Shown: positions 1 through 64,000 of the stretch, piece by piece
Numbering within the stretch: position 1 is the first letter of the stretch
How the letters are laid out: each line of letters starts with the position of its first letter
NCBI GenBank assembly: GCA_031308135.1
Contig: JAHLJT010004567.1
Coordinates: 37,894,389-37,958,388 of the forward strand
DNA: 64,000 bases
Direction: 5' to 3'
Origin: Acheta domesticus
Lineage: Eukaryota > Arthropoda > Insecta > Orthoptera > Gryllidae
The notes under the pieces: model-generated
Seen by the model: only the letters and a program-made list of their open reading frames with translations
Told to the model about the DNA's origin: nothing
Databases searched by the model: none
Made by a program: the position numbers and the translations under genes

Positions 1-1403
1 ATAATCATCAAGAATACCTAATTAAATTGTAATCAAACAATTGGCCTCGCCCTACGCATATAGAGAATCATTGAATATTTTATCATGGAACTTCAGTGAT
101 AAATTCTCAATTTCTCCCGATTAGAAAATTCTCATTCTAGATGTTTTGGAACATTTGAATTTGTCAGGAGAAAATAGTGCATTTCAGACCTTAAGCCGAC
201 CTAATTGTGACGTCGTGAACCATGACTCACAGTAGCCCTTTTAATATTCAGGTACGGCAAGCACAATACCCAAAGCAGAATTATAATATTTTCAGAGTGC
301 TTCAAAAAAGTTACATTTAGAGAAAGTGAAGTTTCGTAATATAAGTAGAATAGCATATTTTCACTTCGTTTATTTGCAGAGATTCAGTAAATAATTAATT
401 TTTGACACGAGAATTAGAGAAGAGATATAGACATTTTTACGAAAATCAAGTTGGTAGTAATTATTCTTTTGACAAAGAAAGAAAACTTTCGACTAGTGAT
501 TGCATTAGTTATCATAATTGTTTCCTTGCTTTTACCTTAATAGAAATATTTCAAATATATTTAAAGAAATATTTTTGTTTATATTAACTTACAACAAATT
601 CTGTTTATCGTGATATTAAATGAAGATTCCTGGATACAAGATATTAGTGATAAGTAAGGAACATAATCTTACCTTAAGACTGTAAGAAAGATGAACAAAG
701 CGCTTGATGTATACATATCTTGGAGGCACCACTGACCGTTTACGAATACTGCTAATACTGCAATGATTACAATACCTGCACGGCTGTAGTGAAAGCAGAA
801 TACTTTCTCTAAAAAGAAAAGCTATTTGGAAAATAGGGGCTTGAAAAAATGATAAAGAGATAAAAGAAGAGTCGAGTAAAAGGAGAATTAATGTAAAATA
901 TCACTGGTAAGTTTCGTTTTAATGCTACAAATACATTAACTGTAAACCATCGATTCTAACTCCACAAATAGCGCTTATTTATTTTATTTTAAATGAGTAA
1001 GCAAAAATCCTGTTAAAATTCATTAAAATGTTTAAAAACATGGAAACACAAAAGGAAATATTTTTCTTCTCGAGTCTGGATGATCACGGAAAGTTAATTT
1101 GTTGTAATTTATGTAATTTCACAATATTGGTAGCAAATAGGTGCGGTTCGTGCTAGTCAAAGTTCTTGGTATAATTTTTATTGAAATTTTTTAATCAACG
1201 TGCGTAACAATACAGCATAACAAACATGTGAATTTACATATTTTTTATTACACGGAAAAATTATCTGTGAGAAAACGATGTGGGCACTGATATGACATTT
1301 TAGTTTTATACTCGTGTATTCCCAATAGCCGCATATGTGATTATCGCCGTATTTACATTTGGAAACATGGTGTACACAGTACGCATGGCGACCACCAGAT
1401 GAT
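1..1403. other. AT-rich sequence, no gene seen
   Basis: About 1.4 kb of AT-rich DNA with only short open frames of atypical composition. I see no recognisable domain, RNA gene or repeat structure. Confidence 0.6.
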
Positions 1404-1467
1404 GTCTGAGTCACGGTGTAAGATATTCATCTTATACAAGATATATATCTTACACCGTGGTCTGAAT
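1404..1467. repeat. 48-bp palindromic mini-insertion with near-perfect 8-bp target duplication
   Basis: Positions 1412-1459 form a hairpin. Its arms start CACGGTGTAAGATAT and end with the exact inverse complement. The flanks are GTCTGAGT (1404-1411) and GTCTGAAT (1460-1467), which match at 7 of 8 bases, as expected for a target-site duplication. This is probably a tiny internally deleted DNA transposon. The 8-bp duplication suggests hAT-type mobilisation, though the CACGGTG ends also resemble Transib ends. Confidence 0.6.
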
Positions 1468-1512
1468 GTATTGGTGTGTAGTAGACAACAAATGCAAACG
1501 TTAGTATCCTAT

Positions 1513-1734
1513 ACTGCGATTTTTCCATAGCTGCCTTTCAAGGCCCATCTTCATGATGGAATATATCACGGCATTTCGCGTCTTTCTTGGTTGTGCCGCT
1601 AGATGTCGTGTGATCGCGACCGTATCAAGCACTGCTTGTGACATCTAGCGGCGCGATCGAGAAATACGCGAAATACCGTGATATATTCCATCATGAAGAC
1701 GGGTCTTGAGAGGCAGCTATGGAAAAATTGCAGT
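1513..1734. mobile_element. Palindromic MITE, copy 1
   Basis: This is a 222-bp element whose two halves are inverted repeats about 95 bp long. The ends read ACTGCGATTTTTCCATAGC and the inverse of ACTGCAATTTTTCCATAGC. Inside each arm are the landmarks GGAATATATCACGG, TTTCGCGT and GCCGCTAGATGTC. There is no coding capacity. Related copies lie at 5482-5710 and about 8033-8215. No clear target duplication was found. Confidence 0.8.
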
Positions 1735-1740
1735 GATGTC

Positions 1741-2436
1741 CCTCTCCTGCGCCTCTCCGGAAGCTGATCGGTTACAGCGTATTCCCAGTGAGGTGCAGGA
1801 AGGGTGATGGGTAATGATGAATGTGGTTGTTATCGGTGGTTGTTATGAATTGAAAGGGAAAGGGGTCTTGATGAGCCAAATGTCTACGAGTTCGAATAAT
1901 AATGTTTATTTACTACATTATGTGATTACTAGAGAGAGATGGAGAAGAGACGGGGAAGGAGAGAGATGAGAACACTTTAGGAAGACGAGTTGGGGAGTCG
2001 AGTTCGACGACGGCGGCTTCTTACCATATCGTTGCACCATTCACCCATTGCTCTCTTAGAAGAGGTGGCGGAGGAGGGCTCGTCGCTGACGTCATCTTCT
2101 TCTGCTCGGCTTCTCGTGGTAGTGTAGTGTGGGCCTCCGGCGTGGCTCTCGTCGGAACTGCCTCCGGCGCGGCTCCCGAGGGAACCGCCTTCTGACGTGG
2201 CTGTCGTCTGAACTCCTCCGGCGCGGCCTCCGAGGGAACCGCCTCCTGGCGTGGCTGTCGTCTGAACACCCTTCAGCAGCTTGGGCGGTCCTTATATATC
2301 GTCATGGTAATTGCGGAAATCTTCAGGAAGTTTTTAGAAAGGAAGGCGGATCTCCAGAGAGGTGTCAACATGTTTTCCAATTCGTAGAGTGGAAACTTTT
2401 TCCGTTTGTTGGAGCTCGAAGCCACATGGCGGTGAA
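1741..2436. repeat. GC-rich repeat with 54-bp minisatellite, class unknown
   Basis: A GC-rich block sits in AT-rich surroundings. A tandem repeat of about 54 bp (unit containing GAGGGAACCGCCT and GTGGCTGTCGTCTGAA) occupies about 2137-2271. A TATA-like TTATATAT lies at about 2291. Open frames on both strands here are low-complexity by-products of the repeat. The arrangement could be an LTR or the 5' end of a retroelement, but I found no matching partner or coding region. Confidence 0.4.
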
Positions 2437-4640
2437 ATAGATAGATTTATTTAAACTGCAAATGGGTATAACCCGGTGGCAGCTAATTACAAAAACATAA
2501 AAATACATAGTCATTAAATAATAAATTACATTAAGAGAGAAAATAAAAAGAAAGAAAAAAAAAGAAAGAGAGAGAAGAAAAAAACAAACAAACAAACTTC
2601 TATACTCTAACTCCGCACTGAATGTTTATACAATCCGGATTACACTGCACTTCACTGCACTTCACTTCACTAAGACCTGAAAACATTTGCTTCTTCATTT
2701 CTCTGCTATACACTGCACGACACCTCACTTCACAATAGAACACTTATGCATCGCTATATAACTCACTATTCTCCCTCATTTACTTAATAATACCCTGAAT
2801 TAATTTCCTAAACTGTTGGACACTTTGAGGAAAGAGTTCAAAGGTTTTTGCAGGCAATCTATTCCATTCCGTAATCGTTCGATTTGTAAAAGAAAATTTC
2901 CCGACATTCGTTCTCTGCTGTCTTAAATTTATTTTGTGCCTGTGATCCACTCTACTGATGTATGTAGGAATACATAGCCGCCGATTAATTTCTTTCCAAG
3001 CTGGATGACCATTATAAGCTTTATACAAGGCGCAGAGTCTTGCTACTGATCGCCTGTTTTTGAGTGAATCCCACCCTGCCGTTTTCTTGTCCCTGAAAGT
3101 AAATTTAGCTGCCCTATGCTGAATCCTTTCCAAGTGTTTACACTGCATAATTTTGTGCGGATCCCAACAAATTGTTCCATATTCCATTATCGGACGAACA
3201 AGTGATAAATAAGCAATTTCCCTCGCGTTTGCGGTACTCTTTTTTAGGATGCGCATTACAAAGTGGAGAGATCTCCAGGCTTTTCCTACAACAAAATCTA
3301 CGTGTTTTTTCCAACTTAATTTACTATCGAAATGAATTCCTAGGTACTTGCACGAGGAAACTCTCGGAATAATGTCATTATTTAAACGATAATTTGTTTC
3401 ACTGTAATTACGACCTCTGCCAAAAGTGATGGATTTACTTTTAGAGCTATTTATGGACATTCCATTATTTTCCGCCCAGTAATATAACGCCTCAAGATCA
3501 CGTTGCAGAATTTCTTCATCTCTTTCCGAATTAATACTACGATATATTATGCAATCGTCTGCAAATAGCCGAACATTTGAGGTTAATTGCGCCGGCAGAT
3601 CATTGACGAAGGCTAGAAATAGAAGGGGTCCAATGACACTCCCCTGCGGTATTCCTGACGTAACGCTTGCCCCGGAAGATAACTCTTGCCCAATTCGGAC
3701 TTTCTGTTTTCTATCTCGCAGAAATTCGCTAATCCACGCCACCACCCTGGGATCTATGCCTGAATTCATTAATTTCTGTGCAAGCCGATCGTGTGGAACG
3801 ACATCAAACGCTTTGGCAAAATCTATAACTACTGCGTCTACTCTCCCGCCCGCGTCAATTTCATCCGCTAGATCCTGAAATAGCGTGACTACCTGACTTT
3901 CGCATGAGTAACCACTCCTGAACCCGTGTTGCCCATCGTAGAGCCATTTTTTAATTTCCCATTCTTTCTTAATGTAACTCCCAACTAGATGCTCCATAAG
4001 CTTGCAGACCACTGACGTAAGACTTACCGGCCTATAATTGCATAATTTGGTTTTGTCACCACTTTTAAAGATTGGTACGACAAAAGCTAATTTCCAATCT
4101 TCAGGTACTTTTGAATTATTCAAAGACACGTGAAAAATTCTAATAAGGTACGGTAATATTGCCTTTCCTCCTAGTTTAATTAAATCCGTAGAAATGTCGT
4201 CTGGACCCCTTGACTTACCATTTTTCATAGACTTTACTTTATTCCATAGAGCGTTTACTTCAATATTAAACTGATTCGCAACCGAAGACACTTGAATAAA
4301 TGGATGGTCCGTACTATTTTTGAAAACTGAACTGAAATACTTATTAAATGCATCCGCTTTTGTCCGATTGTCAGTAATTAGCGTGTTTCCATTTTCGCGA
4401 ATAACTGGGATATCCTCTTTATTTCCTTTCCTTCTACGAACATATTTATAAAAATCTGTCCAGTTATTTCCCTTTCCATCTAGGATACTTTTTAAATATG
4501 CCTCCTGAGCAATTTTCTTTTCGCGCTCCAATTCTTTTGAACGATTTCGAAAAATATTCATATGTTCGCTACTGCGTTTTCTGTTCTTAAATGCCTTTCT
4601 TGTTATCCTCTTCATTCTCCTAATTTTTGCACTGTAGTAT
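2437..4640 (-). mobile_element. 5'-truncated CR1/L2-like non-LTR retrotransposon
   Basis: On the minus strand, coding sequence starts abruptly at about 4640, next to a TA-rich tract. It runs through an uninterrupted RT and ends in about 340 bp of 3' UTR. The terminus AAATAAATCTATCTA is a short repeat tail, unlike the poly(A) of jockey elements, which favours the CR1/L2 side of the non-LTR tree. The endonuclease domain and any ORF1 are missing, the usual 5' truncation of LINE insertions. Clade assignment is by motif and tail style only. Confidence 0.75.
2780..4615 (-). CDS. Non-LTR retrotransposon reverse transcriptase (truncated polyprotein, ORF intact)
   Basis: This 611-residue open frame copies element RNA into DNA at a nicked target. 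The RT blocks are in order: NYRPVSLT (193-200), catalytic motif A DFAKAFD (265-271), GIPQGSVIGPLLF (321-333) and catalytic motif C FADD (351-354), then the thumb and the C-terminal RIQHRAAKF region (497-505). All three catalytic aspartates are present. The frame continues a few codons upstream of the Met to an in-frame TAA in TA-rich DNA, so the Met is not a native start but the first one after truncation. The N-terminal endonuclease is absent, so the copy cannot move by itself. The intact frame suggests a fairly recent insertion. It is a transposon product, not a host gene. Confidence 0.9.
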   Translation of the reverse strand: MKRITRKAFKNRKRSSEHMNIFRNRSKELEREKKIAQEAYLKSILDGKGNNWTDFYKYVRRRKGNKEDIPVIRENGNTLITDNRTKADAFNKYFSSVFKNSTDHPFIQVSSVANQFNIEVNALWNKVKSMKNGKSRGPDDISTDLIKLGGKAILPYLIRIFHVSLNNSKVPEDWKLAFVVPIFKSGDKTKLCNYRPVSLTSVVCKLMEHLVGSYIKKEWEIKKWLYDGQHGFRSGYSCESQVVTLFQDLADEIDAGGRVDAVVIDFAKAFDVVPHDRLAQKLMNSGIDPRVVAWISEFLRDRKQKVRIGQELSSGASVTSGIPQGSVIGPLLFLAFVNDLPAQLTSNVRLFADDCIIYRSINSERDEEILQRDLEALYYWAENNGMSINSSKSKSITFGRGRNYSETNYRLNNDIIPRVSSCKYLGIHFDSKLSWKKHVDFVVGKAWRSLHFVMRILKKSTANAREIAYLSLVRPIMEYGTICWDPHKIMQCKHLERIQHRAAKFTFRDKKTAGWDSLKNRRSVARLCALYKAYNGHPAWKEINRRLCIPTYISRVDHRHKINLRQQRTNVGKFSFTNRTITEWNRLPAKTFELFPQSVQQFRKLIQGIIK

Positions 4641-5312
4641 TCTTATATATAGTTAATATATATTATAGTAAATATATATATATATATATATTATAATAGT
4701 TTATAATAATACAGAATATTGCAATAAATTTGATGTAATAAATCAAATGTTAATGGTTGGCTCATCACAGCAGTACAGACACTGTGTTCCGAGATGAATG
4801 TCGCTGAAGTTAAACCAGTGGCGTCACGTCGTTAGGGAGGGGTAGGGGGGATGGCTGTCCGCCCCGGCTGACAGCATTTTAAGGGTGACACAAATTAGAA
4901 ACGACATAGATTTTGATAAAATTATAGATAAGTTTGCCGCCCTTAAATCCCGAAAAGTATTTTTATAAAAAGTATGCATTTGTGAATTAGTTACTCTTCG
5001 TTTTAGATTATTTAAAAAGTTATATTTCAACTGTTCTGAAACACATACAGTTTTTAATATATTATAAAAAATGTCACATGCAAATATACATGTATATTTA
5101 TTAAGTAATGTATAAACTATTCGGGATATAAGTAATGGATAAACTATTCGGGAATAATTAATTTATAGGGGGTGATACCATTAGTTTTGCCCCTGGTGAC
5201 ACCAAATGAAGCTAGGCTACTGAGTTGAACAGCGAGCACATGTAATTAGTGGGGATAAAACAACATTCTCATCTTTAATAATAGTTTTGTAATATTCTTT
5301 ATTTTTAAACGT
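4641..5312. other. AT-rich sequence with a short TA microsatellite
   Basis: A (TA)n tract lies at about 4673-4690. The rest shows no gene or recognised repeat. Confidence 0.5.
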
Positions 5313-5398
5313 GATTAAAGTGCGGCTTTAATCGAACTTTTTCCCATGGTTAAATGTATCTTGATTCCTCCAGGGATTAAAGTGGCCCTTTAATCCCT
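5313..5398. repeat. Twin hairpins sharing GATTAAAG-N5-CTTTAATC
   Basis: Hairpin 1 is GATTAAAG (5313-5320), a 5-nt loop, then CTTTAATC (5326-5333). Hairpin 2 is AGGGATTAAAG (5372-5382), a 5-nt loop, then CTTTAATCCCT (5388-5398). Both arms are perfect and the loops are the same length. It may be a pair of palindromic binding sites or a small foldback relic. Confidence 0.55.
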
Positions 5399-5481
5399 CC
5401 TGGATGAAAGTAACCAAACTCACTCACGACTCTCATTATCATTACAATCTGAGAAAGACAGAGAGTTTGGATATAACGTAT

Positions 5482-5710
5482 ACTGCGATTTCTCTAACTT
5501 TGCCCCTCAAGGCCACTCAAATCCCATATTCGCGATGGAATATGTCACGTCATTTCGCGTCTTTTGTCTTGCCAGTAGAAGTCGCGTGATCGCAACTTGA
5601 TACGGTCGCGAACATGCGAAATCTAGCGGAACGACTGAGAAAGATGCGAAATACCGTGACATATTCCATCGCGTAGATGAGATTTGAGGGGCAGTTACAA
5701 AAATCGCAGA
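5482..5710. mobile_element. Palindromic MITE, copy 2
   Basis: 229 bp with the same plan as the element at 1513-1734. Ends are ACTGCGATTTCTC and the inverse of TCTGCGATTTTTG. Arms carry GATGGAATATGTCACG, TTTCGCGTCTTT and a GTCGCGTGATCGC core. It is non-coding. Confidence 0.8.
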
Positions 5711-6177
5711 ATAAATCTAAGAGTATATATGTATATACTGATAGTCACAAGCTTCTTTAACAAATCTGTAAAATTCAAGCTTTGTAAATGACTTAGTTTT
5801 GTTGGCTAGTAGCGATTTCCATGTCACTTAAAAATTCCAATCAATTTACAATGTCTAAAAATAAAAATATAAATATCAACTTGGGAGTCCGATGCCTTCG
5901 GGATTTACCATCTGCGTTATGCAGTTTCAAGGCCAGCTATATGCTGCTACTACAACAAAAACTAGTAACTATTGGGACCCGTCAAAATTTCACATTTATC
6001 TCAACTAAATTTTTTTCTGCTGCATAACTGTTTTCTATACAATTAGATACTATATTGATCGTCAAAAAGAAAAATAATGTTTATTTTAACAAAACAATGA
6101 ATTTAATGAACACTCTCACTAATGAAACAACAATTTAATGAATTAGTTTACATTTGTGTTGTATACATTTTAAAAAA
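5711..6177. other. No gene seen
   Basis: AT-rich sequence with a short open frame at 5821-6027 that has no recognisable domain. Confidence 0.5.
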
Positions 6178-6345
6178 GGATTTAATACGTCTGAAACAAG
6201 TAATGTACTTCAGTTTCTGGGTCAATGACCCCCATTTCGATCAGGTTTTTTGTCCAGTTTTCCTGATTCATTGAGCAAATGCTGAGATGGTCCCTTGTTT
6301 TGCTTCTGGACGTCAATGTAGCTTCACTGTGCGCACGTTTTGTTG
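6178..6345 (+). repeat. Fragment of the non-LTR element A 3' region
   Basis: The stretch around GAGCAAATGCTGAGATGGTC matches the 3' UTR of the RT relic at about 27790-27930 and its inverse copy at about 58700-58850, with scattered differences. Only this tail portion is present here, so it is a solitary 3' fragment of the same family, in the sense orientation. Confidence 0.7.
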
Positions 6346-6725
6346 AGCATTCCTTTTGCTTGTAGTGGTAAGAGTAGAACTGATGTTCGTTACTATTTTG
6401 TTAGCAATGCAGAAATATCAAATCAGCAGTTCATTTACCGATGAAATTGATTTTCTATAACTCGGAACAAATTTTTTTCTAATTTCTATTTTTCTGAAAT
6501 AAGTTTTCTAAATTCTGTTCTGTTTTTCAAGTGTTGCCAACGAGCTTAAATTTCTATCTCGTTGAGTGTTGCTAATTTCGCGCTTTTTAAATTCTGGGCC
6601 TCAAGAAAATGTGCGCAGATAATCTCTTCCCCCATACGTCATATACAGTTTTTACTATTTTCTTGACCAAATAAATAAGTAAATAATTCTGAATATTTGT
6701 TATATGTTGTTTAAATTGTTCGGCT
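6346..6725. other. No gene seen
   Basis: AT-rich sequence without recognisable features. Confidence 0.5.
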
Positions 6726-7154
6726 GATTTTAAGGACAGGGTTCGGCTCACTAAACCAACGGCGCACGGTTCACTTGCGCATGGTTCACTCGCGCGGACC
6801 ACGAGAACGAATCACTCAGGGAGCACTGCTTGCATTGTGCATTGTGCGGTGTGGTGCGAATGTGTAATGGAGAATTACAATGGTTAAATGCATAAAATGC
6901 GTTGCATGCATAATGTTAAATGCATAAATGCGTTGGTAATTATGCGTTGGACAGACTCAAGGATGTTTTATGTTAACGCGAGGGCCGAAGGCCCGAGCCT
7001 CGTCCTCAACTTGGACACGGGTAGCGAAGCGTCACGATTCCACACGAAAGTGCGTTGGCCACGTGGCCGTGTGCACACTGTGGCGGCGCCGCGAATGACT
7101 CGTTCGGAACCGAATCGTGCGCGTCAATAGGAGCCGAACCCTGTTCTTAAAATC
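6726..7154. mobile_element. MITE with 24-bp terminal inverted repeats
   Basis: A 429-bp segment bounded by GATTTTAAGGACAGGGTTCG (6726-6745, continuing GCTC) and its inverse ending at 7154, with one mismatch over 24 bp. The interior is GC-rich near both ends and has no transposase. A clear target duplication was not found. The CAGGG motif inside the TIR hints at a hAT relationship, which is a guess. Confidence 0.65.
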
Positions 7155-8032
7155 TACCAATTGTTCTTCTCTGAATCTCCAAACAACCTAATAGTTTCTG
7201 TGCATGTGATAATATGGTAATTGCTGATCTCAAGAGAAAAGCGTGATGCCAGTTCAAACTGAAAATGAGTTTTAAGGCAAAATGTGTCTCGTCTAACATA
7301 AGTTCCAGGGAATCCATAACAAGCTTCACTGAATTACTCTGCCATATGTTGTCAAAATATTCTAGGGCTTATTACTTCCGGAGAAACAGGAAGAGCTGTA
7401 TAGGTGGTAATATATCAGTGTTTGCCAAAATGTAGATCCTAAGTCCTTCAATTATAATATTCTGTAAATGTGTAAATAAATAAGTACATATGTAATTTTT
7501 TTCTTGTGTTTAATTGTAGAGTATTTTAAAAGATATTACCAAACTAGCAAACTCTTAATCTTACATGCGTCATGCGTAATAACGTAATTCGTTAATTGCA
7601 TATGCCATTGTCAGTTACTATGTATGAATGTTGAACATTGGTGTCTGTTAGTTTATATAAATAATTTTATCCAGTTTATCTATATTAACATATAGATCCC
7701 CAGTTTCCATCTCAACTCCAAGATAATTTATTTTAGTATTGAATTAATTGAATCCCCAGTAGAATGGTTTAGTTTCTGGATAGAGAAAACAACCTTGACA
7801 GATTATGGAGATTTTTGAAGGAAAGTGATGAAACCTAAGAAACTGGCGGGTTTAACTATATTGTCAAGCTGACTCCATGTTTTCTTATAAAGAACTTTTC
7901 TTTTATTCTGCATATAAACTGTACTTTAATTTGTTTACTTAATGATAATATTTATGTTATATGTGGTACATTCCATAACTTTCGTTAGTACAGGAAATTA
8001 TGTACAGAATAAGATTTCTCTGCAGTTCAATT
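7155..8032. other. No gene seen
   Basis: AT-rich intergenic sequence. Short open frames lack domains. Confidence 0.5.
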
Positions 8033-8215
8033 ATATTGCGTTGAAGAAGTCTCAGGCTTTTCGCGTCTTTCTCGGTAGTGCCGCTAGAAGTCGCATAATC
8101 GCGACCGTATTAAGCAGTGCGATGTGACTAGCGCCATTTGACAGCACGTTCGAGAAAGACGCGAAAAGCCTTAATATATTCCATTGTGAAGGCAGTCCCT
8201 CAGGCGCCAAGAAAT
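8033..8215. mobile_element. Palindromic MITE, copy 3 (eroded)
   Basis: The arms contain AGGCTTTTCGCGTCTTTCTCG at about 8053 and its inverse (CGAGAAAGACGCGAAAAGCCT) at about 8150, with the GCCGCTAGAAGTCGC and AATCGCGACCGTAT landmarks seen in copies 1 and 2. The outer ends are degraded. It is non-coding. Confidence 0.7.
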
Positions 8216-8464
8216 AAAATCCCAAGTATCAGGTGAACATGTAGAATTAAATTTTGTTTATGCTTCGTTAAAATTCCGAGCTTCTTTTTCACAAATTGCA
8301 CGCTTGGAACCTTAGGTTCAAAGACAGTTTAGAATATTCAGAGAATTGTAGGCGAATTATACTTAAGATTTCTTGGAGCCATACAAAACTTAAACTCAAA
8401 GTATATAGCAAGATATTATTGCCTTTTATTTCAACTACACCTTCGTCGCATTATTTTTCGATAG

Positions 8465-8660
8465 ACGCTGTTGAAAATTGTCACTAAGCCACTTTCAAAA
8501 TATATCTCACTGGAACTATTCGCTTTCCATGTCGCATGGCGGCGGCGTCTGATCCGGCTTCTCAAACGAAGCGCCGTGTGGTCACGTGGTTTGTGACGCG
8601 ACAGGTGTGGCGCACAACCAGCAAAAGTCGGTGTACAATGTATTTTAACCACGAAGTCTA
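8465..8660 (+). repeat. Interspersed repeat, second copy at 54310-54490
   Basis: The stretch around CTTCTCAAACGAAGCGCC, with flanking CATGGCGG and GTTTGTGACGC, recurs in the same orientation near 54.4 kb (CTTTTCAAACGAAGTGCCC, GTTCGTGACGC). It is GC-rich in AT-rich surroundings. The class is unknown. Confidence 0.65.
8581..8590 (+). promoter_or_regulatory. CLEAR-like E-box inside a repeat, upstream of Ac45
   Basis: GTCACGTGGT matches 8 of 10 positions of the CLEAR consensus GTCACGTGAC bound by TFEB/Mitf proteins. It lies about 480 bp upstream of the Ac45 ATG but inside a repeat whose other copy reads GTCACATGGT, so it may be incidental. Confidence 0.35.
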
Positions 8661-8751
8661 CAAGGCCTACTTGTAGGTCTACACGAACTACTACACACAC
8701 TACTACAAGGTCTACACGAAGTCTACTTCTGGTCTACTTGTAGACTTCGTG
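8650..8751. repeat. Hairpin/minisatellite of GTCTAC units
   Basis: CACGAAGTCTACAAG (8650-8664) is the perfect inverse of CTTGTAGACTTCGTG (8737-8751). Between them are imperfect tandem GTCTAC and CTACAC units. Confidence 0.65.
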
Positions 8752-9028
8752 CATGGAGGAATATACAATATTCAGTATTATAACCTCCTTGATATTTTCC
8801 ATGGCGTGAAGATATTCCACTAATCAATCCAAAATTGCTATCGTTTGAAATATTGAAATCAATATTTCATTGTACCTTAATACGTAAAATAGAAGCTACA
8901 ACTTAAGACACGAAATATAATTCAGGACGGTAATATCGTTTTTAAAGTGTGTATCGATGAAGTAATAGACTGCACGATCAAGGTGAAATATCTTTGCAAC
9001 CTCTAAGTGGGGCAGGGTGTGCGCCGAT

Positions 9029-9038
9029 GTCATGTGAC
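9029..9038 (+). promoter_or_regulatory. M-box / CLEAR-type Mitf-TFEB site in the Ac45 promoter
   Basis: GTCATGTGAC is a perfect 10-bp palindrome. It contains the MITF M-box TCATGTGA and differs from the CLEAR consensus GTCACGTGAC by one base. It sits 24 bp upstream of the Ac45 ATG. Drosophila Mitf is known to regulate V-ATPase subunit genes through such sites. Actual binding here is inference. Confidence 0.6.
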
Positions 9039-9061
9039 AGAGCATATGATCGATTCTGCAG

Positions 9062-10300
9062 ATGGCAGCCAGCAAGTGCGTGACGATGAAGTCGTTTTTG
9101 TTGTTATTTGTGAGTGTAGTACTAGTTTTTGGAAATGAACATGTTCCTGTTCTTGTATGGGAAGCAAAAGGTGGTGTTAGTAGACAAATACCAAATTTAC
9201 CATCGCTATCGAAGTTAAGTAGCGAAGAATTCTCTGACTTTTTTATCAAGAAAGTGTCAGGAGAGGCAGGCCCTCAACCTCTTATTGCCGTCTTCGTTGA
9301 AGAAAATTTAAGCGTTGAAGACTTCAGCTGGCAAGATGCTGAAGGACACATTGGATTTCCGCACCTAGAAAATCTGACCAGCGCTGCTAAGCGGGTTGAA
9401 TTCTTTCCGTCTGTGCATGCCCCTTTAAAAGGTTTGAAACGTTTGGGATATCGTTGGCAAACATTGCAAGTAGAAGACCAGGAAAACGATTTATCTTTAC
9501 CATCTGAGGGAGGTGTCGTATTAATTGTAAAATTGGGAGATGCAAGAATCGATGAAGATAGACCCGAATTTTTGAAAAGGCACGATTATGTCATCAGTGA
9601 AATATACAATGATTTAATAGCAAAAAATAAAGAAGTTATTGCTTTGTACACTTCTCGTCACTCATCGTGGGTAGAGCCAGCATATGAGCCAATGGTACGA
9701 AGAGTGAGAAGTGCTCCTGTCCTTGATGAGAATGCTATTATTTGGAATGATACAGACATTATATTCTATACTTCAGTGACACCTCTATTTATACCTAACA
9801 CAAAAGAGCCTGCAAAATCTATAAACATCTCAAAACCTTTGTGTACGAGAGATGTACGCTCTGCCAGTAAATCACTAAAATGTAAATTTGATAACAATAA
9901 TTATCGCCTTGAATTTCGTTTTACAACAGTACAAGGATATTGGTATCTTAATATTTATATTACAGATATGAGTAGTAATTTTACATTGCTTTCTACAGAC
10001 ACTGAAATTTATGCTCCTGAAGGGTTTTCATATCACTGTAGCCAAGAAGTTACCTTTAAAAATGGCACAGTGTCATTGGTCCTAAAGAATTTTCAGATAC
10101 AGCCAGATGCCAAAGGTTTATTTGATGATGCTTATGATTGTGTTTGGTTCTTCACTGTTCCCATTTGGGCTGGTTTATTGGTTACCACTATCCTTGCCAT
10201 TATTCTTATGATGGGGCTTGCTGCGTTAATGGACATCAACACAATGGATCGTTTTGATGATCCAAAAGGAAAACCTATTACTATTAATGTATCTGAATAA
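9062..10300 (+). CDS. ATP6AP1: V-type proton ATPase accessory subunit S1 (Ac45)
   Basis: This 412-residue type I membrane protein helps assemble and traffic the V-ATPase, the proton pump of lysosomes, endosomes and secretory vesicles. Residues 9-24 form a hydrophobic signal peptide, followed by the mature-looking NEHVPVLVWE. RRVR at 213-216 is a furin-type site in the place where vertebrate Ac45 is processed. N-glycosylation sequons in the lumenal part are at about 82, 104, 229, 255, 306 and 334. Lumenal cysteines lie at 261, 274, 326 and 360. One membrane helix (about 361-389) precedes a short cytoplasmic tail of about 23 residues, the family hallmark. An in-frame TGA lies 15 bp upstream of the first ATG; Met9 has A at -3 and could be the real start. 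Length is between fly and human orthologues. The gene is a single uninterrupted exon, unusual for such a genome, so a retrocopy cannot be excluded, but the frame is intact and a promoter motif is present. Confidence 0.93.
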   Translation: MAASKCVTMKSFLLLFVSVVLVFGNEHVPVLVWEAKGGVSRQIPNLPSLSKLSSEEFSDFFIKKVSGEAGPQPLIAVFVEENLSVEDFSWQDAEGHIGFPHLENLTSAAKRVEFFPSVHAPLKGLKRLGYRWQTLQVEDQENDLSLPSEGGVVLIVKLGDARIDEDRPEFLKRHDYVISEIYNDLIAKNKEVIALYTSRHSSWVEPAYEPMVRRVRSAPVLDENAIIWNDTDIIFYTSVTPLFIPNTKEPAKSINISKPLCTRDVRSASKSLKCKFDNNNYRLEFRFTTVQGYWYLNIYITDMSSNFTLLSTDTEIYAPEGFSYHCSQEVTFKNGTVSLVLKNFQIQPDAKGLFDDAYDCVWFFTVPIWAGLLVTTILAIILMMGLAALMDINTMDRFDDPKGKPITINVSE

Positions 10301-13300
10301 TTAATTTTCTGAGAATGTAGAAAAAATAGTAACGATACATTTAGTTGTAAAGAATGATTTGTATGGTTTCCCTATTTTGTTCTCGGAGAAGAAAATGAAG
10401 TAGTATTTGTAGGTGAGCATGTACAAACTTCATGGTATGTGGTGTAAGATAAAATATAGTGGGTTTAATGGTTCCTTCCTTCTCTTTGTAAAGATGCAAT
10501 GCATGTACTTATAAACCAATTAAATCTTGTTTTTTTCCCCTGTGAAAATCTAAATTCGTTGAAACATTTTTGAACTTTCTGGCATTCAGTAAAATGATTT
10601 GCCTTCTGTAATTAGTAATGAATTCAGTTGGGCTTTATTTTTCAATTCTTTTGGTGGTAAGTTGTGAGTCGTAAAGATTTGGTATGGAAATGGTATATTG
10701 TATTGATCGTCATCGATAATTAATTTCACATTGACAGTTGCTTTTAGTAAGCATTCCTTTTTTTTTTTTTTTTTTTTTTTTGTCTGTTGAAGTAATGCAA
10801 ACGCTAAAAGAAGTAATGAGGTTAAGTTGGGTGACACGAGTGCATCACAATAGAGGATCTACATAAACTATCATGGTTTGGATACTGTTTTTGTGACTGA
10901 AATGTAGATTGAAAATAATTGAAATTTTTTAAAATGTTTGTCATCTGGTTGAATTTTTAGGAAGATATGTTTTGCTTCAATATCATAGTCTGTTTTAATT
11001 ATTGTTTAATTAACTGTTTAAAGCATTAGTCATCCTAACTGAGATTATCAATCTGTTTTAGTATTTTGATGGGTTTCTTGTGCTTTTTTGATGTAATGGT
11101 TATTGCAGTTTGTTAAATTTTTGCCTGTTACGATGTACATAATTATTGCTTCCTGTTTCAAATGTATATAATTCATTGGATTGGGTTTGCAAGATCACCA
11201 TCATAAAATGTGTAAAATTATTAATAATTAGGAGTGGTATGTAATGTTCCAGTGTCATTAAAAAATTGGTATGAGGGTGTATTTAAATTTGGTACTACAT
11301 ACCTAAGAACTATTTGATAAAAAGGAAATAAATATTTTTGTGTATATAATTTAAAAAAAAATGGTTCTTAATCCATTACTAAAAATGAATGTAATGTTTT
11401 AGTCAATGCCAGCTAATATTTTAATAGGAATGTACTAAATATACAGTTAAGCCAGTGCAATAAATAATTGGTGCATAAAATGTTATTTAGATCAATCTAT
11501 TAAGAATAAGTTTGTTTTGAAAATATCATTTGATTATTTAGTGTCAACTCGATGAACCTGCCCTTTATTTAGATACCAGACAAATCATTTACTCCAAGTT
11601 TCAAAAGCATCTGGTTTCACTGTATATTAATATATCTATTTACCAATGTATGTGCAATTGAACGTTAGTCTGTTTTGCGTAGAAAGAGGCTTACTTGTGG
11701 AGGCTCTTTGAATAACTGGCAATTCACTGCCAAAATGCAAGATTGGGTTAGGGAGGATGAATATAATTTAAGAGAAACACTTGTCTCGATTGGTGGAACG
11801 TTACAATAATCTGAATTAATCCATTTTCAATTTTCGTTCGTCATCACTTTTGAAATTATAGGGTGTGGTAGGATTGATAAGCATAACCAGATGACCTACA
11901 CAGCATTTTTACGGGAAGTGAGCACTGAACATTTTCGGGGCAATTAATGCAAGCTGCAGAATTGTGTGCATATTGATGCTGAAATTTTGGGTTTGGCTAA
12001 TTAAGGTTTGTTTTTGGTATTTATTTTATTGTTTATATTTCCTTGCTGATATTGAAAGACTCCAGGTTTGCATGGGTTTTGGTATGTTAAATTGTTGCTT
12101 GTGACAGTATTCTGCAGTTTTTAGGACTTACATTTATGCTTTTACTCAAAAACTGCCAGTGCTGCTAGAGATCACTTTGCTGGTGACTGCTTATTGATGA
12201 GTGTTTGGGAAAGATTGATTTCTACCATTGATGGAAAATAATTAGATAATGTGTATTTGTGAAATGAATGGGATGTTTTTCCGTAGTAAAGATCATAAAA
12301 ATATTGTGGGCCACTGGAAAGTGTTGTATAATATATCAAGACTATACCGTATATTGAATGCCCAGCAAGTTGTATATATAATACTTGCTGTTTTGTTGCT
12401 ATGATTGTACTTATTGTGTATCATCTTTTGAAATGTTCCAGTCGTAATCAGTATTAGTGTATTTCTGATTTTTGAGCACAAGTCATTGTACCATAATTAA
12501 AGCATAATATTATACTTCTTCCCTGCCAGTAATAATGTAAATATGTATTGTGTTTAAAATTGCTGGTTTCAAGATTTTCTATTTGTATATAATAATGAAT
12601 TATAATGTGTAGATATCTTATTGTAATTATCATGGGATCATTGTTGTAGATACTTCATTACACATAAACCGTGGGTTATGTGATGTAGAATTATTTCTTT
12701 TAATTCTATTACACATTGTTAAAAAATTGGAAGTTATAGAAAATAATACAGCATCAGAAGCTGTGTTGAAAATCAAAATTTTCTGTAGATTTGTCGAATA
12801 TTGTAACAGCTGAGAAGTCTACTTGACATTGTGATACCTATTCATTTCAGAAAAGAATGAAGATTTGTAGTGTGTTTATGATAAACTTCATGGTAACCTA
12901 AATGATATGTCATATTATTTTCACAAATTATTAAAATGCAAGTACATACTTTGATTACTACAGTCATATTACAAATGAATAGGGAGGTCACAATGCTTTG
13001 TAGGCTCTAAAGCATTCCTTTTGTTTGAAAAAATAAATTTATTGAAGCATAGTGTTTTGTTTTATTCGAGAAATATTACATTTTTTCTCATTTGATTTTG
13101 TATTTTTAGACTAGTAGAATTAATGATATCATTTCCAGACAAAGTAATATAGTTCCTCATATTTCTCATTATTGATTTGCTATAAATTAATAGATGCTAT
13201 TAAAAACCATCATACCTTATTCTAATTGTAGGCAAGGGAGGATGTTTACTTCTTTCCAGGACAAGTTATTAATGATGGTTTGCGACTGCCTTTCATGAAA

Positions 13301-14393
13301 GGGACTATGTTCAGGTGAGAGGAGGTGTCACTGGATAACATAACCAACATTTCACTTTATGTGGTGAAAATGTTTATGTGGGCCTTAAATCCCACTCTGT
13401 TTAAAATGTTCAGTTGTGCAGAAATAAATGGCTGCTGCAGCAAACTCATGACCCACAATGACATAAAATAAGTTTTAAAAAATTGTATTAAAGCCAAAGA
13501 ATTATTTGAACAGGAAATAACATGAAAACAGTATTTGAATTATAGTGTTAAATTGCTTTAAACATAATGAATATAAACATCTTTACATTTTAAATATCAT
13601 TTCAGATGGACAAGAATTATATTTCAACAATTTCTATGTTTCCACAACGTATTTATCAGCTACACAGGCTTCCACATTTACTCCATGGAGGGTCCAAAAT
13701 CCTAGTGAATGAGGAGGCATGTTCAGGGGTGTATGCAGACTTTGGTTGAAGGGCTTGAAATGTGGTAAGGATCCATCAGATTTAAGCACCAGAGGTTCTT
13801 CATTGAGACAAATATATCTAAGAACAAAGTTTCATGTTATTAACCTGCGAATGGAATTAGATATTAAGAAAGCTCTTTCTATTTAATTAAAAATCAAATT
13901 CTATATCTATTGTTATTATTAATGTTATTATTATTATTGTTGTTATTCCCTTTTTGGAGCAGATAATTAATCAGTAAATCAGATCAAACAATATCTTCTT
14001 TCCAATATGTTTAAATGTGAAAGATGATTGTTAAAAAAAATTCAAATTTGCAAGAGGACTTCAACATTGCACGTTACACTAAACTGAAGTAAAAATAATC
14101 ACCTCCTATTTCCAATTACTTCACTCCAATAATGCAATTACTGCTGTATCTGATGGCCACCTGGGTTGGCCACTTTGAAAATGAATTTGAGATAAATTTG
14201 TTAAATATTTCAATATTATTGTCATAATTAAAATGCAATGAAATTAGTTACATTGGTTAGAAGAGTGTAATTGCAGACAACCGTAAAAAAAAAAAAAAAA
14301 AAAAAATTTGTTCATACTGAACCTTAAAACATTGAATTTACTTCCAATGTAACTTGTATTGGAAGTATATAGTTTTTGTTACTTTAATATTCA
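10301..14393 (+). other. Ac45 3' UTR and AT-rich flank
   Basis: This 4.1 kb of AT-rich DNA has no credible gene. AATAAA signals at 11327-11332 and 11459-11464 are candidate polyadenylation signals giving a 3' UTR of about 1.0-1.2 kb. Homopolymers of about 22 T (near 10760) and 22 A (near 14285) are present. Which poly(A) site is used cannot be told from sequence. Confidence 0.5.
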
Positions 14394-15393
14394 NNNNNNN
14401 NNNNNNNNNNNNNNNNNNNNNNNNNNNNNNNNNNNNNNNNNNNNNNNNNNNNNNNNNNNNNNNNNNNNNNNNNNNNNNNNNNNNNNNNNNNNNNNNNNNN
14501 NNNNNNNNNNNNNNNNNNNNNNNNNNNNNNNNNNNNNNNNNNNNNNNNNNNNNNNNNNNNNNNNNNNNNNNNNNNNNNNNNNNNNNNNNNNNNNNNNNNN
14601 NNNNNNNNNNNNNNNNNNNNNNNNNNNNNNNNNNNNNNNNNNNNNNNNNNNNNNNNNNNNNNNNNNNNNNNNNNNNNNNNNNNNNNNNNNNNNNNNNNNN
14701 NNNNNNNNNNNNNNNNNNNNNNNNNNNNNNNNNNNNNNNNNNNNNNNNNNNNNNNNNNNNNNNNNNNNNNNNNNNNNNNNNNNNNNNNNNNNNNNNNNNN
14801 NNNNNNNNNNNNNNNNNNNNNNNNNNNNNNNNNNNNNNNNNNNNNNNNNNNNNNNNNNNNNNNNNNNNNNNNNNNNNNNNNNNNNNNNNNNNNNNNNNNN
14901 NNNNNNNNNNNNNNNNNNNNNNNNNNNNNNNNNNNNNNNNNNNNNNNNNNNNNNNNNNNNNNNNNNNNNNNNNNNNNNNNNNNNNNNNNNNNNNNNNNNN
15001 NNNNNNNNNNNNNNNNNNNNNNNNNNNNNNNNNNNNNNNNNNNNNNNNNNNNNNNNNNNNNNNNNNNNNNNNNNNNNNNNNNNNNNNNNNNNNNNNNNNN
15101 NNNNNNNNNNNNNNNNNNNNNNNNNNNNNNNNNNNNNNNNNNNNNNNNNNNNNNNNNNNNNNNNNNNNNNNNNNNNNNNNNNNNNNNNNNNNNNNNNNNN
15201 NNNNNNNNNNNNNNNNNNNNNNNNNNNNNNNNNNNNNNNNNNNNNNNNNNNNNNNNNNNNNNNNNNNNNNNNNNNNNNNNNNNNNNNNNNNNNNNNNNNN
15301 NNNNNNNNNNNNNNNNNNNNNNNNNNNNNNNNNNNNNNNNNNNNNNNNNNNNNNNNNNNNNNNNNNNNNNNNNNNNNNNNNNNNNNNNNNNNN
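14394..15393. other. Assembly gap (1000 N)
   Basis: Exactly 1000 N, a fixed-size scaffold gap. It abuts a tandem array on its right, which probably caused the assembly break. Confidence 0.99.
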
Positions 15394-16390
15394 TCCGCCT
15401 CCACAACGACCGAAATAGTACTAACAAAGAATCTCCCCCTCCAAGTCAGAGGAGTCAGTACTAAGTGAAGATTCTCGCCTCCAACAACGACGGAGTTATA
15501 CTAACAAAGAATCTCCACTCAAAGTCGGAGGAGTAGTACTAAGAAAGATTCTCCGCTCCACCAACGACGAAATAGTACTAACAAAGAATCCTCCACCTCC
15601 AAGTGAAGAGTAGTACTAAGAAGATTCTCCACCTCCAAGGTCGGAGGAGTAGTACTAGAGAAAGATTCTCCCGCTTACAGACGGAGTATACTAACGAAGA
15701 ATTCCAATCCAAGTCGGAGGAGTAGTACTAATAAAGATCTCCGCCTCAACAAGGACGGAGTAGTACTAACGAAGAAATCTCCACATCCAAGTCGGAGGAA
15801 GTAGTACTAAGAAAGATTCTCCGCCTCCACAAAGACGGAGTAGTACTAAAGAAGAATCTCCACATCCAAGTCGGAGGAGTAGTACTAAGAAAGAATCTCC
15901 GCTCCACAAAGACGGAGTAGTACTAAAGAAGAATCTCCACATCCAAGTCGGAGAGGAGTAGTACTAAAGAGATTCTCCGCCTCCACACGACGGAATAGTA
16001 CTAACGAAGAATCTCCCACCTCCGAGTCGGAGAGGAGTAGTACTAAGAAAACATTCTCCGCTTATACAACGACGGAGTAGTACTAAAGAAGAATCTCCAC
16101 ATCCAAGCGGAGGAGTAGTACTAAGAAAGATTCTCCGCCTCCACAACGACGGAGTACTTCTAAACAAAGAGATATCTTCCCCTCCAAGTCGGAGTAGTAC
16201 TAACAATGAAACTCCACCTCCAGAACGAAGGGGTACTACTAACACAAAAATCTCAGCCATCACGTCACAGAGTGGTAAGTAACGAAGAATCGCCCCCTCA
16301 AGTCGGAGAAGTAGTTCTAAGAATGAAACTCCGCCTCCACAAAGAAGGGTAGTACTGACAAAGAATATTCGCCTCCGAAACGGAGGCGTA
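15394..16390. repeat. Bipartite minisatellite, unit about 78 bp
   Basis: About 13 noisy copies of a unit made of two related halves of about 39 bp. One half carries AGATTCTCCGCCTCCACAAC and GACGGAGTAGTACTAA, the other GAATCTCCACCTCCAAGTC and GGAGGAGTAGTACTAA. Copies differ mostly by 1-2-base indels. The array continues into the gap. The minus-strand open frame rich in Leu/Ser/Gly is a by-product. Confidence 0.9.
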
Positions 16391-18174
16391 GGTTCTGTTT
16401 AAGAGAAGATTCACCTCCTCACAATAGTGTTATTTTTCGTGATGAGTGTATCGATAGTAACCATTCCTCCTCCGAACAACCTCTTCCGATAACGAATATC
16501 GAAACTTCGTTGGGCAGAAGGTTGACCTTGGAAAAGAACTGACAGTAGTTGAAGAAGGAATGTTCTCGAAAATGTCGAAGGACTTGTACAAGATGTAGAT
16601 CCATAACCACAGTGCGGTGCACACCCACATGATTATCGATATTGATTAGCCTTATCTTTGTCAAAACTAATATATCTACTTACTGTTATTATATTATGTA
16701 TGAATTATTTAATAAACATTTTATTTATTTTATGACATTTTCATATTTCAAAAATAAAACCTGGTAATGATGTTTTTACCAACACTGCTTCACTTCAAGT
16801 TTACATTTTGAAGACAGGGACTTAAGAGCACAGCCGTAACGAACAGAAATCGACAGAACTGCACTTGTGCAGTTCGAGTTGCGCATGCGCAGATGCTTAA
16901 AAGTGGTGCAGAGACGTCGAGATATCACTGTCGATTGCTGTACGCTAAGCTGTGCTGAAAGTCCACCTTATAAACATTATTTTTTGGACATAAGTCATTT
17001 GCGAGTTGAAAGCAACTCCGAAATGTTTACAATATGTAAAGATCTAATTTCTAAAGCAATAATAGAAGAAAGGTTTCAATATTACACAGAAATGCAAACT
17101 ACATAAATTTATTATTGCTAAGAACAAGAAAAGTACGCCCCTAAATTTAACTTTCTCGTATTCTACTTACGTAGTATAGAAAAAAATATCGTAATGACTC
17201 AACGAATGTTGCCATTTTCCGACAGAAAAGCTCGTTTTCGGTCCCTGAGTCCTAAAATCTTGATAATTCTTCTTCCTGTGTGCGTCAAATTACTTTCTTT
17301 AAAAATATACTTTGTAAGTCAAAATTCTCGATTTGTGGCTTCTCGATGCACTATTGGTATACCATACATACTTTCTCGGTTATTTGTAAACGCATAACGT
17401 ATGTATACTACTGCATGAACCTCCGAAAGGGTTTACGTCAGCAATTTTATTCCTCGCGCCGAGATTCGAAATCATGCAATTCAAGTTGAAACGCCTGACC
17501 TATTTACGCTACCAGTTGCAGGCTATACTTAATTTTTCCATATGCTTAAAAAAACATTGTTTGCATATTATTTCTAATCGGTGAAATTTCGAATTTTCAG
17601 GGAGTTCAACAAACATGTGTCGGCATCTTTTAAAGAGTTATTTTCTCTGTATCTGAAAAAATGAAGAAAACCTTTGAATCCCCGTTTGAGGAAAAACGCG
17701 AAAAACACATATAAAAACATAAAACTAATACATACATTTTCAAAAACGTGTATACGTCTTAAATATTGATTTTTTAATAGATTTTATTGAAGAAAAAATT
17801 TTAATTATCAATATTGTACTTTTGCAATGTTTGTTGCTATTTTCATAAGTACAATGTGGTTGCCGAACATAAAATCAGCCCAATCTTTTGGCGAAATTTG
17901 CTGCATACGAGGAAAAAGTTTTAAACGAAATATTTGGAGCCATTTTGAGAAAATAATTATTCAACAAATTTCATATATTTCACGCAAAATTACATAAAAC
18001 TGCACATATCTTCGAAAAATGTTACATGGTCTTAATTCAGTTGTCTTTGAAGAGCTTTTATTGAGGAAGAAATCTCATCCAAAACCTTAAATCTCATTCG
18101 AAAACAGTTCGTAACTTTCACGTTTATTGTAACTTCAATCAAAGAGGCAACCAACTGTGTGTATGTGTATAACG
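16391..18174. other. No gene seen
   Basis: AT-rich DNA; short frames at 16867-17106 and 17194-17489 have no domain signature or conserved-looking composition. Confidence 0.5.
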
Positions 18175-18850
18175 TGCTTACCTAAATAGGCACCCCAGCA
18201 CTTGTACTTTATTAGGGGGCCGAAAGCCCCAGCGTGGGCACCTAGGCGTTAGCTTCTATCCGAACCCTCGTCGGGTGTACAAGGACACCTTCCGACCAAT
18301 ATCCGGATCCGCCGGAACGCAGTTAGCCGTCGCGGCAACCTCCCCATACAATGCCTGGTTCTAGGGCCGCTCTGCCATCTCAGAGGTACTAGCTATCCGG
18401 GCTAGTGCCGGAGTTCAATATCGCTTGTATGACGGCCCGTCACTTACATGCGCCGGGACACCAAGTCCCTCCTCTATCCCAGAGTATCGGGCCACTGCCA
18501 CGACGAAGCCAAGAGCCCAACTGGAGACCACCCGAGCTAAGGTCCGGGCGGCTCGGGGCCCCCATCCCGTCTACCCACTGCCTGCATCTTCAGGCTCTCG
18601 ATCTGGGTGGAACATGATCAAGGCAACCGCCTTGGTGCTCGTTGGATGGTCGTTTAACCGCCAGACTTCTAATTGTGGGATTCAGAGCACCCCGAGGGGT
18701 CTCCTGCACCCTAATCCTGCCATGAGGTCGACGCGCCAGGGACTCAACTGGTGGGTTGCCGGGTTGCACCGTCAACCAGGAGCTTAGCATCGCTCACTGC
18801 CTACACGTTAGGCTAACGACCTGAGTGAGGCCGCGACTTATACCACAAGC
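18175..18850. repeat. GC-rich unit of unknown class, probably a repeat
   Basis: This 0.68-kb block of high GC has sharp edges in AT-rich DNA. Features include the inverted pair GGGGGCCGAAAGCCCC near 18215 and several CpG-rich stretches. Overlapping open frames on both strands have arbitrary composition. The sharp GC change suggests an inserted mobile element such as a non-LTR 5' region or SINE-like unit. No second copy lies in the window. Confidence 0.4.
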
Positions 18851-19602
18851 TACCCTTGCTGTAATTTTTTGTTTAGAAAATATGAGTTTTTTTCGCGAAA
18901 AGTTTGAGTGAAATTGTAAGAACATAAAATTTCTTGAACAAGATTTTTCAAAAGAAATCTGTAATTTTTTCTATTTTTCTAGATCTCGGTGAATATTCAT
19001 TAAATATCTGATGTTTCAAATTATTATGTTTCAAATGTTTAAAACTTCAAATGTTTAACTTTTAAAATTTTCAAATGTTCAATTTTCTTTTTTAAAGCTT
19101 CCAGAATGTTGTTATGCCGACTCTCGAGAGTGGAGTAGTGTTTATGGTAACTGCTTGGTATCCTCGAATCGCGCAGAGTAGTCAAATATTTTTCGTGTTG
19201 GAGATATTTTTGTGGGTTCAAGCAGTATTATAAAATTAGGCAACCCTTACAAATAAAACGAGAAAGCACGTTGCTGTTGTATTACCTGTAGTTACAAGAC
19301 ATGTATGGGGAGTTTCCAGTTTGATTTCATCTTGACAACAATGTTCCAAATTAACAGTTCTCATCTTATTCTCGGAGCTAGCATGATCTGGCAAAATTCG
19401 CATTCCCCTTTCAAGTTCTCTTATGTTTAGATAGGCTTTCCTCTACCGTTACTCGAACGGGATCTGCCAGCAGATGGTAAGGAGGCTCCAATTTCCCTGG
19501 TGCAGACGGCACTTGTTTGTGAATTCTTCTTCCCATGAAGAATTTTGTATGTGAATAACCATCGGTTAAATGGGTTGGTTGATAACTTTTTATGTCCAAA
19601 AT
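18851..19602. other. No gene seen
   Basis: AT-rich DNA without recognisable features. Confidence 0.5.
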
Positions 19603-19866
19603 AGTCTTCCCCGTGGCCGAATGACAGTAGTGCCGTAGTGATCTCGGGCCGTGGGGTCGCGGGTTCGAGTCGCGCCTCGGACATGATTGTGTGGGTCTTC
19701 CTTTCACCGCCATCATCACCACATCGTTCATCCCCATACCATAACGTTATATCCATTAGTGGTTGCTAATAGATTTAGTAGTAGGTGGTCGCTAGTAGTT
19801 GAAGTAGTAGTAATTAATGGTCGCTAGTAGTTGATGTTACCTTAAATAACCAAACAAAAACAAAAA
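19603..19866 (+). mobile_element. tRNA-derived SINE
   Basis: The head shows an RNA polymerase III internal promoter: a box A-like TGGCCGAATGAC (about 19612) and a box B GGTTCGAGTCG (about 19662), about 45 bp apart as in a tRNA. A non-tRNA body with GTAGT/CGCTAG repeats follows, then an A-rich tail (ACCAAACAAAAACAAAAAAG) at about 19850-19866. Minus-strand frames across it are by-products of the SINE. Confidence 0.8.
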
Positions 19867-20990
19867 AGTGCAAACCATCACTCTCTTTTCAAAATATATT
19901 GATTATTTTTACATTATTCTACCAAACGCGATACCTTGCGGAAGTTTGGGATTTCAAAAATGTGCTAAAAGACTCGTTCTCCAGAAAAATCTGATTTTAA
20001 TAATCAACAAAATGTCCGGTGTGTCATTCCCTTTATCACTTGAAATATCTCTGGAATGCCGGGATGTGCAAACATTTCCTCTGGACATAGAATAACTGTT
20101 GTTTCCAGGTGATTATCGAGTAGTTTTATTTCAGGTTACTTCAATAAAAAATCGATTTCTAGTGAATACCATTCCCTTCCAGCTTAAATCCATTGACTTA
20201 GTTTTCGCTTGGGCCTTTTGGAAATTCTGCTCAAATTATGTTTCGTTGCAACTTTTGTTTTCTTCTATACTGAGTTCTATGCTGAAACTTCCTTTATTAC
20301 ATAAAATGTATTAATAACATAAATTAAATTTACCTGCCCTGTGATATTTTCTCTCACTAATATCTAATGAAATATTTTGTAATATAAATGCATATTATCT
20401 AGGAGAAAAAATGTATATTGTGAATCGGTAGAGCCTGCCCAATGGGAATTCTGGATGGAATTTCTTGACAGTGTTCTCTAATTTTGAATTCTCGTCCGAA
20501 ATAATAGCATCATATTTCTTTTCTTATGAAAATTCGTACGAAGGTTATTCATTCAATATTTAAAGGTACAAATTGGGCTGGAGAAAAAACATTCGTTCAA
20601 TGTTCAACAAACTGTTCGGACATTTTCATAATTTTAGGACCATATGTCATCACTGGGATCAGTCCTGACTATCTGGAGGTTCATCACTTTTGTTTTAAAC
20701 CTCAAAAATTAAGTTGAACGATTCGAGTCCACTTGAAAGTTCCACATTGGTTGAACAACGTTCTGTGTTTCATTTTAAACAACGTTCTTTGTTTCTCGTT
20801 ACGTAAGTATACACGGAGTAATGTATGCAGTACAGAGAAAGTTCTGTAATGCTGCGTAAAATCGATTTCGAGATTTCAATGAAATACACGTTTGGGGTCC
20901 CCTGATACCGAAAAAGTGTTGTTTTTTTCAGCACGTCCGTTAGTCACTCCATCGTGAGTGCATCTATGGAATACACTAGCGCCTAAACTA
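19867..20990. other. No gene seen
   Basis: AT-rich DNA. Short open frames have no recognisable domains. Confidence 0.5.
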
Positions 20991-21173
20991 TACGTAGGAT
21001 TGATTGCGGAGGCTTCCGCGTCCGGAATTCATGTTGTCCAGGCTATCCGGATGAGCCTCAGAGCGTGCTGACACAGCACGCTCTGAGGAAGGCCACAATA
21101 TGTTGGCCGAAACGTCAGCCACCAAATCGACGACGCGGCTCATCCCGGATAGCCTGGACAACATACGTAGGAT
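20991..21173 (+). mobile_element. Retrozyme/Penelope-like short insertion with 10-bp target duplication
   Basis: Positions 21001-21163 are flanked by perfect TACGTAGGAT repeats (20991-21000 and 21164-21173). The 163-bp insert consists of two inverted, unequal copies of one sequence meeting at a 15-bp perfect stem (21056-21070 with 21074-21088) and a 3-nt loop. The right copy keeps a hammerhead-like core; the left copy has lost it. Penelope-like elements and retrozymes carry hammerhead motifs and often insert as head-to-head partial copies. Membership of that group is inference. Confidence 0.6.
21083..21116 (+). ncRNA. Hammerhead-ribozyme-like core
   Basis: In order: CTGAGGA (21083-21089, fits CUGANGA), one extra A, stem II GGCCA (21091-21095) pairing with TGGCC (21104-21108), GAAA (21109-21112), then ACGTC, where AC/GT could form the minimal stem III and cleavage would follow the C. 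The extra A before stem II departs from the canonical core, and a clear stem I was not established. Activity is unproven. Confidence 0.45.
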
Positions 21174-21934
21174 TTTTTCCAAAATGGAGATTCAAATTTA
21201 AATTGGAGGTACTTTACATGAATCCCTACAGATATTTTCAAAATTTTCACAAAAAACGCTCTAAATTGTTTCTTTAAAATTTCTCAAGGAATATAGCAAA
21301 ATACATTTCTTAAGATAGCTTAGGTCCGTTTTTCTCTCTTAACTCTGAATTTTCGAAAAAACTTCAGAAGTTTTATTTTTTTCCGCATCTTTTTTTTAAA
21401 TTTATTTGTTTATTGTCGCATCAACTACATGGTCATTAGAGACAGGTATAAGGTTACAATTGTTTACATTGTAATACAAGGATACACAGTTCGTTGTATA
21501 TACAGTTTAGATTCCAGAAATTTCAATGAGGATACACACAAAATTATACAATAGAAAATATACCACGAAAACAAAAAATGCAATACAAAATACATAAATG
21601 CAATAGTAATTACATAAGGTGCAGTGAAAAGGGTTTTCATTCTTTGTTGTGTTACTGGTTTCTTTTTGTTTCATTGTTACTTCCCATAATAGACTTTTCC
21701 TGGGTTGGAATTCCTTGAGATTTGGTGCGTTTAATACTTTTAATACACATACTCTTATTTGGACTCTTAACATATTTATTTGGTAAATAGACTGTTCACT
21801 CGGCAGACAATGTATTGCATCAACAAGATATAAAAACATATTGAACAGTTTACAAACTTCAATATGTACATATATTTAAATATTGTTACGCTAAACACGT
21901 ATACATTAGTGTACACCCATATTTGCATAGACAT

Positions 21935-24900
21935 TCATTGCTTCTTGTTGTATACACTATTCCATTTATATTTCGTCAGAATGTTTGTGTGTGTTTGCAG
22001 AATTCTATATTTTTTTTGGTATGTAGGGGAGTCAAGGATTGAATCGAAGTTCGTTCCTTGCAGATGTTTTTGTTCTTTCTTGTGAGAATTAGGGCATTCG
22101 ACAATTAGGTGTGTATGGTGTTTGGGATGCTGCAGATAGGGCAGATGGGGAGAGTATTCTTAGTTAACAGGTGAAGGTGGCTTAGTTTACAGTGGCCTGT
22201 TCTTATTCTTGATATGATGACTTGCTCTCTCCTGCTTAATTTGCTATTGAGTTTAAGGTTGTTGACATGCTCGATTTTCTTGTGAAGGATACTGGCTTTT
22301 GATCTCTCCATATTTTGACCCATTTTCAAAGAGATATTTGTTAATAATATATGTTCTTAAAATCGTCAATTGTGTTGGTTATGGTCAATACACTGTTTGA
22401 GTCTCCAACTGCCCTATCATTGTCGGGGCATATACTGTTGTCATCTATGTTTGTCTTCCGTTTGGATCGTTTCTATGTGATGGATTTCCCTGATTTGGTG
22501 ATGTTGTAGTATAATTCTTGTATGTTAATGGCCATTTCAGTTTTGAGATTTCTTTAGATATAGTGTGTATGATACCGGAGATTTAGAAATTATAAATGGC
22601 TGCGGTTTGTTTGGTTAGCCAGTTTGAATGCTAACATTAGTGAGCACATATCTGCAGTGATCTTACTGCAGAAAGAGTGAAGTTGATGTTTAATTTTGGG
22701 TTCCTGCGTAGAGATAACTGAATAGGTTTCATTTTCATTTTTTATTCCGTAGGCACATATTCGGAGAGGGTTTGTAATGTTCCATGGTGGGTTCAGCAGG
22801 TTGTAGATCCGGGCTTTTGTTGTTTATGTTTGGATCTTCGACAGAAGTTGAAGCGATTTGGTTAGTATTTCTGGTATTGTCCACGGAGGAATATGTGTAT
22901 TCTCCTGTCTTCTGTTGGTGTTATCTGGAAGCAGAGTTCTTGCGTAAGTGTTTTAATTTTTGCATAAAGGGGAATGTATCTTGAGTTTTCTTTGTATTCA
23001 GCTTGATCACTGGATAAACACGTGAAGTATTATTAGAGTTGATTGAAGCAGCAGCATTGATGGCATATTTCAACATTAATGTATTTCTGCGATGTGATAG
23101 ATTTGGTTCGTTGGATTCAATTAGGATGCTTCCGATGGGGCTTGTGCGGTAGCAAACCGGTACTGATTTCTTAGGCCTTGGTTGTGTATAACGTCTAGTT
23201 TCTTGAGGTTTTCCATCGGCAGAATCATAAATTACAGAGGGAGATAGATTTACCTTTGAGAAAACGGTGATGTCATTTGCATATTTCTTGTAAACACAGG
23301 AGCTTCGATATTTGCGTCTACATCGTTAATTGCAAGAAGAAAGAGTGTGACGCTCAATACGGATCCTTTGGGAACTCCGTTTTCTATCTTCATTTCTTCA
23401 GAGAGGCAGCCGTTGATTCTCACTTGTATGGTCCTGTCTTTCATAAGACTTTTGATAAATTGAAACATATTTCTTCCGAGTTCCAATCTGCTGTAATTTT
23501 CTTAGAATTCCGTGTATCCACACCATGTCCTAAGCTTTTCAATGTCCAAGTTGATGGCTAGAACATGCTGGTTGTTTGAGAATGCTTCTTGTATATGCGT
23601 GTGTATGCATTATCAGGTGAGCTAAGGTTGAGTGGTTTGATCTGAAGCCAAATTGGTTATTGGATACAATTTTTGAAAGTCGAGGCAAACCACCTGAGTC
23701 GTGAGTTAATTATTTTTTCAAAAATTTTGCACATGTTGCACGTTAATGCGATAGGTCTGTAATTTTCATTTTGATCTGTCCTTGCCAGGTTTGGGTATTG
23801 GAACTACTATTGCAGTTTTCCGTACTTTAGGAAATATGTTCTTAGTCCAGATTAAGTTAGTATATATTTTCAGAAGAGTTCAATTCCATCTGTGGGTAAT
23901 TATTTAAGAGTATATTGGGGATCCATCGGGGCCTGGCGATGAATTTTTGGTACTGGTCAATAGTTGAGGTGAGTTCCTTTAGGGAGATGGGGTTGTTTAA
24001 ATGATATTGAGAACCGGTGTCTGATTGCTGTTAAATGTAATCTCTTCTTTTTCTTCTTCTGCTTTAAACTGAAGAAAATCAGCAGTATAATTTTGAGAGC
24101 TGGAATTTTTTGTAAATTTATCGGCCAATATGTTTGCGATGCAGTAAGGCTCTGTAAGTCATTTTGTTGTCATTCTGTAGGAATGGAATTGAATTGTACA
24201 ATTTGCTACCTTTTATGGCATTAATCTTATTCCAGGAGTCCTTTGATGTTGTTTGATGCTGAAATAGATGATACAAAGACAGTCCAAGATTTAGCTTTGC
24301 TGTCTTTGATGATCCTTCTCGCCTTCCGCTCTCATTTTTTGGTACTCAATCTTGTTTTCTAAGGTGTTGTGTTTTTCGTACTTGTTAAAAGCTCTTTTGG
24401 ATCTTTTTATTGCGTCACTGCATTCGTCGTTCCACCAGGGAACTGATCTTGTCTTATTTGTAGGCCTGATGTATTTAATGGATTCATGTGTAGCTATTGT
24501 TATGACATTTGAGAAGGACTGAATGATACGTCGATATCGTCGTTTTCTTCAAATATATTCTTGCTGATTAAGATCTTGCTGATACATTTCTTGTATTGTT
24601 TCCAATTTGCTTTGTCGTAATTCCATTTGAGAGATCCTGCAAAGCTGTTAGGAATACTGTGGGGACAGTCCACATACAGGAGTATTGGGAAGTGATCACT
24701 GTCATGTAGCTGTTCGAGAACACCCCAGTTTCATTTTGGGGCAATTGCAGTGGAACATAAGGTAAGGGTCTATTGCACTAAGATGTCCGTTGCTCATGTT
24801 AAATGAGTGGGTTTGTCCGTTATTCAAGATAATTAGGTCCTCTTCATCAATAATATTTTCCATGTGACGTCCTCTTGTGTCGGATTTGTTTGATTTCCAT

Positions 24901-25314
24901 ATTGTGTTTATGGCTGTTGAAGTCACCAAGTAGGATAAAAGGTTTTGGAAGTTGTTTAATCAAATCTTTAATTTCATTAGCATCGAGAGAGTGGCTATTG
25001 GGAAGGTAAATATTACATACACTGATTGTCGATGGGGCTTGGATTTTAATAGCTACAGCTTCAATCTCTGTTTGTATGTCAATTTGTTCTACAGGCAAGT
25101 ATTCTTTTGCAAAAATGGCAACACCACCGCTAGCTATATTGGAGTAGTGACGGTTTTTGTTGTAGCATTTGAAACCTTTTAATTTACCTTTGCTGTTTGC
25201 CTTGAAGTTAGTTTCCTGAATGCAGATTATTTCGGGCTTGTGATTTTGGCATAGTAATTGTAGCCTTTCATATCTTGTGTAGAAACCATTTGCATTCCAT
25301 TGTAGAATGTTCAT
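21935..25314 (-). pseudogene. Jockey-type ORF2: endonuclease - reverse transcriptase - zinc-finger C-terminus (broken)
   Basis: ORF2 starts MNILQWNANG at 25314 and would be about 1,126 codons. The apurinic-type endonuclease is readable down to about 24850 (IICIQETNFK, GGVAIFA, LLGDFNSH). The RT follows: SSPGPDGIP near 23930, NQFGFRSNHST near 23660, GVPKGSVLS near 23365 and the catalytic box near 23280. The C-terminal segment near 22105-22329 has the SRIRTGHCKLSHLHL motif and CPICS cysteines typical of jockey elements. Defects are a TAG in motif A (23530-23532), YAND instead of YADD at the catalytic box (23272-23283), and several frameshifts. It ends at TGA 21935-21937. Upstream frames at 24702-24929 and 23250-23486 are fragments of it. 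Confidence 0.85.
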
Positions 25315-25594
25315 TTTAGCTTTGAGAAGGGTTAGGTTCAGATATTTCTGTTGTGGTTGCTACATTTTGTAGCGGCACCACAACATTCTCTTCATTATCT
25401 TGTTGGTAAGTCTTTTTGGATTCTTGCTGACAAATATTGGCCGAGTCAAATTTGTTGTATAATGGTTGTGGATACTCAGTCGACAATGGTGTCCAGTGGA
25501 TTCCTTAGAAGTGTCTTCATTTGTTTGAATTTTCATTTAATAATGGGCAGGTTGGTGTTTATCATGAGGTTTTGTATTAAAAAAGAATTCACTG

Positions 25595-26822
25595 TCAGAT
25601 TGTTTCCATGCTAGATTCTGAGTCGGATGTATCTGATTCTGGTATGTGTTTTAACAGCTTTTTCTTTAGTCTGGTGACTCTGCCTTTGATAACTCTGTCA
25701 TTTAGTACAGAGTGGATGTCGTTGAGCATTTTTATGACAGCTGGATGTCATTGGAATAATCTTTGACAAAGGTAAGAGGTCAGCAGAGCCCAAAGCATGT
25801 TCAAGTAGTAAATGGAGTTGATTTTCTGACAGTGGAAAAGAGTTTTTGTTCTTTTCGAACAGAGCTTTAGTTGGACTGAGCATGTCCTCAAGAGTAGTGC
25901 CAGGGTTACTGTCTTGTTCCGTTTCATCTTGTTTTGCAGAATTCTTTTCTGTTTCTTTTTTTTGTCTTTTCACATTGTTGTCTTCATTGTGGCTGTCATT
26001 AGCATTGTTGTTTGTTTCAGAGGGGGAGGAGGATTCATTTGGGAGGCTTCTCTTAAGAAGGGGAGGAAAATTTATAGGGTCACTGGTTGGGGAGGCAGTG
26101 GGTGATTCAACTGTGATAGGTTGTACTTCAATGTTATTTATGGGGTTTGAAGATATATTTGTACTTGTAGAATCCAGAAGGCAATTCTCTTTGTGGTGAG
26201 TTTGGGGGCAGTTACTGGCAGTATGGCCTTCCATTTTGCAATTGAACAGGTGATGTTTTCAGCAGAGAAAAAAGATTCTATATGGAGTACTTTCATATAC
26301 AATCACTGATGACTGAGGGAATTTGTGAAGTTCTTCAGGTTGGATAAAAGTTTGCCTTCTGAAGCTCATAATGTGACTGAGATTGGGGTCAGACAGACCA
26401 GCTCTGATGAAAGATATACTAGAGGCAGTTTTAATGTCATGGTTCTTAAAAATATTTGTGATTTCCTCGTTGGAATGAATGGGTATACATTTGATATTAT
26501 GATTCTTTTGAGTTTGTTAATTAGGGGTCACACATTAACAGTTGTATTTTTAATGATCAGAGTAGGGTATTTGTTTGTTATAAGATCAGCATTGGTCTTG
26601 GAATTCAGAAACACACATATTCTATTATTGGATATTCTTGATATAAAAGTAATGGCACTGGGGGGAACAATTTCGGTTAGTTTACTTATATAGTCTTTGA
26701 CAGTTAGAATTTTCGCATGCGTCCAGTAGTATAGATTGTTCTTTTGATGGAAAACTCACAGTATTGGCGGCTCCGGCGTACGACTTCGTGGGTTGCTCTT
26801 GGAGGTTAGGTGACGGATTCAT
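25595..26822 (-). pseudogene. Jockey-type ORF1, Gag-like CCHC zinc-knuckle protein (broken)
   Basis: ORF1 starts MNPSPNLQ at 26822 and ends at TCA/TGA 25595, about 400 codons. Its N-terminal half is fragmented. The nucleic-acid-binding zinc knuckle CFNCKMEGHTASNC (CX2CX4HX4C) lies near 26235-26275, as in jockey ORF1 proteins that coat element RNA. A Ser/Thr/Pro- and Asn-rich linker follows, with a basic VKRQKKE stretch and a C-terminal conserved-looking tail that ends SSMETI. The 25698-26234 frame covers the knuckle and linker intact; the rest needs frameshift repair. It overlaps nothing and is separated from ORF2 by about 280 bp. Confidence 0.8.
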
Positions 26823-27055
26823 CTTGAGATTGGATGGTACAGCTTCATTCGTGTAGATGCGTCGAGCCAGCCGGCAGGCCGGCCAGAAAAACACTGTATA
26901 CGGGCTTGCAACACTGATAGCACTTTAAATAACACTGTAAGGTAATGTTAATACTGAAGTGTTTTGGTCGGAGATGTGGTATATCGATAAGCTGATAGAG
27001 CGCAGCAGTAGTTGTTGCCTCGACCGCTGTCGAACTACGAATGTCCGGCATCTTT

Positions 27056-28275
27056 CTTCAACTAGAAAGTTGAGAGTACAGATTCTCCTTCAAATGAAAT
27101 TTGTTCTCCATATTTAGTTCTTTCATTAAAGTCAGGTACATGATTTGCAAATTGTAATAGTTTTCGCGCAATATAGCGTGCAATACGTGCAATTTTAAAC
27201 TAGTGGTGCTACAGAACTGGCACCATTGAGATTTTCTCGTAGTAAAGTTTGATAATTGCCATGACGGGCACTTGCCAGCATCGCCGCCTTTAATATATTT
27301 TTTTTGTTCCCAAACTTTCAGATTACAAAAAAAGAATTGTACGAATAATAAGCAAATCCCACCAACGTGATCTTGCAAGTCTCTCTTTATTAATCTAGGA
27401 ATTTTACCATTACCTTGTCTCCTGATTTACGAATCAGTAGTTTTTGTCAAAAATGACTTACTTAAGGGCGGGAAATATATTTTCAGCAAACGCCGATGTC
27501 TATAAGTATAACACACGACGTAGTAATCATATTCATCAGGTGGCAGTATCAACAGCTCACTATAAAAAAATTCACATACAATTCATGTACATTATACTAC
27601 AACACTTTGCCAGATGACATTAAACGATTAAATTCGATAGAAAAGTAAGTAAGTCCTAAGTAAAATCTTTCTGCTGCATGTTTCTAAACAATTCGAGACT
27701 ATACCGACATCAAAAGGAAAGTAACATTAATTTTAACAATGATAATTAATGTCATTATTTACCATTTGGACTATATAATTTTAAAGAACCTGTAACAAGT
27801 ATTGTACCACAGCTTCTGGATCGATGGTCCCCATCTCGATCAGGTTTTTCGTCCAGTTTCCCTGATCCTTGAGCAAATGCTGAGATGGTCCCTTGTTTTG
27901 CTTCTGGACATAAATGTAACTTCATTATTTGTGCACGTCTTCTGAATTTCAGTGGGGAAATATAGTTATTGAAATTATTGTTTTGCATATTGTCGCGGCA
28001 AAAAGTATTATTCTTTCATGAAGAACATGATGAGGGTTAAGGGCACAAATTTATAGCTAATTTACCTTTGAAAATATATTTTATTATGAGCGAATATTTT
28101 GTCAACAAAACTTGAAAAAAACGCTCCTTTTTCTGTATTCAAAATTCGACTAGAATATGGTTTAGGATAGAGATCACAGAATTATGAAAACGTGCACAAA
28201 TTTCACTTCTCCCCATAGTTTGTCACAAACAGTTTTAAAACTCGTTTGACGTAAATAAATAAATAAATAATAAGG
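27056..28275 (+). mobile_element. Non-LTR element A relic, 3' portion (left copy)
   Basis: Plus-strand remains of an RT C-terminus (about 27315-27700), a 3' UTR (27700-28250) and a TAAATAAATAAATAATAA tail at about 28255-28273. The stretch 27056-27310 does not resemble RT and may be another fragment. The same arrangement, inverted, occupies 58364-59560. A third 3' fragment is at 6178-6345. Confidence 0.8.
27315..27765 (+). pseudogene. Reverse transcriptase C-terminus of element A (broken)
   Basis: Frame-shifted coding remains read KKRIVRIISKS, then LRAGNIFSANADVYKYNTR, HIHQVAVSTAHYK and, after a shift, the tail that in the right copy reads TLPEDIKRLNSIEKF. These are the post-thumb motifs of jockey-superfamily RTs. 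Catalytic RT blocks are missing, so it is a 5'-truncated, dead fragment. The right copy at 58889-59488 preserves the frame better and was used to read this one. Confidence 0.75.
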
Positions 28276-28319
28276 CGAAATGAATCGCTAAGGAAAGAAC
28301 AACACTTTTGAGCAGCAGC

Positions 28320-29300
28320 ATCTGGTTATTTACCATCATGCAAAGGACTAATCATGCCGAAAATTCTGCAAAATGCAATTAATGAAGAAAGCATAGTGAG
28401 TGACATAATCTCACGGTACATCAATGATTAAGAGATTGAATTGCAATCCTGAGAAGGACGCCCGAGGACATTTTCTGATCGAGAAGAAAATCTCATAGTG
28501 AGAATAATAACGAAGGATCCTCGTATTAATGCACCAAAAATTACTCTTCAGTTATAAATTGGCATTGGCAAGAAAGAAAGCGTGCGAAGGGTACTAAAGA
28601 GGCCCTATTGCCATCCATAGCCGCGTTTCCAGAAGAAAGTCACTTGTAAGTAAAGCGACCGACGGAGAAGGCAAGGGTTTGCTAAATAACACGTAGAAAA
28701 AGATGAAGATTGGTGGAATAGAGTAATCTTTGTTGACAAATAGAAAATAAACATCTGTGAATCGGATGGAAGAATTTGGATGTGGAGGACACTAAATTAA
28801 GAGCTGAAAGGAGAAAAATTGTAAGCAACCGTGGAGCAGGAGTAGGAAATGTAATGGTGTGGGTCTGCATACCAGTCAATGGCGGTGAGCAGGTGTTCGC
28901 AGAGCAAACAATGAATAGTTCAACTATCTTAACATTCTTAAACAAAATTTAAAACAACGTGTTGAAAATTTTCGTATTCTTGATAGATTTTATTTTCATC
29001 AGGATAATGAAGTCGCAGGTTGTTCAACTTTGGCTGCTGTACAACTGCCCAAAGGTACTTCACCCATGCCCTCAGTCACCGTATCTTACTGTTAGAGAAC
29101 ATGTTTGGGAAAAATTAGAAAAGAAGATAAGAAAATACTCAATTCGTTTCAAACAAAAATTAAATCAAATAATTTATCATGAGTGGAGAAAAATGTCTCC
29201 TTCTTATACTCAAAAACTTAGAACAAAGTGTACCAAATATACTGAAGGAAGTGCTACAGCGAAAGGGGATGGCTACAAGATATTGAACTTTCTTACTACG
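28320..29300 (+). pseudogene. Tc1-family transposase relic
   Basis: Broken plus-strand reading in several frames gives Tc1 landmarks in order: GRPRTFSDREENLIVRII, DPRINAPKITLQ, WWNRVIFVDK (normally an F-S-D-E motif around a catalytic Asp), SDGRIWMWR, NVMVWVCIPVNGGEQVF, then an open stretch (28959-29381) with VQLWLLYNCPKVLHPCPQSP and VREHVWEKLEKKIRK. The second catalytic Asp region (YQDNDPKH in relatives) is lost to a frame change. The transposase would be about 330 aa; it has many stops and is dead. The distal motif TCCGGATAGTTTTGTGAG (about 29374) probably marks the 3' TIR side; a related TCCGAATAGTTTTGT occurs at about 37547. Exact ends were not fixed. Confidence 0.85.
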
Positions 29301-29519
29301 TCATTTTTTAAACATATTTTTCTGTTTGAACATTATTTACTGTGCATATTTGTTTATATTTATATTCAAGTATCCGGATAGTTTTGTGAGTTAACTTTTC
29401 CGCGTAAAAAATTCAAATTTAAAAATATCGGTTGATTATTGTGATTTTAAAGTGTTATGTCTTTGCAATCAGAAGAAGAACTCGTTTTCTTACAACATTT
29501 ATTTTACACAATATAGAAG

Positions 29520-29733
29520 TACAATATAGTCGCCGGAAGGCGAACTGGTTAAGCCGGAGGCTCAGTATCTACGGCGGACGGCCGTGTTGAGTAGCAGGAG
29601 ACGATGTCCTTGCCGGCTGCGGGTCGCAGGTCTGGTTCTGCCGCGTGATCGGCGGTGCGTTACTCCTCCGAGAGGAGATTGGTAAGCCACAGAGCTATCT
29701 TGCTCGTGGCAGTTGGGGGCCGTGACAACGGCG
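29520..29733. repeat. GC-rich host repeat, segment 1
   Basis: GC-rich, CpG-rich block running into the N gap. It resembles 30734-30944 in composition, and I read both as parts of the same unit, later split by insertions. The class is unknown; an LTR is possible. Confidence 0.4.
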
Positions 29734-30733
29734 NNNNNNNNNNNNNNNNNNNNNNNNNNNNNNNNNNNNNNNNNNNNNNNNNNNNNNNNNNNNNNNNNNN
29801 NNNNNNNNNNNNNNNNNNNNNNNNNNNNNNNNNNNNNNNNNNNNNNNNNNNNNNNNNNNNNNNNNNNNNNNNNNNNNNNNNNNNNNNNNNNNNNNNNNNN
29901 NNNNNNNNNNNNNNNNNNNNNNNNNNNNNNNNNNNNNNNNNNNNNNNNNNNNNNNNNNNNNNNNNNNNNNNNNNNNNNNNNNNNNNNNNNNNNNNNNNNN
30001 NNNNNNNNNNNNNNNNNNNNNNNNNNNNNNNNNNNNNNNNNNNNNNNNNNNNNNNNNNNNNNNNNNNNNNNNNNNNNNNNNNNNNNNNNNNNNNNNNNNN
30101 NNNNNNNNNNNNNNNNNNNNNNNNNNNNNNNNNNNNNNNNNNNNNNNNNNNNNNNNNNNNNNNNNNNNNNNNNNNNNNNNNNNNNNNNNNNNNNNNNNNN
30201 NNNNNNNNNNNNNNNNNNNNNNNNNNNNNNNNNNNNNNNNNNNNNNNNNNNNNNNNNNNNNNNNNNNNNNNNNNNNNNNNNNNNNNNNNNNNNNNNNNNN
30301 NNNNNNNNNNNNNNNNNNNNNNNNNNNNNNNNNNNNNNNNNNNNNNNNNNNNNNNNNNNNNNNNNNNNNNNNNNNNNNNNNNNNNNNNNNNNNNNNNNNN
30401 NNNNNNNNNNNNNNNNNNNNNNNNNNNNNNNNNNNNNNNNNNNNNNNNNNNNNNNNNNNNNNNNNNNNNNNNNNNNNNNNNNNNNNNNNNNNNNNNNNNN
30501 NNNNNNNNNNNNNNNNNNNNNNNNNNNNNNNNNNNNNNNNNNNNNNNNNNNNNNNNNNNNNNNNNNNNNNNNNNNNNNNNNNNNNNNNNNNNNNNNNNNN
30601 NNNNNNNNNNNNNNNNNNNNNNNNNNNNNNNNNNNNNNNNNNNNNNNNNNNNNNNNNNNNNNNNNNNNNNNNNNNNNNNNNNNNNNNNNNNNNNNNNNNN
30701 NNNNNNNNNNNNNNNNNNNNNNNNNNNNNNNNN
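29734..30733. other. Assembly gap (1000 N)
   Basis: Exactly 1000 N, a scaffold gap inside GC-rich sequence. Confidence 0.99.
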
Positions 30734-30944
30734 AGTAGTGGTGGCGGTGGAGCCGTCACCCAGGTGCCGAGAGGGCCGGAGCGCGGGGGCCAAGTAGGAA
30801 CCGCGACAGCGGTGAGGCCGTAGCACCACCGGGTGATGCTGGATAAGCGTCGCTAGCCCAACGTGGCGACGGCGGCGGTGCCGTCCGCCCGGCAGTGGTG
30901 AGGCCGGGGCGTGGTCGCGTCGCTGGCCGAGCGTCGTGGCGGCG
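30734..30944. repeat. GC-rich host repeat, segment 2
   Basis: CpG-rich sequence (GTGGCGGTGGAGCCG, GCGACGGCGGCGGTGCCG) that ends at the CGGCG target duplication of the Transib element beginning at 30945. It continues at 32772-32817 and at 37200-37430 on the far sides of the two insertions. Confidence 0.5.
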
Positions 30945-32771
30945 CACAGTGTGTAATTTTGACGATCTAGGAGGAAAAAAATAATAACTCTTTGAAATGA
31001 ATTTCTCGTAGTTTTTGGGAGGTATGTTGTGTAAATAATGTCCCAATAAACAAATCTGCTCGTAAAACTTAAATTTTTACAAAATATTTTGTAAAATATT
31101 TAGGAAATTTGAATACTTTAATTACCCTCATGACAGTATACGTTTTTTAAACGCTGAATTTGTTTAACTCTATTGGACATAATATTTGAATTTTACAAAA
31201 CATACTATGCAAGAAAAATTAATGAAAGTATACAAAAAATAAAAAGCCAAAAATGAACAAATGAAAACAAAATTAAGTGAGAGGAATGTACAATAAATAT
31301 TTACAAATTAGTTTGTAACACTACCCGCGTATTCTTCTGATGGTGATTCTTCTAAATATGCCGCCTCTTTTTTTGCCTTATTCCTTCATTCTAATAACAC
31401 GAAAAGTTCAAGTTTCACCTTTTGGGTGCAGTTATAGTTTTGGCGCTTATGCTCGACTTGAATGGATCTGAGCTAATAAGCAGCCGGTGGGGCAAATTCA
31501 TATTTGCGTTTGCCCTTGACGTTTTTCTAGTTCTTTTTCGCCACTTTCGCTTTGTTTTCTTCTACTCTCACTTGCCATGTTCGTATTTCTGAACGATAAG
31601 AAATGTTCAAAATGTACTCATGTGTTTTTGTTGGCGTATGTGTACATAGTGGTGGGTTGAAATATTGATATCCATCATCAAAGCAAGTGACAATGATGCA
31701 GGCTTTTGAAGAATGGATTTTCGAGCTTTGTTAATTGTAATTCTCCCATTGGAAGAGGCTTCACAGAGCCCCTTATCTATAGCTGCCACATATCTTTTTG
31801 TCATACTTCCTTAGTTTGATTTCAATAGGTATAGATAACTTTTCTGAGCTAGTAGTGTCTACAAAAGGTTTCAGTTGTACGGTTTTAGCTTTAATCACAC
31901 AGTACCTGAAAGACTCATTAGGTCTTCTAGCTCTATTAATTTTTACATTTATTTGTGATGGACCTGGGACTGCCTTTAACATTTAATCAGGAAGGGTAAG
32001 AGTTTCTTGTAGCCAGGATGAATTATATTTCAAGAACGACTCTTTAGTTCAAACGGAGTTTTGCAATCCGGTTTCAACTTTTTGACAAATACATCTAACG
32101 TAAGACTTCATTTTGTCCAAAATTGCTTTGTGAGGTTCTATAATTCCTAATTCACGTAAGAAAACATTTAATACAGCTTCAGATTTCTTATCAATTGAAT
32201 TTGTTACTCATATATCAAATAACAAACTGCGGGTAACTTGAAGACACTTTCTGTAAAAATGTACATATATAATTCAGATAAGCAGCTAGTCTTTTCACGA
32301 TTAAGAACCCAAAAGTACTGGTTTTAAAATGTATATGGCCTGAAAGGTGTATAATGGTGTATAATACACTAAAACTCTAATTGAATTTATAGAGAACGTG
32401 TAATACATTCAATATAAATCGCTCACCTTTTCCATTAACGTTTTTAGGCACATCAAAAATAAATACTAAATTTTATCTACATAAAAATAATCGTAAAAGC
32501 ATGTAGATTACTAATAGTAAACCCACAAATCACAGAATGAGACGAGTAGTGTATTCCTACCAAGAGAACTTTACGGACTGAAAAGGGCCATTCGGAGCCG
32601 AGCGCTGGCGGAGCGGTCTTTGGACATGCACCATGTGATCTTCAAGAGATAACTAACAACATTTCCACATAGTTCAGAGATACTACTACAAAGAAATATA
32701 ACTATTTTGCTATTTCAATTCAGTCGAAAATTGAATTTTTTCCACCTAGTTGGCCAAAATTACACATTGTG
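30945..32771 (-). mobile_element. Transib DNA transposon, copy 1 (degenerate)
   Basis: The left end reads CACAGTGTGTAATTTTG and the right end is the inverse of CACAATGTGTAATTTTGG; both continue with a (C)TAGG(A/T)GGAAAAAA block. Flanks are CGGCG (30940-30944) and CTGCG (32772-32776), a 5-bp GC-rich target duplication with one change, as Transib makes. The transposase remains are on the minus strand. At 1.83 kb it has lost much of the coding region. Confidence 0.8.
31600..31990 (-). pseudogene. Transib transposase fragment
   Basis: Minus-strand frame 31982-31773 contains RARRPNESFRYCVIKAK followed by TTSSEKLSIPIEIKLRK. This aligns by eye with the GRPRKxF...R(T)K...SSEEL block near the N-terminus of Transib transposases; the sister copy at 44829-47069 reads GRPTKIFVGCAPRTK and SSSEELSMAV at the same place. 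The adjoining frame 31804-31607 is probably its frameshifted continuation. The catalytic core is not visible, so the copy is dead. Confidence 0.65.
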
Positions 32772-32808
32772 CTGCGGCGGGGCCGGCGCATAGTGCGGCG
32801 AGGCAGTG

Positions 32809-32817
32809 GCGTCGTGG
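32809..32817 (+). repeat. 9-bp target duplication, left copy
   Basis: GCGTCGTGG, identical to 37200-37208, brackets the foldback element. Confidence 0.85.
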
Positions 32818-34020
32818 AGGTGCGTGAAGTTGGCACCCCCACTTTGTCGAAAATTCAAATCACATACGCCAAAGTTTTGCCCAAGTTTTGCCCAAGTTTG
32901 CCCAACCTTTAAAAAGTTTTGCCCAAGTCAAATAAAGCCGCAAATCGCAAATCAAAATTTCGGACTTAAACGTCCTGGAGCACTCCCACAAAGCTATTTC
33001 CAACTTTCGAACATGCCATCGGTTTGCCCACGATGAGACCAAGTACATCGAGTCATAAAACAGTTTTGCCCAAGCCACACAACGCCGGAAATAGCGAAAA
33101 TCGCAAATCAAATTTTCGACTTTAAAGTGACTAGCACCCCCACTTGCGAATTTCAAAGTTTTGAACAAACCATCGTGTAGAAGAGTTTTGCCCATTTTTG
33201 AATCAATTTGTAAAAAGTTTTGCCCAAGTCAAACAAAGTCGTAAATTGCAAATCAAAATTTCGGACTTAACACTCCTGAAGCTCCCCCACAAGGCAATTT
33301 CGAAATTACGAACACATCACAGTTTTGCTGACGACGAACCCAAGCAAATCGAGCCATAAAAAAGTTTTGCCCAACTCACAAAAAGTCGGAAATCGCAAAT
33401 AAAATTTTCGGACTTAAACTTCCTAGAGCTCTCCCAAAAACAAATTTCAAAATTTCGAACATACCATGGTATCGCTCACGATTGATTCAAAGTCATGGAG
33501 CCTTCAATAAGATTTGCCCAAGTCACACCACGCCAAAAATCGCGAAAATAGCAAATCATATTTTGGACTTTAAAGCGACTAGCACCCCAATTGCGAATAT
33601 CAAAGGGGTGAAGGTACCATCGTGTAGAAGAGTTTTGTACATTTACGAATCAATTTGTAAAAAGTTTTGCCCAAGTCACAGAACGCGAGAAATCGCAAAT
33701 CAAGATTTTGGACTTAAACCCACGTAGCTTTCCCACAACTGTTTTTCGAAATTTTGAACATACCACCGGTTTGCCCATCATGAGCCCATCTTCATCGAGC
33801 CATAAACAAGTTTTGCCCAAGTCACAGAAAGTCAGGAATCGCAAATCAAAATTTCGGACTAAAACCTCCTATAGGTCTCCCAAACAGAAAATTCAAAATT
33901 TCGAACATGTCATCGTTTTGCCCACGATCGGCCCAAGTCCATCGAGCCTTAAAAAAGTTTTGCCCAAGTCACACAACGCCAGAAATCGAAAATCAAATTT
34001 TGGACTTTAAAGTGACTAGC

Positions 34021-34990
34021 ACCCCCACTTTGTCGAAAATTAAAATGACATACGCCAAAGTTTTGCCCACGTTTTGCCCAGGTTTGCCCAACCTTTAAAA
34101 AGTTTTGCCCAAGTCACACAACGCCGGAAATCGAAAATCAAATTTTGGACTTTAAAGCGACCAACACCCCCACTTGCGATTTTCAAGGTTTTGAACATAC
34201 CATGCTGTAGAAGAGTTTAGCCCATTTTTAAATCAATTTGTAAAAAGTTTTGCCCAAGTCAAATAAAACCGCAAATCGCAAATCAAAATTTCGGTCTAAA
34301 ACCTCCTGTACGTCTCCCAAACTAAAATTTCAAAATTTCGAACATGTCATCGTTTTGCCCACGATCGGCCCAAGTCCATCGAGCCTTAAAAAAGTTTTGC
34401 CCAAATCACACAACGCCAGAAATCGAAAATCAAATTTTGGACTTTAAAGTGACTAGCACCCCCACTTTGTCGAAAATTAAAATGACATACGCCAAAGTTT
34501 TGCCCAAAATTTGCCCAGGTTTGCCCAACCTTTAAAAAGTTTTGCCCAAATCACACAACGCCGGAAATCGAAAATCAAATTTTGGACTTTAAAGCGACCA
34601 ACACCCCCACTTGCGATTTTCAGGTTTTTGAACATACCATCCTGTAGAAGAGTTTACCCCATTTTTAAATCAATTTGTAAAAAGTTTTGCCCAAGTCAAA
34701 TAAAACCGCAAATCGCAAATCACAATTTCCGTCTAAAACCTCCTGTAGGTCTCCCAAACAAAAATTTCAAAACTTCGAACATGTCATCGTTTTGTCCATG
34801 ATCAGCCCAAGTTCATCGAGCCTTAAAAAAGTTTTGCCCAAATCACACAACGCCGGAAATCCAAAATCAATGTTGGACTTTAAGTTGACTAGCACCCCCA
34901 CATTGTCGAAAATGCAAATGACGTACGCCAAAGTTTTGCTCATGTTTTGCCCAAGTTTGCCCAACCTTTAAAAAGTTTTGCTCAAGTCAA
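34021..34990 (+). repeat. 437-bp tandem repeats inside the foldback element
   Basis: The landmark ACCCCCACTTTGTCGAAAAT recurs at 34021, 34459 and (one change) 34894, giving a period of about 437 bp. The same landmark also opens the element near 32838, so the array is built from the terminal sequence. This expansion is present only on the left side of the loop. Confidence 0.85.
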
Positions 34991-34999
34991 ATAAAGCCG

Positions 35000-35890
35000 C
35001 AAATCGCAAATCAAAATTTTTGACTTAAACTTTCTGTAGCTCTCCCACAAGTGTTTTTCGAAATTTGGGACGTAGCATCGTTTTGCCCACGATGAAACAA
35101 AGTTTATTGAGCTAGAAAAACTATTTGCCCAAGTCACAAAAGCCGGAAATCGGAAATCAAACTTTCAGTATCTAACTTCCTTTAGCTTTGCCCCAATAAT
35201 TTCGAAATTTTGAACACACCATCTTTTAACCAAATCTTGCCGAAATTTACCCAATTTTAAAGGAACATATCTTATTAAGCGGAAACTTCATGTTGATTGT
35301 TGTTTTGAAAAATGAAAAAAAATGTATTTGCAGGACGACGCAAAAAATTATGTACTCTATTATAGGAGAAATTTTAAACAGAAAATTTGGAATTATTTTT
35401 CAAGATAAGTTGATATGTCGCGGCTTCATTGACAGTACAACGATTACTCAAAATATCCATTGGATATCAGAGACTCCCGAATTCCGTGACTAACAATTTT
35501 GGAGAAAACCATCTGATCGGTTTAGGTGCTAGCGTACTACACAGACGTACTACATATATATGGACGGACTGACCGACGGATGGACAGACGGACCACTAGA
35601 TGGTGCAATAGACGGTCCGACGGACGGAAAGATGGATGGTCGGGCAGATGGACGGGTAGACAGCGGACGCGTACGGAATGTTTTCGCGATATTGGTTTTT
35701 TGGTATCAAGGAACAACAAAATATGGATTCTGACATAACAAGTTGTAGCCAGTAAATTACTATAATTAAAAACAAGATTCATCCATTTTTTCAATACCAG
35801 GACCCCGCCAGTAATTAATAATAAAATAAGAAATAAATTGATAATAAAATATTTGTAATCATTTCCATCGTTTTTCGTTTACTTTCTTGC
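35000..35890. other. Unique loop of the foldback element with GACGGA repeat
   Basis: Non-repeated AT-rich centre with no transposase motif. About 35565-35680 is an imperfect GACGGA/GATGGA minisatellite. Confidence 0.6.
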
Positions 35891-37199
35891 ACATTTTCGA
35901 TTTCCGGCGTTGTGTGACTTGGGCAAAACTTTTTAAAGGTTGGGCAAACCTGGGCAAAACTTGGGCAAAACTTAGGCGTATGTCATTTTATTTTCGACAG
36001 AGTGGGGGTGCTAGTCACTTTAAAGTCCAAAACTTGATTTCGATTTCCGGCGTTGTGTGACTTGGGCAAAACTTTTTTAAGGCTCGATGGACTTGGGCCG
36101 ATCGTGGCAAAACGATGACAAGTTCGAAATTTTGAATTTTCTGTTTGGGAGACCTATAGGAGGTTTTAGTCCGAAATTTTGATTTGCGATTCCTGACTTT
36201 CTGTGACTTGGGCAAAACTTGTTTATGGCTCGATGAAGATGGGCTCATGATGGGCAAACCGGTGGTATGTTCAAAATTTCGAAAAACAGTTGTGGGAAAG
36301 CTACGTGGGTTTAAGTCCAAAATCTTGATTTGCGATTTCTCGCGTTCTGTGACTTGGGCAAAACTTTTTACAAATTGATTCGTAAATGTACAAAACTCTT
36401 CTACACGATGGTACCTTCACCCCTTTGATATTCGCAATTGGGGTGCTAGTCGCTTTAAAGTCCAAAATATGATTTGCTATTTTCGCGATTTTTGGCGTGG
36501 TGTGACTTGGGCAAATCTTATTGAAGGCTCCATGACTTTGAATCAATCGTGAGCGATACCATGGTATGTTCGAAATTTTGAAATTTGTTTTTGGGAGAGC
36601 TCTAGGAAGTTTAAGTCCGAAAATTTTATTTGCGATTTCCGACTTTTTGTGAGTTGGGCAAAACTTTTTTATGGCTCGATTTGCTTGGGTTCGTCGTCAG
36701 CAAAACTGTGATGTGTTCGTAATTTCGAAATTGCCTTGTGGGGGAGCTTCAGGAGTGTTAAGTCCGAAATTTTGATTTGCAATTTACGACTTTGTTTGAC
36801 TTGGGCAAAACTTTTTACAAATTGATTCAAAAATGGGCAAAACTCTTCTACACGATGGTTTGTTCAAAACTTTGAAATTCGCAAGTGGGGGTGCTAGTCA
36901 CTTTAAAGTCGAAAATTTGATTTGCGATTTTCGCTATTTCCGGCGTTGTGTGGCTTGGGCAAAACTGTTTTATGACTCGATGTACTTGGTCTCATCGTGG
37001 GCAAACCGATGGCATGTTCGAAAGTTGGAAATAGCTTTGTGGGAGTGCTCCAGGACGTTTAAGTCCGAAATTTTGATTTGCGATTTGCGGCTTTATTTGA
37101 CTTGGGCAAACCTTTTTAAAGGTTGGGCAAACTTGGGCAAAACTTTGGCGTATGTCATTTTAATTTTCGACAAAGTGGGGGTGCCAACTTCACGCACCT

Positions 37200-37430
37200 G
37201 CGTCGTGGAGTGTCGTTGCCTCGGCGTGACGTATCGGGAGACACGGTCTGCTGACTCCTGGCCGACTCCTGGCTGACCTGTTGTCCACCGGGTTATAAAC
37301 CCCGGTGGGCCAATGAGAAATGAGTTCTTGGCTACGAGTCAGTGCGCAGCGAGTTCGTGCTGCGCCCTCTTGATGGAGTTTAGAGGTTTGCTGGCGCGCG
37401 CCGTTTGAATGGTCGGCGAGTACACAGCAA
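37200..37430. repeat. GC-rich host repeat, distal segment, with TATA-loop hairpin
   Basis: It begins with the right copy of the 9-bp duplication (37200-37208). CCACCGGG (37285-37292) pairs with CCCGGTGG around a loop holding TTATAAA; CCAAT follows. The layout could be a core promoter of a retroelement LTR, but the class is unproven. Confidence 0.4.
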
Positions 37431-38610
37431 AAAGAAACTATCTTATAACTGCATGTAAAAGTAATCGTGTAACATACTTTTTTTACATTTAATGTCTTCT
37501 TTTAATATTCCTAATCCATGATGGTTTTGCTAAATTTCACGTGTCCGAATAGTTTTGTATGTATATAAGCATTAAAAGGTTTCTATTTTGTATGTTTTTG
37601 TTATTTACGTTAGTAAACACGCACTTAGCCCCTTAGCAACCAATCGTCTAAACAACGCTTTAAGAAAGCGTCCATAGCAACGGCCATTAAAATGCTCGAG
37701 AGTCCTTTAAAAATATTTTATGGTTTACTAGTTCATTGCTGTGTGTTTACAGACCTGAAACAAAACACGTAATGGTATACTTAATACCCTTGCGGGCCTT
37801 TCTGATTATTTATGCCCTAGGGCCTTTTGAATACCTTACGGCCCGCTCTAGCACCAACACAACACACAGAACATACTTATGAATTCGATTTTTTTAAAGT
37901 TAAGATGCAAGAAAATATAATAAATAAATGGCATAATGCTCAAATTAATAAAATAATTCGTTATAAAGCTTATTTTGGTTAATTTAAATGAAAATCAATT
38001 TTGGAAAGTTTCCGTGAATTTATAATTGCCATCAATCACTCGCATTTCACTGTTACGTATCATCTTTCTTAGAGATTAGTTAGTATATTCTTCAGTAGCA
38101 GTACTAGTAGTAGTAGTAAAAAGATATATAAGGCACATCGGCTAACATCCTCGAAATGTTATTTTTTGGCATTATGACATATTCTAAATAACGTTTGACA
38201 ATAGACGCTAATAACCTAAAAGTACCGTTTCATCAGCGCAATTTACACTTTTAAATTAAATTAACACACTGGTTAAACGCAAATTAACACACTGGTAAAT
38301 ATAAAATGCACCGGTAACAGTTTCATATATTTCTCAAGATTTTAATGGGAATCATTGTCCGTAATATTGTTAGCTTTTGCGTGAATTTCCACAGGAACTT
38401 CACAATATTCTATCATTTTGTACGATCAAATCAGTCCACTAACGATTATGCAATTGTAATTAGATATACACTCTGTTTTATCTGACGTAATATTGACAAA
38501 TGACTATCACAATGCGTCTTTTAACTTTAGACGCAAGAAATAATACAAAATGTTTCGAATTCTCGTTTTATTCAGCAACGAACTAGTAAACCATAAAGTT
38601 TTGTATGCAC
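37431..38610. other. No gene seen
   Basis: AT-rich DNA. TCCGAATAGTTTTGT at about 37547 resembles the Tc1 end near 29374 and may be a relic of that family. Confidence 0.45.
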
Positions 38611-38687
38611 CACGGGCGTTACTAGATGTTTTTGCCCCGAAGACGACTTCCAATCACTTCAACAAAAACATCTACTTAACGCCCTTG
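38611..38687. repeat. 77-bp foldback relic
   Basis: CACGGGCGTTACTAGATGTT at the left is mirrored by the inverse of CAAGGGCGTTAAGTAGATGT at the right, each followed inward by TTTG. No target duplication was recognised. Confidence 0.6.
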
Positions 38688-40149
38688 ATACATAAATAAC
38701 TATTATCGGACTTTCGGATCTAGATTTTATCAGTGCTCATAAATCTTGGAATAAATGACTTTAACACGAAACACAATTTTGGGGAATAAATGTAAACAAT
38801 TGTCAGAAGAATATGTACCCGGTAGTATGTTCCTTTCTCTTGTATGTTGTTCACGGTCAAGTCTGCAAGTTCTTATCCTCGGGAAGCAACAAATACTCCA
38901 AAAACAAGAATGACCTTCAAAAGCAGGTACATGTGATTGTCAGCCTCTTGTAAGAACTTAGTTACTTGCTAATCTGATTTTTTAGGCTTGTAATTAACTT
39001 AGATTTTTTCTTCAAATATTCAATAACTTTATAGTTTATTAGTATAGCATACTCAAATAAATGTTAAATAATTAGTCTTCAGCATTTACTATTATTTCAA
39101 ATTATAGGGAATGAATAACTTACGTGGATACTCAGTCTTTTCATGTATTTTTATACATTTTTTTAGCACATTTAAGTATGACTAGAGACAAGTTGTTTTT
39201 TATGTTTTGATCGTTCCTTCAAAAATGCTACAATAATCTCTTCGTTAATGCCTCGAACATTCCTTTTCGTTCGTCAATCACAAAATAAATCATGAGCTTT
39301 CTCATAAGTGGTTACAGATTTAGAAGACATCAATCTATATCTTGCATCGTCTGCTTCTTCCAGAATAACATTGGCACGAAAATATCTGCTGATACTTCGA
39401 AATTCTCGTTTTTTTTCTCAATCAGCTTGCATTACCAGAAAAAGTATTCAACTGTTTAATCACAAAGTAATCAGTACAACCAACCCTTACTATTTACAGG
39501 AAACCGAGAGTAATGACAAATACTATAAAGTAATACTCTATAGTATTTGGTAATGACCAGGGCCCACAGGATATCTCGTTGGCCACGGTAATGACTAGAC
39601 ACCGGAAAAATATGCAGTATTAAACGTCAAAATATGTACATAAATATGTAAAGAAAATAGTAAGAATATGTAATAAATATGTAAAATCGGATATAATATG
39701 TAATATTAAAATTCTGTAATTAAAAACCATTTACATAGCAAGAAATTACATTTAGAAAAACTGCTCACTTTACATCACACAACTTTCTCGTCAGTAGTAA
39801 AAGCTTAATAAATTGTAATCCAGGACAATAGTTTAGCAGCCAGACATGTCGCAATAGAAGCTATCGCACTAACTGGCGAGATCTACGATTAGCAAACATA
39901 CACTAACATAGCATCTTCATCAAAGTGTTACACGTCGGCGATCGCAAATTTTTCTCGGAAATTAAGGTTACAGGTCACAAAACGCGGTGTCAATGATATT
40001 TTGGACACCTAGATTTCCCCAATAATGTAGGAAAAATTCTGATTAAAAAAAAAATCTTTTCATAAAAAATATGGAATTAAAGTACATAAAATTGATAAAA
40101 TAAGAAAATTTATTGTGAAAACATCAAAATATGTAAAATATGTAATATA
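38688..40149. other. AT-rich sequence rich in ATATGTA words, no gene
   Basis: Repeated ACATAT/ATATGTA motifs increase toward 40150, like the ends of the hAT relic that follows; this may be another eroded copy. Nothing coding is visible. Confidence 0.45.
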
Positions 40150-42023
40150 TAGGGCCCGGATAATTATGTAATTACATATTTTCCTACGGTAACTCTAGCA
40201 AGTCGAATCAACGATATATTCACGTTTCACATCGGTTAGTGCCCAAAAGCGTTTAGTTTTTAGTACATATATTTACATATTTTCCCCGAAATTACATATA
40301 TTTACATATTTTACTCTAATGAACATATTTTTACATATTACTGAATTTTTCCATTATCCTACATTTTAAAAAAATTATTTATTTTTCCTATCTGTTTTTG
40401 ACAAGGAATCATCCAAACAAACAATTTAGCAATGTGAAACATTTTTTCTGTAGCCTCCTCTCTAAAATGAAGCTATTATTACGAGCTGAAATGAGTGTAT
40501 CCATGAATGCCAACGGAATTGGAAGTAAAATGGGAAGGCGACGATGCAATCCATAGCTTCTGTTCTGTTAGTTTTCAGCGCGAGTATCGCGGAGAACAGA
40601 AAGGAAGTTTGATTTGTGAAAATGATATTTTTAGCAGGCGATATCGCGCACCCACTTCGCATATTTTTGAGGTCTCCTTTGACCTTGATACCCTTTACCA
40701 GAAACCCACGCACCAGTTCAAGAAGGGCCGTTGATATTTTTCTTTCCCTGACTTTTACATGTCCCTCTACCGTTGTTCGTAAATTGTCTTTCGACCGAAA
40801 ATTTGAAGTAAAACCTTCGCCATGGAATTGATGTGCAAGGAAATCATATTGGCAAGATTGTGATAGGTTTAATGAACATTTAAAAGTATAAGTCTTATTT
40901 TGTTAACTTGTGAAGTGTTACCCAAATGCAACCATCAAACTATTACAAAACTTTTTAACGATACAACTGGATTTTTGTGGCTTAATGAAGTTAAACATAA
41001 TGTCTTCCTTCCGGTACTAGTGCAGCGCCGTACATGTGCAAGGTAGCAGAAGCCTTGCAGATATTGTTGCAAAATTACTACTTCTAACCTATCTTGTGCG
41101 TGCGTTGTGTTTAGATCTGATTAGATCTCAGTTTGATAAAGTTGACGCATTGATTTCCAATACAAAAAAGGATTAACGAGATGGGGCGCGTGGATTGAAG
41201 CTATGAGCTACAATACTCAAAATTTTGATTTTATAATACAAGTTATACATCAATTTGATTCTAAAGCTACAGCAGCTACAGGCATATCGAAGCAATTGTT
41301 TGATACTCAAAAGCTGAACAACTATATTGCCCCGATTTTCAATAAGCACTACAATTCCCTGGAACATCTTTGTAAACATCTTCCCTGGAACTTTCTGGTA
41401 GCTTTGAAATTACCCAATCAGCAGTCGCTTCTTTAAAAACTGTTCATTTATCATTTGAGGGTCAAAAGGGGGATCTAATGAAGAAAAAGAGGTCTTTCGT
41501 TCTGGAGAAAAACCCAGGATTCGAAACAATTTAGTGCAGTGCTGTGAGGGGACAATTCCGTCACACTGGATCCAGAAAACACGGAGAAGAATAGGAAGTG
41601 TATTTGACATTCATATTTATATATGTTTTTAAACAAATCCTTCATATTTTAGTCAAAATGCAATTCGTGACGTCTCCTTGAAATTCTCTTTCTTTTGAGA
41701 CCTCATATATAAAGATTGGTTGCGTGTTAGAGCCACAAACGGAAGGTATAAAACTGAAATAATATCGGAGATCATATGTGTTTCTTATAGATACGAAGAT
41801 CGTTGTAAATAATAGGATTATGAGAACTATGTTAAATTCTGGTCTTTATATTAAGTACCCAGAACAATATATTCTAAGATAAAGGTTTTTTAATAAAAAA
41901 TAATTGATATAAAGACACTTAATGTTACATATGTCATACTTTTGAGTACATATTTCTGTATATTATAATACATATATATGTACATATTTTCCCAATTTTT
42001 AGTACATAATTATCCGGGCCCTA
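40150..42023 (+). mobile_element. hAT-family DNA transposon (degenerate)
   Basis: Ends are TAGGGCCCGGATAATTATGT at 40150 and its inverse ending at 42023, bordered by repeated ACATATTTTCC words. Flanking 8-mers GTAATATA and GTAATAAC share 6 of 8 bases, consistent with an eroded hAT target duplication. A broken hAT transposase lies inside. Confidence 0.75.
41000..41436 (+). pseudogene. hAT transposase C-terminal relic
   Basis: Two readable blocks survive. The first, [14 protein letters not shown] at about 41017, corresponds to the hAT motif DAAPYM with the conserved Asp replaced by Ser. The second is LTRWGAWIEAMSYNTQNFD from about 41172, the (T)RWG(T/S)W(I/L)xA block of the animal hAT group that includes CGGBP1-like transposases, followed by an open frame to 41436. 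Stops and frameshifts separate them, and the N-terminal BED finger and the rest of the catalytic core are not found. Dead. Confidence 0.7.
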
Positions 42024-43130
42024 GTAATAACCATTGTCGCTTCAAATTCAGAACATCTCAAAACCCCTGTTAACTATGCTCAGAATTCAGTGAGACATAC
42101 GCCTGTGTCGGGCGGAATGCCTATACGAAGGAGCGACTGAATATACTTTCATCTCCGGATTTCAGTCGTGCAGAAAGAGTAACGTGCATAATAGCAATAG
42201 ATTGGATAAAAGGTTTTGGATAAAGGGGGATCCAAAGGTTTTGGATAAAGGGGGCAGAATTTTCTTAAGCATCTGGCCCTTTCTGATATTTCATACCATT
42301 AACATTATGGAGTTTAACAATAAATATTTCTAAAATTCGAATTTTACAAGTTTTTCATTCTCATTAAAAAATTAATTACCCTCAACGCAAATTTCCAGTA
42401 TATTTATTCCTGAGTTAATGATTTTTCATTTTTTACTCCTACCTTGTCACTCTTTTAGGTTGGATTGTGTACAGAGAACAAAATGGGTTTTTCAGCGAGA
42501 ATGGCGCCGCTGTCGTGGGTACCGATAGGGGATTTACATTGACAAATGCGATTGCTGAAAATACTGATTGTGAAAAAGAGAGGGAATGTAACAGATGATG
42601 GGAAGGAATACCAAATGGGAGAAAACCAAAAACCTCGCCAGTGTACTAAGAGTACACTTCCACCTGCAGAGGTTGGGATTTGAAGCCCGGTACCCGAAGG
42701 GAGAGGAGCTATGGTGGGTACTGTTTCTGCGGTAGTTTTTGTCGATGGGAAACAAGCGGGGACTTCGATGTTACCATCTACATCACCCACATCAGTCATC
42801 TACAACATTAATTATCTAATAGTCTAATTATCTAAGAAGATGGCAAGAGGGAAAAAGAGATATTGCCGAAGAAGAAAAAGACTGAGACGATGCCGAAGAA
42901 GGAGAATGAGATGACAAATAAAGATAGAAAAAGGAGAACGAAAGGATACAAAGTAGGGGTCTAAGGTGATGCCAAAGGAGGCTGAGATGATGCAGACAAT
43001 GCTGAAGAAGAAGAAGAATGAGATGATGACGAAGAAGAATGTGATGATAAAGAAAGAGGTATATGCAGGAGGAGGGGAATGAAAGAATGCTCAAGCGGGG
43101 GCTGAGATGATGCCGAAGAAGGAGACTGAG
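42024..43130. other. Unclassified sequence with purine-rich GA repeats
   Basis: 42024-42830 shows no gene. 42840-43130 is an imperfect GAAGAAGGAGA/GAGATGATG purine-rich repeat; the Leu/Ser-rich minus-strand frame is its by-product. It would lie in the intron 3' of the exon at 43190-43489. Confidence 0.5.
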
Positions 43131-43189
43131 ATGTCGCCGAAGGAGGAGAGGATGAGGGGCGGTGCGGGGGTGCGGGGGGGCGCGAGTAC

Positions 43190-43489
43190 CTGCTCCACCA
43201 CCTGCCCGTTCTCTTGGCGCTCGAAGGCCTCTGAGCGCGCCTCGGCGCAGAAGGAGATGGCGTCGCCGGCGGCCACGGCCTTGGCCACGGCCTCGGCCAG
43301 CGCGTTGGCCGCCTGCGGCACCGACTCGTCCACGCTGCCCCGGTGCGCCAGCGCCGCCGCCGCCGCCGCCTGCGCCTCCAGCTGCGCCTGGGCCTGGGCT
43401 TGGGCCTGGGCCTGCGCCTGGGCCAGCGCCGCCTGCGCCTCGGCCGCCGCGTTGCCGTTTGCGTCCAGGGGCAGCGCGCCGCTCGTGCC
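43190..43489 (-). CDS. Internal exon of an unidentified gene, Ala/Gln-rich coiled-coil type
   Basis: On the minus strand a 300-bp GC-rich frame is bounded by an acceptor (TTTCCCGCAG before 43489) and a donor (GTACTC after 43190). Both are phase 0, giving exactly 100 codons. The peptide opens GTSGALPLDANGN, continues as an Ala-Gln repeat with AQ dipeptides (probable helix or coiled coil), then HRGSVDESVPQAANALAEAV and ends FERQENGQVVEQ. Codon choice is strongly GC, unlike the surroundings. I do not recognise the family. It lies on the same strand as, and about 10 kb downstream of, the Ser-rich exons at 53.8-55.1 kb, and could be an alternative 3' exon of that gene or a separate gene. Confidence 0.5.
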
Positions 43490-43599
43490 CTGCGGGAAAG
43501 TCACTTTTTGTGCACCACGCTCTAGCCCAGTGGTGTCAAGGTCTGCTACTGGTGGCAGTGGCACGCCTCGCGCCATCGTGCTATGCCACGAGCTTCTCT

Positions 43600-44230
43600 G
43601 CGCCACTAGCGTCGGGAAGTAACCCCGCCGTTTTACAATAGGGATGACGTTGTCTCTTGCGGCGGGGTTATGAACTGCGTGGAGAGGCTGCGTCGTGGCA
43701 TTCGTGCCACGGAGTTCCGCTCATGAGGTCGACCTTGACAATACTGTTCTAGCCTCACCGAGTTCTTAACCGCCTGTCTTGTGACGGTCTCAGAGAAATG
43801 TTGCGAGAATATGCTTGTCTAGATTGATTACTGATTCCAGACACGTGAACTGCTAAGGCCGTTAGTCCCATAAGTGTAGATCATGTTTTTATCGCGGTAG
43901 GTGGCGGTGATTTTCGCCCGCTGGTTGGCGAGGTCCGGCACTGACCCACAAGTCGGCTTGAGGGTATTTTCCCCTACCAGGTATTCCCGCCAGCGGGCAC
44001 CGTTCCAGATGTGACAAGCCCTAACCTACGACTGATGTGCGTGGAATGTGTGGTAGTGTAATGTTGGTAAGTGTAAGTGTGTGTAAGGAGAGAGGATAGG
44101 ACAAGGAAGAGGAAGGAAAGATTGCGCGCGGTCTGTGGACCGTTTGTTAAGGTACTGTTCTGCAATCGCCTGCTGTTGATCGGAGAAATCACGGACAACT
44201 ATCGATCAGGTGCCGCTAGATTTCTCCTCC
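43600..44230 (-). repeat. Interspersed repeat, inverted relative to 47080-47540
   Basis: On the minus strand the segment around 44100-44190 reads CTCCGATCAACAGCAGGCG and TTAACAAACGGTCCAC, matching TTCCGATCAGCAACAGGCG and CTAACAAACGGGCCAC at about 47180-47230 on the plus strand. Small hairpins lie at 43626-43670 (arms TAACCCCGCCG) and about 43695-43712 (CGTGGCA with a TTCG loop). The class is unknown. The two copies flank the Transib element. Confidence 0.6.
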
Positions 44231-44823
44231 TGAAAGCGGCTGAATCCAACCAACGAAAATACGTAGCAAGAGTCGAAAATTCTCCCAACTTCGGGACTCG
44301 GAACTGTAGGACCTCCAGTTCAGGGTGCTTGTCTACTGGAAACGCTTCTCTGCGAGACCACTTTGTAAATTCCAAACCTACCAAACGTTGCGTGCCTCAC
44401 TTGCATATCAGTCGGTAAAGTATTGTGAGAAGCTTCTGGTCTAGAGGAAATGCTCCACAAGTTGTTAGCGGAAAGTGTGTTTAAGATTGAAAGAGGCGGC
44501 TTGCACAGGTGGAGTAAATACCTTCTTGGCTGTCCGGGAGACATCGCGCCGTAAGCACATATGCCAACAATTCGGCCGTCATCTGCGACTTTTATCTTTT
44601 CGGGTGAAATGCATTTCGCCCTGAGGAAGGTCGCGGCTTACGGTCGAAACCTTGTCATCTGTACCTAAAACGCGGTGTCCCCCCCATAAAACCAAATAGA
44701 TAATGTGTTTAAAAGTGTTCCTGAATTACAAACACCATGTGTCTGACCGTAATAGGTGTCTCAGGCATCAACTGATGACAGTGCAGTGCCTTTGAACGGG
44801 AGGTTCTAGGGTTCCACTCCCGA
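44231..44823. repeat. Unclassified repeat with hammerhead-like core and truncated pol III head
   Basis: A Penelope-like hammerhead motif sits at 44621-44656. Near 44800-44823, GGTTCCACTCC resembles a tRNA box B and could be a SINE head cut off by the Transib insertion. Nothing coding is supported. Confidence 0.35.
44621..44656 (+). ncRNA. Second hammerhead-ribozyme-like core
   Basis: CTGAGGA (44621-44627), one extra A, GGTCG (44629-44633) pairing with CGGTC (44641-44645, two wobble pairs), GAAAC (44646-44650), CTT, then GTC (44654-44656). AC/GT would form a 2-bp stem III around the CTT loop, the minimal type seen in Penelope-associated hammerheads. A perfect palindrome GAAATGCATTTC lies just upstream. 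Stem I is not evident. Confidence 0.45.
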
Positions 44824-44828
44824 CGGCG

Positions 44829-46793
44829 CACAGTGTGTAATTTTGGCCATCTACGGGGCAGAAAGTCAAATTTTCAACTTGACCAGAACGTGTAATTTGT
44901 TATTTATTCAGTAGAAGGATGTTGAGACCACATGGCAACAGTATAGATTTCACTAGAAATTCTTCGAGGTACAGGAAATGCTTATCTGAACATGTGTCAA
45001 CTCGTCCGTGGCGGCACTGGTTGATTCATTCATTTCAGTGCAGCGTTTTCGCTTGTCCTGTGCGTGTGTATGATGATATTCAAAGTCCCAGCTATTTCAA
45101 AAATTCAATCTGTATAGTTTTTTCTTTCCATTGGTACCAATGGTTTTTGAAATCCATTTTCCAACAACTTGTAAGGACCTCTTGAAAGGTACGTACTCTT
45201 TATCTTACAGGAAACACAATTCCAAAAATTAGTCAAGGGTTTTAGTTTAGAGAACCCTGGAGAACCACTTTGGGGTCAAATTAATATTCAAGCAGGCACT
45301 TTTGCGAAGCCAAACATTGAAAAAATATTGCGAATTGTTGCGAATGTATTAATTTTTCTATTTTTTACAAAATGTCGCATTCGTTTTCCTGGAGGACACT
45401 CTGCGAAATGTGGGTCACAAAACCTAAAAACGGAAAGGTACATGCTTTATTGATACATATTTTGCAAGAAATGAAAAATGCGAGAAATTCTGAGTGTGAT
45501 TTATAATGTGTAAAAATACAAAGTAAAGAAATTTTGCCTGACACTTAGTATTAAGTAGGAGAAAATAGGGAGGCATAAAAAACCTTTTCTTCATTTACTT
45601 TTTCATGGCTCGATGAGGAAATAACATGTGAAAATATTTCCAGCAATACACCAGAATCAACAGAAACATCCACTATTGTAATTGGCCGGCCAACAAAGAT
45701 TTTTGTTGGTTGTGCTCCGAGAACTAAAAGAGAGTGAGTTATACACCTTATACATTCAAGCAGCGAAGAGCTGAGTATGGCTGTAGGGATATAGTTAAGG
45801 AAAGAAGGGAAAAGGTATTCGACAGCAATAGTAATAGAAGTATCCACCACATAACCAAATAGGGAAACTGTTATTAAGAAGGCTCGAAGGTCCTTGTTTC
45901 AGAAATCAGAGCTATCACCGGAACAAGCGCCTAAATGGTACATATCTGTATGTCTAGTCGACGTGGTACATATCTGTAATGGTACATACCTGTCGCCCTT
46001 AATGCTACATATCTGTATGTCTAGTCGCCAGGACAAACTACTACGTCGGCAAGCAAAAGTATTAAATTATAAATTTTGCCCATCTTATTATAAAGTGAAA
46101 GAATCCAAAACGCTGTACACAAGGAGCTATGATTACAGAAATCTCAGCAGAAATACGTGTGCAGTCACTTATTGACCACACAATTCATGGATTATGTCAA
46201 ACACGAGAGGTGTCTGAGAAATTGAGATTGACAGAAAAATGCAATATTATCATAATCACGAAATGGGGCTTTGATGGTATGGAACAGAATCGATACAAAC
46301 AAAGGTTTTCACACCAACATTTCAGTGGTGAATTTTTTTTTAGTATTTCTGTTCCTTTGGAAATGCACTGCGATTCGACCAATTCGAAACACGTTATTTT
46401 AAAACAACTGTTCCATCTTCTGCTAAATACTGCAGTCAAATAACATTTGTATTTTCAAAAGACGTTCAGAATCGACACTAATACACAATATACTGAACAG
46501 ATAGCTTATTACTTCCGATCCGTATAAAGCTAGTTTACGGGTTCCTCCAAAACACAGAAAGAATAATATCAATGAATAAATGTTTTATTTGCTAGAAACT
46601 GATCAAACACCAGCAAGAATGATCAAGAATATTCTTCTGATACCATCAGAGAATCTAAATAAGTTCATAATTTCCATGTGTACAGTTTATGTTTCAACAT
46701 ATGATTCTTTACTTCTCTCGTATTATTTGTATATATTATCTAATGTGCGATTTCATTGTTTCTTATGGTAAAAATTGCAATATTGTGTCACAA

Positions 46794-46843
<50 letters not shown>

Positions 46844-47069
46844 TCACACACATAAGACTTCTCTATTGTTTGTTTTATAAAATCAACGTACAATTTTATC
46901 CTATTATAACGGATTTAAAATACTTAAAATGTAGTTCTAGTGAGTTGTATTGTATAAAATTTGTAATATTTTAGCTTTTTGAATAATTTAGTAAATTATA
47001 AAATGTTCAGTTCTTCAATTTTTGCTATTAGACTTTCTGCCCCGTAGATGGCCAAAATTACACACTGTG
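44829..47069 (+). mobile_element. Transib DNA transposon, copy 2, with RSS-like ends
   Basis: Ends are CACAGTGTGTAATTTTGGCC at 44829 and the exact inverse ending at 47069. The identity continues inward through ATCTACGGGGCAGAAAGTC, about 39 bp in all. The element is flanked by perfect CGGCG repeats (44824-44828 and 47070-47074), the 5-bp GC-rich duplication typical of Transib. The first seven bases are the V(D)J recombination-signal heptamer. A broken transposase lies on the plus strand. A (TA)n tract is at 46797-46842. Confidence 0.92.
45600..46510 (+). pseudogene. Transib transposase (RAG1-related), broken
   Basis: Plus-strand remains in order: GRPTKIFVGCAPRTKRE, SSSEELSMAV, FQKSELSPEQAPK, PSYYKVKESKTL, then an open stretch (46129-46443) with ISAEIRVQSLIDHTIHGL and ITKWGFDGMEQNRYKQRFSH. 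After a frameshift comes TTVPSSAKYCSQITFVFSKD, which matches the NPRPSSTRxCRPI block of Transib proteins. The Asp of KWGFDG (46273-46275) corresponds to the first catalytic Asp shared with RAG1. Stops after KRE and after AVGI, and loss of everything distal to the PSS block (including the other acidic residues), make it inactive. The family is the source of the vertebrate RAG1 recombinase core. Confidence 0.85.
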
Positions 47070-47079
47070 CGGCGGCAGG

Positions 47080-47540
47080 ATTTTCGGCACTAGCTGGTCG
47101 GTTAGGTCGAGTTCAGTCGCTTTTCGGAGGAGAATTCTAGCGGTTGACTGCTTTGATTGGTAGTTTTCCGTGTTTCTTCCGATCAGCAACAGGCGAATGT
47201 CGGAGCAGTACCCTAACAAACGGGCCACGTACCGTGCGCGTTATTTCCTTCCTTTCCTTGTCTTATTTTCTTCCCTTATTTACACACACTTTCAAGCACT
47301 ACTCCACCACCCGTTCCGGGAGACCGGTCGGGGGCTTAGAGCTTGTCGCGTCTGGGGCGGTGCCCTGCTGATGCAAGATACCTGGTAACGGAAATCCCCG
47401 CTGGCCGACGCTAAATCGGCGCCGGATCTCACCATCCAGCGGGAGAAGGCCACTTCCCGAGGGAAAACATGAACTACACTTAGGGGACCAATCACCTTTG
47501 CAGTTGACGCACTCGGAATTACTAACCAATCAATCAATCC
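47080..47540 (+). repeat. Interspersed repeat, inverted partner of 43600-44230
   Basis: It shares the CAACAGGCG and AACAAACGGGCCAC region and a downstream GATACCTGGTAACGG (partner: AATACCTGGTAGGGG). Short open frames arise from the repeat. Class unknown. Confidence 0.6.
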
Positions 47541-50500
47541 ATGTGTGATTTATGTCAGAGGCTGTCAATTGCTGATCTGCGTGTGAGACCGTGTCAGCGT
47601 AGCCGTTCGAGTCCAGAAGATGCCCATCGCTCGTGCTCTTTGTCGGCTGCGATGAAAACTATATTCCAGATTCACTGGGCTCTTAAGGCCAATTATGCGC
47701 TACTCAAAATTGTTTGTTCTTGAACACTAAAACAAGCAGTATTTTGTGATATTTTTGTCTTGATTGCAACTTCTTTGCATTCTACATTTTTATAGACGTA
47801 ATAAGAACTCTAAAAATTCAAGAAAAGTTTGAAGTTCATTTAAATATTTTCAAAGAAAAGATTATGAAGTTAAATGTAAATAATTTGTGAACTGTCATTG
47901 CTTATTTACGGAATAGAGAACTTTGTGTTCCGGTAGCAAAAAACATAGCCACTGAATAATTAAATGATTTTTTTAATCTATGCCTAAGGTAAAGAATTTG
48001 CTGATCCTCTGAGAGACAAAGTTCCTATTTTCAGAAATGTTGATTTCTGGTTGTGTTAAACAAATTGTACTTCAACTTGACATTCAAATGTCATAATGCT
48101 TTTGTAACAATACAAGAAATAAGGGTAGAGCTTCCAGAAATAGGGTTTGAGAAGAATCTGAATATCATCCCTGCCATCCGATTCTTACATTAATGTGTGT
48201 TTTAACCCCTACAATTTACCAGGATAATTCATGAAATAACTGATGTATAAGAGTCATAGCTTAGATGTGTGGTGAAATTTAAAAACATGTTGTAAATAAC
48301 TTGTCATAACTTGTAAAGATAAAAAAGGATCTCGGATAAATCGTCCTTAACATAAGACTGGGAATATTGATGAGCGGTTTACACTTCCAAAATAAGCATT
48401 ACACTTTCTTCACTAATTCATCTGTAATCTAGAGAGTTCCGCAAATTTCCTTTAAAACACTGATGTAAGCTGCAGTTATTTTTCAACTTGTGATTTGATA
48501 GAAGGCAGTCGAATACAGTCGAATAGGTAGTCTTTTAACACATTTAAAAAATTACAATAGAATAATGTAAATATAGTTATAATTTTAACATTGAATACGT
48601 TACTTCAGATGCTGATAATAGCTATACGTAGACGTAGGAATTTATTCAAGTGTTAATCATGTAGGTGATTTGTATTTTTAATTCTGTTAATTACCTAGGC
48701 TTAAGTCTCCCAATGGGTGCTATGCGAGGAAAGCTACGCCGAACTATCTCGTTTTCCTCCCGTTGCCAAGTGCACCTCATTGCAGCTATTCTCTAGTGGT
48801 CTTATTTTAATCGCCTCGTTCAATACACAGATTCCAAGTATCCAGAGTACAAGTATAATAGAGCTTAGTGGTGAAGTCGTTCGTCTATTATTATCTCAAT
48901 AGGACTGGGCTTTACTAGAAATGTTTGCAAATTGTTAATTACGGGGAAGGGGAGGGACGGAAATTATAAATTCCTTTTGATGTAACATTGCAGACACTCA
49001 GGAAAGGTGTTTTTAGAGAGAGAGAGAGAAATGTTTGGTGACATCTGTCAATGCGAGTACTGGCGACTAGATAAATCCGCGGATATTCTCATAATGAAAC
49101 TGAAGAAAGATAATTACAAATAGTGGTGGATCGTATGTGATAAGAAGCTCTCTAGGTTTTTTGTGTGAAGAGAAACTTGATATGTTCTAGTTTTGCGTTT
49201 AAAATTATCTTCCAAGTGAAATTTGTTTATATCATTAATTGCTATTTTAAATCTTGAGAAACTTGTTCATGTAATTTCGATTTCTTAAGTGACAACCAAA
49301 GGTTTACTTTTTTACTTGTCTGTCATGTTTCTATTTCTTCAGGGCGTGTACGCTTATTCCCAATCGGTGATCAAGCAAAGCCCTAATGAACACTTATTAT
49401 AGCTCGTGAAACATATAAACGTAACTTAGGCATGTTTAAAATCTGTAAGCCAGTATGTTAGAAATTGACGAGATTAATTATTTTCTATTGTATCGCTTTA
49501 CAACTAATTCACGTTTCAAAACTCTTATTTTGGATGGGAGAAATCATTTTATTACTTCATGGAAGTATTTTTTTTCTTCAATTAGATTAAGAATGTGAAT
49601 TCATTACCTTCTTTGGAAATTTTTTTATTGCGCTTTATATTGTATGCTCTGGGAAAATATTTATTTTTATATACATGTTGCTTTAAATGTATTGCGTATT
49701 TAAGTGAATGGCTTTTAGTGAATAACCTTATACAATTGTTTTATCTCGAAAAATGCATTTCTTTTCTCAGTTGTGCAAAACTAAAATTACATAACTATTA
49801 AATTACATGTATAAATAGCAATTAACGTATGTTGGTTGCGTTTTATTAAAATTACTACTGATGCCAAGAGTTATGTCTTTTTATACTGTGATAGGATAGC
49901 ATCATGAATTCTTTGACGTAGCGGTGTGTACTGACAATTTTTCTCTTTTACTGTGTATATTGTATATTCATTCATCGCAAGATACGTAAACCTTATGCCT
50001 TCTTCGACCCAGAAATTCACAATTTTTTAAGTTCATACGATTATGAATCATTTGTAAGAAGTAGAAATAGTTAATTAAATTCTGTGCAATTTATTATTAC
50101 TAATTTATTACTAACAGTCCTCGTGCTTACGAAATTCAGCAATATAAAACCGATCACCTTTTCCAGCCAATACTTTTCCTCCAGTATTGTTGCCTTCTCC
50201 AAATTTAAATAGTGTAATGTTCAATCGTACATTCAATTGTATATTAATAATAATGAATAGTAAATCACAACTACAATTATGATGTGTTGTCTTATATTAC
50301 CTATTGCTAACACAAAATTTATAAAAATTTTTTTACTGAATCTTTAAATTTGTAAAGTCTTGAACTAAAAAGACTGTTCATTTGTAAATTGAGTAGAGAA
50401 TTGTGAGAATGATTTGTTAAAAACTTGGATGCAAGTGAAATTTTTTCTTTCTCTATAAAAAGAAGGAATTTCAATTAAATTAATTTATTATCGAACAACG

Positions 50501-53154
50501 TAAATTTGAAATAACAATAATTAATTTGTATGATTTTCATGATCACTAAAGTAATTGAAAATGCGTGAACGTTGATTTATTTAAAAAATAACAATTATTG
50601 TAATCATTGGGTTATTTAGATGCAATAAAGCTATTTTAATGTTAATGGATCTCATTCTGATGGACACCTATTTCCTATTAAATATTTACCTTATTTTCAG
50701 CATGTAAACTTTAGGATCATAGTAGGTGGATAATAGAAAGTTAGGTATTTAGTTAGCTTCAAAATGTTTCGGAAGTGTTCAATTGAACAAACAAAAATGT
50801 AAGGTGACTATAATTTTGTTCCTAGGAGCTTTCTTCATTGATAAGTGACATAATTTACCCCTACATGAGAGTTGCAAATTATGTTATAGAACTGGGCTTA
50901 ATGGCATTAAATGCTGGATTAGAGTTTGTTAAGTATTGTAGTTTAAATAGTTATTCATTTCCTGTAAGATTTATACATTTTTTATTTATCATTTAATTTT
51001 TCCATTTACATGTCAATATTAAATGCCATTATTAACACACTTAAATTTCAACTGATTTCAATAATTTCTATTCATTTTGAATTACTCCCAAAACACGTTG
51101 AAGCTAAACATTAAGAACCATTTTCTTTGTAAAAACACCAGCATTTTTTGAACAATACTTTATTTTGCGTAATGGAAACATTTGTAAAACATGCATGTAT
51201 ATAACAATTTCACATTTATATGCGAATTAAAGTCTAAAATAAATTAATCTAAAATTTAGATTTTTTTTGTTCACACCCAAAGGGGTATATAACAATCCAA
51301 AAAGTGAACGCTATCTCAAATATTAAGTTTGTTCAGTGTAAGAAGTAGGCCAAAGACAATGAAAAAAGTTGGAAGACGACACGTAAATTCTACAAAATAA
51401 TAAGAAGGGTTGAAACAAAAGATCCAAATAAATGCAGAAAAATTGAAATAGAAATAGGCCAACCTTACAAGAACAAACAATATCTGAGAGTCGTAAAAGT
51501 AATAGAGCTCCAGTTCCGTAGAAAATAACAACTAACATAGTTTGCAACTCTTTAACATGGAAATGTTCTTCTAGTATTTGAGAATATACTAAAGTTAATG
51601 TTACAGGACGATCACAGAGGTGTCTTTTGTTGAAGTCTTTTGGGACATCACATGACAAAAAATTCGAGAGCAAAAATCTCGGAGATCTTTCATTAAAAAT
51701 TAGAAATAACCAATACTTCGCTTATGCCTACAGACATATCACATTTGATTTTTAAAAAAACAATTAAACTAAACGTTGCTTGCCCAGTAAAAAAATGCTT
51801 TCTCAGTACTTCTAGAAGCTCTGGATACGAAAGTACAAAAATCTTATGCATGAAGAGGCAAAAGTAGAAAAGATATACTACCCTGTTGCTACTTGGAAAC
51901 ATCCTGAACTAATCCTGAGTCAAAAATGTGGAGTATTTGGCACATAGCATAAAAATATTCTGGAGCTTCGGATATCTTGTATGGACAACAATCCTATATT
52001 CGTCTACGACTACAAGCTTCTAAACTAGAAGTCTCGCTCGTTAAAAGAGCACGAATACGGAATTATTGGATCCATGAGAGGACCTTGAGCAAAGTATTCA
52101 GGAAAAAAATAGTTGGAGGTAGCGGAATATACAGCAATTCAAGCACATAAAAAGTAATTCGGGATTTCGGGTTCAGTACTCTGCACTAACCGGCCGCCCC
52201 CAGCCGCACCCTCTCGCAGTGGTTGTGGTTTGAATTTCTTCGAAGGAAAACAATATAACGGAATATACTATTATTAGCAAAGGCAATTATAAATTTCCCC
52301 CGTCAGCTGCTTCAATGTCATAATTATAAGCTGTTGTTAATCATTTTCGTCTTTGAGTGAAATTTGATTTTAGAGTAATAAAATGAAATTGTTTCACTTT
52401 GCATTAAAGCTGTTCGATGCAATCATTGTAGCCAAAATCGACGTGATCCGTCACATCGGTATGTGCACGATGTAGCGGTGAAAAAATAGCCTTATTACAA
52501 GAAGATAAAACTTATAAATTCGTTTGGCAATCTAGTGACTGCTGTCTTTTTATAATTTGGAAACTATTTCGAAATTCTTTTTCGTTTTAACCCACCATTG
52601 CGCCAGCGCAAGATTAAATTAGACTAAAAGAATTACGATATAGCTGCCAAATTTCACATATAACTTTGGAATGTAATTTGAAAATGTATAAAGGGCAAAT
52701 AAAGTAAATAATTAAGAAGCAAGAAGTTAAATATATATTATTTGAAATAAACATGATTAGCAAGATTAATAGAAGAAATACTAATTTTAATTGAGAATGA
52801 AATTCAACTAGTCTAATTCAAGATTATCGTCGATTTTTTGGCACATTGATGAAATTATTTATGCAATTATGAATTATTTACTGACGCTTTGTGACCAACT
52901 TTTCTCAGTTATAATTTTTTACTTTATATTTATATGATCATGATTTTTTATCAATATTATCCCAAGATGAATTGAATGAATGACTTAAATTTTTCCCAAG
53001 ATGAATTTGGAAAAAAGTAATGAATATGGAAAACAATTTTATTTTATACATTTCATGTCTATAATGTTGATCATGGAAATAATAATTTCTTTTTGAATTT
53101 CCTGGTGAATTTGGAAAATATTTACGTACTTTTATAGGACTGTCATTGCGGTAA
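47541..53154. other. Long AT-rich stretch, no gene seen
   Basis: About 5.6 kb without recognisable coding, RNA or mobile element sequence. Minus-strand frames at 51316-51673 and 51693-51902 are hydrophobic, Phe/Leu-rich translations of A-rich DNA and not credible genes. A short GC-rich patch (about 52185-52225) stands out. It may be intron of the minus-strand gene if the 43-kb and 53-kb exons belong together. Confidence 0.5.
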
Positions 53155-53660
53155 TTTGAACACGCTTCTCTTAAGCTGAGGGAAAATAGAATTCCTGAAT
53201 TTGCAACGTAAGAAAATAAGTTTCTGTAATAAATCTGACAGTTGTAATATTGAAGTCTATAAATCCCATTAACATAAATTCTCTCTGGAATTTGGAGTGA
53301 CTTGGGAGGGCGTCATTCGCCACGCTTCTCTTCAGCTGAGAGAAGAATAAACTTCCTGAATTTGCAACGTAGCAAAATAACTTTTTGTAATAAATTTAGC
53401 AGTAGTAATATTTAATTCTCTAAATCTCATTAACATAAATTCCCCCTCGAATCCGGATACGAATTTAGAGTGACTTGGGAAGGCGTCATTGGTCTAATTT
53501 GTTCACGATTCTCTTAAGCTGAAGGAAACATACTTTTCCAGAGTGTACAGCGTTGCAAAATAACTTTCTGTAATAAATCCCATTGACATAAATTCCCTTT
53601 CGAATCCGGATGAATCCGTAGATGAATTTAGAATGGCTCGGGAGGGCGCCATTGCGTGAA
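53155..53660. repeat. Three tandem copies of a unit of about 170-180 bp
   Basis: Each copy runs from CTTCTCTTAAGCTGAGGGAA through TGAATTTGCAACGTA, AAAATAACTTTCTGTAATAAAT and CATTAACATAAATTCCC to GACTTGGGAGGGCGTCATT. The copies begin at about 53155, 53325 and 53508. The last runs to about 110 bp from the stop codon of the exon at 53774, so in the gene's direction the array begins inside its 3' UTR. Confidence 0.85.
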
Positions 53661-53773
53661 TTTGGGCACGAATCGCTTGGCGGCGCGCGCGAAGCGTCGC
53701 CGCAGCAGGCGGGCGGGCGGGCGGGCGCGCGGAGGGGCAGCTGCGGGGGCGGGGCCTTGACGGGCGAGCGCGC

Positions 53774-54061
53774 CTAGAAGTTGAGCTCTAGCCGCTTGAC
53801 CTCCTCCAGCGCCTTGGCGGCGGCGGAGGAGGCGGAGAGCAGGCTCTCGCTGGACGAGATGCTGCTGCTGCTGCTCACCGACTCCATCACGCTGGACGAG
53901 CTGAAGGAGCTCTGCTGCACCACCGTGGAGCTCTGCACCACCGAGCGGCTGCTCGCGTCCACGCGCGTGTTCTGGCTGGCGCGCACCTCGTGCGAGCTCT
54001 CGCTCTGCACCTCCGAGCTGCTCTTCTCGTGCACCAGCCGCCCCGCCACTTCCTTCGTCAC
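53774..54061 (-). CDS. Terminal exon of an unidentified Ser-rich protein
   Basis: On the minus strand an acceptor (CTGTCGCAG before 54061) opens a phase-0 frame of 95 codons plus TAG. The peptide starts VTKEVAGRLVHEKSSSEVQ, contains ASQNTRVDASSRSVVQSST and a Ser-rich run with many Val and Gln, then LSASSAAAKALEEVKRLELNF. GC content and codon bias are far above the surroundings. The overlapping long frames on the other strand and in another minus frame are shadows of its biased composition. Phase and style fit joining to the exon at 55022-55151. I cannot name the family; Ser-rich tails of this type occur in muscle and cytoskeletal proteins, which is only a hint. Confidence 0.6.
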   Translation of the reverse strand: MTKEVAGRLVHEKSSSEVQSESSHEVRASQNTRVDASSRSVVQSSTVVQQSSFSSSSVMESVSSSSSISSSESLLSASSAAAKALEEVKRLELNF

Positions 54062-54309
54062 CTGCGACAGCCGTCACGCGGGGTTGGGGGGGGCGGGAGG
54101 CAATCAGACGGGGGAGCTACTGCGCACCGCATCCGACTTCAGCCAATGAGCTGCGGGCACCAGTTTGCGTCACAATATTAGCGGGAATTTTAAATACAGC
54201 CACAAACTAAAATTATCACCTTCTTACAAGTCATTGAAACAGATACATGAAGCATTTTTTTAAAAAACGTCATGTGTCTTGTACACCGTCGTGTTATTTT
54301 TGTTTGGTA

Positions 54310-54490
54310 ACCGTTGAAAATTGGCACATTAAGCCGTTTTCGAAATGTTTCTCAATACTTCTCGCGCCATGCAACATGGCGGTGTCTGGTCTGGCTTTTC
54401 AAACGAAGTGCCCGTACTGTAGTCACATGGTTCGTGACGCAATCTGGTGCTGTGCAGAACGAGTAAATATCGGTGCGCCGGTGTAGCTCA
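54310..54490 (+). repeat. Interspersed repeat, second copy of 8465-8660
   Basis: It shares CTTTTCAAACGAAGTGCCC and GTTCGTGACGC with the copy near 8.5 kb. It lies in the intron between the two Ser-rich exons. Confidence 0.65.
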
Positions 54491-55021
54491 CCCATCTCTT
54501 TCCACTATGTGTTGAGACGGGAGACGTCGTGCGAGCGTATGTAATGCTGCCAATGTTCGCGACGTTTCCACTGATAGGTTACGTTCAGTTAATCACGAAA
54601 TGATCGGTTAGGACTGACAGAGGTCTGACAAGGGTGAGGACTCGACGAGGGCTGACTTGGCAGTGTATGATGGGTCTCATGCAAAGTGAGGGAGATTGTG
54701 TCGGGGCCGAGTGAAGGAGCGACAGCAGTTAGATATGACAGAGTCTCTCCAACTTTGCATTATTTCGAAACATTGACAACATTACTTACGACGCGACACT
54801 TGTTTACATTTCAATCGCGAAACCTTATTAATAAATAATGGTTAAATTATTCATTAATTAAGAACGTGCAATTTTACTAGAATGAATGAATTACAATATA
54901 TTGAAAAACATTCGGTATCAAAACACATGCATTAAAGAAGGTGTGGTGAAGAGTAGATAAGGTAATAAGAAGGTGTGATGAAGAGTAGATAAGGTAATGG
55001 GAAAATATGGTTGCGCGTTAC
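54491..55021. other. Intron sequence with a 32-bp duplication
   Basis: AAGAAGGTGTGATGAAGAG with GTAGATAAGGTAAT occurs twice in tandem at about 54935-54999, next to the donor site. Otherwise no feature is seen. Confidence 0.5.
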
Positions 55022-55151
55022 CTCTGAGGAGGAAGCCTCGTGGCTGGAGGACTCCTCCCGCGAAATGACTCCTCCAGCAGGGGTCACCTCCATCGCGCTG
55101 CGCGTGTCCTGGCTGGCGGCGCCGCCTTGCGGACTGTCGCTGCTACGGGCC
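55022..55151 (-). CDS. Internal exon of the same unidentified Ser-rich gene
   Basis: On the minus strand a 130-bp segment lies between an acceptor (GCGTGTTGCAG before 55151) and a donor (GTAACG after 55022). It enters one base into a codon and leaves in phase 0, matching the entry phase of the exon at 54061. The peptide reads ARSSDSPQGGAASQDTRSAM, then EVTPAGGVISREESSSHEA and SSSE. ASQDTR here echoes ASQNTR in the next exon, suggesting the exons are related repeats. Intron length between them would be 960 bp. It could be part of a larger protein whose 5' exons lie beyond the window. Splice sites were chosen by eye. Confidence 0.5.
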
Positions 55152-57055
55152 CTGCAACACGCCATCGACCGCTCACCACCTCCGGCTCCCGCCACACGCG
55201 ATTGCCATCGGCGCACTGTCGCTTTGGCAGCTAATGGAGGCTGCCGCCCACGAGAATCTGAATAATGGACTGGCAAGCGACGTTCAAGCATGAAGCACAT
55301 ACACATATTAGGAGCAAATACACATGAGAGGGAGGAGGAAGAATTGTTTTGAACTTTTTTGTTCTATTTGATCAGGAGCAAATGGCATTGGAAAGTAGAA
55401 AAAAAAGTTCCAAATTCCTCCTGCGAGCTAACACTGAAGTGACACTGAAGTACAGCGTTCTTTTAAGTATCTATTTGATAATCTTGATTAAAAAGATTAA
55501 CTTTTTAGACTGCAATCCTATTATTAAAGGTGTTAATGCATGTTTTCTCTTTGCAGAGTATTACTACTCAATCTGTATTCCACTCTGCGTGAAGGAACTC
55601 GGAGAAGAAAAAAATAATCAAAAGCACGTTAATATTGAATTCCACTATAACTCGTTCACTTCTTTATTTTTTTATTGTTTAATTTTTTAAATATTTTTAA
55701 CATTGCCAGAATCATGGATTCTGTTAATGTTCCTTGTGAGAAATGTTCCCAGTTCGAACGTGTGGACCGTCCTTTTTTTTACATTCGTGAAATTTGAATG
55801 ACGATTTGATCTCCCAATGGCATTCTTTAAATTATTCTGAGTGCATACATCACTAAATAAATAATTGTGGACAAATATTTGTGTCGTAATGTTTTATATG
55901 CTATCAGTCGTCCTGGAAGAACAAAGTTCTCATCGACGAAATACGTTCATTCTCGTTTTAACATCGTATTTCACATCTCACTAAATCTTTTAATCCACAG
56001 AGATAGTGTGTAAGAGTTCTCAAAAGGATGCTATTGCAAACAATTCATTTTTCTCTAACAACGAAGATCAAAATTTGAATCTTGAAGAGAGTAATGGGTC
56101 TCTATTACGCGGATCTTGAAGTTTAACAGCAACGTAGCAAGTCAATTATAACAGAAATCACACCCATAGATTCAACATAAAATAATGCAATACAGAACTA
56201 AAATTCAAGTCTCCACTATATCCATCAGTCTATATCAGATTTTAAAAAATGTCTTCTTGATGAAGACGAGCTAGGAAATAAATAATTTCCTTTTATTGTT
56301 GAATGCACTCGCAGAAAAAACAACACTTGCACAAAATAGTTCAAGAGTTCGGAAGTAAGAGAGAAAAATGAATTTCGTAAGAGATTTAATGCATAATTCT
56401 TCTTCCTAGAGTAGACTATTAGGTAGATGGAAATTATGTATCGATTCGAATGTTATGGATCAAGGGTGACCATGAAACTATGTTTCCTCGCGTGCAGTTG
56501 AATGTGGTCAATAGAGGAATGACGTCAGCTGGACAATGGAGTTATTTAAAAACCACTACTAATAAGATACGTCCAAATGCATGAATGGATAATAAACCAT
56601 ACCTGGATAAAATTCACAAATTTATCTAATCATTTGCAAAGTATACTTTAATTAATTTAAAATAAGTAATCGTGATTCTAAGAGGATAAAATATTGGTTT
56701 GGGTCGATCTTAAAAGTGCTAAAATTCGCCATTACAACTAAATATTTTTAAAAGTTACACACTTACAAAACAAGTAGAAAGTTTCCAAGAGTTTGACCAA
56801 AACTACTCCCAAAATATTTTAGAGAAAATACATATAATGTAAAATTAAAAAACTGGTCTACGATCGGATAATTTAAGAAAGTAGACGGTAAATGTAACAA
56901 AAATATAGAAACAGTCTGTGCGTGGACGGTGTTTAATTAAACATCTTAAATTAGTCAATATATGAATATTATAGATTGTGTCAATTATAAGAATATTATT
57001 TGTATTCACGGCAAGCTAAATTTGATAAAACAAGTCGACACTGCTGCTTCAGTCG
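55152..57055. other. AT-rich sequence, no gene seen
   Basis: Probably upstream intron of the Ser-rich gene. The plus-strand frame at 55349-55690 has no domain and is A/T-driven. Confidence 0.5.
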
Positions 57056-57190
57056 TCTGGTCATTCTGAGATCCCGACATTCCACCATCCGGACACCCCA
57101 TCATGTCGACATCCCATCGTGTGGACATCCTCACGTGACGACATCCTATCATGCGGACTTCCCATCAAGGGGACACCCCATCATGCGGAA
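57056..57190. repeat. Minisatellite of CCCATCATGCGGACAT units
   Basis: About seven imperfect copies of a 16-18-bp unit (CCATC-TG-GGACAT). A GC-rich stretch leading into the gap follows. Confidence 0.8.
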
Positions 57191-57363
57191 CATTCCCTGC
57201 CTTGGCCCCTTACTTCTGCTCAATACCCTCCACCGGCCCTGCTTTCGCCGTTGCCTCCGCCGCCTCCGCCAAGTTATTTACGCCTGTCGCCCTGCGCCTG
57301 GCAGCGGGCTAGTGATGAGTTTGATGGGTTCCGCGCCTGCGGTAGCAAACGCAACTGGTGCGG

Positions 57364-58363
57364 NNNNNNNNNNNNNNNNNNNNNNNNNNNNNNNNNNNNN
57401 NNNNNNNNNNNNNNNNNNNNNNNNNNNNNNNNNNNNNNNNNNNNNNNNNNNNNNNNNNNNNNNNNNNNNNNNNNNNNNNNNNNNNNNNNNNNNNNNNNNN
57501 NNNNNNNNNNNNNNNNNNNNNNNNNNNNNNNNNNNNNNNNNNNNNNNNNNNNNNNNNNNNNNNNNNNNNNNNNNNNNNNNNNNNNNNNNNNNNNNNNNNN
57601 NNNNNNNNNNNNNNNNNNNNNNNNNNNNNNNNNNNNNNNNNNNNNNNNNNNNNNNNNNNNNNNNNNNNNNNNNNNNNNNNNNNNNNNNNNNNNNNNNNNN
57701 NNNNNNNNNNNNNNNNNNNNNNNNNNNNNNNNNNNNNNNNNNNNNNNNNNNNNNNNNNNNNNNNNNNNNNNNNNNNNNNNNNNNNNNNNNNNNNNNNNNN
57801 NNNNNNNNNNNNNNNNNNNNNNNNNNNNNNNNNNNNNNNNNNNNNNNNNNNNNNNNNNNNNNNNNNNNNNNNNNNNNNNNNNNNNNNNNNNNNNNNNNNN
57901 NNNNNNNNNNNNNNNNNNNNNNNNNNNNNNNNNNNNNNNNNNNNNNNNNNNNNNNNNNNNNNNNNNNNNNNNNNNNNNNNNNNNNNNNNNNNNNNNNNNN
58001 NNNNNNNNNNNNNNNNNNNNNNNNNNNNNNNNNNNNNNNNNNNNNNNNNNNNNNNNNNNNNNNNNNNNNNNNNNNNNNNNNNNNNNNNNNNNNNNNNNNN
58101 NNNNNNNNNNNNNNNNNNNNNNNNNNNNNNNNNNNNNNNNNNNNNNNNNNNNNNNNNNNNNNNNNNNNNNNNNNNNNNNNNNNNNNNNNNNNNNNNNNNN
58201 NNNNNNNNNNNNNNNNNNNNNNNNNNNNNNNNNNNNNNNNNNNNNNNNNNNNNNNNNNNNNNNNNNNNNNNNNNNNNNNNNNNNNNNNNNNNNNNNNNNN
58301 NNNNNNNNNNNNNNNNNNNNNNNNNNNNNNNNNNNNNNNNNNNNNNNNNNNNNNNNNNNNNNN
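57364..58363. other. Assembly gap (1000 N)
   Basis: Exactly 1000 N. The inverted copy of the 22.6-28.3 kb block starts at the first base after it, so the copy may be a misplaced contig. Confidence 0.99.
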
Positions 58364-59560
58364 AGCTTATTATTATTTATTTATTTACGTCAAAAACAGT
58401 TAAAAACTGCGTATGACGAGCTATGGGGAGAAGTGAATTTTGTGCACGTTTTCATAATTCTGTGGTCTCTATCCTAAACCATATTCTAGTCGAATTTTGA
58501 ATACAGAAAAGAGAGTTTTTTTTCGAGTTTTGTTGACAAAATATTCGCTCCTATATAATAAAATATATTTTCAAAGGTAAATTAGCTATAAATTCCTGCC
58601 CTGAACCCTCATGTTCTTCATGAAAGAATAATACTTTTTGCCGCGATAATATGAAAAACGATAATTTGAATAACTATATTTCCCACTGAAATTCAGAAGA
58701 CGTGCACAAATAATGAAGTTACATTTATGTCCAGAAGCAAAACAAGGGACCATCTCAGCATTTGCTCAAGGATCAGGGAAACTGGACGAAAAACCTGATC
58801 GAGATGGGGGCCATCAACCCAGAAACTGTGGTACAATACTTGTTACAGGTTCTTTAGAATTATACAGTCCAAATGATAAATAATTACATTAACTATCATT
58901 GTTAAAATTAATTCTACTTTCCTTTTGATGCTCGGTATAGTCTCGAATTGTATAGAAACAGTTATGCAGCAGAAAAGATTTTACTTGGGACTTAAACTTT
59001 TCTATCGAATTTAATCGTTTAATGTCTTCTGGCAAAGTGTTGTAGAGTAATGTACATGAATTGTATGTGAATTTTTTGTAGTGAGCTGTTGATACTGCCA
59101 CCTGGTGAATATGATTACTACGTCGTGTGTTATACTTATAGACATCGGCGTTTGCTGAAAATATATTCCCGCCCTTAAGTAAGTCATTTTTGACAAAAAC
59201 TACTGATTCGTAAATCAGGAGACAAGGTAATGGTAAAATTCCTAGATTAATAAAGAGTGACTTACAAGAATCACGTGGGTTGGATTTGCTTATTATTCGT
59301 ACAATTCTTTTTTGTAATCTGAAAGTTTGGGAACAAAAAAAATATAATAAGGGGCGATGCTTTTCAAAGAAAATCATGGAAGTTTTCAAATACTTTGAGA
59401 AAATTATTGGTGCAAGTCTGTTAGCACACACTAATTTAATAATGTTCACAAATTGCACGCTATATTCGGAAAATATGACAATTTGCAAAACATTACCTGC
59501 TTAATGAAAGTACAAAATAGAAAACAAATTCATTTGAAGGAGAAAATGTAACAATTTTAA
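58364..59560 (-). mobile_element. Non-LTR element A relic (right, inverted copy)
   Basis: Inverse copy of 27056-28275, including the TTATTATTTATTTATTTACG tail at 58368, the 3' UTR and the RT C-terminus. Differences include substitutions and 1-base indels, denser near 59340-59560. Confidence 0.85.
58889..59488 (-). pseudogene. Reverse transcriptase C-terminus of element A
   Basis: The minus-strand frame holds RLQKRIVRIISKSNPRDSCK, LGILPLPCLLIYESVVFVKN, YKYNTRRSNHIHQVAVS and LYNTLPEDIKRLNSIEKF, the region after the RT thumb in jockey-superfamily elements. The residues before RLQKR (about the first 55) do not look like RT, so the truncation point is probably there. Catalytic blocks are absent. 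Confidence 0.8.
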
Positions 59561-59791
59561 AGAAAGATTGGACATTCGTAGTTCGACAGCGGTCGAGGCA
59601 ACAACTACTGCTGCGCTTATCTAGCTTATCGATATACCACATCTCCGAACCAAAACACTTCAGTATTAACATTACCTTACAGTGTTATTTAAAGGCTATC
59701 AGTGTTTCAAGCAGTATACAGTGTTTTCTGGCCGGCCTGCCGGCTGGCTCGACGCATCTCACGTGAATAAGCTGTACCATCCAAACTCAAG

Positions 59792-60963
59792 ATGAATCCG
59801 TCACCTAACCTCCAGAGTAACCCACGAAGTCGTACGCCGGAGCCGCCAATACTGTGAGTTTTCCATCAAAAGAACAATCTGTACTACTGGACGCATGCGC
59901 AAATCTAACTGTCAAGGACTATATAAGTAAACTCACCCAGGGGAAATTGTTCCCCCAGTGCCATTACTTTTATATCAAGAATATCCAATAATAGAATATG
60001 TGTGTTTCTGAATTCCAGGACCAATGCTGATCTTATAACAAACAAATACCCTACTCTGGTCAATAAAAATACAACTGTTATGTGAGACACCTAATTAACA
60101 AACTCAAAAAAATCATAATATCAAATGTATACCCATTCATTCCAAACGAGGAAATCACAAAATATTTTTAAGAACCATGACATTAAAACTGCCTCCAGTA
60201 TATCTTTCATCAGAGCTGGTCTGTCTGACCCGTAATCTCAGTCACATTATGAGCTTCAGAAGGCAAACTTTTATCCAACTGAAGAACTTCACAACTCCCT
60301 AAGTCATCAGTGATTGTATATGAAGATACTCCATATAGAATCTTTTCTCTGCTGAAAACATCACCTGTTTCAATTGCAAAATGGAAGGCCATACTGCTAG
60401 CAACTGCCCCCAAAATCACCACAAAGAGAATTGCCTTCTGGATTCTACAAGTACAAATATATCTTCAACCCCACAAGTAACATTGAAGTACAACCTATCA
60501 CAGTTGATTCACCACACTGCCCCCCCAACCAGTGACCCTATAAATTTCCCCCCCTTTCTTAAGAGAAGCCTCCCAAATGAATCCTCCTCTCCCTCTGAAA
60601 CAAACAACAATGCTAATGACAAGCCACAATGAAGACAACAATGTGAAGACAAAAAAAGAATTCTGCAAAACAAGATGAAACGGAACAAGCCAGTAACCCT
60701 GGTACTACTCTTGAGGGCATGCTCAGTCCAACTAAAGCTCTGTTCGAAAAGAACAAAAACTCTTGGGCTCTGCTGACCCTCTTACCATTGTCAAAGATTA
60801 TTCCAATGACATCCCAGCTGTCATAAAAATGCTCAACGACATCCACTCTGTACTAAATGACAGAGTTATCAAAGGCAGAGTCACCAGACTAAAGAAAAAG
60901 CTGTTAAAACACATACCACAATTAGATACATCCGACTCAGAATCTAGCATGGAAACAATCTGA
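59792..60963 (+). pseudogene. Jockey-type ORF1 (right copy, broken)
   Basis: It starts MNPSPNLQ and ends SSMETI with TGA at 60961-60963. The CCHC knuckle CFNCKMEGHTASNC is intact near 60366-60410. Frameshifts in the linker split it into frames 60381-60632 and 60763-60963. The C-terminal piece (IVKDYSNDIPAVIKMLND, DRVIKGRVTRLKKKLL) is clearer than in the left copy. Confidence 0.8.
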
Positions 60964-61239
60964 CACTGAATTCTTTTAATACAAACCTCATGATAAACAC
61001 CAACCTGCCGTTATTAAATAAATTCAAACAAACGAAGACACTTCTAAGGAATACCACTGGATACCATTGTTGACCTGAGTATCCACAACCATTATACAAC
61101 AAATTTGACTCGGCCAATATTTGTCAGCAAGATTCCAAAAAGACTTATCACAAAATAATGAAGAGAATGTTGTGGTGCCGACTACAAAATGTAGCCACCA
61201 CAACAGAAATATCTGAACCTAACCCTTCTCAAAACTAAA

Positions 61240-64000
61240 ATGAACATTCTACAATGGAATGCAAATGGTTTCTATACAAGATATGAAAAGGCTATAATTA
61301 CTATGCCAAAATCACAAGCCCGAAATAATCTGCATTCAGGAAACTAACTTCAAGGCAAACAGCAAAGGTAAATTAAAAGGTTTCAAATGCTACAACAAAA
61401 ACCGTCACTACTCCAATATAGCTAGCGTTGGTGTTGCCATTTTTGCAAGAGAATACTTGCCTGTAGAAACAAATTGACCTACAAACAGAGATTGAAGCTG
61501 AGCTATTAAAATCCAATCCCCAGCGACAATCAGTGTATGTAATATTTACCTTCCCAATAGCCACTCTCTCGATGCTAATGAAATTAAAGATCTGATTAAA
61601 CAACTTCCAAAACCTTTTATCCTACTTGGTGACTTCAACAGCCATAACACAATATGGGAATCAAACAAATCCGACACAAGAGGACGTCACATGGAAAATA
61701 TTATTGATGAAGAGGACCTAATTATCTTGAATAACGGACAACCCACTCATTTAACATGAGCAACGGACATCTTAGTGCAATAGACCTTACCTTATGTTCC
61801 ACTGCAATTGCCCCAAAATGAAACTGGGGTGTTCTCGAACAGCTACATGACAGTGATCACTTCCCAATACTCCTGTATGTGGACTGTCCCCACAGTATTC
61901 CTAACAGCTTTGCAGGATCTCTCAAATGGAATTACGACAAAGCAAATTGGAAACAATACAAGAAATGTATCAGCAAGCTCTTAAATCAGCAAGATATATT
62001 TGAAGAAAACGACGATATCGACCGTATCATTCAGTCCTTCTCAAATGTCATAACAATAGCTACACATGAATCCATTAAATACATCAGGCCTACAAATAAG
62101 ACAAGATCAGTTCCCTGGTGGAACGACGAATGCAGTGACGCAATAAAAAGATCCAAAAGAGCTTTTAACAAGTACGAAAAACACAACACCTTAGAAAACA
62201 AGATTGAGTACCAAAAAATGAGAGCGAAGGCGAGAAGGATCATCAAAGAAAGCAAAGCTAAATCTTGGACTGTCTTTGTATCATCTATTTCAGCATCAAA
62301 CAACATCAAAGACTCCTGGAATAAGATTAATGCCATAAAAGGTAGCAAATTGTACAATTCAATTCCATTCCTACAGAATGACAACAAATGATTACAGAGC
62401 CTTACTGCATCGCAAACATATTGGCCGATAAATTTACAAAAAATTCCAGCTCTCAAAATTATACTGCTGATTTTCTTCAGTTTAAAGCAGAAGAAGAAAA
62501 AGAAGAGATTACATTTAACAGCAATCAAGACACCGGTTCTCAATATCATTTAAACAACCCCATCTCCCTAAAGGAACTCACCTCAACTATTGACAGTACC
62601 AAAAATTCATCGCCAGGCCCCGATGGAATCCCCAATATACTCTTAAATAATTACCCACAGAGGGAATTGAAACTCTTCTGAAAATATATAACTTAATCTG
62701 GACTAAGAACATATTTCCTAAAGTACGGAAAACTGCAATAGTAGTTCCAATACCCAAACCTGGCAAGGACAGATCAAAAAGTGAAAATTACAGACCTATC
62801 GCATTAACGTGCAACATGTGCAAAATTTTTGAAAAAATAATTAACTCACGACTCAGGTGGTTTCTCGACTTTCAAAAAATTGTATCCAATAACCAATTTG
62901 GCTTCAGATCAAACCACTCAACCTTAGCTCACCTGATAAGCATACACACGCATATACAAGAAGCATTCTCAAACAACCAGCATGTTCTAGCCATCAACTT
63001 GGACATTGAGAAAGCTTAGGACATGGTGTGGATACACGGAATTCTAAGAAAATTACAGCAGATTGGAATCGAAGGAAATATGTTTCAATTTATCAAAAGT
63101 CTTATGAAAGACAGGACCATACAAGTGAGAATCAACGGCTGCCTCTCTGAAGAAATGAAGATAGAAAACGGAGTTCCCCAAAGGATCCGTATTGAGCGTC
63201 ACACTCTTTCTTCTTGCAATTAACGATGTAGACGCAAATATCGAAGCTCCTGTGTTTACAAGAAAATATGCAAATGACATCACCGTTTTCTGCAAAGGTA
63301 AATCTATCTCCTCTGTAATTTATGATTCTGCCCGATGGAACAACCTCAAGAAACTAGACGTTATACACAACCAAGGCCTAAGAATCAGTACCGGTTGCTA
63401 CCGCACAAGCCCCATCGGAAGCATCCTAATTGAATCCAACGAACCAAATCTATCACATCGCAGAAATACATTAATGTTGAAATATGCCATCAATGCTGCT
63501 GCTTCAATCAACTCTATAATACTTCACGATGTTTATCCAGTGATTCAAGCTGAATACAAAGAAAACTCAAGATACATTCCCCTTTATGCAAAAATTAAAA
63601 CACTTACGCAAGAACTCTGCTTCCAGATAACACCAACAGAAAAGACAAGAATACACAATATTCCTCCGTGGACAATACCAGAAATACTAACCAAATCGGC
63701 TTCAACTTCTGTCGAAGATCCAAACATAACAACAAAAGCCCGGGATCTACAACCTGCTGAACCCACCAGTGGAAATTACAACCCTCTCCGAATATGTGCC
63801 TACGGAATAAAAAATGAAAATGAAACCTATTCAGTTATCTCTACGCAGGAAACCAAAATTAAACATCAACTTCACTCTTTCTGCAGTAAGATCACTGCAG
63901 ATATGTGCTCACTAATGTTAGCATTCAAACTGGCTAACCAAACAAACCGCAGCCAATTTATAATTTACATAAAATCTCCCGGTATCATACACACTATATC
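61240..64000 (+). pseudogene. Jockey-type ORF2 (right copy, broken, 3'-incomplete in window)
   Basis: It starts MNILQWNANG. Endonuclease remains lie at 61240-61700 (LLGDFNSHNT near 61625). The linker frame at 61879-62391 (NKTRSVPWWNDECSDAIKRS) is intact. RT blocks follow: NSSPGPDGIPN (about 62610), NQFGFRSNHSTLAHL (62893), NLDIEKA then TAG at 63017-63019, GVPQ with a 1-base frameshift at 63178, and YAND at 63267-63278. It continues beyond the end. Confidence 0.85.

What the first reader, a model, noticed from the sequence alone, without database searches (positions are those of the whole stretch)
32809..37208. 4.4-kb foldback element with 1.3-kb arms of internal repeats and a perfect 9-bp target duplication
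GCGTCGTGG flanks near-identical inverted arms composed of AAGTTTTGCCCAAGTCA-type subrepeats, with a 437-bp tandem expansion on one side only. It resembles Drosophila FB or a Mutator-like element but no transposase is visible; the class appears undescribed here. Near identity of arms implies recent activity or arm-to-arm gene conversion.
Basis: partly seen in the sequence, partly recalled or inferred. Interest (0 to 1): 0.75.

Follow-up and report, generated by a model that had tools for sequence, protein, structure and literature searches.

The report
Foldback transposon and its hidden transposase
A 4.4-kb stretch bounded by long mirror-image arms is a gene-less jumping element of the foldback type, and longer sisters elsewhere in the same genome carry the gene that probably moves it, a cut-and-paste enzyme joined to a ubiquitin/SUMO-protease-like domain.

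Summary
Window 32818-37199 (4,382 bp) has inverted arms 98.3% alike over 1,321 columns, built of ~145-147-bp units, more of them on the left, and a perfect 9-bp target duplication. It belongs to a dispersed family: the 20-bp tip occurs 129 times exactly in the 2.33-Gb assembly, 0 for the reversed control. Of 33 tip-bounded elements (2.2-26.4 kb), 25 have an exact 9-bp duplication and 3 more have one mismatch. Arms within an element resemble each other more than other elements' arms (0 of 20,000 shuffles): arm-to-arm conversion is supported.

The parts
32809..32817 (+). left 9-bp target-site duplication GCGTCGTGG
   Evidence: paralogous stretches without the element
32818..32837 (+). left tip AGGTGCGTGAAGTTGGCACC, shared by the family
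   Evidence: 129 exact copies in the genome, 0 in reversed control
32818..34138 (+). left terminal inverted arm, alignable to the right arm at 98.3%
34139..35222 (+). further arm-type units on the left side only (437-bp expansion)
35223..35892 (+). remaining unique core, no coding capacity seen; matches the left edge of the internal region of longer copies; its direct continuation into the right arm marks an internal deletion (inferred)
35893..37199 (-). right terminal inverted arm, ending in the inverted tip at 37180-37199
37200..37208 (+). right 9-bp target-site duplication GCGTCGTGG

Best explanation
It is a non-autonomous cut-and-paste DNA transposon of the Foldback (MULE-NOF) kind. SHOWN: same tips, arms and 9-bp duplications as most of 32 other elements examined; its core matches the left edge of the internal region of longer copies, one of which (23 kb) carries a NOF-type gene. 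INFERRED: an internal deletion removed the gene; a NOF-type transposase made by longer relatives (IS256/MULE-like DDE core plus C-terminal USP-fold ubiquitin/SUMO-protease-like domain) binds the tips, possibly at many sites along the repeated arms, cuts the element out and inserts it with a 9-bp stagger. The arms stay alike by gene conversion between them (supported by statistics), and grow or shrink by unequal exchange of the 145-147-bp units (inferred). What the USP domain does (removing ubiquitin or SUMO from the transposase, chromatin or repair proteins) is conjecture.
Against: No copy with a complete uninterrupted gene was seen: the 23-kb copy has a 100-N gap and a frame change between the two domains, the 21-kb copy a frame change inside the USP domain. 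No Pfam transposase profile hits the protein. Foldseek's own top match is the P-element transposase, ISCth4 second, all with TM-scores of about 0.2-0.25 over the whole model. hhalign probability with MULE is only about 54%. Similarity to Drosophila NOF itself was not tested; the link is the name a source gave to an ant protein. 5 of 33 elements lack a clear duplication, and 44 of the 100 listed tips have no exact convergent partner within 30 kb. Mobilisation was not tested.
Confidence: 0.86

Rival explanations
1. The element is moved by one of the canonical MULE (PF10551) transposases of the genome, and the NOF-type gene is a passenger captured by a few long copies.
For: 63 PF10551 matches exist in this genome, several with intact frames; 9-bp duplications are typical of MULEs (passages).
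Against: By coordinates none of the 63 lies inside any of the 33 elements tested; 29 of 129 tips were not listed, so this is partial. In the 20 MULE loci fetched the nearest tip-like sequence has 5 edits, and the matches shown to family members are to core repeats, not arms; but those loci hold only about 1.5 kb on each side and could miss distant tips. The NOF-type protein itself models as a DDE enzyme, and two tip-bounded elements carry it.
Confidence: 0.08
2. A Galileo-like foldback of the P-element superfamily.
Against: ISCth4 scores higher by VIA (14.2); the profile alignment with MULE is in register and above shuffles; no THAP domain in the Pfam scan; P-superfamily duplications are 7-8 bp (recalled), here 9.
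Confidence: 0.03
3. An inverted satellite-like duplication or assembly artefact rather than a transposon.
For: Arms are tandem-repeat arrays; one 26.35-kb member is a giant inverted repeat without a duplication.
Against: Identical tips, 25 of 33 exact 9-bp duplications, paralogous stretches without the element, many scaffolds.
Confidence: 0.01

Closest known systems
Drosophila FB / FB4 / FB-NOF (class label MULE-NOF)
   Same: Long inverted arms, 9-10-bp duplications, non-autonomous copies (PMC8277862 passages). Arms of internal repeats, and long copies with a NOF gene, are recalled for FB-NOF; an ant relative of the protein found here is named after NOF-FB.
   Different: Units are ~145-147 bp rather than the short FB units (recalled); left arms reach 6 kb and elements 23 kb. 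Whether Drosophila NOF has the USP-fold domain was not tested.
Tm1, Meloidogyne (Mutator/Foldback, Phantom subclass; PMC3169594 abstract and passages)
   Same: Composite arms of variable repeat number, 8-10-bp mostly 9-bp duplications, transposase-coding and non-autonomous forms.
   Different: ~14-bp arm units; a 496-aa Phantom transposase (FLYWCH plus MULE domain) in place of a NOF-type protein with a USP domain.
Tetris, Drosophila virilis (PMC4079207 passages)
   Same: Foldback with ~220-bp tandem units in its arms, 8-10-bp duplications, non-autonomous.
   Different: Its autonomous partner was not found; here there is a candidate.
Transposon-encoded ubiquitin-like proteases: Ginger1 (OTU/Ulp1), Ulp1-bearing MULEs, KIU/Kaonashi Vandals (PMC2836005 and PMC13317346 passages)
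   Same: A cysteine protease for ubiquitin or SUMO encoded by the transposon, in Ginger1 at the transposase C-terminus.
   Different: Those are OTU or Ulp1 domains; here a USP fold follows a NOF-type transposase. PMC2836005 notes one Peptidase C19 fusion to another transposase type in Trichomonas.

Membership tests
Foldback / MULE-NOF | long inverted arms built of direct subrepeats, variable in length between copies | tested here: met
Foldback / MULE-NOF | 9-10-bp target duplication | tested here: met
   25 of 33 exact 9 bp, 3 more with one mismatch
Foldback / MULE-NOF | long copies encode a NOF-type protein between the same tips | tested here: met
   'NOF-type' rests on a relative named 'kda protein in nof-fb transposable element [Lasius niger]', 29% identity, E 1.5e-50
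Foldback / MULE-NOF | direct sequence similarity to Drosophila NOF | not tested
Mutator superfamily (MULE/IS256) | MULE-type DDE catalytic core | tested here: inconclusive
Mutator superfamily (MULE/IS256) | mostly 9-bp duplication | tested here: met
Rehavkus | 9-bp duplication, TIR 26-400 bp, PHD finger, minisatellite before the 3' TIR (PMC6446971 table and passages) | tested here: inconclusive
   Duplication length agrees. Arms exceed 1.3 kb and the repeats are in both arms; no PHD hit in the 558-aa and 183-aa ORFs, but the N-terminal part of the gene was not fully defined.
P superfamily (Galileo) | P-type transposase with THAP domain | tested here: inconclusive
   No THAP hit; P transposase first by Foldseek, below ISCth4 by VIA

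The most novel reading that the evidence does not exclude
NOF is the missing Foldback transposase: an IS256/MULE-type DDE enzyme fused, in insects and this genome, to a USP-fold SUMO/ubiquitin protease that the element brings to its own excision or insertion site, with the repeated arms serving as arrays of transposase-binding sites. PMC8277862 (2021) still calls the FB4 transposase unknown (passage).
Probability: 0.45. Interest if true: 0.7.

Novelty: new member of a known kind. Interest (0 to 1): 0.5.

Why it matters
Foldback elements seed satellites and are tied to rearrangements, yet for Drosophila FB4 the transposase is described as unknown (PMC8277862 passage), and Tetris has no identified partner. 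Here long copies with the same tips and 9-bp duplications carry a NOF-type gene, and its product models as an IS256/MULE-like DDE enzyme with a USP-fold domain. That makes a direct mobilisation test possible, and adds a USP fold beside Ulp1 and OTU among transposons that appear to act on ubiquitin or SUMO.

Tried and rejected
The 5.1-kb internal region of the longest early copy (L013) gave, in six frames, only one weak Pfam hit below cut-off (PT disordered repeat, E 0.0025) and no core ORF over 114 aa: taken as non-coding. PF10551 as a route to the partner gave 63 MULE matches, none by coordinates inside the 33 elements tested, so canonical MULEs were set aside. The 26.35-kb copy L020E was first taken for the autonomous element; it proved a giant inverted repeat with no duplication and no ORF of 110 aa or more that resembles a transposase; only 3 of 6 frames of one 7-kb part of it (L032) were scanned with Pfam. 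Pfam and PDB sequence searches of the NOF-type ORFs gave only weak or irrelevant hits. Two paper searches aimed at a NOF/USP or MULE/USP fusion listed none that I recognised; the library holds open-licence papers only. Rfam and tRNA scans of the window found nothing. The host species was not identified.

Full report
OBSERVATION. The window lies at G000:C2935:37894389-37958388 of an unnamed 2.33-Gb eukaryote assembly, probably an arthropod (inference). The element is 32818-37199, 4,382 bp. GCGTCGTGG stands on both sides (32809-32817, 37200-37208), and both ends read AGGTGCGTGAAGTTGGCACC inward. Arms align at 98.26% over 1,321 columns, with 1,044 nt perfectly complementary. They are built of ~145-147-bp units around AAAAGTTTTGCCCAAGTCA with 437-448-bp higher-order periods. 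The left side carries about 1.1 kb more units than the right; the unique core is 670 bp.

A FAMILY. A DNA search with the left arm matched 174 places; only 40 of 286 candidates were scored. The exact 20-bp tip occurs 62 times on + and 67 on -; the reversed pattern 0 and 0. Of the 129 places 100 were listed; 56 of these form 28 convergent pairs less than 30 kb apart, and 44 have no exact partner. I tested all 28 pairs plus 5 further elements already fetched (L012, L013, L016, L026, L028). Of 33: 25 exact 9-bp duplications; 3 with one mismatch; 1 with three mismatches; 1 (L009) with only 7 bp; 3 with none (C5460:85617275, L012 with an altered right tip, L020E). Two of the 25 (C1707:64540527 and 64602847) share flanks and are probably one insertion later duplicated. 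Wrong pairings gave 2 or fewer mismatches in 120 of 63,848; these include swaps between the two copies that share flanks. Sizes run from 2,209 to 26,350 bp.

UNOCCUPIED SITE. The window flanks joined over one copy of the 9-mer (joint at query 200/201) matched 42 places, 40 of 739 candidates scored. Apart from the window itself, four loci carry matches across the joint without the element: C6147:198719503 (query 154-243, 87%) and C1707:100127049 (154-239, 81%), each followed at a short distance by query 242-400 at 92%; and C5460:155112983 (157-400, 77%) and C5460:51280352 (154-400, 75%), whose alignments contain about 50 extra bases at a place not shown. The sequences were not fetched, so that they hold one 9-mer is inferred. 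The left flank (query 1 to about 160) belongs to a separate dispersed repeat. The element thus sits in repetitive DNA.

RECENCY AND CONVERSION. L020 (C1707) and L021 (C6096) share 9,589 columns at 99.94% (4 mismatches), starting exactly at the tip, with different flanks; the match runs to the end of the piece fetched. Within nine elements the first 1,000 bp of the two arms differ by 0.71% on average; shuffled pairing gives 1.44%, and 0 of 20,000 shuffles reach the observed value. L015 was left out of this test because the stretch used as its left arm did not begin at the true tip (47 of 940 differences); L026 was left out beforehand (29% difference). Eight of the nine have substitutions private to the element and shared by both arms (win 5, L009 2, L010x 5, L012 6, L013 3, L014 2, L016 3, L018 1; L017 none). 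The window lacks the outermost ~145-bp unit in both arms, L014 in the left arm only. This is what unequal exchange followed by arm-to-arm conversion would leave. So arm identity does not date the insertion.

THE MISSING GENE. Cores are colinear with different deletions. The longest early core, 5.1 kb, appears non-coding. C1707:83303273-83326325 is a 23,053-bp member with duplication GAATAGTAG on both sides. It contains the whole L009 core (6054-9040), a new stretch, then the L013/L020 core (13502-19103). The window core matches the left edge of L013's core, which matches L022E from 6052; so relative to the 23-kb copy the window copy lacks about 12 kb (inference). The new stretch has, on its minus strand, ORFs of 320 aa (next to a 100-N gap) and 288 aa. 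A protein search of the genome with the 320-aa ORF gave 51 matches; the second best, 98% identical, lies in the 21,224-bp L028 element C3525:76294745-76315968. There the frame is open for 558 aa within the piece fetched, with a 183-aa ORF upstream. Its frame changes within the C-terminal domain; the 23-kb copy changes frame between the two domains. No uninterrupted copy was seen. More diverged relatives exist, for instance an open frame of 1,092 aa at C392:61484102, 39% identical.

THE SECOND DOMAIN. The 288-aa ORF has a sub-threshold Peptidase_C98 hit (E 0.011). P0016, which holds both parts in one frame, has UCH at E 1.2e-8, above cut-off; seven other relatives scanned had no such hit. The model (pLDDT 86, pTM 0.85) matches USP structures: Foldseek 1.5e-10 for Ubp8, 1.9e-10 for USPL1; VIA USP30 18.5, USPL1 17.4, CYLD 17.1. 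The Cys of the Cys box is present in 11 of 11 rows, the His of the His box in 7 of 8 rows with a full box, and each of two CxxC pairs in 10 of 11. Activity is not shown.

KNOWN OR NEW. Foldbacks with 9-bp duplications, the Mutator link and the label MULE-NOF are in print (PMC8277862, PMC3169594, PMC4079207, PMC12694884; passages). Protease domains in transposons are known for Ulp1 and OTU, with one C19 example (PMC2836005 passages). I found no paper on a NOF/USP fusion, which says little given the library. Hence: a new family of a known kind, whose long members offer a candidate for a transposase that has been called unknown.

Noticed in passing
L020/L030/L032/L053 (C1707:60850722-60877071): 26.35-kb giant inverted repeat bounded by two family tips, arms about 11 kb (96.7% over 8.6 kb), no 9-bp duplication; its left 9.6 kb recurs at 99.94% on C6096 with other flanks.
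   Followed up: partly
C392:61484102-61484938, C3525:40579440, C4002:41706: Diverged relatives of the NOF-type ORF (28-39% identity) with open frames of 1,054-1,092 aa: possibly other families of the same kind.
   Followed up: no
L010/L011, element position about 8795-10033: A 1.24-kb insertion inside the core of the 13.4-kb copy, absent from the other cores compared.
   Followed up: no
L013 element position about 6475-7100; L044 and L049 beside MULE ORFs: ~311-bp direct repeats in the core, about 73% alike, with similar sequence near unrelated MULE genes.
   Followed up: no
window 9050-10300: Open frame of 416 aa matching V-ATPase accessory subunit Ac45 (PF20520, PF05827).
   Followed up: no
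window 2780-4642: 620-aa reverse transcriptase ORF (PF00078, E 6.3e-32), probably of a non-LTR element.
   Followed up: no
window about 22594-25744 and 60814-63958: Two copies of one repeat in inverted orientation, 98-100% alike over several segments; one contains an ORF that looks endonuclease-like by eye (24847-25359).
   Followed up: no
window 15394-16366: Minisatellite of 39- and 77-79-bp units beside a run of N.
   Followed up: no
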